A stretch of 64,000 nucleotides of DNA from Heterodera schachtii (Eukaryota; Nematoda; Chromadorea; Rhabditida; Heteroderidae). The notes below the pieces were generated by a model. That model searched no databases. It was not told the DNA's origin and saw only the letters and a list, made by a program, of their open reading frames with translations. Below are positions 1 through 64,000 of the stretch, piece after piece. Positions within the stretch are counted from its first letter, which is position 1. Each line of letters starts with the position of its first letter. Where the stretch lies: NCBI GenBank assembly GCA_023374025.1, contig SIJG01000013.1, forward strand, positions 650,846 through 714,845. The letters run 5' to 3'. Position numbers and translations under genes: made by a program.

Positions 1-99
1 AGAATAGTAAAAAACTGGAATAAACTTCCAGTGGTAGCGGTACAAATTAATAAGGCAAAGGAATTCAGGGGTTTACTAAAAGCAATGAGTTCTGAGTAG
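1..99 (+). pseudogene. C-terminal end of a LINE (non-LTR retrotransposon) reverse transcriptase ORF, fragment
   Basis: Frame 1 is open from the window edge to a TAG at 97-99 (32 codons). It contains a W-N-x-L-P motif near residue 6, followed by a K-E-F-R-G-L-L segment. This 'WNxLP ... F+..L' tail is typical of the extreme C-terminus of CR1/RTE-like LINE reverse transcriptases. The rest of the element lies left of the window, so its integrity cannot be judged. The following AT-rich 3' tail supports a LINE 3' end. The family assignment is recall of a motif pattern, not a search. Confidence 0.55.
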
Positions 100-330
100 G
101 AAATTTTCTGTGCCACATTTACACGATATTTAATCACCTGTGAATTTTTTAACATTTGATTTATTTTTATATATTTTATTACGGTATTCGTTTTGTATTT
201 TTTATATGATCAAATTTATTTGTTTGTTTTCTTTTTGGCACCATGTAAGAGCACTAATGTGCCTTTGGTTTGCTTGATAAATTAAATTAATTAAAGTTAA
301 AATTAAAAAATGTGGTGCTTTCGGCTAAAT
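100..330 (+). repeat. Probable LINE 3' untranslated tail
   Basis: It follows directly after the reverse-transcriptase stop codon. It includes a small hairpin (GGCAC...TAATGTGCC at about 237-262) and ends in short AAATTAATTAAA-type repeats near 280-310. Many LINEs finish with a hairpin plus a simple repeat like this. The boundary with flanking AT-rich DNA is unclear. Confidence 0.4.
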
Positions 331-883
331 CTCAAAAGTCCAGCTGCACACAAATTTTACGTTTGGCATCTTAAGCAGACTTTTGAAAACACGCGAAAAA
401 ATATGCAGCATAATTTTTAACACGTCTCAATTACACAATTATTAAAAACCAATTCGTTATTTTAAATACGTATTTATAATAATTCATTTTTAGAAATAAA
501 TTTAAATTTTGAATTATGATTAGTAAGTAATTTTTAATGCTTTTGTAAATTAATTAAAACTATTGGCTCTCAACTGCTGGTTAAAGCATTTTTTAATTTT
601 AAATATAATACTTCCGCATTATTTGTAGGTGTTGGAAAACAAAACAGAAAAAAAGACATGCCAAACTTTAGGAAAAAAAAGTGCCAAAAACCTTCGAAAA
701 AATATTTCTATAATATTTGCACACAGTATAATTGTCTTTTTAAATTTTGTAAAAAGAGAAGACAAGCAAAAAAAATTATTAGAAAATGTATTAGATTGCA
801 CATAAATTAAATATTGCGAATAAGCAAGTTTTGAAGCAATAGGCTTCACAAGGTATAACAATATTTTATATTAGGTATTATAG
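331..883. other. AT-rich intergenic DNA, no gene seen
   Basis: AT-rich sequence without a convincing coding region. A minus-strand open frame at 619-861 has the composition expected of random AT-rich DNA. Confidence 0.6.
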
Positions 884-1220
884 ATTCATAACAGGGCTGG
901 CCGTGATTGAATTTCCAATCACGGAAATCCGTGAGCCGTGATCACGGGGCTTCCAAAAAAATCCGTGAGCCGTGAACCGTGATCACGGCACCCCAAAAAC
1001 CCCGTGATTCCCGTGATCCGTGAGCCGTGATCCGTGATTATAAAAAAAAATTTTCTAATGATTTTTTTTATTTAAATTTATTTTAAAAATCGGAATTTAT
1101 TCGTTGGAAAATTCCCAAAAGATATTTTAAAGAAACCAAACCATATAGGTAAACGTTTTTTTTTGCGGTGTGCTTTTTCCAAAAACTTCGAGTATAGGGG
1201 GCAGAACAGGTGGTGCCAAT

Positions 1221-1404
1221 CAGGGATGGCACGGAATTCCGATTTCCGATTTCCGATTTCCGACACTTTTGGGGTCGGAATTCCAATTTCCGACTTCCGA
1301 AAAATTTTTGGGCCTCGGAAATCCGATTTCCGATTTCCGAAAAATTTTGGACCCCCGGAATTCCGATTTCCGAAAATTTTTGGGGCCTCGGAATGCCATC
1401 CCTG
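1221..1404. mobile_element. hAT-type MITE, 184 bp, nested in the preceding element
   Basis: The ends are CAGGGATGGCACGGAATTCC and ...GGAATGCCATCCCTG, with a perfect 8-bp target duplication GTGCCAAT at 1213-1220 and 1405-1412. The interior is made of GGAATTCCGATTTCCGA-type repeats. The several overlapping open frames here are by-products of that simple-sequence structure. It inserted after the outer 1020-bp element, because it interrupts the latter's core. Confidence 0.85.
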
Positions 1405-1606
1405 GTGCCAATAGGTGACGCCGTGAAATTTTTTTTAATTTTTAATGCGATTTGTTAGCAGATTTTTTCCAAAAATGTCCAATCATTTATTAATTTATGG
1501 GTTTTATGCTGTTTTAAAAAATAACGAAAAATAATTTTAATGTAAAAGAGTTTATTTTTAATTAAATTTCAATTAAACTAATTTTAAAAAATATGAAAAA
1601 TGTACT

Positions 1607-1672
1607 GTCCCAAAGGGAAACTGAACCCAAGGCAAAACAATGGAAGACAGAAGGCTTAACCACTAGACTAAT
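1607..1672 (-). pseudogene. tRNA-like remnant (A-box and B-box motifs)
   Basis: On the minus strand an A-box-like TAGTGGTTAAG (1655-1665) is followed about 30 nt later by a B-box-like GGGTTCAG (about 1621-1628). No proper acceptor stem closes around it. It is probably a tRNA-derived SINE head or a decayed tRNA pseudogene carried inside the hAT element. Confidence 0.3.
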
Positions 1673-1919
1673 ATATACACAGATATTTGCTTAACAAAAA
1701 AAATTTATTTATTTAATTTTTTCTCAAAAACTTTCTCTCTTCACACCAATTTCCTATTTTCGTCTCAATAAAAATTCCTTATATAAAATGCCAATCACGG
1801 ATCAAAATCACGGAAAAATTGAAAAAATCCGTGAGCCGTGATCCGTGATCACGGCACCCCAAAACCCCCGTGATTCCCGTGATCCGTGATCCGTGATCAC
1901 GGCCAGCCCTGATTCATAA

Positions 1920-2523
1920 TCTTTAACAATCTCTCAAAAATTTAAATAAATAAATATATATTTATTAAATGTATGATTCAAAAAATATAATTTAAACAAT
2001 AATTAAAAAATGAACTTTCATAAAAAAAACATTGAATTTGTTCATTTTGTTTATTATTAAAATTTACAGTTAAACATAAAAAAAATTATTGCTATGATTT
2101 ATAAGTTAAATATCTCTTTTTTATTCAGAATTATTAAGTTTAATTGATTTTTTATGCTTTCAAATAATTTCTTTAAATAATAACAAAATTAATTAGGAAC
2201 AGCATTTTATTGATCCAGTCTCAATTTACCGAAAATTTGTGAAAATTCTTAATTTCGCTTTAAAATGGTAAATTTCTATGCCATTTACTACATTAAATTA
2301 CCAATTTAAGAAATTGATAAATAATTAGAGCAGCTTTCTTTTTGTGGGCCACAATCATTTTCAGTATTGAATAATATCTCCCCCTCCCCCCTCCTTTTTT
2401 AATTATTTCTTGTTTAAAAAGAAGCTAATAAGATGAAATAATATTTAATCATCTTATTTAGAAGTTTATAATTACGAAACTTTATCACTTGAGCATTTTA
2501 TCAGCTAATTTAAATTTTTTAAA
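1920..2523. other. AT-rich intergenic DNA, nothing recognised
   Basis: The only notable feature is a short pyrimidine run near 2380-2400. Confidence 0.6.
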
Positions 2524-3911
2524 TCTCTTATACGATGTGGTCGATCATGATTTTTGAATTGTTTTAAAAATTTTTTAATAATTACTCAATAATTATTTAT
2601 TGAAGCATACCATTTCTATTTAAAAATGCAAAAAATTATTATATATCATAAATATTAGTGTGAAACTAACTTTTGAAGCTCACACCTAGCTTCATTTTCC
2701 TGAGCTTAAGTTGTTAATCTTGATTATTTATTCGAAACAAATATTTTTTAAAATTATATTTAAATATTTTGCATCATTAAAGATTTTTATGAAATAATCG
2801 CTTGAATGAACTTTATCATGTCCTTTTCCGCGAACTTCTTTTGAGTAGTTAAATCTCGGTGTTAGATTAAAAAAACAAAATAAATGTTAAATACTATTTA
2901 TTTTTATTAAATTTTTATATAAAAATGAATATCAAACGACGATAACACAATGTAAAAAATCATGTTAAAATATTAAAAGTAAATATTAATTAAATATGAT
3001 TTATAAATTATTATTATTTTTGAATAAAATTTTGTTCACTATTTAAATTTTCTCACTAAGATATTGAATAATTTAGATGCTTTTATTATAATCGCTCCAT
3101 GTGCTGAGGGTCTATTTCGCTAAATATAATATATTACTTTTATTAGTTTTTAATAATTCTCTGAGTACATTTTAAATTTTTGATTTGTTTTGATAAAATT
3201 TTTATTATTTGAATAATTACTTATGAATGTATTATTCATTGCGAAAAAAGAGAATAAATCATTTTTTATATAGGTTCCTGAAGTAACATTTTTACCAATG
3301 ATATGATGCAACAAAAAACAAATAAATGATATTTTAAACAAATTAGCGGCATATTTTTCGGAAAATGCCGTTTTTCAATGTGATTGTTTAAAAAAACTCT
3401 AACGGATTATAAAAAACTAGAAAATATTTGCTAATAACTCGAAAACTATCTTAAATATGCAATAATAAAAAATTTTAATACAAACTTAAAATCATTATTA
3501 AATACTTAATAATTGTATTTGTCACATTTAATTATGCTTTTAAAAAAAATCTTTTAAATATTAATTAATTCTACATTTTTTATTCTAAAATTTCAAATTG
3601 TTTTTTTAAGTTTTATTGAATGAAGCTAACTTGCTTAATAAATTATGTGAATTTACTATTTATTTTTCTGATCAATTTTATTTTATTTAAATCTATAACA
3701 TTAACAACCTTAAAAATTTATTTAATAAAATATGTGTTTCATTTATGAGATATTAATAATTTATAAATGAGTATTATTTAAAGGTCATCTAATTTTAAAA
3801 TAATCTTCAAAATGATTTTTCCAAAATCTGCAAAATATTTTGTAAATTGTTGAAAGTTCGTGTTTATTTTATAATTCAAATAATAATATTATTTTTTTTA
3901 TAGATGGAATT
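2524..3911 (+). repeat. 1.39-kb direct duplication, copy A
   Basis: It matches 18795-20188 in the same orientation with only scattered indels and substitutions, starting at TCTCTTATACGATGTGG and ending at ATAGATGGAATT. A local block around 3605-3685 is clearly more diverged than the rest. Neither copy has a target-site duplication or terminal repeats that I can see, and neither encodes a protein. It may be an internal piece of a larger repeat or a segmental duplication. Confidence 0.8.
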
Positions 3912-6900
3912 ACATTATTAAACGATTATTAAAATGTTACGATGACCTGACATTTTAGTCAGAAGAATTAAAATTATTATAAGGAAAATTTATATAAATC
4001 ACTTGTTATAATGAAGCTCGAATATTGTGAATCATTGACATTATGTGATTTAAATGAGTATGGCTTGATATTTTATTTAATGGTATAGTATTTTACTTAA
4101 ATATAATTCATATATTATAAAAATGTATGGTTTTATATAAAGTTTGCAGTAAGTTATTTTTAAATTAAATTTATTATTTTATACACGCGCCACTGGTGAA
4201 TAATGCGTAGTGCCACCGTATGGCTTAAGTGATGAAGCAAAGTGCCATTCATATTGGTGTTTAATTAATTAAAGTCTGTCATAAGATTTAAATAATATAT
4301 TAATTTTATCATTAATAAAACTTTATTTGATAGAAATAAAATTCATTGTTGTTTTTTTAGTTATTAAAATTTTACATTAAATCATTTTTGCTTGATTATA
4401 TTGCTTTTTTGTGTTTTTAATCCTTTTTTCTTTATGAGAGCATTTGATTTAGAATTGGTAGTTTATTTTATATCATATTTTCCAATTCATTAAATTTGTT
4501 GGTTTTAATATTATATTTCGCCAAATAGCTATTTATTTTGTAATTATTTTCACGTTTGTTCATGACAATTTTTTACCATATACTCGTCATAAATTAATAT
4601 TTATGATTATTAATCAAACGAAAAAATGCTACTAGTTTAAAAGTTAGAAGTCTTAAATATTTACAAAATAGCAGCTTAATTTATGTTACAGGCCCAAACT
4701 GCCTGCAAAAGTGTATTTTTCCTTGATTTATAAAAATAAGTAGTTTATATTTTTTAAATTGTTATTTAATATAAATGTAAAATTAACATTTGTTTATATT
4801 AAAAAGCTTTGAAATTTTTTGAGTTAATAAAAGCTCAATACAAAAAAATTAAATTAAATTTTCATCCAACAAATTTCGTTCTTTCCCAATGGTTGGTTAT
4901 TAATGATTTCTTTTAATTCTTGGATGAAGAGCAAGCATCACAATATTCTTTAACTTATCAAATAGTTAATATTACATTTTATATTTTTATTTTAAATTTT
5001 TGTAAGTGCTACCTTAATTTTTTTTTATTCTTCAGTTTCCGTCTTATTTTCTTTATTTTTTTAAGTAAAAATTATATATTTCATCATTTTCAATTCATTA
5101 TAACAATTTCACACACTATTTTCATTCTTTTTTATTTTTAATTTTCCATATATTTTTTATCGGAATATTATAATCATATTTTTCTGTTGAGTGCCGAAGA
5201 AAAAATATAAGCTTCCGTTAATTGTTTTTACAATAAATATTTTTATCATAAAATATTAGTTTTTATATTGTTTTTGTTTAGTAATAAAATTAATAAAATA
5301 TTTTTAAATTTCCTGCAATTAATTTTAAAAAGCTTTTGTAGTTTTTTTATAGATTTTATCAATAAAGAATAATTAATTTGGGAATTAAAAAAAAATGTTA
5401 AGAATATTGTTTACTATTGTATTTTGCATAAATGAGCCTAAATACTTTTCTCTAAAAACGTATTTTAATTTATTTTATATTTTCAATTTATAAATTATTT
5501 AAAGACTTAAAATAATAGTTCTTTAAATATTTCTTTTAATTCTTGGGACAAATGGTGTAATATTATTATTTGTTCTGCCAGATAATTTTATATTGCATTT
5601 TTATGGTTTTAATTACCAGATATATTAACAATATTTATCAATTCTTTGTCCGAAATTTCATTTTTATTACTTATAAATTTTATTCATTTTTCAATTCTTA
5701 TGGTGTGCAATATTATCAAAAAAAGAGTTTACTTTAATTGATCAGTCACTGTTATAACTTTTTTACCTTACTTTCTCATTTTTATTTTTTGTTTTTTTAT
5801 AAAAATAAAAATAAATATTTTAGTTGTAATTTATTAAATTTTGGGAAATTAATAAATTTAACATGTAAAATATTTTACATTATTATTTATCTTTATTTTG
5901 CTAGTTTCTCTGCATCACTTGAATAATTATCAAATAATAACATATCCTTTTAATATTTTAATTAATTATTTAATTTAGACAAATTTAAATAAAAAATTAC
6001 AATAATATAATATATTGAACCGAGGTCACCAATTTTATCACCCCATCTGTAGCCATTCAATAATGTTCTCATTTTAACAATTTTAAGCTTAATAAATAAA
6101 TAAATCCATAACATTAATAAAAGCTATTTTATGAGTTTTACTTTATATTTTTTAATAAGAAAATTTTTATTATTTTTTTAATTGTTATTTTTTCATTTAT
6201 TTTCAATTATAATTTATTTGCATGAGAATAGCACGCCGAAGCATATTAAAAATTTAGATAATTTTTTCATTTAAATAATAATTCTATTTACTTTTGCATA
6301 AAATACAGTTCTTTCAATGTTACATATTTAGGTCCATATTGATGTGATGAATTTAAATTTAACTAGAGCCATTTTTAAATTTGAATTTCAAAAAACTTTA
6401 TTAGCAATGGTCTTAAATTATTTATAATTTTTGCTATTCAAATAATAATAATATACTTTTGACATATAATTGTCTGTTTTTGCTTAATATTGAAAAGTTC
6501 TTATCATGCTGATTCTTTATTTAATTGAATTATAAAAAGCATTTTAGCACTTTTTTAATTTGCCAGTAAAGTTTTGTTTATTTGATATTTTTAGTAATTA
6601 AAATGTTTATATTATTAAAGAATTAGTGAACATTTTAAATATTTTATTTATTGCGATCTCCAAATTAACTATTTTAATTGCATAAAAAATGAAAATGAAA
6701 AAAATGAAGGAAAAGATGATTAAAATTTAAAAAGAAATTTAAATAAGGTAGTTTAGAAAGTTCTTTTATTATGAACTAATGTTCATTTTTTAATTAAACA
6801 GTTATTTTATTTATAATAATAATTTTAACAAAATCTCGAACTAGTTAACAAAAATAGTGAGGAAAAATGCCAAAAAGTGACAAAATAATGAAGAAAATTC

Positions 6901-7326
6901 GACTTATTCATTTATCGGATAAAATTATTTTTTAAGCCAAATCACAATTGATATAGATAATTTTAAAAACAATCTTTTTGTCAAAAAATTATAAATTTTG
7001 TATATATAATTTTTAAAAGAGTCGGTTCCTGTTTATAATATTTCTTATAAATAATATTCTTTAATTACTTTTTTCAATTATCCTTATTTAATTATGTCAA
7101 TAGTGGCGATCTGTGTCGGTCAATTAAGTAATTCTTTTTGATACTTGGAAATAGTGTTTTATTATATATTGTATTGATAGAGAATGATTTGCTATGTTTT
7201 TTATCGAATAAGAAAATTCAAATTTATCAATAATTGTAGGTTCAACTTTCGGGTGTATAATTAATATATGTCGAAAAATTTCAAAGATCAGAATAGTTTG
7301 GGTTATATGCAATTAATTGCCTTTAT
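3912..7326. other. AT-rich intergenic DNA
   Basis: No supported gene. Open frames at 4920-5141 and 5738-5926 are hydrophobic phenylalanine/isoleucine-rich translations expected of T-rich DNA. A small less AT-rich island at about 4190-4262 has a 25-codon minus-strand frame but no supporting structure. Confidence 0.55.
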
Positions 7327-7434
7327 TTAAGAATAGGCAGAAACTGTTTGATCTGTCAACGCATAAAATTGTTTATGGCCAAGAAGATCTGAAACTATTT
7401 CTCTTTTTAATCCGTCAATACGCTTTAACATTGC
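7327..7434 (-). CDS. Possible terminal exon of an unknown gene
   Basis: On the minus strand a CAG acceptor (7435-7437) is followed by 35 codons and a TAA stop at 7327-7329, with AATAAA directly after the stop. The peptide is mixed in composition (it includes MLKRIDGLKREIVSDLLGHK) and less AT-driven than its surroundings, which is why I mention it. I could not find an upstream exon and do not recognise the peptide. It may be a real host 3' exon, an exon relic or chance. Confidence 0.25.
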   Translation of the reverse strand, partial: AMLKRIDGLKREIVSDLLGHKQFYALTDQTVSAYS

Positions 7435-7437
7435 CTG

Positions 7438-10024
7438 TTACAGATTAAACACAAAATATAAACTAAAAAACCAAGGTTTATGTTTTTTTCTAATCTGGAA
7501 TAATAAATCATTCAATCTTCAATTATAAAAACGAAAAATTCGAATTAGAAACCTAAAATTTGTAAACCAATATTTTAAGATGAAATTTTATTGTTTGGTA
7601 ATTTTTTAATTTTGAATTTAAAAATAAACTTATTTTAAATTATAAGAATAGTAGATATGTGTTCAAAAATGATGAGAATAGTCGGTCATTCTTAAGTTTT
7701 CGGTGGCAAATTTTTCTTTTTTGTTTCCTTAGCCTTTTTATTTTGTAGTTGCATTTTTTTTATTAATTTTTAAGAAAAAAAGTATAAAATAAATTATTTG
7801 TTATACTATTTATTATTTTAATTTTTCTCAATTTAAAAGCATGAAAAAAGCCTATTCAATTTATTCAATTTTCTTGCATATATCATACTAGGTAAGTATT
7901 AATATTTTGTCTAAATACTAAGTTTATAATGCTGCAAATTTAGAAAAACAGTAAAAAATAAATTTGTTAAAATTATTTACTTTAGGTGGCAAAAATGTAA
8001 ATATATAGTAAATTTTATTTTTAAGTTTTTTTCTGTTGAATTGTTATGTATTTAAGAATTATATATATTTTGTTTTTTATAGATAGAATAAATATATTTT
8101 AGCGCTAGGTAAATAAGAATTTTTTATTAGCGATAATTTCAAAATTTTGCAGCCCTTTTTCTTCATATTAAATTTACTTATTGTCTTTTATTTTAAGTGA
8201 TATCCAACTACAAAATATCACTTTTCCAGAATAAATGTCAAAATAAAGTCACACATCAACAAGTAAAATTAAAAAATGATTAAATTTAAAAAAAAATAAG
8301 CTAATATTTTTAATTACAAATATTATAAATATTAGTAAAAATAATATTTAAAGACAAATAATATTTAAACAATTATACCTAAAAATAAGGAAAGATACAG
8401 ATGCAGAACTCCTCTTCCCAATTCTAACATTATCTTAAAAATATTATAATAAATTGTTTAAATAAATAATTAAATTATGCGCTATTATAAATAAAAACAA
8501 TTTAAACCTTCAACTGACAATGAAAATCAAAGATTAAAAATGACAAACTTTTTCAACTAAAATAAAAAATTAATTTCATGAATTATGGCACATTAAAAAT
8601 TATTTTTTAAACTTTCTTAAATAATAATCTAGAATGCTTTCCTGTTAGTTGCATATAAGGTCTAGCTATAATTTAATTCTAAATAAAACAAATAATTTAA
8701 TTTTAATTAACATGAAAAAAAAACAATTTAGTATTTATAAAAATATAAATATAATTTTTACTTACAAAAATTTTAAAAATTATAAGGATTTAAATTTAGA
8801 GCGTAATAAAAAATGCAACCAAAAACAACAAAAAAATTATGCTAAAAAACGGAAACATTAAAATTAAAATTTTTTATGTAATTAAAAATTAAATTTTTTA
8901 ACAATAAATAAAAATATTAAATATATTTTTAAAATTATTTCAAAATTAATCCAAATCACTTAATCAAGAAAGTTTCATCAATATTATTAGAAAAATTGCC
9001 TGTGAATATTTTAAAAATAATAGTATTTATAACGAATAAAAAAACTAACGAAAATGAACCTAATTAGATTCAATATAAATATAAAAAAAATAAAACTCTA
9101 AGTTTGATTTATGTAAATAATATAAAAATAATGTAATAAAAACTTCGAATTTAAGTATATTATATGAGGGTTTTAAGCAGTAAAAATTAATAGAAAATGA
9201 ACAGTTTAGGGTCTCCAATATCAGTCTCAATTTCTTTACCCTAAAAGACATGCTAAATTAGACTTGGTCATGTAACTAAAAATTTTGCATCAAAAGAATG
9301 AACCATAAAATTAATTAACGTGTTACTAATGTTTTGCACCAACATTTTTTGGATTAAAATTTATTTGTGATGACTTATAATGATAATTATTAAATAATAA
9401 AAACCATTATACCCAAAAATTATTTAGTTATTAAATTTCATGGTTTTATGTATAATATGGCTAATTTCGTATGAATAAAAAGAGTTAATTAATTTAGTGA
9501 AATTATTAAATTTTTATTTTACGCTGGACAAATCTTTTTCCGATTGTTATATGTCGACTTCAAAAATTTCGACTTTTCGAAGTGTTTTTGTAAAACTTTT
9601 TTGTTAATTGTCGAATCGCAAAACAAATAGCTTAGAAAAGGTTCTAAACTTATTAAGCTTTCGAGTGTTACCAATTGTTGTGACTGAGCCGTAGACAATT
9701 TGACCAAATACAAAAAGGAACTTCAAGTTTTTGCTTATCACTGAGCACTCAGTCACAAGGAATATCAGAATATGCAACATAAAATCTTATAAATTTACTC
9801 GCCATTTTAATAAAGCATTATTTTAAAGTGAAAAATTATAAAGCAAAATATGTTTCTCTTTGCTTCTTTAAATATATTGCTATCAATTCAAATAGTAAAT
9901 AATGAAATAAATATAATATTAGTTAATTAAATAGAATATTCATTTTATTGCGGGTTATGTGATAATAATTTTATCGCTACAAAAAAATAATAAAAAAAGC
10001 AAAGAAATTATTTATTTTGATACA
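7438..10024. other. AT-rich intergenic DNA, no supported gene
   Basis: Only short open frames of low-complexity, lysine/asparagine-rich or hydrophobic composition occur here. Confidence 0.55.
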
Positions 10025-10240
10025 ATTGTGTACCCAGAGAAAATTGTTTGGAATTGGTTGAGAATCGTTATTATTTAGTTTATGTGTGATTTTACATTAT
10101 TTATTTAACTGATTTTGGATTCATTTTTTATGCTTAATAAGATTCTGATTAGAATTTTTATAACTAATAATAGCAAATTTTCGTTTTATTATGTCAGACT
10201 CTGGTATACATTCAGTAAAATATATTGCTTAAATTCTTAA
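10025..10240 (+). repeat. Dispersed diverged repeat, copy 1
   Basis: Shares blocks in the same order with 20985-21235, for example GGTTGAGA(A)TCGTTATTATT, TTTAGTTTATGTG and TTATGTCAGACTCT followed by GTATACATTCAGTAA. The two copies are diverged with several indels. The family is unidentified. Confidence 0.6.
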
Positions 10241-13200
10241 ATAATTTTATTATTCATGTTATATGTAATTTATTTTTAAATTGTCTTTTTTCTGCGCTTT
10301 TAAATATAAATTTTTTTGTTCTTTAAATAAAAAATTAAAAACTTAATCCTGCTTTATTGTTTACCTTTTGTAAATATTTTGAAATTTTAATGTATCAACA
10401 TTTTAATTTATTTATCTTCTTAAATATTTAAACGGATACAATTAATTTTAATTCTTTCATTTTATAATCATAAGATTTCTTCAGAATGCTTTTTTCATTC
10501 CGAAAAATAAGTATACGAATAATTATTTCTTGTAATTTATGAAAAAGAATATAGATAAAATTCCATTTTGTACCTTATCATTATGATTAAAAATAAAGTT
10601 TTTTCAGCTCTTGAAAGGAAAACTAAATATTTAAATAAAAATTTTTAATATTTTAAAGTTCATCAATAATGTTAATTCTGTTCATTTTATTATTCTGAAT
10701 AGAAATTTTATATTTAAATCTTGAATTTTCAGTGAAAAAAGGAAATTCTACAATTTCTGGCTTATCATGGACTTATCAAAAACCAATGGAGTGCAAGAAG
10801 CGTTTTAACAAAATGTCATTGACAAAAAAACCCAACCAAAATGGTGTTTTTTTGGGTAAAGCAAAGTTTTAGTTTTTTTTAATTTATTTTTTAGTAGAAT
10901 TGCTCAGATACATAATTATCTAAAGGGTACGTAAAAATTCCCGTAGAAAAAATTTTATCGTTTTAGCCAAAATCTGTTCAATAACTTAAAAAACAAAAAT
11001 GCTATGTAAGTATAAGAGAAGTATCAAATATAATTAGATAAAAGATAATGTGATAAAGTAATCAACTTGAATATATTAGAATTGTATATTAATAAATAAT
11101 TCTATGCAATAGTAAATAATAATTCATATAAATACACCAAGGTGCTAATTCATATATTTCTGTATAAATTAATTTAAAATTATCAATTAGGCTGCGTTTG
11201 GGTTGTTTAAAGCTCTGAGACTGAGATAATTAAAAAAAATAAAAACAAATCTATTTTTAGGCTTTTAAACTCTTTTAATCATTAATCTTTGGGCCTATAA
11301 ATTGTCGCATGCAATTATATAATATCTAAAATCGTCTAATAAATTGATAAATTTTATGGAAATTTTGAACTCTATGTTAATATGTACTTATACAAAAAAT
11401 TAAAATTATTTAATAAATTATTATAAAGAATCTCATGGTTTCAGTTAAATATATGCTTGGTCAACCTTAATTCTGCATTTAAACCCAATCATTGCCTCAG
11501 GATTTAATAAAAAATAATAAATTAATTAAACAAAACTGTAACATGATTTTTTCTTTGTTAAATTAAAATTTTTTTAAATATCCAAGTGTTAACTTAATGT
11601 TTCAAAAATATATTAAATACTTACGACGCCAACAACACATACATTACTAACACTGTTTACGAAAAATTAAATTAACTAAATTAATATAGAAAAACCAACA
11701 ACTAAAAATAAATTAATATTAAAATTTTCAAATAAACAAAACTAGATAAAGAAAAAATAAACTTCAGGGAAGAAACATGCTCTTGCCATGCAGAGAATTA
11801 TTGGCAGCTTAATTAAGTATTTTTTTAAAAATTATTGAATATAAAATGATAAATAAATTAAAATATAAATAATATCATATATCTTCTCAAATGTAATTAA
11901 TTTTAAAAATATTATTCGATAACATTTGTATTTGCTTTTATAATTCAACTTACCTAAATAAAAAGTGAAATTTATTAAATATATATTTCTAAATTAATTA
12001 AAGCATAAAAATTTGCGGATACGGACGAAATCATATGAGCTAAAATTATTCAAATATTAAAATCCTTTAAAATGTAAATAAAGAAGAATTAAAATAATAT
12101 TAAAGAAAAAATTTACAATAATTATTTTTATGATTAATTATATTAAGGAAAAAGAATTGATAATCAAAATTAATATAGATTTAAATGGAATAAGAATTTT
12201 GTAAATATACAAGGAAACAGGAAAATCCATGAAAAAGTTAAATCTAAATTGCTTATCGAATTTATTTTTTAAAGAAAAATTTTATTTTCCTTTTAATAGA
12301 ACCGAGCACTAGAAATGGATTATTGTCTATGAGAATATTTTAAATTTTATTATTTCTTTAATCGAAATAATTAACGAATTGATAAAATTTTGAAACTTAT
12401 TGGGATTTTTGAAATTTTCACCACTTTAAAAAAACTGTAGTCATTCCAAATATAGCAGAAATTACATAAAAAAGTAAGTATTTTAAAAAAAATCATTTTA
12501 ACTGATAAATTAAAGAAGAAAAATAAAATGCATATCATATATTGCACTCCTTATCATTCAAATAATTTATTAATAAAACAATTTTATAAATAATTAAAAT
12601 TATAATTTCGGACTGAAATATTTCTGAAAATTACCAAAAAATAAAATATATGTACAAAAAACAATCCATAATATTTTATTATTGTTTAATTAGTTAACTT
12701 TATTAAATGTTAATTGAATTTCTATGGTAAATATAAAAAAATAGGCTGTTAAAAAGTAAAAAACGTATTGAGAAAATTATTAATTTAAAAATTATGAATA
12801 AATAATTGCATTTTCGCATGTCTACAAATTAAATAATGCGATTTAAATTATAAATTAATTGCAAATGCTCATTAAGTATTGAAAAAATAACACTAAAAAA
12901 TTTAAAATATATATTTATTGAACAGAATAAAAAACAAAGATTAACAATTTATCCTCGGGAAAATGATGCTAGCTAGCTACGAGCTCGCGTCACTTGTATT
13001 ATCATTAATATAAATATCAAATTTGGTTAAAATCTTAAGTTTCCATGATTATAAATTAATTTCTTTTGATTTTAACAATTTAACATTTCTCAATACTGAA
13101 AAAACAAATTTTACATTATCTTTGATTAAAGAAATTATTATATAAAATAAAATTAGTAATATTTTTAAAAATTACATAAAAATATTTATTAATATCTTTT

Positions 13201-13823
13201 TATATATGACATTTATTAACCTAATTTGGAGAGAAAATGACAATATTATTTATTTCATTAAAATTATAAAAAATTACGAAAATAATTTACACCAAAAATA
13301 ACGCATTAAATTAAATAATCAAAATAAGAGGGTTTTCTGAGAACAATTCTAAAACGACTAGCCACCTCAAGAAAAATTTTAATTTCGATATTGAATTTTT
13401 AAAACATCAATAAATTGTAAAAAAAGGAATTAAGAATGGACAATTAATAATAATTTGATATTTTCCAGGAATCGTAATGAACCCATTTGCATTTTGGCAA
13501 ACATGTTTTCAATCTAAAAACAATGTAAAAGAATTATATAAATTAAAAAAATTAAAATTTTTGATAAAAATTATAAATACATATGCAAGCATGAATTGTT
13601 TTAGGTTTTTAAATGAACTATAAGATAGTTTTTCAGATTTGGGTCAAGTCTTTTTTGGGGCACTGTATTTCCCTCACAAAAACATATTGTTTGGGAAATA
13701 TTAAATAATAAATCTAAATTATAATTATGGTCAGCAAATCTATTAATAGATTAAAATAATTATATTATTAATTAATTAAAATAATTTATTCCGTACTGAA
13801 ATGACCCACCTCTTCTGATCACC
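10241..13823. other. AT-rich intergenic DNA, no supported gene
   Basis: Nothing recognised apart from a short palindrome-rich spot at about 12968-12995 (GCTAGCTAGC, GAGCTC). Confidence 0.55.
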
Positions 13824-13901
13824 CACATCGATACTTTTGACACTTCGACCACATCGATACTTTTGACACTTCGACCACATCGATACTTTTGACACTTCGT
13901 C
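13824..13901 (+). repeat. Minisatellite, three 26-bp units
   Basis: Three tandem copies begin at 13824, 13850 and 13876, each starting CACATCGATACTTTTGACAC. The third copy ends in TTCGTCC instead of TTCGACC. Near-perfect identity implies recent amplification or slippage. Confidence 0.9.
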
Positions 13902-16900
13902 CTAGCACTTCTTTAAATATGTTTTGTTTATTATATAAAATGAAATGTGCTTTTCACATATAACCTGATATGTTAAATAGCCGCACATCTTTTATCAGTT
14001 GGGCAGCTGATTAGATTATAAATAATTGAAAAAATAATAATTTAACTAAAAAAAAAATAAATTAAAAGGTTTTTGACATTGTCAATTTTGTTGTTTAATT
14101 AATTAATAAATTCTTTCAATTACTTTTTTTTAAAATAAAAGTTTTATTTTTATTGACCTATTATTTAACTTCAGATTTGAATTTGAAAGCAAATTCAATT
14201 TTAAATAGTTTCTAATTGATTTAAATGACTTGTAATAATAAAAAATACAATTGAGTAAACTACTATACTTATAAAAAGAATTAAAAATATTTTTTTCAAT
14301 TCCATTAAATAACAAAATTATCCACCAAAGATTAAAAAAGATCTATAAATATTGTGATAGTGGCGAAAATAAATTCAATTTAAAAATTAAAATATAATTA
14401 TGCTTAAATACTTTGTTCAACCTTTTAATGTTATTGAAGTTATTAAAGATTTTTACATTAAATAAGAATCCTTAATATTTTTAAAAATTATAAATCTATG
14501 TTATTAATTAAAAGCCAATGATGAGTGACAATCTGAACAACATCAGACATGTTTACGAGGGAATTAACTTTATGGAAAAGTACACTTAAAAAACTGAACG
14601 ATTATTTTAAAAACAGGTTAATTTTAAAGATACATTGAAATATAAATTTATTAAATTTCTAAAAAATGAACGAAACATAATTTAATTAAAAATATTTATG
14701 CTTGTTTTTGTGTTCGTAATACTAATGATGAATTCTTATTTAATTTAATATTTATTGTTAATATAAATTTAATATAACATTAATGTCTTAAATTAATAAT
14801 TGTATTGTTATATTGATAAAAAATATAAAATTCTCTGAATAAAATATAAAAAGAACCATATAATGTAATGCAAATAAATAAAAATAAAATATTTGAACTG
14901 ATAGTCAACATAATTAGCAAAACTAAAAGTCTCTTTCACTAGATTAAAAAATATTAATGAGATATATAATTATTTTAAATATTAAAGCATGATGGCATAA
15001 TTTTTAATAAATATTTCCTAAAAATTTCTATGATAATATAAAAATTTTTAGCAATACAATCAAACGGATAAGAATAATAAATAAAATATATAACATACAA
15101 AAAAGAATAAATATATTAAAAATATAATTATTGCAAAATAAGTTTTATTACAATCTACTCTTTTGTAATACAACTGAATCCACATCGGAAACTTGAATAG
15201 TTGTGTTGGTCGTGAAGTAATAATCATTCACAATTAAAATAATTATTTGGATTGTTCGATCACGATATATAAGAAATTTAAAATAATAACAAATATAAAT
15301 GAATAGTTTAGTAAATTAATAAAATAATAAATAAATCATAAGATTTAAAATTAAATTTTCTTATTGAAGTTTCAAAATTTAAAATGCCAAATATTCAAAA
15401 GAATAAATTATTCAAAGTTTTAATTTACATAAAAAAAATTTCGCGTGAAATTTATGCTTAGTAAAAATACAAAAAAATATTAGAAAAAATTCAAGATACA
15501 TCAATTTTTCAACTTGCCCAATTCACTTAAACACCCATTTAATGTATATTTTGTATAATTTTGCAGATTACTATATTTATTCTCTCACTCATATGCGTAT
15601 AATTCGAAATTTTAATTAAATTATTTTTTATTTATTTTATGTTTATCTTTTTATTATTTATAAACATATATTAAAAAGAGCCATGATTCAGGCTGTAAAC
15701 TCACTGACAATTTTTAGGCATAATATTTTTGTTCGTAATAATGGAATTCAGGTGTTTTAAAATAATTTTGCCCGTATTTTTTTTATAGCATTTCATAATT
15801 TTTTATGGAGTACAATCTTTTAATATCATGACCTTTTAAAAGTATTAATTGAAGAGCTTTAACTTTTAAATTTCAATGGAAAATGATATAATATTTTAAT
15901 ATAATAAACTATTTAGGACATATAATATTTATAGCTTGCTTTCCATTTAGAAATAATGTTTTTAGAATTTTTTTTAATTATCTTAAATGTTTTATTATGA
16001 AAAATTCGTTGCTTTTAAATATTTTTAAATAAAGAAATTAAATTTATTAAAATTATAAATTAAAAGTTATATGAAGTAGTTCATTAAATTCAAATGCTAT
16101 GAAATTCTTATAAATTTGTATTTATTTTAATAAAACAATTAAATTAGTAAAATTCAATAATTATTGAAATTGTATAACAGAAAAATAATTTTTCACGGCG
16201 TCATTGTTATTTTTTTCGATTCAAAATTTATTTGTATTCATGAAATTATTTACGCAAAGGTCTATTTCAATTTTTTTAAATTTCAATAAGCGAAGTTTTA
16301 ATTAATTTCTCTAATCTCATTTTTCGTATCATCTTAGCAACATATTTATTTGTTGCGGTATAAATTTCCTTAAAGGTTTTCGATTAAAAGTATTTGTGTC
16401 AAAATTACATCGCCGAAACCATAAAAAATAATTCATGGATATTTAATTGCGTTTCTTTTTTGATTAAATTTCATAACTTTCCTTAATTTCTTTATTTAAT
16501 TTAATTTTTTTTGATTTGAAAACAGAAATAAATTGTATTTTTTTAGGGTTAAATCTCCATACAAAAAAATGTAGATTGACGAAGTTGATTACTGTAATTT
16601 TGTCGTTGGTGATTGTTGAATTCTACCCAGTCCATTTGGCGAAACCAGAATTTAAAATCTAGATTTTTCCCCTGATCAAAAAATGCTGATATTAAAAATA
16701 TTTACAAAACTTAGAATTTTAGAATTGGTTTCTTTCTTTTCAACATATTATTCATAAATTAATGATGTTGTAATAATATATAATATTTAAAGAAAGATTA
16801 TACTGTTTAAATACATAATTTTATCTTTTAATTAAATTAGTATCTTCTTCCTTGATGTATTGGTCGTTTTATATTAACTAATTTGATTCTTAAGAAATTT

Positions 16901-18794
16901 TATAATTCCATTTAATTTATTGAAAGAGAGATATTTTCTGATATTATTTACCTTTAGCTCCATTCTTAATTCTTCTCTTATTTCAACAGCATATTGTCTT
17001 GGAGTGAAACAAACTCCCCATAAATTAATTTATCTTTGAAAATTTTTTCTATTAATTTAGTTTTCGATGATTATTTATTCTTTATCGACAAAAACAGGAT
17101 CAAATAACACTCTGCTGCATCTGATTTATTTTATTGTATTTTCTCAATAATAATTATTATCTGGGTTTTTCTTCTTTTATAAATTGATTATATATTTAAT
17201 TAAGATAGTAGCAAATAAATAATATTTTTTTTATTTCTTTTGTATTTCTTAATATTATTTAGTGATATTTTTTCCCTTCCTCGAAATTTTCAAATTATTT
17301 AAATATATTTTCGTTTATTTTAGTATTACTTATGTAAAGAGCCAATAAATATGTAAGGATTTTCCAATTGTTGCCTTCGGGAACCAAAGAATTGAAAACA
17401 TATGAAATTTTTATGCAATCTATATTGACTATTATATTTCTATAATATTATATATTGATTTAAAGAAAATTCTAGAAAATAAATAAATAAATTTCCAATT
17501 GTTGCAAAACATTTTTGATATCAAAAAATTTGCGTATTAAATCATGAAAACGCTAATTACATAACGATTATTAACAATATACTCTCAACTTTACATACAA
17601 GACTTCAATACATTAAAAGATAATAATTTTGTATAATCAATCACGAACATATACTATACGATAAAAAAATTATTTTAATTAAATAAAATATATTTGTATA
17701 ATAGCATTTGTTCCTTTCATAAAGCAAAGTTACACAATCAGCACCTGATTATAGCATTGATGATTATTCTTGCGCACCAAAAGTGAGAGACATATGAAAA
17801 TAAAGTAATTTAAAATAAGTAAATTTTAATAGGTAATATCGCATTTTACGGAATAAATAAATTTATTTTAACTAAATATACGCATTAAAAAGAAAAAATT
17901 ATTACCTATAACATGGAAATTGCCAATTAATAAAATCACGAGAAGAAACGACAATACTGAATGAGATTTAAATGGGCTCTTTATTTGTTTTATTGACGGA
18001 AGCATTATTAAAATTAATTTAATTCTACAAGTTGGAATTTAAAAAATTAAATTCACATTTAAATTCTTGAAGGAAAATTAATAAAATTAATCTTAGTAAT
18101 CTTAAAAATAAAAATAATTTTCATGTAATTTAAAATAATTTCCAAGTGTGCTAAAACAAAGAATATAACACATAAATAAATTCATAATTTTGTCCAAGTT
18201 CAATCAATTAATGTCCCATGATATCATTTAAAAAATTCTCTATAAGAATTGTAATTTTTCGAATTTTTTTTTTTGTTTGATAGGTATGTCATGTATGAAA
18301 TGTTTTAAAAGATTTTCCATTTATTTCTTCATTTCTTAAATGAGCATATGGGTATTATTAAATTTATTCATTTTATGTTACTTTAAATTTTGTTAAAGTT
18401 ATTCTTTGAAATTTTAATTTTTATTTATTTACATATAAATTTATAGCATTACTATTTTTTCTAAATATTCTTATTTAATTCTCCAATGATTTATGCTTAT
18501 TCCATGCTTTACCATTTTTTGGTGCTCTAAGACTCTATCGGCTTCTTTGTTCTCATTTTTATAATATAACATAAAGTTAATATTTAATTTATAGTAAATA
18601 ATTATTTTTTATACTTCATTTATAATTTTATTTTACATTGTTAATTTCCTGTCCGTTACATTTATACGATGAAATTTTCTAAATTTTTTAAAAATATTAA
18701 TTTTTATTACAAAATGTTATTTGTTGAAATTATCTTTCTTGTATTTGCATCTTGTATATTAATTAATGCTCCCGTTATATTTAAATCCCTTATC
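13902..18794. other. AT-rich intergenic DNA
   Basis: No supported protein gene. A minus-strand frame ending at 15148 (about 50 codons) has a mixed peptide but no splice or polyadenylation context. A weak C/D snoRNA-like motif set is listed separately at 14515-14602. Confidence 0.5.
14515..14602 (+). ncRNA. Very tentative C/D-box snoRNA-like motif set
   Basis: A C-box-like AATGATGA at about 14518-14525 and a D-box-like CTGA at about 14596-14599 are spaced ~75 nt apart, with a possible D' CTGA near 14533. The terminal stem is weak. In AT-rich DNA such motifs arise by chance. Confidence 0.12.
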
Positions 18795-20188
18795 TCTCTT
18801 ATACGATGTGGTCGATCATGATTTTTGAATTGTTTTAAAAATTTTTTAATAATTACTCAATAATTATTTATTGAAGCATACCATTTCTATTTAAAAATGC
18901 AAAAAATTATTATATATCATAAATATTAGTGTGAAACTAACTTTTGAAGCTCACACCTAGCTTCATTTTCCTGAGCTTAAGTTGTTAATCTTGATTATTT
19001 ATTCGAAACAAATATTTTTTAAAATTATATTTAAATATTTTGCATCATTAAAGATTTTTATGAAATAATCGCTTGAATGAACTTTATCATGTCCTTTTCC
19101 GCGAACTTCTTTTTGAGTAGTTAAATCTCGGTGTTAGATTAAAAAAACAAAATAAATGTTAAATACTATTTATTTTTATTAAATTTTTATATAAAAATGA
19201 ATATCAAACGACGATAACACAATGTAAAAAATCATGTTAAAATATTAAAAGTAAATATTAATTAAATATGATTTATAAATTATTATTATTTTTGAATAAA
19301 ATTTTGTTCACTATTTAAATTTTCTCACTAAGATATTGAATAATTTAGATGCTTTTATTATAATCGCTCCATGTGCTGAGGGTCTATTTCGCTAAATATA
19401 ATATATTACTTTTATTAGTTTTTAATAATTCTCTGAGTACATTTTAAATTTTTGATTTGTTTTGATAAAATTTTTTATTATTTGAATAATTACTTATGAA
19501 TGTATTATTCATTGCGAAAAAAGAGAATAAATCATTTTTTTATATAGGTTCCTGAAGTAACATTTTTACCAATGACATGATGCAAACAAAAAACAAATAA
19601 ATGATATTTTAAACAAATTAGCGGCATATTTTTCGGAAAATGCCGTTTTTCAATGTGATTGTTTAAAAAACTCTAACGGATTATAAAAAACTAGAAAATA
19701 TTTGCTAATAACTCGAAAACTAGCTTAAATATGCAATAATAAAAAATTTTAATACAAACTTAAAATCATTATTAAATACTTAATAATTGTATTTGTCACA
19801 TTTAAATTATGCTTTTAAAAAAAATCTTTTAAATATTAATTAATTCTACATTTTTTATTCTAAAATTTCAAATTGATTATTTAAATTTTATTGAATGAAG
19901 GTAACTTGCCTAATAAATAAGGTGATTTTTTTATTTCTTTTTTCTAATCTATTTTATTTTATTTAAATCTATAACATTAACAACCTTAAAAATTTATTTA
20001 ATAAAATATGTGTTTCATTTATGAGATATTAATAATTTATAAATGAGTATTATTTTAAAGGTCATCTAATTTTAAAATAATCTTCAAAATGATTTTTCCA
20101 AAATCTGCAAAATATTTTGTAAATTGTTGAAAGTTCGTGTTTATTTTATAATTCAAATAATAATATTATTTTTTTTATAGATGGAATT
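18795..20188 (+). repeat. 1.39-kb direct duplication, copy B
   Basis: Near-identical to 2524-3911 over its full length. The flanks differ immediately outside (left TTATC, right GACCAG). No target duplication is visible. Confidence 0.8.
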
Positions 20189-20984
20189 GACCAGTTTTTC
20201 AAAAAACAAAGCCTAAATTATAAAACATTTATATCCATGACCATAATTATCGAAATTTTCATAAATAATTAGCTAATTCATTCACCTTCAAATATTTTTA
20301 TTTTTTTTATATATAATTATCGCTTCTGCAGAGCATTATAAATTAAACTAATTTTTTAAATTTATATTTTTATAAATTAATATTTTAGGTGCTTAAAAAA
20401 TTATATAAATTACTAAAACCTATTTACTTTTATAAATTTCTTTGATTCAATTATCAGTTGACATTTATTATTTTTTATATCAAGCGTTCTTATTCGAACT
20501 AAACACGCGGTTGAACAATGGTTATTGATTAGTATTTCGCATTTATATAATAAATATTCGCCAATATAATTTTTATTTTGATGTTTAATTTTTAATTTTT
20601 TGCTATTTTACTAAACTTGTAAGTTCAATAATGTTCATAAATTTTTATTTATTTGTTCTTTATTTAAATTAAAGTTTCTGGTTTTTGCCAAATTTGTTCT
20701 TTTAAAATTATAAATATTCATTAAAGCAATAACCCGTAGTCATAATTCAAATTTCTATTGTTTATAATTTTGTTTAAAAATAAAAAAAATTCAATTTAAA
20801 GCAATTAAAAGGTTTGACTATTAAAAGATGTATTAAATAATACTTTTTTAACAATTAATAAATAGGTTTGGCATTAGCCTGAAATATGTACTGTTTTTTT
20901 ATCAAAATTTTTTCATACTTTTAGAAACTTTCATATTTTTTTTCTATGTATCTAGTTTATTGTTTGATACTATTGTTACCCAGA
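20189..20984. other. AT-rich intergenic DNA, nothing recognised
   Basis: No coding or RNA signature seen. Confidence 0.55.
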
Positions 20985-21235
20985 CACCATTGTTCTCGAT
21001 TGTTCTCGATTGGTTGAGATTCGTTATTATTATTTAGTTTATGTGTAGATTTTGCATTATTTTTTATAATAACAATTTAATCACATCTTTTGGTTTAAAT
21101 ATATATAATTTAATAATGTACTAATTAGAATCTTTATACAATACATCTCAATAGAAAATTTTTAGAGTTATATTATGTCAGACTCTCGTATACATTCAGT
21201 AAGTTATATTGATTAAATGCTTAATATGATTTTAA
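20985..21235 (+). repeat. Dispersed diverged repeat, copy 2
   Basis: Counterpart of 10025-10240. This copy has a local tandem doubling of TTGTTCTCGA (about 20991-21010). Confidence 0.55.
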
Positions 21236-21366
21236 TATATTCAGGTTAAAGGGTATTTCTTTTAAAAGATCTTTCTTTCGCGCGTTAGAAGATAAAAATT
21301 TCTTTTTTACTTTAACAGAAATTCGACTTAATTGACTTTATCCTATTTTATTTTAGACCTTTTCAT

Positions 21367-21764
21367 TAGAGACCGGACAAGAGGGTCGGTCGGTCGGTTT
21401 CGGTATAAAAACCGAAAAAAACCGAAACCGAAAAAAACCGAAAAACTCAAAAATTTCTCGGTCGGTCGGTTTCGGTTAAAAAACCGAAAAAAACCGAACC
21501 GAAAAAAACCGAAGAAAAATTTTCGGTATATCGTTTCGGTTTCGGTTTTTTTTGAATTTTTATATTTTTTCCAAAAAAAGCAATAAAACATTTTTATTAA
21601 CAGAAAAAGCTAAAGATCACCTCTGAACTAAATTGTAAAGCTATTGAAGCTCTATCGAATGGTGTACTAATTTTGGAAAATTGAAAAAAGGAAGCCAAAA
21701 AACATTTTTTTTACCGAAAAATACCGAAAAAAACCGAAAAAAAACCGAACCGATCCGATCTCTA
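21367..21764. mobile_element. hAT-type MITE of CCGAAA-rich family, 398 bp, short copy
   Basis: The ends are TAGAGACCGG... and ...CCGATCTCTA, flanked by a perfect 8-bp duplication CTTTTCAT (21359-21366 and 21765-21772). Most of the interior is ACCGAAAAAAACCG-type low-complexity repeat. The central unique part (about 21585-21700) is shared with the longer copy at 24207-25004, which lies in the opposite orientation. The open frames here on both strands are artefacts of the repeat. Confidence 0.85.
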
Positions 21765-21772
21765 CTTTTCAT

Positions 21773-24198
21773 AAATATTTTTAATTTTAATATATCAATA
21801 TGAGTACAGACCGTTATTAAATTAATTCCAACTTTATTATAACAAACGAATTCAATTGAAAAAACAAATAATTAATTGACGTAAATTTCATAAAGCAAGA
21901 TTAATTATTTTAAGAAAAATTCACAATTTGTTTTTAAGCATATTTTGAATTATATGAATCATATTTTATTATTAGGTAATTTAATATTTTTATATATTTC
22001 ATAAAATTTTGAAGGCTTCTACTGAATTACTTACTCAATTTATATGTAAATAATGAATATTTCACATAAGTTTTAGTTGTAATATTGATTTGGTTTAACA
22101 CATTGAAGTAGATTGTTACTAATATATATTTTTTAAAATATTCTCTTTCTTCATATTTCTTGATAGGCTTTTCAAATTTATTTCATATTTTTCATAAATT
22201 TTTTTGAATATTATTTATAATTTATCTGTTATTATTTTAAGAAAATTGCGAAAATTCCCTATATATTTTTTTTGCATATATTTATTACACTTTATTTTTC
22301 TAACCTTGCAAATTTTTAGTATTATAAAATTTTGACAAAATTTAAAAATAGATTTTTATATAATAATTATTCTCCCTTTTTTCCGTAGATGAATTAATAT
22401 TTTATTAGATTTAATCATTTTTATTCCGCTTAATTTTTTCTTTTTTGTAAGTATGTTTCATTTCAATTGATCTAGTCTTCTGAAAACGTGATTGTTTGTG
22501 TCATTGCGAGTTCAAATTTCTTCTTTTCAAAAAAGTGAATAATGTTAAAAAAATAATAATATCTCCTTAAAAAATGTATTTTAGGATTTTTCTCAATTAT
22601 TATCGGGTTTGAAAAAAAACCTATATAAACAACGCGTATACTGAATATAAGTTATATTTTTATAATTTTATTGTATACATAGTTTTATTATACTCGCATA
22701 CAAAATGTTGTTCACATATAATAAAACTGTCATTTAGATGTAAACTGAAAAGATTAAATTTGTCTCAAATTAATGCATTTTGATATGGCTGATCAAATTA
22801 CTTAAAATTTTCAAAAAATAATAAATATAATGTATAAATTCAGAATTTCAAAAAAAAATTTTTTAAATCAAACCTGGCCTTGTTAAAAAACACAAAGAAT
22901 TATTGAAGAAACATCAAAGAGAGTAAAAGGAGTGTGGAAACTGGCACAATAACATTACTAAAATGGTTGACCATAATACATTTGAAAAATGATTGGAATA
23001 CAGGTAAAAGATAAGGAAAAGGAACAAAATCAGAGAAATAAATAATATTTTAGTTTTAAAAAAGATCATTATTTATTTATTTAAAGTGATAATCAAATAA
23101 CAAAAAATTTAAAACATTTGTATGTGATTCGGACAATTAAAGTAATTAATCTGAATTTTTAAACTTAAATTTATAATAATCATTATTTACCTGCTATATA
23201 ATAATAATTAAAAGTAATATTTATTCTTTAATCTAATAAATATAAATTCATAAAAAATAATTTAAAGAAAAATAAAATTGCAAATTTAAAAATTACAATT
23301 CAATGAAATGGACCATGCTACAACGATTAAAATTAAAAAAGCTATTAATTAGATATAAAATAACGGGATATTCAAAATTAATTTTAATAAGGATCTTCAA
23401 TTAAGTGGATTATTATTTTACGCATTGAAAGAGCATATATTTTTAAAAGATTGTATTTAATAAATATTACCATATACATAAATTTAAGCTTGAAAAATTT
23501 TATTCTCAAATTACATTAAAAAAACTTCTTGTTCTGCCGACATTAAACAAAAAATTAAAAATGTTTTATATCTACCAAAATTTATTTTTGTAAATATATT
23601 AACATCTTAAATGTAAAAAATATTTAAATAAGAGTTGATGAAAATGTACATAAATAAATATGGTTGTAGTTATCAGATGAAATATATTGATTGAACTTAT
23701 ATTTGACAAATAGATAACAGTTCAAACACGCAATACTTCATAAAAAAACAATTGATATATGGATCTGGGACTTGATTATAAAGATAAATAATAATAAATT
23801 TATCGCTAAAAATAAAAATACTATTTGCATCATTTGTCTGATATATTATATTAGATAATAATTTTAATGAAATCACATCTTTAATTTATTTTAACGCTAT
23901 GAAATTGTTAATTTCTAAATGTTTTCTGTTTGTGTTATTTATTTTCTAATATAAATAATATGATTAAGTTATAAAATATTTTGTTTAACAATTTGCTTTT
24001 TAAAAACGCGGAAAGGAAATCAATGAATTGAGGCAAACGAATGAAAAGAAATTTATAAGAAAATTGAAATTTTCTAAATCTATAAATACTAATAATTGCA
24101 TAATTTATATAAACAATAAAATTTTTGAAGACATTGTATGTGCGGAAACAAGAGTTAACAAATAAAATAGTTTAGAATAAAACATATACAAAAATAGT
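21773..24198. other. AT-rich intergenic DNA, no supported gene
   Basis: Nothing recognised. Confidence 0.55.
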
Positions 24199-24206
24199 AT
24201 TAAGAG

Positions 24207-25004
24207 TAGAGATCGGATCGGTTCGGTTTTTTTTTCGGTTTTTTTCGGTATTTTTCGGTTTTCGGTTTCGGTTTTTGACCGAAAAAAACCGACCGAGAAA
24301 TTTACGATTATTGTTTAAAGAGCATTTTACTTATTTAAATAGATGACATTTTCATAATTTTTTTTTACTTTTTATAAATATTTTTTGTGTTTTTGGTTTT
24401 TTTATTTTGAGTCAATCCTGAGTTGAACGTAACTTAACCCGGTTGACTAACCCTCAGCTGCGGGTAACTTTTCAACCCGCACCTAATAAAAGTTCATAGA
24501 ATTAAATTAGGTATTGAAAGAGTTATGAATAGAAAATTCAATCATCTCTATTTGTAAGGTAATTTCATCATAATGATACTAAAAGTTTTGTATTAGTCAC
24601 TATTTGTCACTATTTTTGGACTTTTTTTTAACTATTTTGGCACTTTTTCTCACTATTTAAAAAAAATGTTTTTTGGCTTCCTTTTTTCAATTTTCCAAAA
24701 TTAGTACACCATTCGATAGAGCTTCAATAGCTTTACAATTTAGTTCAGAGGTGATCTTTAGCTTTTTCTGTTAATAAAAATGTTTTATTGCTTTTTTTGG
24801 AAAAAATATAAAAATTCAAAAAAAACCGAAACCGAAACGATATACCGAAAATTTTTCTTCGGTTTTTTTCGGTTCGGTTTTTTTCGGTTTTTTAACCGAA
24901 ACCGACCGACCGAGAAATTTTTGAGTTTTTCGGTTTTTTTCGGTTTCGGTTTTTTTCGGTTTTTATACCGAAACCGACCGACCGACCCTCTTGTCCGGTC
25001 TCTA
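24207..25004. mobile_element. hAT-type MITE of CCGAAA-rich family, 798 bp, long copy
   Basis: The ends are TAGAGATCGG... and ...CCGGTCTCTA, with a perfect 8-bp duplication ATTAAGAG (24199-24206 and 25005-25012). It is inverted relative to 21367-21764. It carries about 400 bp (about 24265-24660) absent from the short copy, including a GC-richer segment near 24425-24485. The short copy therefore looks like an internal-deletion derivative. Confidence 0.85.
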
Positions 25005-25012
25005 ATTAAGAG

Positions 25013-26745
25013 GAATGAAAATATAATAATCTACTCAAATATTTGAATTAAATAATTGGTTTAACAAGGAAATTTCTTTTTTTTTAATAATCAAAGCATA
25101 AAACTTTAAAGTGATGATTTTCAAAATTTACTTTAAATAAAAAATCATTAATTTATTATATATTTTTTCCCGATTATTGTCGATTGGTTCTATAACTTGG
25201 AAAGATTAAATTAAAGTTTAAGTTATCCTTGGCAAGTTGAAAACCTATTTTTTCTCTGGTTCTTTACTTTTTATAATCTTTAATTTTACTTTTTTAAACT
25301 TTATCAATTAATGATCTCCATTAAGTAATTCTCAACTAATAAATTTCAACCTAAAGCACACTAATTATTGATTTCTTAAGTGATTACTTTCAAGTTATTC
25401 CGCGTTATGTAAGTATGAAAAAGTTTTTGATTATATATTAATTTCGTACTCTCTATTCGTTTTTTAGGCCTCAATTAAATTCCATGTAAACAATCCCTGA
25501 ACATTCACAGAATTTTCCGTTAAAAAAAAATTAAATTTCACTTTTATTGGTTATTGTTCGTCTATATCACTTGAAGTTTTACTTTTTTTGAATTTTACTT
25601 CTATTTAACGTTTTTAATTTAATTTTTCATTTGTTTTAAAGTTATTTATTTATGTCAATTGTTTATGAAATGCATTTTTCCTCTAGTTGCCGTTATAAGT
25701 TCTTTTGAAGAAGCACAGACTATTTAGGGTATTTTATTATTTTTTTTGTTGAAAATGCATATAATTTCTTGATGAAAATTATAAATTAAACGTTTCTATA
25801 TTAATTACCTTTCCATATTTTTTATTAGGTATAAAGTTATTTTTTAACTGGGTTTCCGTATTTTATTTAAATTATTTATGCGTATATAAACTTGTCCAAG
25901 TTCCTCTCGAGTAGTCCAATTTTTGTCGAGTCTTTTACTACTAGAACTATTTTTTAATATTTCTAATAAAAAAATCACAAAAAATTTTAATTGATTTTTA
26001 TTTTACTTTTAATTAAATTTATATCATTGTCTCTTGGATTGAAGAAAAGAAAAACATTTGTTATTTGTTGAAACACACTTTTTATTGTACGTTTTTCACT
26101 AATAAAGTTATATAATATTTAGTAATCTTTATTTATATTTTGGTTTTCTTAAGTTTTTTTATTTTCATCTTGACTGCTTACATTTCTAGCTGATTGACGA
26201 CTTCTTCATTTTTATTATTTTATTAAATATGCTAAAAATTTGTCGGATCCAGCTGATTAAAAAAGTATTTTACCACTTGAATAAACAGTTTTTTGCTGTT
26301 TAAATTTTACATAGAATTATCATTTGTTACATTCAATTTTTTGTTTATTTAATTATTTCACTTCTTTTTATATCATTTATTATATAAAATTTCCCATATA
26401 TTTCTTTTATTTAAATTAAAATTCAATTTTACCAATATAACATTATCTATTTTTGTTAATTTATTTATTCAGATTTGTGAATTGATTTAAATTGTTTATT
26501 ACCAATTTCCACATATACTTGCTTCAGACTTTATACTTTTGGCGCCAATGCGATTAATATAATAGTAAATCAAAATTAATTTAAAACTTATATAGGGTTT
26601 AAATTTAAATTAATACATAATTTATTTGGAATTTTTGTTTTATTTACAGTATTTTTTATTGTTTTATTTTATTTTTTTATAATATTAGATTTTTGGATCG
26701 TTTCAAATAAAATATAAATAAACAATTACTTTATGGTATAGAAAA
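25013..26745. other. AT-rich, T-rich intergenic DNA, no supported gene
   Basis: Nothing recognised. Confidence 0.55.
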
Positions 26746-27123
26746 AGTTCAATGGAAATGGTTTAATATGTTAATCAAAATTCTGGAAACAGTCAAACAA
26801 AAACGTTTTAAAAAAGTAACCAAATTCTGGAAACAGTTAAAAAAGTAACCTAATTCTGGAATCAGTTAAAATATTAACCTAATTCTGGAAAAAGTTAAAT
26901 GTAAACGGTTTAAAAAATTCTGAAAACAGTCAAACAGAAAGGTTTTAAAAATATTAATCAAATTCTGGAACGAGTCAAACGGAAACGGTTTAATATATTA
27001 ATCGAAATTCTGGAAACAGTTAACCTAAACGGTTTAAAACATTAACTTAAATTCTGGAAGTCAAACGGAAACGGTTTAATATATTAATGAAAATTCTGGA
27101 AACAGTTAAACGTAAACGGAATA
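26746..27123 (+). repeat. Degenerate minisatellite, ~40-45-bp units
   Basis: Roughly nine imperfect units are built around AATTCTGGAAACAGTTAAAC and GTAAACGGTTTAA, with variable spacing. The copies are diverged. There is no conserved repeat/unique-spacer pattern, so it is not CRISPR-like. Confidence 0.85.
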
Positions 27124-29798
27124 GAGAATAATGGATAAATCAATTTTATAAGATGCGAGAACAAAATTAAATAAAAAGCAAAAAATAACTCAAATAAATT
27201 TACAAAGAAAAAAGAATTTTAAAAAACATTTAAAACATATTTTAACTTGACAATAACAACAATAGTATAAAGTAGATATTTCTAAAAACATAACGAGATT
27301 TGATCAATTTGAGTTAATTAATAGAAAATGGATTAAAGTGTTCGAAATTGAAGAATCTAATTAATCTGGTTTAAATGACTTATTAGTTCGAGAAGGTAAA
27401 ATAAAAACTATAAAAAATTTTTGAGGGATAAATGAAAATTTTGTTAAATGCTGATATTTGATTAAAATAGAAAATTGTAAGCAAAAAACAAACTGAACTT
27501 ACCTAAATAATTCTTTTAAGTATATAAAAGCAAAAATTATAAATATAAATAATAAGCGATAAAAAAAGATTAATATAAAATTTATTAAAATAACTACAAT
27601 AAAATAATACAGTCGACTGATGACTACCCGGAAAGTTTCCAGTTACTGGTCGATAAATATAATTGTTACTCGCAACTTTAACACATACATACATTTAAAA
27701 TGTCATATTTTTACGACTTAACAACATTATTTAATAAAATACATTGAACATGCAACAGAAGAACAAATAAAAATGATAATTTAATTTAAAATATAATTAG
27801 GCATTTAAAAAGAGTTATTCATTTACGAAAAGACGGAAATGATAGAAATCATGAGATAATTATGAAAGCTATAATTCAATTCAATTTCTTAAAATAAAAA
27901 TTAATTTAATTTAAAGTTTTATGTAAATATAAGTTAATCCTGAAATAATATTATAACATAAAATAATATATTTTCTCCTGCGTTTTTACTCGTTCAAAAA
28001 ATCTAATAGATAGCCAAAAAAATTCAATTTAACATAATTAAATTGTATAGTGCATCAAATAAAAAATAGGGTGGGACATATTTTTTTAAAAATAGAATTG
28101 AAAGAAATTTGAACATCTGGAAAACCTCAAGAAAAAATAATAATCTTACTAATAGTTCTCTAGAATATATTGTATTTCTTAAACTGATAAGTTTTCAAAA
28201 CGTTTCATATTTATTTCAATTTTAGTTAAAAACATTCCTTTCCCACATTATTAAATGAAAAAATAAAAATTTAAACGAAACATGTTCTAAGAAGCTATAC
28301 ATTTTAAAATTTTTATCTTTTACATTATCAATTAATTTGAAAAATAAAACTAAACTACAATCTACATTAAGAAAACCAATTAATATTCATTTGTCTACCA
28401 TTGTGCAAGATCACATTAAATATAAACTTGAAATATGGAGAGTGTATAAACACAATTTTACGGAATAGAAAATTAAACCCTTATTTGAATATTTTATTTT
28501 AAATATATATTAGATTTAATGATTGTTAAATGGTATATAAAATTCTCAAATTTGTTTTATTATTTTCCTATATAACTATTATTAAAGTTCTTTTTATATT
28601 ATATTCAAAAATACATATAGTACCTTGAATAATTTTTATATGCTTTAGCTTTCAAATTGTTAGATGCAAAATAATTAAAAATCGAATGACTGGAAAATCA
28701 AAAAGTCTAATGGAAATTATTAACATCCACAAACAAACAATTATCATTAATTTTTAATTCTTCAAAAATTTTAATGTGACATACAACTAAATAATTAAAA
28801 ATAAACAATCTATAGAATAATTATTTAATCCATTTTTTTATATAAATTTGGTTTGTGTCCAATCTTTTCGCTATTTTAATATTAATTTTATCCCATTCAT
28901 TTTTTGAAAATGTTCTTACTTTTTGCTTTATTTTCTCTTTTATTTTATAATATTTTCCAATTATTGTTCTTTTTTTGAGTTCATTTCGTTTTTCTTCTTC
29001 TTTTTATTCCCATTTTTCTCCAAATATTTCGCCAAATGTTTTTTGCTGCGTTATTTTCTTTTTTGCTCCAATTTTGACAATTAAAAACATAATTAAAAAT
29101 AATAGCGGGGGAAATAGTTTCATTTTGTCCTCTCAAAATGATTTATAAATTTTTTTTCAATTAAATTTAATATTTTTTGGGCATATAAATGAATAAAATT
29201 AATTTTATTAAAAGCTATCATAAAATCGAAATAAATTTCATATCCTACTTAATGCAAATTAATATTAATAAATATTTTCGTGAATAATTTTATTTATTAA
29301 TCAAAATAATTGCCAATTTGTAAAATAATGATTAAATAAAAAAATTCCCATTTAAGCACCTGCAATTTGTGAAACTGCGCAAGATTAAAAATGCAATGAC
29401 TTGAAATTTTGGGAACCAAAAATAAATCTTTTTCCATGTTAAAAAATTAGGTTATAATGAAAGACCTATTAATTTCTTTTTCAAATTTAATATCTAGCTT
29501 TAAAAAGTAATATTTAAAAAACAATAAAAATCATTTTTATTAATCATTTTATACGCCAAAAATATCATCAGGGAAAATAATAAATAAAATAAACAAAAAT
29601 AAACTTTTCTAAAAAAATTTATTAAATACATGATGAATTCATTTTTAAATAGATAAATTCATGGTAATGATAATAAATTTAAAAAATTAAAATATTTACG
29701 AAAAATCAATTAAACATTCTAATTGTGAATTAAAATATGATAAAAATAATAATCAATAAGATCATTTAAATTGAGCACTTAAAATTATGCATAATACA
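27124..29798. other. AT-rich intergenic DNA, no supported gene
   Basis: The minus-strand frame at 27503-27694 has no supporting context. Otherwise nothing is recognised. Confidence 0.55.
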
Positions 29799-30340
29799 CA
29801 GGGTTCGGATCGAAAATTTTTCCAAATCAGAACATCAGGCCCAAAAAATCAGACTTTGGGGTCGAAAATCAGAACATTTTGCAAAATTGCTTCAAATCAG
29901 TTATTTTTATAAATTTTCAATCAAAAAATGTATTAAAATTGTATTTTTTGCCTCCGATTATCATCTTTAAAAATTTTAGTGAGGAAATTAGCAAATTCAA
30001 TTTTTGCAATTAAAAGCCAAGCGACGACTTTTCCCTGCGTTTAACGACACCTTTTTTTGCCGCAATTTTTTCAAAAAATTTTAGGGGATGGACAGGTCAG
30101 CGGAGCGACGTCCGGCGGTGCCGATAGGCGCCGCCGGTAAAAATTTTGCGATTTTTAATGCGGTTTGTTAACAGATTTTTGTAAAAAATGACCAAATTTT
30201 ACCAAAAACTTATATTTTCTTGACAAAAAGTGACATTATGCCACAAAATTTTCAAAAATATGAGTTTATTTAAGAAATCAGAACAAAAAATTTGGTCACT
30301 ACCCCAAAATCAGATGAATTAATTAGCCTTGGCGATTTGT
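29799..30340. repeat. Interspersed repeat with CAGGGTTCGG end, probably a hAT-like MITE, boundaries uncertain
   Basis: It begins CAGGGTTCGGATCG and contains several AATCAGAAC blocks at both ends. The GC-richer core (about 30090-30160, GGCGGTGCCGATAGGCGCCG) and the following ATTTTTAATGCGGTTTGTTA resemble the core at about 1210-1460 and, inverted, 39640-39770. I did not find a matching right terminus or target duplication, so the right limit is approximate. Confidence 0.5.
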
Positions 30341-31253
30341 GAAAAAATTTAAAAACCGAATAATTATAACAAAGCAAAAACCAAACATTTTGTTATTTTG
30401 TCGAAAAAATTCTTATCTTTTAAAAAATTAATTAAACTTTTATTTTACGACACAAATTGAATTACACTCAAAATAATATTTAAAAACTGATAAATTACAT
30501 TAAGCTCTCGTGAGGAAAATATAATTTAATTTTCTTGAATGAAAGAATATTAACTTTTAAAGTAGTTTGTTTGCCATTAATTAAAATAAAAATTATATAA
30601 ATAAACTGTAAAAATGTTTAGTTGTCTTAATTAATAGATAATTTTTAAAACTGAATTAGAACTCAAAAGTCTATCTTGTGACAGTATAGACAAATAACCT
30701 TTTTTTAACGAAATAGAAATGCGCCTAATTTTACTTACAAAGAAAAATTTTTAACAAAATAAATATCACAACGAATAACTATACAAAAACCAAAATTAAA
30801 CAAAACCAATTAAAAAAATTGCATACATCAGAGATAATAATATTAAAATAGGATAAAAATATGACACAATAGTTGCTCAAGACCAAATCTCATACACAAC
30901 AAATACAAATGGAAATTAATTTAAACGTATAAAAAATTAAAATACCCATGCTAAGATATCGGCATTAATATGATAATAATATAAAAACTTTTTGAATATA
31001 AAATTTAAAAAATAAATATAAAATTCCAAATAAAAATGATACAATTTAATATGTAAATTCACATGAATATTTTTTTGTGCTTATCAACTTATAAAGAAGA
31101 ACTGAGAAACATTGAAAAATTCATCTTTTCTTGAATAATTATTATATAAAAAGGATAAAATATTTATTTTAAAGAGCTTTGTAAAGACCAAGTCACTTCG
31201 TTAACGAACCAGGAAATAAAAACAAAAAATTTATGAAAATAAAAATCAATGCC
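30341..31253. other. AT-rich intergenic DNA, nothing recognised
   Basis: No feature seen. Confidence 0.55.
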
Positions 31254-31390
31254 AAATACCGACATTTCGACTACTGACATTTCGCCTACGAATCCAAAAA
31301 CATTCATTTCGCCAACTCAGCTAAAATCAGACATTTCGTCAACCAAAAACATCATTTCACCTACCAACTCAAAATAGATATTTTGACAGC
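31254..31390 (+). repeat. Short irregular GACATTTCGCC repeats
   Basis: About seven copies of a CATTTCG(C/A)C(C/T)A motif occur at irregular spacing. They loosely resemble the 26-bp minisatellite at 13824-13901. Confidence 0.5.
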
Positions 31391-31539
31391 GAATTTCATC
31401 ATAATATTATATTCTAAATTTTTAAATTGGATTTATATTTTGTTATTTTTAATAATAATTAAATGTAACCTAAAAGTACATGGAAGCAAATAATAGAAAT
31501 AAAATATTAAATTCATTTTCCATCGGCATCATAAGTTTC

Positions 31540-31680
31540 TTAATCACTCTCTTTATTTCCACGGAAGTGAAGCACCTTCACAAAGTTCTGCATTTCGAGT
31601 CCGAGCATATGTGGGGTTTGCCAAAATAGGTCAGCCATACATGAACTCCAAAGGTGCCGCGTTGTCATTAAATGGGCCAT
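31540..31680 (-). CDS. Possible short ORF or exon relic, unknown protein
   Basis: ATG at 31680 to TAA at 31540-31542 gives 46 codons. The frame lies in an island of clearly higher GC than its surroundings, and its peptide is complex (W, H, M, C, Q all present). I do not recognise it. No splice sites or partners are evident. It could be a degraded exon of a transposon or host gene. Confidence 0.22.
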   Translation of the reverse strand: MAHLMTTRHLWSSCMADLFWQTPHMLGLEMQNFVKVLHFRGNKESD

Positions 31681-31689
31681 TTTAAGAAT

Positions 31690-34600
31690 AAAATTCCCCT
31701 TTTTTTTTGATGGCAAGTTGCCATTTTTTAAAGTACCCGTTTTATCAAAAGACAGATTTTAAGAAAGTTAAATGTCAAAATTATAAATTGCTTTCATAAA
31801 TTTATGAAATTTGCCATTTTCCAAAATAAAAAAAATATATTAAAAAATAATACTTAAAAAAATTTTAATACTCCGTCTCAAATAACATTAAATGTAGGCA
31901 TCGTTTTATGAATGTTTGTGAAAAATATAATATAAATAATATTTTAAATTTTTTTTAAACAATTTAGAATTTTAGTCGCAACATATTAATATTATAGCGA
32001 AGAAATATTATTTATTCATATTTTTTAAAACTATACGCAAAAAAGATTGAATTATAAAATGGGTATTTTTTTTATTAATCTACATAATTACAGAACAATG
32101 AGCAAACAACCGAAAATTTAATAATATTTAATGAATATTTTTAAAGAAAATTATAGAAAACTGTAATAAAAAAAATTCATATATAAATACTTTTTACTTT
32201 TAAATTTGAAATGTATGAAAAACATTTTACTATAGATATAATAAAAATTATACAAAGCGATTTAAAACGAAAAACAATAAGAAACTAAAGCAGAGTAATT
32301 GAAGAAGCATCAAGCTTTTTTTCGACGCGTGAGATTAAATGAATTTAAATTTTTACTAAAAAGTGTATTAAAAATTATTGAGCCATAATTTATATTTTAA
32401 AAATTATTTTTAAAATGCATTTAAATTTGCAAAAAATAAAATTTATTAATTTAACATTTTACTCCTTATGTAGAAAAATTGACAATAAGATAAAAAAATG
32501 AAAAAGTAATAATTATTACTGACAGAGATTGAATACTTTGTGACCGATTCAACATTTAGAATATTTTTTTAATAAGTAATAAATAACTTATTTATTATTA
32601 TAAATTTAATAAAACCGATATGAAAATATCGAGTAAATTTAAAATATATTTTCTTAAAAAGATTTGCTTGACGATGAACAATTAAACCTTGAAAGCTAAA
32701 AATTGGTTTTTTTTTTTGTTTCTCGCATCTTGGTTGATACAAATATTAACAATTTTTTAAATAATTAATTATCACAATTCCATGTGTTTTATTTATTTTG
32801 ATGATTGATTTTGTTAAGAAAACATTAGAACAAAGAATAAAAACGTAAAATGTTTATTTTAAACTTTTTAATCTTTCTAAAAATAAACTTTTGTAAATTA
32901 TGTATTGATGTTATTATTGTTTCACAATTATTCTTTTTTTAATCTTAAATTTTTATACAATGAAATCGTAATTTATTAGCATTTTCAAATTTAAAAATTC
33001 ATTATTCTGATTTATATGTTTTATTAAAATATTCGTCAAGATAAATTTAATATGAAACTGCTATATTACTTTAACTGTTTTATTATTCCTCCGTATACTT
33101 GAGAAGTATTTTTACCTATTAAAAATTTATTCACCATAAATTTAAAATCTAATCATTATAATAATATTATTAATAGTTTTCGAGCAATTATATAAATTTG
33201 AATAGCTTTTTATTAGTCCTTCCCATATTTATTCGATGGATCATGTGTTAACAACATATAAAGATTGGGAAAACCCCTGTCTTTGAAATGCAATTGTATA
33301 GTCAAATCCAATTACTTTTCCAAATATTTTACCTAATTTATTTCTTTAAGAAAAAGACTTACTTCTTTCACAATTTTCGCAGCATCCATAAAACTCTCAT
33401 ATATAGGTTTAAAAGAAAAATTCTAATAATATTATATTCCTAAAGATAAAATAAAAAATTTATGTAAATAAATTAATTTAAAATAAGAAATATAATTAAT
33501 AAATACTTTTTATAAATAAAAATTAAAAATGAAAAGATGCTATACGAAATAAAAAAGAAATTAAATCAAAGCAGATATAAAATAAAAATTATTTATAATT
33601 TTAAATATTAATCAAGCATATAATAAACAATAAAAAAAAATAATTATTTTGATTGCGTTAATGAAAGAAAAATGCATCAAAAACGTCAAATAAAATTTTT
33701 ACTAAAAAAATATTATATAAAATAGAATTTAAACAGTTATTCTATTTATTTGTCAATTGAATAATGAGCTGCAATGCTGCACCTTCACTGGGCGTTATTC
33801 AGAGCAATGACAGTGGGATTTCAGAAGTCGGTAACGTTCGGCACTTCTCAACACATAAAAATTTTAATGAAATTTTGTGATAATATATTATAATTAAATT
33901 TATCTAAAGAGCTTATATAAATATTAAAATGAAATTTCGTAATTAATTCATTTAAATTATATAATATGTATTGCATAGCGTTTGGATATCATCTTAAATT
34001 TTAATGAAATAATATTCAAAACATAATTAATAATATTATATTTGAATAGCAAATATTACTATCAACTTATTTTAATAACAAATTTAATTTCAAAAATAAA
34101 AAACGAACTTATTTTTTCTATTAAATGCAAAGAATAATATTAATAAAGTGAAACCTAGTATTTTATTAGCCATAATCAATCAAAACTTGACAATTAAATA
34201 AAATTAAAAGTGGATTTTTTATGATACCAATATTATATTATTTGCTCATTTTTATTTCAGCAAGCATTTTATGACGATGAAACAAGTTAAATTATAAAAT
34301 AAATATAAAAAGAAAACATTTAACTTTATCATTTAAAAAGGCTAAATAAGAATAAGATTATTTTGAAAGATTAAATAAATTAAAAAATATATGTGATGAA
34401 TTGTAAAAATATGCAAATTGAATTAGTTTAAGGCAAAATTTTAATTTTTGCGAAGAAATTTTCAGAAAAATAAGTCTCTTAGAGAGAGAAAAAGTTTACA
34501 CAAATTTTCTATTAATTTACAAATAACTATAAAAAAATAACATTTTTAATTTTGTTCTTTATTATTTTATTGTATTAATAATTATTATATCTTTATTTAT

Positions 34601-34896
34601 GAGATGATACTGATTTAATCTCCATATATCATTAAGAATATCATCGATTTTAATTCTAAAATCACAATAAAAAATTCGTTTGGCAATAATATCGCAAGAC
34701 GACTCTTGATGCCATGAATAATTATTTATTTATAATAGAATTATGAAAGCAAAATTCCTACATTCAATAAATAAACTTCTGAGAATCATACAATCTTTTT
34801 ATAATAAAACACACTCGTAATAATATTGTATTATAAACTTAATACAAAATTATTATAATCTGTATTAATAAAAAATGAAACATTCACATTTTATTA
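31690..34896. other. AT-rich intergenic DNA
   Basis: Another GC-richer island at about 33764-33880 has a 38-codon plus-strand frame (starting MSCNAAPSLG) without other support. The remainder holds nothing recognisable. Confidence 0.5.
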
Positions 34897-34898
34897 TA

Positions 34899-36147
34899 CA
34901 CTGTGTTGCATTAGAATAGGGACACCCTATTTTGTGGGAGTTTGACCACTTCCCATGAACCAATCGATTTGAAATTTTAACTGTATATAGCAATTCTGAA
35001 AATATTAAGATTCTAAAAGTGAGAAGACGAAATGACGACGGAAAAAAGATTTACGAATTTTTTTCCAAAATTGGGGTGTTGCATTAGAATAGGGACACTT
35101 TTTCAGAAGGATGTAACTTTTTGAGTTGAGCATTAAAAAATCTGAAAAAATTCATGTAAGCTTACTTTATGGTATTGAACAAAAAAGTCAATTGCAACAA
35201 ATTGATCAGATCACTCCTTCATAGTGATCTGAAAGTCCTAAAATGGCTTGAAATCGGGAAAATTTTCGAAAAAAATTCATAGGGGGCTTTGAAAAATTTT
35301 TCATGAAAGACGATTATGACAGTCAGAAAGAGCATAAAATTCTCTACAAAATGGCCTTTTGATGATTACTCTTCGAAGCGTCTCCGCTGAGGGGCGTTTG
35401 GTTAAATATCGACTACCCAAAAAATGACCATTTTTAAGCCATTTTGCTTACTTTTTACGACATTCATGTTTATCCAAACGCCCCTCAGCGGAGACGCGGC
35501 GTAGAGTCCTCATCCAGAGGCCATTTTGTAGAGAATTTTGTGCTCTTTCTGGTCATCATATTCATCTTCCAAGAAAAATTTTTACCAACCCCCTAGAAAT
35601 TTTTTTACGAATTTACCCAGATTTTCACATTTTTTCGCCCACAAAAATTTTGTGTTTAATGACTTTTTTCTTGCATAAAGTGAATAGAAAATGCTTATAG
35701 GATGTCTGAACATTATTTTAATGTTGTTTGCTGTCAGTTTGATTCGGTTGGTCAAATGTTAGAGGCGGTTTAAGCCTTATGGCCCTTAATTTCGCGGAAA
35801 ACTTAGAAAATTCAACATAACTCTCCCTAAAAGATATTTTTCTGTCCGTAAAATAAACAGAAATGTGTAAAAAGATTTGTTCTTTCTTATTTAACTTGTT
35901 TTATCAGCTTCTTTTTCGTAATTGTTGAGATTTTCCGTTTTTCACAAGTGTCCCTATTCTAATGCAACACCCCAATTTTGGAAAAAAATTCGTAAATCTT
36001 TTTTCCGTCGTCATTTCGTCTTCTCACTTTTAGAATCTTAATATTTTCAGAATTGCTATATACAGTTAAAATTTCAAATCGATTGGTTCATGGGAAGTGG
36101 TCAAACTCCCACAAAATAGGGTGTCCCTATTCTAATGCAACACAGTG
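34899..36147. mobile_element. Tc1/mariner-type MITE, 1249 bp, with doubled inverted ends
   Basis: The outer ends are CACTGTGTTGCATTAGAATA and its inverse, bounded by TA at 34897-34898 and 36148-36149, matching the TA target of Tc1/mariner elements. The ~200-bp outer inverted repeats each end internally with a second copy of the terminal motif (35076-35098 and 35948-35970). Further inside, GCGTCTCCGCTGAGGGGCGT (35378-35397) faces its inverse (35478-35497), so the whole element is a diverged palindrome. No transposase is encoded. Confidence 0.85.
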
Positions 36148-36149
36148 TA

Positions 36150-38301
36150 TAAACAAATACAATTGAATTAATTAAAGAATTAAGATTTTTCAAAAATTTT
36201 ATAAAAAAAAATAAATCACCAAAAAATAGAGAAATGGAAAATTTACAATTACTAGTGAGATGGAACAAGCTAACTTTGCATGAAAGGATTAAATTAAGTC
36301 ACCTAATGTAATTAAACCATATAATAATAATTAAAAACCATTTCTTACTAAATAATACATTTCAATAATTAATTAAAAATCTTCAACATCATAATACTAG
36401 CGGAATTTTTTCTTAAAATCTAAAATAATTGACTTTTCTTTTATTTGTATTAAAAAAATATTATTTATTAATAATTTTAAATGTTCATTATAAAAAGTTT
36501 GAATTATAAATAATATAGCTTATTTTTTTAAAAAGACCAAAAAGACATTAAACATGAACAACATGCAATTTGTTCAAGAAAGGATCAAAAAAGAAATAGA
36601 CAAAATTATTTTAATTTAAAAATAATCAAGTTAAAAAACCAAAAAATTCTTAAAGAATAAAATTAATAATTTAAAAGTAAACAATTATATTGGAAAAAAT
36701 AATTATTTGTTAAATTGTGCAATTTTTATAAAAATATCATAAATAAAAGTGAATTAGTTACGGTATGTTTTGTGATAATTTCATAAAATAAATTCGAAAA
36801 ATTACTCTTCAAGCATTCCTAATTCAAAATGTATATGATTTGTTAATTGTTCTTGAGACAACATTTGCGAATAGGTATTTATCGTTTTTCGTAAAAAGCG
36901 ACATTTATACTATTTATTTAATCAATTTCAAAGTTAAATTAGAAAAAAATTGGATTTCCTCAAATTCGAAAGTTCAAAATTTATTAAAATTTATTGGTAA
37001 AAACAATGAATTTGGTAAAATAATAAAATAAAAACGACAAATTTATTTTTTTTAAATTCAAGTATACAATTATTAATTTTCAAAAGAAAACTTTTTTATA
37101 AAAACAAAAAAAAAACATGCAAACGAAGGACAAACATTAAAATCCGAATTTTAAAGAACTAAATACAAATAATAATAAATAATAAATAAATATATCAAAA
37201 ATAAAAGACTTTAACTATTAGATTAGGCTTCAAGCTAAAGTGATTAAACACCTATTTTTATTTTACGAACAAAAATAGATTACGAAAATAAATTTTAAAT
37301 TTCCTTTGTCAAAATTTAATTTCTTAGTTCCTTTTTAAATATTAATAATTATGTATATAAAAAATAATTTATTTTATATACTTCATTCGTATTATTTAAA
37401 AAATTTGGAAATTCAACAAAGGCAAAATCAGGGCCCATCAAAAACCTTTAAAATGCTTTTACTAATCGGGGCGGAACCCATTTCCATTAATTCCTCTTTT
37501 ACTCAAATTATTGGTCAGGACTCAGAATTAACTTATATGTTCCTGAACAGCTCAATGCGCTTATACTTATTTTTTGAAATATTTTTAAATTTTTACTTAT
37601 TATTAATCTTTCTTAATTATCTTTCTCAATAAATTTCATTTAATGAATGTAATAGTTAAATGTTCGACATTTTTAATTTCAAGGCATCGTCTTTTATATT
37701 CATTTCTTGCGAAGTGATTGATTAAATGTTTGTTCAAAGCCATGATGTGTGTAAATTAGATTATTCAATCATTTAAGAGATATATGAAAAAAATAAATTA
37801 TTTATGTTAATATAAGTAAATCATTCGATTTAATTTTTCATATTTTAATATTAGTTTGATTATTTCATTTTAGCATATTTTTTTATCAATAAAATATTCG
37901 GAATAAATTTTAAAATTAATTCATAGGTGTTTTTAAGTATAAAGAATTTTTTATATCTTGGCTAAATAAAATTATTACTATTTTAAGCTACTTGAGTTTT
38001 TATTATTTTTTCTTTTTAAATATAATGGCGTCAAATACTTTGTGCAAATATTTTTTAATAATTTTTCATTTATCATTTTATATTCTTTTAAAATAATAAT
38101 TCTTGTTATTTAAAAAAGTTGAAATTTATTCATTGTTATAATAGCTCTGGCTCAATGTTATCAATATTTTTCATCACATTTTTATTGAAGCAAGGCAATT
38201 GCACCTTAAAATTATTCTATTATGTAAAATGATTTTGACTTGAAGATGGTCAACATGACTGAATGAAAATGTAATTTTTCCATTACTATAAATTTGCCAA
38301 A
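36150..38301. other. AT-rich intergenic DNA
   Basis: A plus-strand frame at 37351-37632 covers a GC-richer patch (about 37425-37565) with a peptide containing GPSKTFKMLL and AEPISINSSF. It has no recognisable domain and is flanked by AT-driven residues. I do not call it a gene. Confidence 0.5.
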
Positions 38302-38380
38302 TATTGGAACAATACAGAGAAGATTAGCATGGCCCCTGCGCAAGGATGACATGCAAATTCGTGAAGCGTTCCAAATTTTT
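38302..38380 (+). ncRNA. U6 snRNA-like sequence lacking its 5' stem-loop
   Basis: From about 38304 the sequence follows U6 snRNA: TTGGAACAATACAGAGAAG, then the ACAGAGA box, the AGC triad region (ATTAGCATGG), the internal stem-loop segment CCCCTGCGCAAGGATGAC, and the 3' part GTGAAGCGTTCCAAATTTTT ending in a long T run. The first ~27 nt of U6 (5' stem-loop and ACATATACTAAA) are absent and replaced by unrelated AT-rich DNA. The missing 5' end makes a functional U6 gene unlikely, so a retroposed or rearranged copy is more probable. Confidence 0.85.
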
Positions 38381-38392
38381 TTTTTTTTTTTC

Positions 38393-38434
38393 GTTCATTC
38401 CAAATGGACATATACTAAAATTGGAACAATACAG
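38393..38434 (+). pseudogene. U6 snRNA 5' fragment directly downstream
   Basis: GTTCATTCCAAATGGAC forms the 5' stem-loop (GTTCATT pairs with AATGGAC, allowing a G-U), followed by ATATACTAAAATTGGAACAA and TACAG. The match to U6 then stops. Together with the preceding 3' part it makes a permuted U6: body and oligo-T first, 5' end second, separated by about a dozen nt of T. Confidence 0.8.
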
Positions 38435-38880
38435 TGCAAAGCTTTTTACCCTATTTTATTTTTTATATTGTTTAATTTTATTAATTTTTATTTATTTATA
38501 AGCTTTTAATGAAAAAATGCAATTTATACATTAATTATTATTAGGGATTTCTAAGCCTGCCTATTAAGTCACTTTTATGGCATTTTGTGACTATTTCATC
38601 TGTTTTTTTATTAATTAATATTTTTAATGTGTTAAAATTCGTTGGGGAAACAAGAAGGATATTTGGGGAGGGAATTGGAAATCAAATTTTGAAGAGATAA
38701 TTCCCAATTCAACACCACTTTATGTTTAAAGTCAAATATTAATTGCTCGTTTTATAACAGCAGTCTTAAGTCAGTGGTAATCAAACTTTGGGGAATTTAT
38801 CAGAAAATTAAAGGAGAATGCATAAAAACATAAAGAAATAATTCAATAAAAAAGAAAACATAAAACATTACATTGGATCC
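38435..38880. other. Intergenic DNA, nothing recognised
   Basis: AT-rich with a G-richer patch near 38650-38680. No gene seen. Confidence 0.5.
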
Positions 38881-38940
38881 AATCTGAAGGTAGTGCGCTA
38901 GTCCTCGTTTCTTAAGGCACAGGTTCGGATCCATTACATG
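38881..38940 (+). pseudogene. tRNA-like remnant
   Basis: CTGAAGGTAGTGCGCTAG resembles a D-arm/A-box, and AGGTTCGGATCC (38921-38932) resembles a B-box/T-arm. The anticodon arm and acceptor stem do not fold properly. It is probably a tRNA-derived SINE fragment. A related copy lies inverted at 39241-39300. Confidence 0.35.
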
Positions 38941-39240
38941 CAAACTCATTTTTTATTTTTATTTTTGCCTTTTTATGCAAAAATAGTTTATCAAACATAT
39001 TTTTTATAAACAAAATTTTTTTACCATTTTATCACATAAGATTTTCAATAAAAATATTAGATAAAATTATTTCTTTAATAGAAAGATGTGTATCTTTTCA
39101 ATTAAATTATTGCGTCTTTATCTTTAATGATTTTTTGGGTTTATGAAATAAAATTAAAATAAAGATTTTATTTCATAAAAAATATTTTAATAATTGACTG
39201 CACCAAGAAATCAAAAATAAAAATTGTAAAAATCAATTAG

Positions 39241-39300
39241 CATGTAAAGGATTCAAAACTGAGACCCAAAAAATTGTGACTAACGCACTACCTCTACACC
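39241..39300 (-). pseudogene. tRNA-like remnant
   Basis: The minus strand reads AGAGGTAGTGCGTTAGTC, then TTTTGAATCC, the same arrangement as 38881-38940. Decayed. Confidence 0.3.
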
Positions 39301-39420
39301 AATAGATACTTGCAGTGCATGAAATAATTATTTCTTTTCTTTAATTAGAAAAAACCAAAAACTTTGGCGCGTCATAACTCGGCACTCGGGCTCATTCCGC
39401 AAAAAATAAAATCACTTTTC

Positions 39421-39480
39421 TTAAGAAGTGGCTAGTCCCCTTGACTTTTGTCTTCTTCTTTCCCCTGGTTCAATCCTTCT
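39421..39480 (+). pseudogene. tRNA-like remnant
   Basis: AAGTGGCTAGTCC (A-box-like) is followed by CCTGGTTCAATCC (B-box-like, about 39464-39476). There is no closing acceptor stem. Confidence 0.3.
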
Positions 39481-39639
39481 ACTGAAATTAAAATATTTTG
39501 AATTTTCTTTTTGTATATTCATGGTTTTCCTATCGACAAAATATGATTTCTCATATATTTTTTTTATTTATATATATTTTATTATTTTTTTTAAATGAAA
39601 ATATGTACATATTGAGCCTAATAAATCCAAAAAACTTGC

Positions 39640-39770
39640 CTTTTTGTTGAAAATCTGTTAACAAATTACACTCAAATTTTCAAAATTTTCCCCGGCGGCG
39701 CTTATCGGCACCGCCGGTCTCCCCTTCTCAACAAAAGTTTTCTGCAAAAAGCGCGCCGAAAAAATGATCA
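39640..39770 (-). repeat. Copy of the GGCGGTGCCGATAGGCGCC repeat core
   Basis: The inverted form reads GGCGGTGCCGATAAGCGCCG followed by ATTTGTTAACAGATTTT, matching the cores at about 30105-30180 and 1210-1460. It marks a dispersed repeat family present at least three times. Confidence 0.55.
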
Positions 39771-39781
39771 TAAAAGTAATA

Positions 39782-39939
39782 TAAATTTCTAATAATATTC
39801 GATCATTTAGTCCAAAAATGATTATTTTTAAAAATAATTTAAATAATTAGTTTGAAAATTTTCATTAATTTAATTGTGCTTTAACTTTTGGATTTTATTA
39901 AATAAAAAACAAAATAAAAATTTAATTTTATATTATTTT
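39782..39939 (+). repeat. Local direct repeat, copy 1
   Basis: Closely matches 40379-40530, starting TAAATTTCTAATAATATTCG and ending TTATATTATTTT. Confidence 0.8.
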
Positions 39940-40378
39940 AAAACGCAATATTTTTAGAATTTTTTAATTTTAATTTTTTTTGAATGGGTAATTTGATACT
40001 TTTATGCAAAAAATTTAAACTTCGGTTTATTAGTCAAATAAGTGGTCATAAAATTAATATATCATTAATTATAGTACAAATAAAATACTAAGAATTATTT
40101 AAAGAACCAACTGTTAATTTCACATTTTAGATTTTTCTCAGTATACAAAATTTAATTCTGAATAATCTCCGAATTAGTAAAAACAAAGAATAAAGAAAAG
40201 TATGAATTAACAACTAATTAACTAGAGCAAAAGGTATTAACGAGCAGTTTAGTAAGTTAAAAATATTTATTTAATTTTGAAATTTTTAGTAATTTTAAAC
40301 ATTCTTATTAAATTTACCAAAAAATAACAAATAACATTTAATATAAACTGCACATTATTACTGAATAATGAGCATGAG

Positions 40379-40530
40379 TAAATTTCTAATAATATTCGAT
40401 CATTTAGTCCAAAAATGATTATTTTTGAAAATAATTTAAATAAATTAGTTTGAAAATAATTTAATTGTGCTTTAACTTTTGGATTTTATTAAATAAAAAA
40501 CAAAATAAAAATTTAATTTTATATTATTTT
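40379..40530 (+). repeat. Local direct repeat, copy 2
   Basis: Closely matches 39782-39939 with small deletions. Both probably derive from the same AT-rich repeat element. Confidence 0.8.
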
Positions 40531-40594
40531 CAATTGAAATAAATTAAAATTTGAATTTTTTAAAAATTTTTTGAATTTTTTTGAATTTTTAAAA

Positions 40595-40727
40595 AGTCCC
40601 GGTTGGTCCCGGTTCCCGGTCCCCAAAAAAAAATTGAGGTCCCGGTCCCGGTCCCGGCTTCTCAGGTCCCGGCAAGTCCCGGTCCCGGTTTTGCCCAAAA
40701 TTCCCGGTCCCGTCGCACTCTAGTTTA
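40595..40727. repeat. GTCCCG-rich subterminal repeat, probable end of a hAT-like MITE
   Basis: Repeated GGTCCCGGTCCCGG blocks end in ...CGTCGCACTCTA, reminiscent of the TAGAG-ended family at 21367 and 24207. No opposite end or 8-bp duplication was found, so it may be truncated. Confidence 0.45.
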
Positions 40728-42455
40728 TTCCAATTACTAAAATTCTTTTGAAAATAATTGATAGTTTAACATATCCTAATTTAAATAAAAATTTTAGTAG
40801 ATAAATAAGAAAATATTAAAATAAAAAACTAAAGCTTATAAGAAACTGTTAATTAGTGTTTTTTGCATGAAAAACAATTTTAAAGAATAACCTATGATAA
40901 AAATAAAAATAAAGAATAATTATAAATTTAATCATTAATAAAAATTATTTAATATGAAATTTAAAGCCTATAATATTAAATGATATTATAAATATTCGAT
41001 TTACCTTAAAAATGAAAGATAATATTATTTTATATTTTGACAAAAAATAATAAAATTTTTAGAGCATTTAAATATTTTAAAAAGTTATGGTTTGACGATG
41101 ATCAAATTTTATTTTGTAATTATTTTAATTAATAAACTGTGTATCTCATTGCTATTTATTTATTATATTCACACTAATAATTTTTATATATATATTTTTG
41201 TTTTATATTTATTCCTAAAACTGTTTATAATTCAATCAATCAACATAGGCTATCAATCAAGCAAACCATTTTTTAATATGGTTTTATCTATTAAGACAAT
41301 TATTTCAATTTGATTTTTGTTAAATTGAATCTTATGTATTTAAATATTTAACGAATAAAACAATTTATTTATTTTTATATTAATTTAATTTTAAAAAAAT
41401 GATATACTTTTGGTTACACAAAAATTTTTTTATCATTATTAAAATTTAAATGCTGAGAAATTTTCTTAACATTTTAATTATATTGTTTTTTCATATTTTA
41501 GAATATAAGAATATTTGCATAAATTTAATTTACTATTTAAAATTATTAATTTTTCATAAGTGTTTTATAAAATTTGTGAAAAGACATTCGTTTAAGTCAC
41601 ATGTATAAAAGTCATTACTTTAAAAAACTGTGTACAGGTTTTTTGTGTATCAAATATCGTGATTAAATTTAATAATTGTTTATTTATTAAATATTTCTTG
41701 TATTTTTAACCAATAAAATTATTGAAATGTAAGGTCTTTTTTTATTTTCTTATTTAATTACATATATTAACATTTTTACTTGCATGAATGAGGCTTCTCG
41801 TAATTTCATCTGCAAAGAGCCAACCATTTAATTAGGATATTTTTTAATAAATGTGTCTTTAATTTTTTTTCTTGGAAAAATTCTTTTTAACTTGGTTAAT
41901 GTTCTACTTGATAGCATATTTTATTTAATAAATTTTTGTATTTATTGTTTATCGCACTTAACTTGCCGAAGAATTTTAGTTAATGAACTATATTTCATTA
42001 ATTATTTCACATTAGCTAAATTAATAAATCTTTTTATTTTCATGGAAACTTCATAATTAGTAATTGGTTGCATTAGTGAAAATTTCCAAAGCTTTTGAAT
42101 ATTTAATGGATATCATATAATTCTTCCATTATTTATTGTCAATTAATTCCGCTTTTACAAAAGATATATATGACCTAAAAAAAAAAATATTTTTTGATTT
42201 TGTTTGATTAATATATAATTTAAATTTTTAAAAAACAATCAATGAGAAATTTATCTTTTCTGCGGTTTATTTATGACGAGTTAAAGCCCAAAAATAACAT
42301 TTCCCCAAACAATTGTGCGGGCTAAATGATAAAAAATGAGATTTTTGGAATTTTATGCAAAAATATCCTCGTTTTTTCCAACTTTGAACACATATTTTAG
42401 CACATATTTTGGCATTTTTAGGAGTTTTTAGCACATTTTTCAGGATTGTTTGGCA
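40728..42455. other. AT-rich intergenic DNA up to the palindromic element
   Basis: Hydrophobic open frames at 41092-41313 and 41853-42056 are composition artefacts. No gene is supported. Confidence 0.55.
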
Positions 42456-42461
42456 CATATT

Positions 42462-43090
42462 AGTAGTATAAGACCCCGAAAGCGCACGGTTGCGCACGGG
42501 TGTTTACCGCACAAACCCGTGCCTATGGGAGGGGTGCAACCCTTTGAAGTTACCGCCGCGGGTTTTATCGAACTTATTTGAGGGGTGCACCCTTTGAAGT
42601 TACCGCCGCGGGCTTTATCCAACCTATGGGAGGGGCGCAACCGTTTGAAGTTGCCGTTCAATCCTGAGCCTATGGGATTCTTTGAAGTCTGCCGCCAAGA
42701 TCCAAAACCTATTGGATCCCAATGAAGTGTTGCCGCCCAACCAAATCCGATTTCCCCAAATTGTTGCGGCTTTTTTTTGCCGATCCCTCTCCGCGCCGCG
42801 AAGCGCCGCGAAAGGTCTTCAATCATCCACCTGTCACCAGAGTGACAGGTGGAGGAAATTCAATTTTTATTTTGCAAATTTAAATCTTTTTTTCCAAACC
42901 TTTTAGGGCGGTTTTATTTTCTCAAATCCTGAATTTTTATGATGCTTTTTCCGAAATTAAAACTCATTTTGAAAATTTGCCAAAACCGTGCGTTTTTGTT
43001 TTGCATTTCCTTCCCCGTTGCGACGCGATGTCGGCGCCGCGCAAATTAATCGATAATGGAATTTGGAAGAAGTGTGAATTAATTGATAAT
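42462..43090 (+). repeat. Left outer terminal repeat region of the palindromic element
   Basis: In order from the tip: AGTAGTATAAGACCCCG; an 8-bp-stem hairpin at 42494-42522 (GCACGGGT...ACCCGTGC); about five imperfect 40-55-bp tandem units (about 42526-42740) built on TTTGAAGTTACCGCCGCGG; a block ACCAAATCCGATTTCCCC; a 12-bp-stem hairpin at 42826-42853 (TCCACCTGTCAC/GTGACAGGTGGA, 4-nt loop); and a block AACCGTGCGTTTTTG...GCGCAAATTAATCGATAATG. The open frames here are repeat artefacts. For a protein-primed replicon the tip is the likely origin (inference). Confidence 0.8.
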
Positions 43091-43197
43091 GGCAGTAAAT
43101 TAAATGAATTAATGAATTGGATAATAAAATTAATTATTAAATTAAATTGAAATGAAAATGAATAAATAAAACAGGATGAAAAACCTTTTCAAAAGTA

Positions 43198-43540
43198 GGT
43201 CAGCTGTCAACAAAAATTGATTGATGCATTTTTTATTTCTCTTCCATTATTTCGCAATCTGCAAGTGACTTTTTGTTCCAATTATTTCGCAATATGGCCC
43301 TTAATTAGGTCAACTGTCAATAAAATGTGATTGATTGGTTTCTTATTTAAGTTTCTCCATTATTTTTAGTTTTTTGGTCCGACTATTTCGCAATATGCCT
43401 CCTAATTTTGCAAACCTGTCACAAAAAATGATTGATGACTTTCGAAATATGGAATATCCAGACGATTTTTGCACAGTTTTTGGAATAAAATGTGACAGTT
43501 GTCTACCGAAATGATTGATTGCCCTCAAAATTAAGTCAGA
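43198..43540 (+). promoter_or_regulatory. Tandem-repeat upstream region of the left polymerase gene
   Basis: Three to four imperfect ~100-bp units each contain a GTCA(A/G)CTGTCAA-like box, a TGATTGATG/TTGATTGATT box and a TTATTTCGCAATATG box. They lie 250-590 bp upstream of the polymerase ATG. A pyrimidine-rich probable leader follows (about 43680-43790). The mirrored copy is at about 56270-56615. Repetition of the same boxes suggests binding sites, which is inference. Confidence 0.45.
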
Positions 43541-43790
43541 CCCAGACAGTCACGTGACTAGACCCTCCCCCTTTTTACCCATTTCGTACACCCGGCCCAA
43601 ACCACAGATCATTCAACTAAATAGTTGGATTTCATTAAACTCTCTTTGTGCTCTAATTTTAATTCGCTCTGCTCTATTTTTCTTTAAATTTATTCTAATC
43701 TATTACTATTTACCTACGTCTTTTTTTTCTTTCCAAATCTCTCTGCACTCTTTAATTCTTCTGCTTCAATTTCGTTTTTTCTTTTTTAAA

Positions 43791-46700
43791 ATGTCTTTTA
43801 AACGCGAGAACTCCTTCCAACCCGCCGTGCCAATGGCCAAAAAGTGGGATTTCCGATCAATCGGGTAAGTGATTTTTAATAAAAATAAATTATTAAACCA
43901 ATTTAAATATATTTATAAGACAATCATAATCGATTTTAAATCAAATTTTTCAGGAACAATTTTGCTGAAGAGATGGAAAATTATAAATTAATGGATTATC
44001 AAAAGATTACTTGCGAAAAATTTGGATTTACGAAAAATATTACTGAATTTCGTGTCAACCCGGACGTGGGACGCCCTGATGAAGCGATGAAGGATGCGAT
44101 CGACAACATGATAAAGGTGGCTTTAAAGACTACGGAAGAAAAAATGAAGCGAAAAGTGCGGATGTTTGGTGTTGCAATTACGGGCGCCGGGCTTGCTTTC
44201 CCGGTGTGGGTGCCGTATCGGGCGTACCCACAGAATAATGCGGATGTTATCATGGAGGAGATTAATAAGCTGGGGCAGAGTGGGGATGGAGAGGAGAATA
44301 AGAAAATGCTTTTATTATCTGAACCAATTACGATGAAAATTACTTGCGTGACCATGCCCAGTGGAGAGGGGCCGAAGAATGTCCACAAATTTGACTTTGG
44401 ATTCAAGGAACACCAGCGGATAGGGTAAGTATTTTTAATAAATTAAAATTAAAATAGAAAAAATTGAAATAAAAAAAAATCAATAATATTACTTTAAAAT
44501 TTTAATGAAAAAAAAAAATAAAATAATAAAGAAAGTAAAAAAAAAATAAATTTAAAAAATTCAAAAAAAATAAAAAAGAAAATAAATTAAATAAATTTAA
44601 ATAATGTAATGAACCAAAAAAAAAATTAAGTTAAATAATAAAGAAAGTAAAAAAAAAATTATTTTTAATTAAACAAAGCAACAAAAAAAACCGAAAAATA
44701 AATCTAAAAAATAAATTTTAGGATTACAAATACTGATAAATTTTGCCTGTTTTACGCGCTCGTGGCGTCTAAATTTTATTTGGAAGTGCACCGAAACATT
44801 TTTAATCGATTTATGAACAATATTGCGAGACAGAGGGACGCAGCTATTGAGCTTTTAAGTAATTGTGGGATTGATGGAAATGAAATTAGTTATGGTGTGG
44901 AGCAATTGCCAACTGTTCAAAATTATTGGGTAGGTTAAAAAATTAATGGAAAATTACCAAAATAATTAATTTTTCAGGATGAGATTTACCCCGCTAAATA
45001 CAGGGTTGTTGCATTTGAGAAGTCTGCGGATCCGCGGAAGTCGATCCGTGTTTTGTGGAAGGCCCCTATGGGTCGTGAAAATGTCGTGCCGTTATTCTTG
45101 GAGAATGGTCATTGGGATGGTCTGAAGAATTTCGTCTGCTTTTTTAATCGGGGGAGGAAATTCTGCATTGATTGCGAATGTTTTTACGACAAGGATGTTA
45201 AGCATGCGATGGAATGCCGGGCAAGATGTTATTATTGTAACCGAGTGGGAGGAGTGCCGTGCCAAAAGGAGAGTGGAATTAAAATTGAGTGTCCGAAGTG
45301 CCACCGTTATTTTTACAATTGGGAATGCTACAATTATCATCAGGGACACCAGACTTGCAACTTATGGAAGCGCTGCTTAATTTGTGACAAGACTTATCAG
45401 TTTAACCCGAAGAAGGAACATGAATGCGGAGAGACCTATTGCCAACTTTGTAGTGTAAGTCACGACCCCAAACGGGGGTGTTACATTATGCCGATAGAGG
45501 AGAAAGAGGACAAAGATGTTTACCGAATTGTCGTTTGGGTATGTTTTACAAACAAAATCAACAAAATAGGTCTTGATTTACAGGATTCGGAGACATCGCA
45601 GGATACAATTTACAAGGGGGACCAGAAGGAGCATGTGATTAATTATATTTCGGTGAGAGTGACGTGCACGGAATGCTGTGACGACAAAAATAGGGCGAAT
45701 TGCAAAATTTGTGGGGAGGAGAGGACCAAAGATTGGAGCGAAGCGGAGGGGCATGAACCGACGAAGGATTTTGTGGAATGGATTTTAACGGCTTTTACCA
45801 ATTATGATACGTATATATTTGCGCATAACGCCGGGCGGTTTGACGGTAATTTCAAGATTCAAACTTTTATTTTTAATCGGGAAAATTTTAGGACATTTTG
45901 TGTTTAATTATCTTTGCCGTACCGGGAAGAACCCGATACCGCTCATCAATGGACTAAAAATTTATGAATTCAAAGTGAAAAATTCGAAGAAACATTCAAT
46001 GCTGATATGGAGAGACTCGTGTTTATTGATGCCGGTGAAGCTTGAGTCGCTGAAGGCGACATTTAATTTGGAATGTGAGGACAAGCCGTTTTTCCCGTAT
46101 TATTACAACAAGAAAGAACATTATGGAATACGATTAGAACATCTGCCACCAATGGAGGACTATTCGCCGGGATCGATGAATAAGGAAAAATTTGCAAAAT
46201 TCGAAAAATGGTAAGAAAATATGAATTAAATTTGAATTAAATTTTCTTTCAGGTATAACGAAAATAAGGAGACGCCCTTTTATTTGGATGACGAATTGAA
46301 AAATTATTGCAGAAACGACACGGAGATATTGCTGTTATCGATTATTGAGTTTAGGAGGATATTGATTAATGACATTACGAAGGGATTTGACCCGTTGCCG
46401 AGGAGTTGTACGAATGCAGGAGTCGCGATGAATATTTTTAAGGCAATGTTTTTGTTGACGGAGCAGTTATCGATTGTGCCGGAGAAGGGATATGAGCGGT
46501 GTGACCGGGCCAGTGTGATGGCCATTAAGTATTTGGAGTGGAGGAGCAAGAGGGATGGAACTGAGATACGGCACGCGGGGAATGGAAGAGAAGTCAAAAC
46601 TGGAAAATTTAAATTGGACGGATTTATTGCAAATGAGGGAGGTAGGGACAAGTGCATTGAGGTTATGGGATGCTACATACACGGATGTTTGAATTGTTAT

Positions 46701-48522
46701 GACTCGGCAGCGGAATTGATTGGAGGAAGAACGGCCCAGGAATTGAACGATGAGACTCAGGAGAGATTGGCAGAATTGCGGAAAAGTTTGGAGGTCGAAG
46801 AAGTTTGGGTATGTTTAATTCATTTGATAGAAATTTTTATCTCCGGTTTTTAGGGTTGTCAAATTGAGAAGGAATTGAAAAAGGATGAAGAAATGCGGGA
46901 CTTCTTCGATGACAGAGGGAATGAGAAGGGGCCGATTGATCCACGGATGGCTTATGCGGGAGGGAGGACCGGACCGATGAAATTGTTTGCGAAATCGGAT
47001 GAGAAGAAAAAGATTAGTGTTTACGACATTGTGAGTCTGTACCCGTCAGTGAATTACGGTACAGCTTACCCGATTGGTTTGCCGGAGATTATTATACCGA
47101 AGAGCGATGAGATTAATGTAAATTGGACGAGACCGGAGGATTTGAAGTTTAATGGATTGTATAAAGTGAGGGTCAACCCGCCGCGAGGGTTGCGGATTCC
47201 GGTTCTGCAGTTGAAGTGTGATGAGAGATTATTATTCCCGTTGTGTTGGAGATGTGCGTCAACATTTAAGACGGAAACTACGAGATGTGATTACAATTGC
47301 CCCCATGATGAGGCACAGCGGAGATACGTGTCGACATATACCAGCGTTGAATTGGTAAGAACCTATGGTGGGAAAATTTTAAGAAAAATTGGCATTTTCA
47401 GGCAAAGGCGTTGGAATGCGGTTATACTGTGGATAGATTTTATAGAGCGTGGCACTACGAAGAGGAGGCGGATGATTTATTCAAGGGATACGTGCGATTA
47501 TTTTTGAAGCTGAAGGAGGAGGCAAGTGGTTTTCCGAAGGGAGTTGAGACGGAGGAGCAGAAGGATATGTGGAGAGAAGAGTATAAGGAAAAATATGGAA
47601 TCGACATTGAATTGGCTAAAGTGAAGAAGAATCCGGGATTGCGGTACATAAGCAAGTTGATGCTAAATAGCTTATGGGTAAGATTTAAGGTTTTGTGATA
47701 GAATTATAACCTATTATTTTAGGGAAAGTTTTCGATGAGAAATTGTTTGAACAAGAATGCGGTGATTGATAGGGCGTCGGAGTTTTATAAAATTGCGTGT
47801 GATCATAAAATTGAATTATGTGATATTGTTGAATATTCGGAAGAGGCGATTAGATTGATATACAGGGACAAGGAGGACTTTGTGATGGAGCACAAGTCGA
47901 GCAACATAGTCATTAGTTTATGGTGAGTTCAAAAAAAGTTATAAATTTGTATATAAACTAATTTTTCCAGGACGACGAGTATGGCGAGGTTAAAATTATT
48001 GGAATTCATGAGAGAAGCGGAGAGCCATGGCGGGGAGATTTTGTACACGGACACGGACAGTATTTTTGTTAGGCACGGTCGTGATGTGGAGCCGATCACG
48101 ACGGGGAAATATTTGGGAGAAATGAGCGAGAAATACGGTGGCTATGAGATTGAAGAATATTGCTGTGGAGGGGCGAAGCAGTATGCCTTGAAAATGAGAA
48201 ACAAACAGACGGGGGAGATTGAATACGTTATGAAGATTAGAGGGATTACGTTCGATGTGGATAATAAGAAGACTTTACATTACGACACATTCAGGGAGAT
48301 GGTTCTTAATTATGGAAAAGGGGAGGTGGGCCCGGCTTTCTTTGTCTACAAGAATGATTTTGGGTGAGTTTTTAAAAAATATTCCCTAAATTAATACCAA
48401 TATTTAGGCCAACGCGGGATTCGAAAGTGGTAACGAGGGAAAAGCACAAAATGTACAAGCCGGTCTGCCAGAAGGGGATCATCGATGAAGAATTGAATGT
48501 GATGCCATTTGGATTTTGTTAA
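43791..48522 (+). CDS. pPolB: Protein-primed family-B DNA polymerase, left arm, 12 exons
   Basis: Exons: 43791-43864, 43954-44424, 44722-44929, 44978-45538, 45584-45845, 45892-46210, 46253-46808, 46854-47354, 47402-47677, 47723-47922, 47971-48363, 48408-48522. All introns are GT...AG, mostly 45-48 nt, and the frame is open throughout (1311 aa). Features in order: an N-terminal region with no named domain; a Cys/His-rich zinc-binding segment at about 312-417; exo I DSE at 439-441; exo II NAGRFD at 520-525; exo III YCRND at 650-654; pol A around D875 with SLYPS; pol B KLMLNSLWG at 1069-1077; pol C YTDTDS at 1168-1173; KxY at 1212-1214. Exo I is formed only across the 45538/45584 junction, although that 45-nt intron is in frame. 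Every catalytic motif expected of Maverick polymerases is present. The role is replication of linear DNA from a protein primer. The start was chosen because it is the first ATG in the exon-1 frame after the pyrimidine-rich leader. Confidence 0.9.
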
Positions 48523-48549
48523 TTTGTATTTTATTGTATTTTTTTGTTA

Positions 48550-48555
48550 AATAAA
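48550..48555 (+). terminator. Polyadenylation signal of the left polymerase gene
   Basis: AATAAA lies 28 bp after the TAA stop (48520-48522). The mirrored copy is TTTATT at about 51227-51232 for the right-arm gene. Confidence 0.6.
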
Positions 48556-48581
48556 GTTGAATAAAAATTAAAGTGATATTA

Positions 48582-48718
48582 GGACTAGCGGGGGTGGAAC
48601 GGCCTAAAGTGAAGGCCCACTCCTGTTAGCCGTAATATTTTTATAAAAAATCCAACGTTCCAGGGGAAAGTGGCACCCGGGTTTGATCGAATTCTCTGGC
48701 GCGGCTTTAAAATTTTTT
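48582..48718 (+). ncRNA. Candidate structured small RNA downstream of the left polymerase gene
   Basis: A hairpin at 48585-48629 has a 12-bp stem (48585-48596 with 48618-48629, three G-U pairs), a 4-nt bulge, then an inner GGCCT/AGGCC stem with a 7-nt loop. All three wobbles are G-U on this strand and would be A-C mismatches on the other, which favours a plus-strand RNA. An A-box-like TAGCGGGGGTGG (from 48586), a B-box-like GGGTTTGATCGA (about 48679-48690) and a T6 run (48713-48718) suggest a pol III unit. Alternatively it is a 3'-UTR structure of the polymerase mRNA. Confidence 0.35.
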
Positions 48719-48775
48719 GATTTAGTTATAATTAATAGACTAATTCGATTCATTTCTATAAGTAAAAATTAACAG

Positions 48776-48902
48776 AGAAGAGTTTGAGTATGATGAATTG
48801 TCAGAAGAATGTTTAAGGCGAATTTTAGGAGCTATACATAGTGAGTGGATGGAGTGTATTTACACATTAGACCCAGAGATGGAAATTGGGAAAATAGACT
48901 AA
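48776..48902 (+). CDS. Exon-like coding cassette, left arm, unknown acidic peptide
   Basis: After an acceptor-like ATTAACAG there are 42 codons to TAA (48900-48902). The peptide is acidic and well mixed (it includes EEFEYDELSEECLRRILGAI). The mirrored copy at 50870-50996 stays open with a single visible change (G to V near the end). No start codon or upstream exon is evident. It may be an alternative 3' exon of the polymerase gene, the last exon of a lost gene, or cargo. I do not recognise the peptide. Confidence 0.35.
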
Positions 48903-48939
48903 AAGCCGAAAAGCTAGCACTAAAATCCTGAGCTAAAAT

Positions 48940-49110
48940 GGTGAAATATGTGAAATATCGAAACTACAAGGTGAAAAATTTAGGTGAAAACGCACATAGT
49001 GCCATGTTTTCGAGCGGGATATGTGATGAATGTTTAGGTGAAAACAGGTGAAAATAGGTGAAATGGTAAAAGAACAAAGGTGAAATATTCGAGAAATGGT
49101 GAAAAAGGTG
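48940..49110 (+). repeat. AGGTGAAA short-motif repeat cluster
   Basis: About ten copies of (A)GGTGAAA(T/A) lie at irregular short spacing immediately upstream of the FLYWCH ORF. The mirrored cluster is at about 50660-50835. It could be a binding-site array or simple-sequence drift. Confidence 0.55.
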
Positions 49111-49154
49111 AAAATATATATAGGTTGCGTGCATTTAAGGGCATAACAAAAATA

Positions 49155-49376
49155 ATGACAAAATTGGTCGCTGTCAGCTGCGCAAAAGGTATGTTCTGCG
49201 ATGGATATCGTTACTACAAACACAAAAAGACAAAGAATAAAACATGGTGGAAGTGTGAGCATTACCATTATGGATGTAAGGGTTGGGGTTTTGAATGCAA
49301 TGGTGAATTTATAAACACACAAAGACATAATCATCAACCAGATTCTGTATTACTTCAGATTGAGAGGGAAAAGTAG
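49155..49376 (+). CDS. FLYWCH-type zinc-finger protein, left arm
   Basis: ATG at 49155 gives 73 aa to TAG at 49374-49376. The same frame is open back to 49062, so an upstream start or exon is possible. The protein is essentially one FLYWCH finger: CDGYRYY, then TWWKC, GCKGWG, and a closing RHNH pair, giving the C2H2 zinc ligands. FLYWCH fingers bind DNA or protein and occur in transcription factors and next to transposases. Here it may bind element DNA or regulate the polymerase (inference). The right-arm copy appears identical in sequence. It is the only recognisable protein besides the polymerase. Confidence 0.65.
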   Translation: MTKLVAVSCAKGMFCDGYRYYKHKKTKNKTWWKCEHYHYGCKGWGFECNGEFINTQRHNHQPDSVLLQIEREK

Positions 49377-49489
49377 ATTTTATATTTCTTAGGACATGAA
49401 TAATATGTTAGTTTTTTTGAAATGAACAAGGGATTTATGGTACTGTTGCGTATTTTATTGATTTATTTTGTAATCTATTACTTCATGCA

Positions 49490-50285
49490 GAATTGGCGGA
49501 GAGGATGGGGGTAGTGTCATTATCGATTAATTTGCGGGACGGTGACATCGGTGAAGAGGATGGGGCACTGTCATTATTAATTATTTTATTTTGCGCGGCG
49601 TCAGCATCGGCGGGTAGGGTTGGGGCGGTTTTATTATCGATTATTTTTCTGCGGCTCGACATCGCGGCACACCGGCGGGCGGGGAGTAAATGCAAAAAAC
49701 GCACGGTTTTGGGTACTTGCACCTTTTTAACAGATACAATTTCATTTTACCTGTTATTTTAGTGAAAGGTTGATGATTGTTTACCTTTCCGTAATGCGTC
49801 GCGGCGGTGAAAAAATTGCCCGAGCGGGTTTAGGGAAATTGGATTTGGTTGCGGGGCAACCTCAAAGAGGCCCAATAGGTTTCGGTTCTGCGCGGCAACT
49901 TCAACGGGCCACACCCCTCCAAACCAAATCCAATTTCCCTAAACCCGCTCGGGCAATTTTTTCACCGCCGCGACGCATTACGGAAAGGTAAACAATCATC
50001 AACCTTTCACTAAAATAACAGGTAAAATGAAATTGTATCTGTTAAAAAGGTGCAAGTACCCAAAACCGTGCGTTTTTTTCATTTACTCCCCGCCCGCCGG
50101 TGTGCCGCGATGTCGAGCCGCAGAAAAATAATCGATAATAAAACCGCCCCAACCCTACCCGCCGATGCTGACGCCGCGCAAAATAAAAATAATTAATAAT
50201 GACAGTGCCCCATCCTCTTCACCGATGTCACCGTCCCGCAAATTAATCGATAATGACACTACCCCCATCCTCTCCGCCAATTCTG
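49490..50285. repeat. Palindrome centre: inverted, diverged copies of the terminal-repeat blocks
   Basis: On each side of the centre (about 49,907) the same blocks occur in the same order as in the outer terminal repeats. From the centre outward: ACACCCCTCC/ACTTCAACGGG-type tandem-unit remnants, ACCAAATCCAATTTCCC, GGAAAGGTAAACAATCATCA, AACCGTGCGTTTTTT, and GCGCAAATTAATCGATAATG-like motifs repeated about three times. The ~70 bp at the very centre (about 49855-49925) are not symmetrical. This looks like a fused pair of inner terminal repeats. Open frames here are shadows of the repeat. Confidence 0.7.
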
Positions 50286-50395
50286 CATGAAGTAATAGAT
50301 TACAAAATAAATCAATAAAATACGCAACAGTACCATAAATCCCTTGTTCATTTCAAAAAACTAACATATTATTCATGTCCTAAGAAATATAAAAT

Positions 50396-50617
50396 CTACT
50401 TTTCCCTCTCAATCTGAAGTAATACAGAATCTGGTTGATGATTATGTCTTTGTGTGTTTATAAATTCACCATTGCATTCAAAACCCCAACCCTTACATCC
50501 ATAATGGTAATGCTCACACTTCCACCATGTTTTATTCTTCGTCTTTTTGTGTTTGTAGTAACGATATCCATCGCAGAACATACCTTTTGCGCAGCTGACA
50601 GCGACCAATTTTGTCAT
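50396..50617 (-). CDS. FLYWCH-type zinc-finger protein, right arm
   Basis: Mirror copy of the left-arm ORF with the same 73-aa product from ATG at 50617 to the stop at 50396-50398. The finger residues (TWWKC, GCKGWG, RHNH) are unchanged. The upstream in-frame extension reaches at least 50692. Retention of two identical copies could reflect function or simply recent duplication. Confidence 0.65.
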   Translation of the reverse strand: MTKLVAVSCAKGMFCDGYRYYKHKKTKNKTWWKCEHYHYGCKGWGFECNGEFINTQRHNHQPDSVLLQIEREK

Positions 50618-50869
50618 TATTTTTGTTATGCCCTTAAATGCACGCAACCTATATATATTTTCACCTTTTTCACCATTTCTCGAATATTTCACCTTTGTTC
50701 TTTTACCATTTCACCTATTTTCACCTGTTTTCACCTAAACATTCATCACATATCCCGCTCGAAAACATGGCACTATATGCGTTTTCACCTAAATTTTTCA
50801 CCTTGTAGTTTCGATATTTCACATATTTCACCATTTTAGCTCAGGATTTTAGTGCTAGCTTTTCGGCTT

Positions 50870-50996
50870 TTAGTCTATTTTCACAATTTCCATCTCTGGG
50901 TCTAATGTGTAAATACACTCCATCCACTCACTATGTATAGCTCCTAAAATTCGCCTTAAACATTCTTCTGACAATTCATCATACTCAAACTCTTCT
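50870..50996 (-). CDS. Exon-like coding cassette, right arm
   Basis: Mirror of 48776-48902: acceptor-like AACAG, then 42 codons to TAA at 50870-50872. It has one visible amino-acid difference from the left copy near the C-terminus (V for G). Confidence 0.35.
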
Positions 50997-51053
50997 CTGT
51001 TAATTTTTACTTATAGAAATGAATCGAATTAGTCTATTAATTATAACTAAATC

Positions 51054-51190
51054 AAAAAATTTTAAAGCCGCGCCAGAGAATTAGATCAAACCCGGGTGCC
51101 ACTTTCCCCTGGAACGTTGGATTTTTTATAAAAATATTACGGCTAACAGGAGTGGGCCTTCACTTTAGGCCGTTCCACCCCCGCTAGTCC
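51054..51190 (-). ncRNA. Candidate structured small RNA, right arm
   Basis: Mirror of 48582-48718. The hairpin, B-box-like motif and oligo-T are kept, with a single visible base change near the B-box (GATCTAATTC instead of GATCGAATTC). Confidence 0.35.
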
Positions 51191-51249
51191 TAATATCACT
51201 TTAATTTTTATTCAACTTTATTTAACAAAAAAATACAATAAAATACAAA

Positions 51250-54200
51250 TTAACAAAATCCAAATGGCATCACATTCAATTCTTCATCGATGATCCCCTT
51301 CTGGCAGACCGGCTTGTACATTTTGTGCTTTTCCCTCGTTACCACTTTCGAATCCCGCGTTGGCCTAAATATTGGTATTAATTTAGGGAATATTTTTTAA
51401 AAACTCACCCAAAATCATTCTTGTAGACAAAGAAAGCCGGGTCCACCTCCCCTTTTCCATAATTAAGAACCATCTCCCTGAATGTGTCGTAATGTAAAGT
51501 CTTCTTATTATCCACATCGAACGTAATCCCTCTAATCTTCATAACGTATTCAATCTCCCCCGTCTGTTTGTTTCTCATCTTCAAGGCATACTGCTTCGCC
51601 CCTCCACAGCAATATTCTTCAATCTCATAGCCACCGTATTCCTCGCTCATTTCTCCCAAATATTTCCCCGTCGTGATCGGCTCCACATCACGATCGTGCC
51701 TAACAAAAATACTGTCCGTGTCCGTGTACAAAATCTCCCCGCCATGGCTCTCCGCTTCTCTCATGAATTCCAATAATTTTAACCTCGCCATACTCGTCGT
51801 CCTGGAAAAATTAGTTTATATACAAATTTATAACCTTTTTTGAACTCACCATAAACTAATGACTATGTTGCTCGACTTGTGCTCCATCACAAAGTCCTCC
51901 TTGTCCCTGTATATCAATCTAATCGCCTCTTCCGAATATTCAACAATATCACATAATTCAATTTTATGATCACACGCAATTTTATAAAACTCCGACGCCC
52001 TATCAATCACCGCATTCTTGTTCAAACAATTTCTCATCGAAAACTTTCCCTAAAATAATAGGTTATAATTCTATCACAAAACCTTAAATCTTACCCATAA
52101 GCTATTTAGCATCAACTTGCTTATGTACCGCAATCCCGGATTCTTCTTCACTTTAGCCAATTCAATGTCGATTCCATATTTTTCCTTATACTCTTCTCTC
52201 CACATATCCTTCTGCTCCTCCGTCTCAACTCCCTTCGGAAAACCGCTTGCCTCCTCCTTCAGCTTCAAAAATAATCGCACGTATCCCTTGAATAAATCAT
52301 CCGCCTCCTCTTCGTAGTGCCACGCTCTATAAAATCTATCCACAGTATAACCGCATTCCAACGCCTTTGCCTGAAAATGTCAATTTTTCTTAAAATTTTC
52401 CCACCATAGGTTCTTACCAATTCAACGCTGGTATATGTCGCCACGTATCTCCGCTGTGCCTCATCATGGGGGCAATTGTAATCACATCTCGTAGTTTCCG
52501 TCTTAAATGTTGACGCACATCTCCAACACAACGGGAATAATAATCTCTCATCACACTTCAACTGCAGAACCGGAATCCGCAACCCTCGCGGCGGGTTGAC
52601 CCTCACTTTATACAATCCATTAAACTTCAAATCCTCCGGTCTCGTCCAATTTACATTAATCTCATCGCTCTTCGGTATAATAATCTCCGGCAAACCAATC
52701 GGGTAAGCTGTACCGTAATTCACTGACGGGTACAGACTCACAATGTCGTAAACACTAATCTTTTTCTTTTCATCCGATTTAGCAAACAATTTCATCGGTC
52801 CGGTCCTCCCTCCCGCATAAGCCATCCGCGGATCAATCGGCCCCTTCTCATTCCCTCTGTCGTCGAAGAAGACCCGCATTTCTTCATCCTTTTTCAATTC
52901 CTTCTCAATTTGACAACCCTAAAAACTGGAGATAAAAATTTCTATCAAATGAATTAAACATACCCAAACTTCTTCGACCTCCAAACTTTTCCGCAATTCC
53001 GACAATCTCTCCTGAGTCTCATCGTTCAATTCCTGGGCCGTTCTTCCTCCAATCAGTTCCGCTGCCGAGTCATAACAATTCAAACATCCGTGTATATAGC
53101 ATCCCATAACTTCAATGCATTTGTCCGTAGCTCCCTCATTTGAAATAAATCCATCCAATTTATATTTTCCAACTTTGACTTCCCGTCCGTTCCCCGCATG
53201 CCGTATCTCAATTCCATCCCGCTTGCTTCTCCACTCCAAATACTTAATGGCCATCACGCTGGCTCGGTCACATCGTTCATATCCCTTCTCCGGCACAATC
53301 GATAACTGCTCCGTCAACAAAAACATTGCTTTAAAAATATTCATCGCGACTCCTGCATTCGTACAACTCCTCGGCAACGGGTCAAATCCCTTCGTAATGT
53401 CATTAATCAATATCCTCCTAAACTCAATAATCGATAACAGCAATATCTCCGTGTCGTTTCTGCAATAATTTTTCAATTCGTCATCCAAATAAAAGGGCGT
53501 CTCCTTATTTTCGTTATACCTGAAAGAAAATTTAATTCAAATTTAATTCATATTTTCTTACCATTTTTCGAATTTTGCAAATTTTTCCTTATTCATCGAT
53601 CCCGGCGAATAGTCCTCCATTGGTGGCAGATGTTCTAATCGTATTCCATAATGTTCTTTCTTGTTGTAATAATACGGGAAAAACGGCTTGTCCTCACATT
53701 CCAAATTAAATGTCGCCTTCAGCGACTCAAGCTTCACCGGCATCAATAAACACGAGTCTCTCCATATCAGCATTGAATGTTTCTTCGAATTTTTCACTTT
53801 GAATTCATAAATTTTTAGTCCATTGATGAGCGGTATCGGGTTCTTCCCGGTACGGCAAAGATAATTAAACACAAAATGTCCTAAAATTTTCCCGATTAAA
53901 AATAAAAGTTTGAATCTTGAAATTACCGTCAAACCGCCCGGCGTTATGCGCAAATATATACGTATCATAATTGGTAAAAGCCGTTAAAATCCATTCCACA
54001 AAATCCTTCGTCGGTTCATGCCCCTCCGCTTCGCTCCAATCTTTGGTCCTCTCCTCCCCACAAATTTTGCAATTCGCCCTATTTTTGTCGTCACAGCATT
54101 CCGTGCACGTCACTCTCACCGAAATATAATTAATCACATGCTCCTTCTGGTCCCCCTTGTAAATTGTATCCTGCGATGTCTCCGAATCCTGTAAATCAAG

Positions 54201-56020
54201 ACCTATTTTGTTGATTTTGTTTGTAAAACATACCCAAACGACAATTCGGTAAACATCTTTGTCCTCTTTCTCCTCTATCGGCATAATGTAACACCCCCGT
54301 TTGGGGTCGTGACTTACACTACAAAGTTGGCAATAGGTCTCTCCGCATTCATGTTCCTTCTTCGGGTTAAACTGATAAGTCTTGTCACAAATTAAGCAGC
54401 GCTTCCATAAGTTGCAAGTCTGGTGTCCCTGATGATAATTGTAGCATTCCCAATTGTAAAAATAACGGTGGCACTTCGGACACTCAATTTTAATTCCACT
54501 CTCCTTTTGGCACGGCACTCCTCCCACTCGGTTACAATAATAACATCTTGCCCGGCATTCCATCGCATGCTTAACATCCTTGTCGTAAAAACATTCGCAA
54601 TCAATGCAGAATTTCCTCCCCCGATTAAAAAAGCAGACGAAATTCTTCAGACCATCCCAATGACCATTCTCCAAGAATAACGGCACGACATTTTCACGAC
54701 CCATAGGGGCCTTCCACAAAACACGGATCGACTTCCGCGGATCCGCAGACTTCTCAAATGCAACAACCCTGTATTTAGCGGGGTAAATCTCATCCTGAAA
54801 AATTAATTATTTTGGTATTTTTCCATTAATTTTTTAACCTACCCAATAATTTTGAACAGTTGGCAATTGCTCCACACCATAACTAATTTCATTTCCATCA
54901 ATCCCACAATTACTTAAAAGCTCAATAGCTGCGTCCCTCTGTCTCGCAATATTGTTCATAAATCGATTAAAAATGTTTCGGTGCACTTCCAAATAAAATT
55001 TAGACGCCACGAGCGCGTAAAACAGGCAAAATTTATCAGTATTTGTAATCCTAAAATTTATTTTTTAGATTTATTTTTCGGTTTTTTGTGTTGCTTTGTT
55101 TAATTAAAAATAATTTTTTTTTACTTTCTTTATAATTTAACTTATTTTTTTTTTTGGTTCATTACATTATTTTAAATTTATTTAATTTATTTACTTTTTG
55201 ATTTTTTGATTTTTTAAAATTTATTTTCTATATATATTTTTTTGAATTTTTTAAATTTATTATTTTTTTTTTACTTTCTTTATTATTTTATTTTATTTTT
55301 TTCATTAAAATTTTAAAGTAATTATTTTTGATTTTTTTTATTTCAATTTTTTCTATTTTAATTTTAATTTATTAAAAATACTTACCCTATCCGCTGGTGT
55401 TCCTTGAATCCAAAGTCAAATTTGTGGACATTCTTCGGCCCCTCTCCACTGGGCATGGTCACGCAAGTAATTTTCATCGTAATTGGTTCAGATAATAAAA
55501 GCATTTTCTTATTCTCCTCTCCATCCCCACTCTGCCCCAGCTTATTAATCTCCTCCATGATAACATCCGCATTATTCTGTGGGTACGCCCGATACGGCAC
55601 CCACACCGGGAAAGCAAGCCCGGCGCCCGTAATTGCAACACCAAACATCCGCACTTTTCGCTTCATTTTTTCTTCCGTAGTCTTTAAAGCCACCTTTATC
55701 ATGTTGTCGATCGCATCCTTCATCGCTTCATCAGGGCGTCCCACGTCCGGGTTGACACGAAATTCAGTAATATTTTTCGTAAATCCAAATTTTTCGCAAG
55801 TAATCGTTTGATAATCCATTAATTTATAATTTTCCATCTCTTCAGCAAAATTGTTCCTGAAAAAATTTGATTTAAAATCGATTATGATTGTCTTATAAAT
55901 ATATTTAAATTGGTTTAATAATTTATTTTTATTAAAAATCACTTACCCGATTGATCGGAAATCCCACTTTTTGGCCATTGGCACGGCGGGTTGGAAGGAG
56001 TTCTCGCGTTTAAAAGACAT
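51250..56020 (-). CDS. pPolB: Protein-primed family-B DNA polymerase, right arm, 12 exons
   Basis: Exons in transcript order: 55947-56020, 55386-55856, 54843-55050, 54234-54794, 53927-54188, 53562-53880, 52964-53519, 52418-52918, 52095-52370, 51850-52049, 51409-51801, 51250-51364. Every exon has exactly the length of its left-arm counterpart, and all splice sites are kept. Intron 1 differs by 1 nt and intron 2 by 38 nt. All exo, pol, zinc and KxY motifs are intact. I count about 13 amino-acid differences between the arms. About seven fall in one short stretch of exon 7 (about 53110-53225) where silent changes are also dense, suggesting a conversion tract from another family member. Two intact copies converge on the palindrome centre. 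Confidence 0.9.
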
Positions 56021-56734
56021 TTTAAAAAGAAAAAACGAAATTGAAGCAGAAGAATTAAAGAGTGCAGAGAGATTTGGAAAGAAAAAAAGACGTAGGTAAA
56101 TAGTAATAGATTAGAATAAATTTAAAGAAAAATAGAGCAGAGCGAATTAAAATTAGAGCGCAAAGAGAGTTTAATGAAATCCAACTATTTAGTTGAATGA
56201 TCTGTGGTTTGGGCCGGGTGTACGAAATGGGTAAAAAGGGGAGGGTCTAGTCACGTGACTGTCTGGGTCTGACTTAATTTTGAGGGCAATCAATCATTTC
56301 GGTAGACAACTGTCACATTTTATTCCAAAAACTGTGCAAAAATCGTCTGGATATTCCATATTTCGAAAGTCATCAATCATTTTTTGTGACAGGTTTGCAA
56401 AATTAGGAGGCATATTGCGAAATAGTCGGACCAAAAAACTAAAAATAATGGAGAAACTTAAATAAGAAACCAATCAATCACATTTTATTGACAGTTGACC
56501 TAATTAAGGGCCATATTGCGAAATAATTGGAACAAAAAGTCACTTGCAGATTGCGAAATAATGGAAGAGAAATAAAAAATGCATCAATCAATTTTTGTTG
56601 ACAGCTGACCTACTTTTGAAAAGGTTTTTCATCCTGTTTTATTTATTCATTTTCATTTCAATTTAATTTAATAATTAATTTTATTATCCAATTCATTAAT
56701 TCATTTAATTTACTGCCATTATCAATTAATTCAC

Positions 56735-57352
56735 ACTTCTTCCAAATTCCATTATCGATTAATTTGCGCGGCGCCGACATCGCGTCGCAACGGGGAAGGA
56801 AATGCAAAACAAAAACGCACGGTTTTGGCAAATTTTCAAAATGAGTTTTAATTTCGGAAAAAGCATCATAAAAATTCAGGATTTGAGAAAATAAAACCGC
56901 CCTAAAAGGTTTGGAAAAAAAGATTTAAATTTGCAAAATAAAAATTGAATTTCCTCCACCTGTCACTCTGGTGACAGGTGGATGATTGAAGACCTTTCGC
57001 GGCGCTTCGCGGCGCGGAGAGGGATCGGCAAAAAAAAAAAAAAGCCGCAACAATTTGGGGAAATCGGATTTGGTTGGGCGGCAACACTTCATTGGGATCC
57101 AATAGGTTTTGGATCTTGGCGGCAGACTTCAAAGAATCCCATAGGCTCAGGATTGAACGGCAACTTCAAACGGTTGCGCCCCTCCCATAGGTTGGATAAA
57201 GCCCGCGGCGGTAACTTCAAAGGGTGCACCCCTCAAATAAGTTCGATAAAACCCGCGGCGGTAACTTCAAAGGGTTGCACCCCTCCCATAGGCACGGGTT
57301 TGTGCGGTAAACACCCGTGCGCAACCGTGCGCTTTCGGGGTCTTATACTACT
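56735..57352 (-). repeat. Right outer terminal repeat region of the palindromic element
   Basis: Mirror of 42462-43090, ending ...GGTCTTATACTACT. A poly-A expansion at about 57030-57042 distinguishes it from the left copy. The hairpins and tandem units are conserved. Confidence 0.8.
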
Positions 57353-57358
57353 CATATT

Positions 57359-57649
57359 TTATTACTTAATTTACGGTTTTTATCACATAAAAATTCCAGC
57401 TCTTTAATTATAAAAAAAAATTTAAAATTATTAATATAAAATTAACAAATAGTTAATATCTTAAACTTAAATAGGCAATGGTGCAGTTTTGTGGTTTCTG
57501 CGTAAAATAAATTTAAAAATTTAAGAAGTATTTTTTCTAGGATAGAAAAATGCGCTGATTACGAATCTGAGCTCGGATTTTGCAAAATCATTGATTTTGT
57601 CTATGATACTACAATAGGCACCTATCTTTTTTTTTTTCTGGTAGCCTAC
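57359..57649. other. AT-rich spacer between the two Maverick-type elements
   Basis: About 290 bp of host-like DNA with no gene. The second element probably begins at about 57650 (AGTACCCTTTTGGGG). Confidence 0.5.
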
Positions 57650-58230
57650 AGTACCCTTTTGGGGGGCGTGCGCGGGGGGGGACGCGGGCGGTCGTCGTGT
57701 CGTTGTCGTTGTCGCGGGGGGGGGGACGCGGGCGGCGGCGCTAGTTGACGTCGTCGTTGGGGCGTACGCTTGGGTGTGAGCGTACGCGTCCGAGGCGTAC
57801 GCATTGAGCCTTTTGGGGGAGGGGGGGGGCGTGCGCCGGGGTGGGGGGGGGGCGACGACGGTTGGTGATGGGGGGCGTGCGCCCTGTCGAAGCGCTGGTG
57901 GTGCGGGGCGTATGGTTGCTGAGGGTGTGAGCGTACGCGTCCGAGGCGTACGCATGGGCCCTTGAGGAGGGGAGGGGGAGGCAAGGCGTGCGCCGAGAGG
58001 GGAAGCCGGGAGGGGGGGGGGGGGGGCGTGCGCCCAGGTATGGAAGCGAGCGGTCGTCAGTTGGAGGAGGGGGTTCGCTCGACGGTTGGATTCCGTAGCT
58101 TAACGTATCCTTTGGGAGGCGCGCGCCTGGGGTGGGGAGAGGGCGGGAGGAGTGGGCGTACGCGTCTGAGCCCTAAGCCGCACGCATTGGCCCATGAGAA
58201 AGTAACAAAAAAATACATTGACGACCGCGT
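57650..58230. repeat. G-rich terminal/subterminal repeat of the second Maverick
   Basis: Long G runs alternate with GGCGTGCGC and with GAGCGTACGCGTCCGAGG / CGTACGCAT blocks. The latter occur at about 57777-57805, 57928-57956 and, diverged, 58153-58190, implying a repeat unit of roughly 150 bp. Proline/arginine-rich open frames across it are artefacts. The corresponding right terminal repeat is outside the window. Confidence 0.65.
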
Positions 58231-58319
58231 GCGACAAAACACGAGACTCATTTCGCTTTAATTCACTTGCGTGACGGTGCAAGTTCAAATGAGTCAGGGG
58301 CTTTGCCAAAGGCGGTCGA

Positions 58320-58385
58320 GCCTTCACTGTGTGCGGTGTCGAACCGTCAGCGTCCGAATGCTTCACCACTCGGCCAAACGGGCAC
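58320..58385 (-). pseudogene. tRNA-like sequence with canonical A-box, short anticodon region
   Basis: The minus strand reads GTGCCCG, then TGGCCGAGTGG (a perfect Leu/Ser-type A-box), and GGTTCGACACC (B-box-like) 20 nt after the A-box. That spacing is about 12 nt too short for a normal tRNA, and no matching acceptor 3' strand follows. It is probably a truncated tRNA copy or an internal pol III promoter near the element's end. Confidence 0.35.
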
Positions 58386-58393
58386 CGGGGAAA

Positions 58394-58828
58394 TTAAACG
58401 AATTGTGGCAATTTGTGAGGAGGGTAAAGTGACGCGACTCTTATGCCGTTGAGGTGGTGCTCGAATTCGTTGTGCGCTGCGCTGTTATTGCTGCTGCCGC
58501 TGCCGCCATGGTCGCTGTTACCGGCGCTCGGCACCCCAACAGATGCTAGGCGCGGACCATCAATGCTATATGGGGGGTGGTGAGCCAAATCCAAACCAGG
58601 CTGTTGAAGGCGTAGCCAGCGTACGGCGGTGAAGAAGCAGAAGAGAAAAATGGGTACAACAACGGTGTAGTGGAGGGCAAGGATCAGCGCTTGGGCGGCA
58701 CGTTGTAACGTGTCGCTGTCGGGCCATGCGTACGCGTCGGGCTGATACACGGTTAGAAATGCTGCATCGGCCGTCTGAATTCCACCGTGGGAGTCGTCAG
58801 CGACCGGTGGTGTTCCGTTGCCGATCAT
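58394..58828 (-). CDS. Single-pass membrane protein of unknown function (Maverick)
   Basis: 144 aa from ATG at 58828. A hydrophobic segment at about residues 47-69 (including VVVPIFLFCFF) is followed by RWLRL, predicting one membrane span with a basic residue cluster after it. The C-terminal half is Ser/Asn/His/Gly-rich and probably disordered. No family is recognised. It is the last gene before the terminal repeat, ~88 bp downstream of the major capsid stop, and is preceded by a GCATAAAAG motif. Small membrane proteins accompany capsid genes in several Mavericks and could act in virion membrane or entry steps, but nothing in the sequence proves that. Confidence 0.6.
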   Translation of the reverse strand: MIGNGTPPVADDSHGGIQTADAAFLTVYQPDAYAWPDSDTLQRAAQALILALHYTVVVPIFLFCFFTAVRWLRLQQPGLDLAHHPPYSIDGPRLASVGVPSAGNSDHGGSGSSNNSAAHNEFEHHLNGIRVASLYPPHKLPQFV

Positions 58829-58912
58829 TTATGTTTTTTGGAGGGAGCGGTTTGGTATGCTAATTTAGTCTCTCCAAATGAAAAAGTGATGCTAAGGAGT
58901 CTATTTTTCCAT

Positions 58913-58921
58913 CTTTTATGC
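58913..58921 (-). promoter_or_regulatory. TATA-like motif before the membrane-protein gene
   Basis: The minus strand GCATAAAAG contains the TAA stop of the major capsid gene (58916-58918). It lies about 85 nt upstream of the ATG at 58828. Confidence 0.4.
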
Positions 58922-60301
58922 AATTTTAGAATCGGTCACAATATGACGGTTGTAATCAATCATGATTAGTTGATCGAATTCGCCAAGACAGATCATTTCA
59001 ACGCCGCCCTGCGGTATCTCTCTGTTGAACTGAAGGCGTACACTGGTGGTGCCCGAGCGGAGCAGTTCAAAGCCACAGCTGTCGTCCAGCGTCGAGGTCA
59101 TCGGTACGACAAAGAAGGTCCATCCGTCTCGGAACTGCTCCAGCGTGATGTCCATGGAGCGTTCCGAGTTTGCCATGCCCAGCGCCTCGTACATGTCGAC
59201 AAACGGGCGTATGTAGGCGGCTCCGACAAAGTTCATGCGGTGGGGGATGGCGGGATACGTGTTGCCACCAGCGTGCACACTGATTGCACGTAGGTCGTAT
59301 GGACGGAAGTTGAACGGTGTGTGGGCGTAGGCGCCGTTGAAGGCCCGGTTCGCCACAAGCGCGATGGTGAGTCGGCGTGGGATGGCAGCCGAGAATATGT
59401 TGTGGTCCATTTCCGTGCGGCCAGCGGTCAGAAAGCAGGACTTGACCTCGGTGCGCCGTACAGCATAAGTGGCCGGCTGTTTTTCGAGTGTCTTGTAGAT
59501 GGAGATGTTGAGCGACGGCTGCACCTCGATGACCTTCACGTACAGTTTGATGTCGTGCACTCGGAGTGCGTACGAAGTGCCGGCAGCCCCGGCGCCCAGA
59601 CTGTGGACCAGGAATGCGTCCTTGGAACGGTAGATGGTGAACAGGACGTCCATGTTGTTGAGCAGGTACAGCTCTTGGTTGCCCAAGTCAAAGTCGAGGC
59701 GCGACAGAAACTCCGCCTTACAACCGCCCGAGAAGCGTGCACAGCGTCTCTTGAAGCCGTCATCGTTGGCGTCATCGTGTGTTCGGCTTACGTAGTAGCC
59801 GTTGGAAGCCATGAAATGGCTCTTCGCATTTGCGGGAAACGACAGCTCGTTGGAGATGTACGCTTTGAACGGGTACAGTGTCCCGCTGTCGTACAGCTCA
59901 GTGTTTTGGACTTCAACCTGAATACAAGTGTGTGTGTGTGTGTGTATGTTAGGGCTTCTGTTGTAGCCCACCTTTAGTTGTTGTACAAACGTTTGTCCGA
60001 TGCTTTGGCACACGCCGACATCCTTGTCCACCACACTGTCAATGGGCTCCATGACGCCTTGCGCATTTGCCTTTTCAATGGACAGTTCGAGGTACAAGTA
60101 CACACGGGACAGGTCGGCCCACAGGCTATCATTGTACATGCGGAATAGGTACGGTCCCTCTTGGCTGATCGTTGACAATGGGAGGAGTTCGCGAAAAAAG
60201 GAGCGCGCCACCGACACGTTGGTGGGTGGTACCGCAAAAATGTTGAGCGCGCTGTTGAACGCTAACGCACTCTGCTGACTGATGCGCTTTGCACAAGTCA
60301 T
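58916..60301 (-). CDS. MCP: Major capsid protein, double jelly-roll type, with a probable 54-nt intron
   Basis: The open frame is 461 codons from ATG at 60301 to TAA. The product resembles the Polinton major capsid family often annotated in invertebrates as F54H12.2-like: an N-terminal beta-rich half with LYPFKAYI, a central FNGAYAHTPFNFRPYDL segment, and a C-terminal EFDQLIMIDYNR ending. It forms the icosahedral shell. The stretch 59918-59971 starts GT, ends CAG and encodes a CA-microsatellite (repeated His-Thr) in frame. Removing it gives about 443 aa and restores the smooth strand leading to the AYI motif, so I regard it as a spliced intron or a recent in-frame insertion. The pVI-like gene ends only 15 bp upstream. 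Confidence 0.85.
   Translation of the reverse strand: MTCAKRISQQSALAFNSALNIFAVPPTNVSVARSFFRELLPLSTISQEGPYLFRMYNDSLWADLSRVYLYLELSIEKANAQGVMEPIDSVVDKDVGVCQSIGQTFVQQLKVGYNRSPNIHTHTHTCIQVEVQNTELYDSGTLYPFKAYISNELSFPANAKSHFMASNGYYVSRTHDDANDDGFKRRCARFSGGCKAEFLSRLDFDLGNQELYLLNNMDVLFTIYRSKDAFLVHSLGAGAAGTSYALRVHDIKLYVKVIEVQPSLNISIYKTLEKQPATYAVRRTEVKSCFLTAGRTEMDHNIFSAAIPRRLTIALVANRAFNGAYAHTPFNFRPYDLRAISVHAGGNTYPAIPHRMNFVGAAYIRPFVDMYEALGMANSERSMDITLEQFRDGWTFFVVPMTSTLDDSCGFELLRSGTTSVRLQFNREIPQGGVEMICLGEFDQLIMIDYNRHIVTDSKIA
59918..59971 (-). other. Probable 54-nt intron with (CA)n in the major capsid gene
   Basis: The minus strand has GTGGGC at the 5' end, an ACACAC run, and TTGTATTCAG at the 3' end. The length is a multiple of three, so the frame survives with or without splicing. 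Confidence 0.55.
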
Positions 60302-60316
60302 TATGTTTTGTGGCTC

Positions 60317-61042
60317 TCAATAAGCGCCGAGTGTGTCAAAGCGGGGCGCACGCCGTGGTCGCTTCTTGTGGTCGCTATTCGCGTGCGTCACTGTGCGGGA
60401 GCGCTTGCGTGGTGTTGAGCCAGGTTGTTGTCGGCGGAGTATGCGTTCCAGAGTTTGAAGCTCCTTTTTGTGTTGCTTAGCAGGTGCCGTTGGCGGACCC
60501 ATTGTGGAAAATAGGCCTTTCTTTCCACTTTTTATGCCCTCTTTGGGTTCGGCGGCGGCATTCTGTCTGTATCGTTTGAAGTCGAAGTTCCCGCCACCGC
60601 TCTGCCGACTCTTGGCCACGGTGTCCGCCGCTTTGTCTAGCAGATTTTTGAGGCCGGCGCGTCCCTCGCTGACCAGCGACTCCTTCAAGTTCTGCCCATC
60701 GAGCACGTTGGAGAGGACGCGTGCGCCTGACTCGAGCCCTTGGCGCCCAATGGCGGCGCCAGCCTGTCGACCAATGGGCAACAGGAAGCGGAGGAAGCTC
60801 CTGAACATGGAGCCAAGCCCTGCGCCGCGCTGGTACGGTAGGCCGGAGAAAACGGGGTAGGTACTGTGGCCACCACCGGTCATCATATAGTCGTGTGCTG
60901 CTGGGGCCTCGGCGGTTCCCGCAGGTGCCGTGTTGAGTCCGTGGCCCGCGTCGGCTGGGCCCGAGTGCACGACTGCGTCGTTTTGGGCGCATGTGAACAT
61001 GGGGGTCCAGTCGACTCCGAGCGGATCAAAGTCTACGTGCAT
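60317..61042 (-). CDS. Small virion protein, adenovirus pVI/pX-like (Maverick minor structural protein)
   Basis: 241 aa from ATG at 61042 to TGA. An N-terminal acidic/proline-alanine segment is followed at about 56-75 by GGGHSTYPVFSGLPYQRGAG, then a hydrophobic-amphipathic stretch (LLPIGRQAGAAIGRQG), then GARVLSNVLDGQNLKES. The C-terminus is strongly basic (RKRSR, KKRPRR), suited to binding DNA. The 'YP.F.GLPYQRG.GLGS' pattern recurs in Polinton and adintovirus structural proteins compared with adenovirus core/minor proteins. The role is probably internal virion or membrane-lytic, cleaved by the neighbouring protease (GG-x-like sites near GGGH and SGGGN), which is inference. Confidence 0.7.
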   Translation of the reverse strand: MHVDFDPLGVDWTPMFTCAQNDAVVHSGPADAGHGLNTAPAGTAEAPAAHDYMMTGGGHSTYPVFSGLPYQRGAGLGSMFRSFLRFLLPIGRQAGAAIGRQGLESGARVLSNVLDGQNLKESLVSEGRAGLKNLLDKAADTVAKSRQSGGGNFDFKRYRQNAAAEPKEGIKSGKKGLFSTMGPPTAPAKQHKKELQTLERILRRQQPGSTPRKRSRTVTHANSDHKKRPRRAPRFDTLGAY

Positions 61043-61096
61043 GTCCGCTTCTCAGACGATGTGTGTTTTTCCGTCTAAGAGTGTACTGCTGCTGCT

Positions 61097-61104
61097 GTTT
61101 TATG
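61097..61104 (-). promoter_or_regulatory. TATA-like motif before the pVI-like gene
   Basis: The minus strand CATAAAAC contains the TAA stop of the protease gene (61100-61102). It lies ~58 nt upstream of the ATG at 61042. Confidence 0.4.
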
Positions 61105-61579
61105 TAGTCTCGGCAGCGTCAGCATCGTTAAAAATGAATTGGCGTGTGAACGCAGCCACCAGACGGTCCGGTGTCGTTTTACATTTTGTCAAATGCCCGA
61201 CAATTTGAGCAAGGGTCCAGCCCTGGCAGCGACGGTACAAGAAGTAGATGACATGTTTTCCGCACGCGCTCGACCGATCCGACTGAACACTCGTGGGGCT
61301 GCGGTTGACATGTGCAAAACGGTGTAAGAAGGAGCGAATGCCTTCGCTTGTCGATGGCCAGTCCGCGAAGGAGTCAAAGTAGTCAACTGTGGTGGACGAC
61401 GTAACGTAGACGGCCACCCAATGTGTGCCTGGCTCCAGCGCCGTGTCCGTGTTCAACACCATGCAATAGGGATGGGATGAGTGGGGGGCTGGGATTTGGT
61501 CGGCCGGAAAACAGCCGAGGAAGCGCTCGCGGGTCAAGGCACAGCGCCTCAATATCTTATTAATTTGTAGGCTATTCAT
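61100..61579 (-). CDS. PRO: Adenain-like cysteine protease
   Basis: 159 aa. The catalytic set of the adenovirus-type (C5) protease is visible: His53 in GTHWVAVY, Asp69 in DYFDSF, Gln99, and Cys106 in SSACGKHVIYFL. The Gln-to-Cys spacing of seven matches the oxyanion-hole arrangement known in adenain. Length is close to the viral enzyme minus its extensions. It would cleave capsid precursors during virion maturation. Its TAA stop lies within the TATA-like motif for the next gene. No disruption is seen. Confidence 0.88.
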   Translation of the reverse strand: MNSLQINKILRRCALTRERFLGCFPADQIPAPHSSHPYCMVLNTDTALEPGTHWVAVYVTSSTTVDYFDSFADWPSTSEGIRSFLHRFAHVNRSPTSVQSDRSSACGKHVIYFLYRRCQGWTLAQIVGHLTKCKTTPDRLVAAFTRQFIFNDADAAETT

Positions 61580-61619
61580 TTATTTCTCTCTCTATTAATT
61601 TCAATGTTTGGAAATGGAA

Positions 61620-61628
61620 CTTTTATGC
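61620..61628 (-). promoter_or_regulatory. TATA-like motif before the protease gene
   Basis: The minus strand GCATAAAAG lies ~41 nt upstream of the protease ATG and ~30 nt after the minor capsid TGA. It is the same 9-mer as at 58913-58921. Confidence 0.45.
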
Positions 61629-61657
61629 ACGTAAGTATCTACAAACGGAATACAAAT

Positions 61658-62824
61658 TCAAAAGTAGGGAGTCTTTTTGAAATGTAAAGTCAGTGTACAG
61701 GTTCCATACTGGAATGGCATCAATGCACCGGACGGGGTCCGTATCTCGATCAGAACATCCGAAATCTCCTTCACCATCAGCTTCTGGTATTGGACAGCGG
61801 TGTAGCATTCTTCAACAATCTCATCCGGCGTCCCACGGATGTTGACAACGCGCAGCACAGGCGCCACAACGTCGCCGATGATCAACGGCTCGATGAGTCC
61901 CGGAGCGTAGACGTAGAAGGTGGAGACGCCGCCCTTCATGTCCGGCGGGTACGCTGACACGTTGACCGGGTCGGACAGCGTGGAGGTGCCGAAGCCGAGT
62001 ATGTAGGCCAACTGGGCGGACAACTCCACCAGGCGGATACGCCGCTTGTCCAGCTTCAGGCGAAAGCGTTGCATATGTTCGTCAAAGTTGAATTGGCAAG
62101 CCATGCGAGCCCGCCGGTAGGAATGGGTCCACAGCTCCAGGCCGACAGGCAAGTGTGCGTTCAGCATTGCGCGGTCGCGTTCCGTCAACGCTTGCGCCAG
62201 GCTTTCCTCCAACATAGTGGCAAATAGTTGTTTGTATAATTCCGGATGTCGCTGGGTAGCATGCGGCGCTCCGCTAGGGCCCGCAGGGGTGGTGGTATGG
62301 GGGGTTTGCGCCCCACTTATTGGCGTTTTTGTCGTTGTGGGCGGGGGCGGCACGGTGACGTTGCTGGGGCCCGTTCTGTTTTGTCTCTCGCGCTCGGCCG
62401 CCTCCTCTATAGACCGCTGCCGGTCCGCCTCCTTGGCGGCGCGTTGTTCTGCCGCCTTCACACAGCGTTTGTACTCGGAGTGAATGGTGCCCAGTTGGTT
62501 CGCCAACTGTTCACTGCCTTCGCCCAACGCGTGGTGAAGGCTGTCCAGGAGCTGAGCCGGGTTCCGAATGTTGGCCGCCGGCACCGGTATGCGGACTTGC
62601 TCGCCGGTCTGCCACTCGACGCGCACAAACTGGGGCTCGCTGGTGCCCAGCGAGGGCCACGAGTGGGGGTAGACCAGCACGGCCAGGCCGACACTCCACT
62701 GCGCGTTGAACTGCAGTTTGCGCGGTAAATGGACACGGAAGGAGTTGGTCCGGTTCCCGTCCACCGGCGTGTTTGACGGCAGCACCACGTAGAAGGAGGA
62801 AGAGGTGAATGCGGCGGTTGACAT
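61658..62824 (-). CDS. mCP: Minor capsid protein (penton-like single jelly roll)
   Basis: 388 aa from ATG at 62824. A longer frame reaches 62938, but that start lies inside the integrase gene, and the family's N-terminus (SSFYVVLPSNTP) follows directly from the chosen ATG. The N-terminal domain (about 1-110) has the pattern of Polinton penton proteins: FYVVLPS, then NSFRVHLPRKLQF, then WSVGLAVLVYPHSW. A long charged coiled-coil-like and proline/threonine-rich linker (about 135-200) precedes a C-terminal part with LVELSAQLAYILGF. It would form pentameric capsid vertices. It lies 41 bp downstream of the integrase stop. Confidence 0.78.
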   Translation of the reverse strand: MSTAAFTSSSFYVVLPSNTPVDGNRTNSFRVHLPRKLQFNAQWSVGLAVLVYPHSWPSLGTSEPQFVRVEWQTGEQVRIPVPAANIRNPAQLLDSLHHALGEGSEQLANQLGTIHSEYKRCVKAAEQRAAKEADRQRSIEEAAERERQNRTGPSNVTVPPPPTTTKTPISGAQTPHTTTPAGPSGAPHATQRHPELYKQLFATMLEESLAQALTERDRAMLNAHLPVGLELWTHSYRRARMACQFNFDEHMQRFRLKLDKRRIRLVELSAQLAYILGFGTSTLSDPVNVSAYPPDMKGGVSTFYVYAPGLIEPLIIGDVVAPVLRVVNIRGTPDEIVEECYTAVQYQKLMVKEISDVLIEIRTPSGALMPFQYGTCTLTLHFKKTPYF

Positions 62825-62862
62825 TGTCAATGATGAAAGGACTATGTGTTTGCTGTTGAGCC

Positions 62863-62871
62863 ATTTTATAT
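62863..62871 (-). promoter_or_regulatory. TATA-like motif before the minor capsid gene
   Basis: The minus strand CATATAAAATG overlaps the TAA stop of the integrase gene (62866-62868). It lies ~40 nt upstream of the ATG at 62824. Confidence 0.4.
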
Positions 62872-64000
62872 GATTGTGTGGGCCGGAATCCAGCTGTTGT
62901 GACGCGTGCTGTAGCCCTTCCATTTGACGAGGCAGCACTCGGTGCCGTCCTTCCGGTACCGCCGCTCCAGAATGCGTTCGATGGCGTACACCTTGTTCTT
63001 GTCGCTGTCTTCTGGTAGGCGCTTCCGCGTTTTACGCTGGTTGCTGCTGCTATCGTCGAGCGAGGGTGGCAGTAGTACCAGACACATGTCGTTGGCGTAG
63101 AACAAGCCGCTGATGGGTTCACCGTCCCTGTCCCGTAGCTTGTAGGTGATGGGCCGTCTGCCTGTGCACACCCGATCCACGGTGAACACCTCGTCCGTGA
63201 ACCGAGGCAGGTAGCCTTTGCGAAAGGCGCCCCGCGCACGCTCAATGCGCACTTGGTCGCCGGGGCGGAACCGCGGGTGTTGAGAGGCACGTCCACTGCG
63301 CTCCGCCTCCGCACGGTCGGCGATCCGCTGGCGCAGGGACTCCGCATTCTCGAAGCACACTTCATTGGGGCGCATGCCAAAGATGCTGCTGTTTGGCGAC
63401 GCGTTCAGGGAGCTGACAATGCGTTGGATCACCCGCGTCCAGCATTGGGTGCCACGGTGCGTGAAGTAACGGTACAGACGCTCTTTGATACTGCGATTTG
63501 CACGCTCCGCCATCCCAGCGTGCCACAGTGGCGATGTTTCCATGCAGTGATGACGCACCTCGGCCTCGTCGCGCAAGTAGCGTTGGACGGCGGAGGCGGT
63601 GAACTCGCGGCCCTTGTCCGTCAACAGACGCCACGGCGTGTAGCCGCAGCGGGCAAAGGTGCGCTTGAGCGCTGTGATCATGTCGTCCGAGCGCTTGCTC
63701 TTGACCGGCTGCACATACACCTGCCTGCTCAACGTGTCTATGCACACCAACAGGTAGGCGTACCCTCGGTTTTGCGCACGGAGACGTTGGAAATCGGCCA
63801 AGTCCGCTTGCCAGTCGGTGTGTAGTCCGGAGGCCAGTGTTGGCAGACGGCGGAAGCGTCGTCGCACTTGTCGGTGAAGGGTGTAGACACGTTGGCCCGC
63901 CAAGTAGCGGGTGACCTCCGCGCGCGTAAGACGGGCGTCGGGGTGCCGGCGCTTCGCCTCACGCAGCAGGGGCTCAACGCTGGTGAAGCAAGCTGGCGAC
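62866..64000 (-). CDS. INT: Retroviral-type integrase with chromodomain, 5' end outside the window
   Basis: The frame is open from the window edge to TAA at 62866-62868 (377 visible codons). Visible domains: an N-terminal helical segment leading to YTLHRQVRRRF; the rve catalytic core with Asp in WQADLAD (visible residue 66), Asp in LLTDKGREF (128) and Glu in GMAERANRS (165), the last two separated by about 36 residues; an SH3-like segment (FRPGDQVRI to YANDMCLV); and a C-terminal chromodomain (VYAIERILERR ... LVKWKGY ... SWIP). This is the usual Maverick integrase layout, and the chromodomain may steer insertion to chromatin marks. It would catalyse end processing and strand transfer with 6-bp staggering. 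The catalytic triad is intact. Confidence 0.92.
   Translation of the reverse strand, partial: SPACFTSVEPLLREAKRRHPDARLTRAEVTRYLAGQRVYTLHRQVRRRFRRLPTLASGLHTDWQADLADFQRLRAQNRGYAYLLVCIDTLSRQVYVQPVKSKRSDDMITALKRTFARCGYTPWRLLTDKGREFTASAVQRYLRDEAEVRHHCMETSPLWHAGMAERANRSIKERLYRYFTHRGTQCWTRVIQRIVSSLNASPNSSIFGMRPNEVCFENAESLRQRIADRAEAERSGRASQHPRFRPGDQVRIERARGAFRKGYLPRFTDEVFTVDRVCTGRRPITYKLRDRDGEPISGLFYANDMCLVLLPPSLDDSSSNQRKTRKRLPEDSDKNKVYAIERILERRYRKDGTECCLVKWKGYSTRHNSWIPAHTII

Follow-up and report, generated by a model that had tools for sequence, protein, structure and literature searches.

The window, a 64,000-nucleotide stretch of the Heterodera schachtii genome, carries at 42462-57352 a palindromic element of 14,891 bp (C13) that is probably a mobile satellite of the resident Mavericks, arisen as an inverted dimer of a mini-Maverick. 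Each arm reads as a mini-Maverick, with a left terminal repeat, an intron-containing PolB gene, a module of GGTGAAA repeats and a FLYWCH-like protein, and a right terminal repeat truncated at the junction of the arms; the most fitting reading of the element is therefore a tail-to-tail inverted dimer (Table 1).

Structure of the palindrome

The termini are of the AGTAGT...ACTACT type; the end sequence AGTAGTATAAGACC starts at 42462 and recurs in reverse orientation at 57352, with an exact target-site duplication (TSD) on the two sides. A single local alignment pairs 42462-49850 with 57352-49922, and 7340 of the 7413 aligned columns of the arms are identical, with 73 substitutions and 14 indel events. 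Thus, the Maverick-type ends and the inverted repeat spanning the whole element, both proposed in the initial annotation, are borne out, while its description as fully palindromic applies along both arms but not to the innermost 71 nt (49851-49921), which are without a mirror match. The differences between the arms are clustered, 28 of the 73 falling within one 500-bp bin, which suggests that something also introduces patches into single arms.

Table 1. Features of the palindromic element and its borders (window coordinates)
Feature	Position	Strand	Remark
Left TSD, CATATT	42456..42461		exact 6-bp duplication
Left arm of palindrome	42462..49886	+	arm self-alignment
Outer terminal repeat region	42462..43058	+	inner limit set at the last position with a match in the centre
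PolB, left copy	43940..48367	+	ORF 43940-44428, ORF 44966-45907, then exon blocks to 48367
End of left-arm match to full-length Mavericks	48677		48669-48677 depending on copy
GGTGAAA array	48940..49113	+	9 GGTGAAA
FLYWCH-like protein, 73 aa, left copy	49155..49376	+	sequence match
Truncated right terminal repeat	49518..49885	+	4 segments collinear with inverted left end 43058-42702
Right arm of palindrome	49887..57352	-	99.0% identity to reversed left arm
Truncated right terminal repeat, mirror copy	49922..50255	-	arm alignment
FLYWCH-like protein, 73 aa, right copy	50396..50617	-	sequence match
GGTGAAA array, mirror copy	50659..50832	-	arm alignment
PolB, right copy (mirror)	51405..55834	-	arm alignment
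Right TSD, CATATT	57353..57358		exact 6-bp duplication

The PolB-bearing part of the arm is the left end of the resident full-length Mavericks, up to 48677, and its PolB region is 94% identical in DNA to that of the full-length Maverick C73, the highest value among the resident Mavericks. PF03175 (DNA_pol_B_2) matches 46854-47504 at E 1.1e-11, two other PolB pieces match more weakly, and the ORF at 43940-44428, which is without a Pfam match, is taken as the first exon by position and conservation. The breaks in the frame resemble short introns (in the left copy near 46211-46252, 46809-46853 and 47355-47401, positions counted by eye), with GT-AG borders in all 11 of the 11 rows displayed. The element had been credited with two fully intact polymerase genes; the exon blocks tested are stop-free and the introns are of the GT-AG type, but for the gene as a whole intactness is plausible rather than established. 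The polymerase is presumably protein-primed, judging from its family membership. The exon blocks look to be under purifying selection, with dN/dS of 0.03-0.18 in the scorable comparisons between elements; the first-exon block gives dS 0.229 and dN 0.017 between C13 and the palindrome C95, and block p4, compared between the left and right copies, gives a dN/dS of 0.70 from few changes. Where palindromes are compared with each other, these ratios may be a trace of selection that acted in full-length ancestors.

GGTGAAA occurs 10 times in 48678-49886, against a mean of 0.2 and a maximum of 3 in 2000 shuffles. The match to FLYWCH scores 20.1 bits, under the Pfam cut-off of 23.6, so that what had been called a FLYWCH zinc finger stands as a FLYWCH-like protein, present in both arms. 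The right terminal repeat is without its outer ~240 bp, its best segment matches at E 4.5e-12, and collinearity with the terminal repeat was seen in 0 of 11 control windows; the tail-to-tail junction falls inside this repeat. The centres of C30 and C28, two palindromes lacking PolB, did not match the left ends of the same elements, and support for a dimer joined through the repeat is thus confined to the PolB palindromes. Among the sequences read or searched, the central module is seen only in palindromes and in one 7.2-kb mini-element, and the FLYWCH/GGTGAAA module found no match in the Maverick pieces searched. Conversely, nine query proteins (integrase, ATPase, protease, capsid and four other Maverick proteins) gave 0 matches to the window palindrome at E<=0.01, in agreement with the proposed loss of the first four and with a recognisable cargo limited to PolB and the FLYWCH-like protein.

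Palindromes and full-length Mavericks in the same genome

The terminus pattern occurs 57 times genome-wide (29 forward, 28 reverse), and the reversed-pattern control 0 times. There are 13 facing pairs within 20 kb, and 9 of the 12 examined have an exact 6-bp TSD: the palindromes C13, C95 and C30, the loci C59, C2, C18, C36 and C208, and a mini-element of 7,221 bp (C13b). The C73 pair shows a TSD after a 3-nt shift, the C169 and C113 pairs show none, and loci L044 and L045 were left unused. C95 (TSD CTCATT) has 7272 of 7358 arm columns identical and is mirror-symmetric through its centre (94%), while C30 (TSD CCTGTG), of which the left arm and the outermost right end were read, is 12,917 bp long. 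The expectation of several copies with different 6-bp duplications is thus confirmed. PolB pieces found nothing better than E 0.37 in the arms of C28, C27 and C30, which are accordingly palindromes without a recognisable PolB; the two PolB palindromes with measured ends are 14,891 and 15,307 bp long.

Full-length Mavericks of 14.7-15.8 kb with the ends of the window element co-reside in the genome, and six non-palindromic elements with PolB and a TSD measure 14,678-15,831 bp. Protease and capsid-type genes are found in C73, C59, C46 and C61, and the protease/capsid region is also present, by DNA similarity, in C2, C18 and C16. C59, which has the same type of end sequence as the window element, a TSD (CGGGCG) and an inverted repeat of ~0.55 kb, encodes an rve integrase, an A32/IVa2-type ATPase, TBP and capsid genes. 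Integrase is also found in the element neighbouring the window palindrome and in C169; the latter was considered as a unit insertion with a polymerase at both ends, and this was rejected on its mismatched flanks (CGTACA and CTCATG). A search of viral contigs for relatives found none, and none of its 4 pattern matches was confirmed. The palindromes are flanked by TSDs without having an integrase gene, and co-resident Mavericks that do have one share their ends; the idea of a satellite that borrows integration functions is therefore likely to be correct.

Origin and maintenance of the palindromes

The palindromes could be dead by-products, that is, defective inverted-repeat genomes from Maverick replication, occasionally integrated and without a life of their own. 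Undersized adenovirus vectors produce inverted dimers (PMC4189039), and several copies have decayed (C15, C27 and the half-copies C181 and C174). However, one central module and one junction are common to C13, C15, C95 and C195, at different loci, and the FLYWCH peptide is conserved between C13 and C30 despite saturation at synonymous positions (29 of 37.8 sites changed; dN 0.15). Together with the three TSD-flanked palindromes, this suggests a propagating family and makes by-products a possible but rather unlikely explanation. Elsewhere, C28 and C30 differ in FLYWCH by 2 synonymous and 4 non-synonymous changes, the FLYWCH of C27 has a stop and a gap, that of C95 has the same frameshift in both arms, and none was found at the palindrome C56 or at C174.

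In a polymerase tree of 20 rows, in which 7 of 27 loci were left out (C27b, C15, C1, C36, C80, C9 and C129), the two arms group as sisters in all 4 palindromes, with a bootstrap of 100, and the palindromes stand at four places among the genome's full-length Mavericks. The palindrome label has to change 4 times along the tree, and at least 3 of these changes are forced by well-supported branches. On this interspersion, the view that the polymerase of the palindromes arose once is rejected; the distinct lineage initially proposed finds no support as one polymerase lineage, the PolB arm being moreover the left end of full-length Mavericks. Between C13 and C195, the central module is 96-97% identical and the FLYWCH peptide identical, with polymerase regions of just 77% identity, and within each element both arms have the same type of polymerase. 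That arms are sisters while palindromes are interspersed with full-length copies indicates that one arm is re-copied from the other.

Gene conversion in the chromosome is another process that could keep the arms alike, as it does in other chromosomal palindromes, and the palindromes might then have arisen in the chromosome, by inverted duplication of the left end of a Maverick after insertion (through repair or template switching). The interspersed polymerase types are consistent with this, the clustered arm differences fit conversion tracts, and C169 is a real chimera without a TSD. Yet exact TSDs surround three whole palindromes, each of which must thus have entered as a unit, and the common central module and junction lie at four different loci; we regard a chromosomal origin as unlikely. 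A Galileo-like cut-and-paste foldback transposon with enlarged terminal repeats and a polymerase captured by accident is very improbable, since the palindrome has the ends, the TSD length and the PolB of the co-resident Mavericks, and Pfam scans of the larger ORFs in the arms recognised no other transposase gene, even if non-autonomous Galileo copies show long and variable terminal repeats (PMC3573991). An assembly artefact, which may account for C27, a copy that lies at a contig start with flanks mirroring each other in 90 of 90 aligned columns, has a negligible chance of explaining the window element, given its unrelated 200-bp flanks (89 of 186 aligned columns identical), TSD, 73 arm differences and interior contig position, and the independent palindromes C95 and C30 with exact 6-bp TSDs of their own.

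A satellite derived from an inverted dimer may have come about as follows. A mini-Maverick would have retained the left end, including the terminal repeat and the protein-primed polymerase, and acquired the GGTGAAA/FLYWCH module, with a right terminal repeat at its other end; in the inverted tail-to-tail dimer, the two right repeats would have been joined and shortened at the centre. In a linear episomal state, the palindrome would use its own PolB to replicate from both of its left ends, which are identical, and in this sense we infer that the satellite is self-replicating. The displaced strand may fold back, and hairpin copying would rewrite one arm from the other, so that arms stay alike while elements diverge. 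Re-entry into chromosomes would involve, in trans, the integrase of full-length Mavericks, which would act on these same ends and leave a 6-bp duplication of the same kind. Capsids could perhaps be borrowed from the same source, and the return to a length that can be packaged may have favoured dimerisation. The FLYWCH protein and GGTGAAA might, as a guess, be an origin- or end-binding pair. The most specific form of this proposal is a satellite lineage surviving as inverted dimers, with its own polymerase and FLYWCH/repeat module and with Maverick integrase and capsid, doubled because only genomes of ~15 kb are packaged; we advance it tentatively, as something short of probable. Length parity with full Mavericks is not general, because the PolB-less C30 is shorter and just two PolB palindromes have measured ends.

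Implications

The two measured PolB palindromes, of full-element length and each made of two half-length units, make it testable whether animal Mavericks are packaged as virions. If the proposal is true, palindrome length would indirectly point to particles still being made by nematode Mavericks. Likewise, if true, a palindrome copied through a hairpin would be a genome that corrects itself, exchanging polymerases with its helper and rewriting the two arms jointly. The element is also an example of a presumably protein-primed mobile element whose two polymerase genes face each other and evolve in concert. Whole-element inverted repeats tend to drop out of short-read assemblies and may be split by annotation pipelines; they are a new place to look for satellites. 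No title on palindromic Mavericks surfaced in a literature search, from which we do not claim their absence from print.

Comparison with known systems

Mavericks have terminal inverted repeats with AG...CT-type ends. The palindrome resembles Mavericks/Polintons in such ends, in its 6-bp TSD, in a PolB of the DNA_pol_B_2 family, and in having terminal repeats in common and DNA identity of up to 94% with the resident full-length copies. It differs in that queries with integrase, ATPase, protease and capsid proteins matched nothing in it, in an inverted repeat that is the whole element as against ~0.55 kb in C59, and in the FLYWCH/GGTGAAA module, for which the Maverick pieces searched gave no match. 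Virophages and similar Preplasmiviricota satellites depend on another virus-like element, as the palindrome would for some functions; virophages, however, encode capsids, whereas the palindrome keeps only replication.

Helper-dependent adenovirus vectors of 15 kb are described as being packaged as direct and inverted dimers (PMC4189039). The likeness lies in a protein-primed genome with terminal repeats whose sub-size monomer becomes an inverted dimer, and the two PolB palindromes of full-Maverick length recall such dimers (PMC4189039). In contrast to these laboratory vectors, the palindromes, known from their sequence, are fixed in a genome with a common junction and TSDs. Foldback/Galileo elements of Drosophila share very long inverted repeats and copies without transposase (PMC3573991). 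Galileo is reported to have a P-superfamily transposase, 7-bp target sequences and repeats of up to ~1.25 kb (PMC3573991), whereas the palindromes retain a polymerase in arms of 7.4 kb.

The window element as a Maverick-derived palindrome

The window element (C13) is a real, multi-copy palindromic satellite derived from Mavericks. The initial annotation had proposed both a palindrome and a satellite, and both proposals are upheld. The arms are identical at 7340 of 7413 aligned columns (99.0%; 73 substitutions and 14 indel events), the target-site duplication (TSD), CATATT, is exact on both sides, and the flanks are unrelated to each other (89 of 186 columns identical). A 71-nt core at the centre lies outside the arm alignment. 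The window is interior to a 2.36-Mb contig of an assembly of 178 Mb in 356 contigs. Nine Maverick proteins searched against the palindrome gave no match at E≤0.01.

The sequence points to a cyst nematode as the probable host. A Heterodera trifolii protein matches a related element's capsid protein (98% identity over 42% of its length), and a piece of the protein-primed family B DNA polymerase (PolB) matches another H. trifolii protein (86% over 54%) and a Globodera pallida protein (73% over 93%).

Features of the palindrome, related elements and neighbouring sequence (positions without a contig or locus-piece name are those of the window; L numbers are locus pieces)
Feature	Position	Length	Details
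Window element	42462-57352	14,891 bp	palindrome
Local arm alignment	42462-49850 vs 57352-49922		
PolB frame breaks	about 46211-46252, 46809-46853, 47355-47401		
G over C skew, PolB coding strand	43600-48677; 51099-56200		+0.31; -0.31
Central module	48678-49886		
GC-rich Maverick	57353-64000, into L042		55-62% GC
TATA-binding-protein gene, GC-rich Maverick region	L043:3769-4515 (C13:727669-728415)		E 3e-16
Gypsy-like retroelement frames	L043:4844-8103		translation read by eye
C95 arms			7272/7358 identical
C195 arms, polymerase part			3560/3606 identical
C56 arms, polymerase part			3489/3508 identical
C59, full-length Maverick		15,275 bp	TSD CGGGCG; terminal repeat ~0.55 kb, 90% identity
TATA-binding-protein gene in C59	L061:3614-4237		PF00352, E 6.3e-38
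Membrane-type protein	L050:3200-4081; L051:15-896	294 aa	single-pass
Chimeric Maverick	C169:42277-60822		no TSD

Near the palindrome lies a second, GC-rich Maverick (55-62% GC, against about 20% in the left flank). It has a capsid match at 43% identity as well as matches to protease, integrase and a minor-capsid-like protein; Gypsy-like frames adjoin it.

Other palindromes and full-length Mavericks

In a genome search, the central module (GGTGAAA array, FLYWCH-like protein and truncated right terminal repeat) has facing matches at at least 13 loci: both halves of the centre were read at five (C13, C15, C56, C95 and C195) and one arm at three (C27, C28 and C30); C34, C40, C77, C109 and C116 are known from the match table alone, except that for C77 two end pieces of 0.3 kb were also read. 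PolB is present in both arms of C13, C95, C195 and C56, and C15 has a palindromic centre with its left arm deleted. Recognisable PolB is absent from C28, C30 and C27, which carry GGTGAAA repeats, FLYWCH and an ORF with an AT-hook-like motif (in C30 it scores 14.8 bits, short of the 17.4-bit cut-off). C27, at a contig start and with mirrored flanks, may be an artefact; its arm also holds a TATA-binding-protein gene fragment.

The genome has 57 occurrences of the end pattern AGTAGTATA-N(24-34)-GTGTTTMCCGC and 0 of the reversed control; the 57 include 13 facing pairs within 20 kb. Of the 12 pairs examined (all but C1), an exact 6-bp duplication is present in 9; at C73 one appears once the sequence is shifted by 3 nt, and C169 and C113 show no TSD. 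At C169, a left end with PolB and the Maverick that faces it belong to different types, and the integrase frame of this Maverick is open (349 aa).

On the side opposite PolB, C59 has the TATA-binding-protein gene, an A32/IVa2-type ATPase and an rve integrase whose coding sequence is divided between two frames; among the papers listed by a literature search on such a gene in Polintons, none has a title on it. The middle of C59 holds protease, capsid-type and membrane-protein genes; the same genes occupy the middle of C73, C46 and C61, and C2, C18 and C16 match them as DNA (92-96%). The 294-aa protein, between PolB and protease in full-length Mavericks, has zero Pfam families above cut-off; at a guess, it is possibly an envelope or fusion protein.

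Structure and joint evolution of the arms

The left arm is similar to full-length copies (C73, 94.1%; C59, 91.0%; C2, 87.7%) until about 48677 and then diverges. The 1.2 kb beyond contains nine close-set GGTGAAA, 10 altogether (shuffled sequences: mean 0.2, maximum 3 of 2000), and encodes a FLYWCH-like protein of 73 aa, whose score of 20.1 bits falls short of the 23.6-bit cut-off. Its last stretch follows the left terminal repeat in inverted order, from 43058 to 42702, in four collinear segments (best E 4.5e-12); in 11 control windows taken elsewhere along the arm there were zero such matches. The right end of C59 matches this stretch too, with order kept. The arm thus reads left repeat, PolB, module, right repeat, and the mirror axis falls within the right repeat, whose outermost ~240 bp are missing. 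In C30 and C28, the centre-to-end test gave no match to their own ends. Another element, C13b (7,221 bp; TSD GCCGGT), has both end patterns and one FLYWCH match, and may be a monomer of this type.

The PolB exon blocks are free of stops, and the frame breaks have GT-AG borders in 11 of the 11 rows displayed (26 aligned). Between elements, dN/dS is 0.03-0.18 for blocks p2, p3 and p4 where scorable, several dS values being saturated, the exo block matching only the other arm, and C73 missing for p2 and C61 for p4. The first-exon block gives dS 0.229 and dN 0.017 between C13 and C95; for p4, the two window arms give dN/dS 0.70, from few changes. Skew in Maverick capsid and right-end pieces is -0.07 to +0.06, against the strong values of the PolB regions.

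On the 20-row polymerase-region tree, the two arms are sisters within each of C13, C95, C195 and C56 (bootstrap 100). The palindromes are scattered: their placement takes 4 changes, of which well-supported branches require at least 3. The separate polymerase lineage first suggested for them fails, as they form no single group. There are two polymerase types, at about 76-77% identity to each other, and full-length as well as palindromic copies occur in both. Because C13 and C195 have a common module (96-97% identical, with identical FLYWCH peptides) but polymerases of different types, we infer that arms were exchanged with Mavericks and that both arms changed together. The two arms of C95 share a FLYWCH frameshift. 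Within the window element, a single 500-bp bin accounts for 28 of the 73 differences between the arms, and the variant seen elsewhere belongs there consistently to neither arm; both observations speak against perfect re-copying.

Proposed mechanism and element size

Possibly, protein-primed copying starts from the two identical left ends; the displaced strand would fold back, hairpin copying would rewrite the arms, and a Maverick integrase would supply integration in trans. The two PolB palindromes with measured length are 14,891 and 15,307 bp, and six TSD-flanked single-PolB copies (C2, C18, C36, C59, C73 and C208, with C36 and C208 known from partial reading) are 14,678-15,831 bp; the PolB-less C30, at 12,917 bp, breaks this parity. 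For adenovirus, packaging of 15-kb vectors as direct and inverted dimers of 30 kb is reported (PMC4189039).
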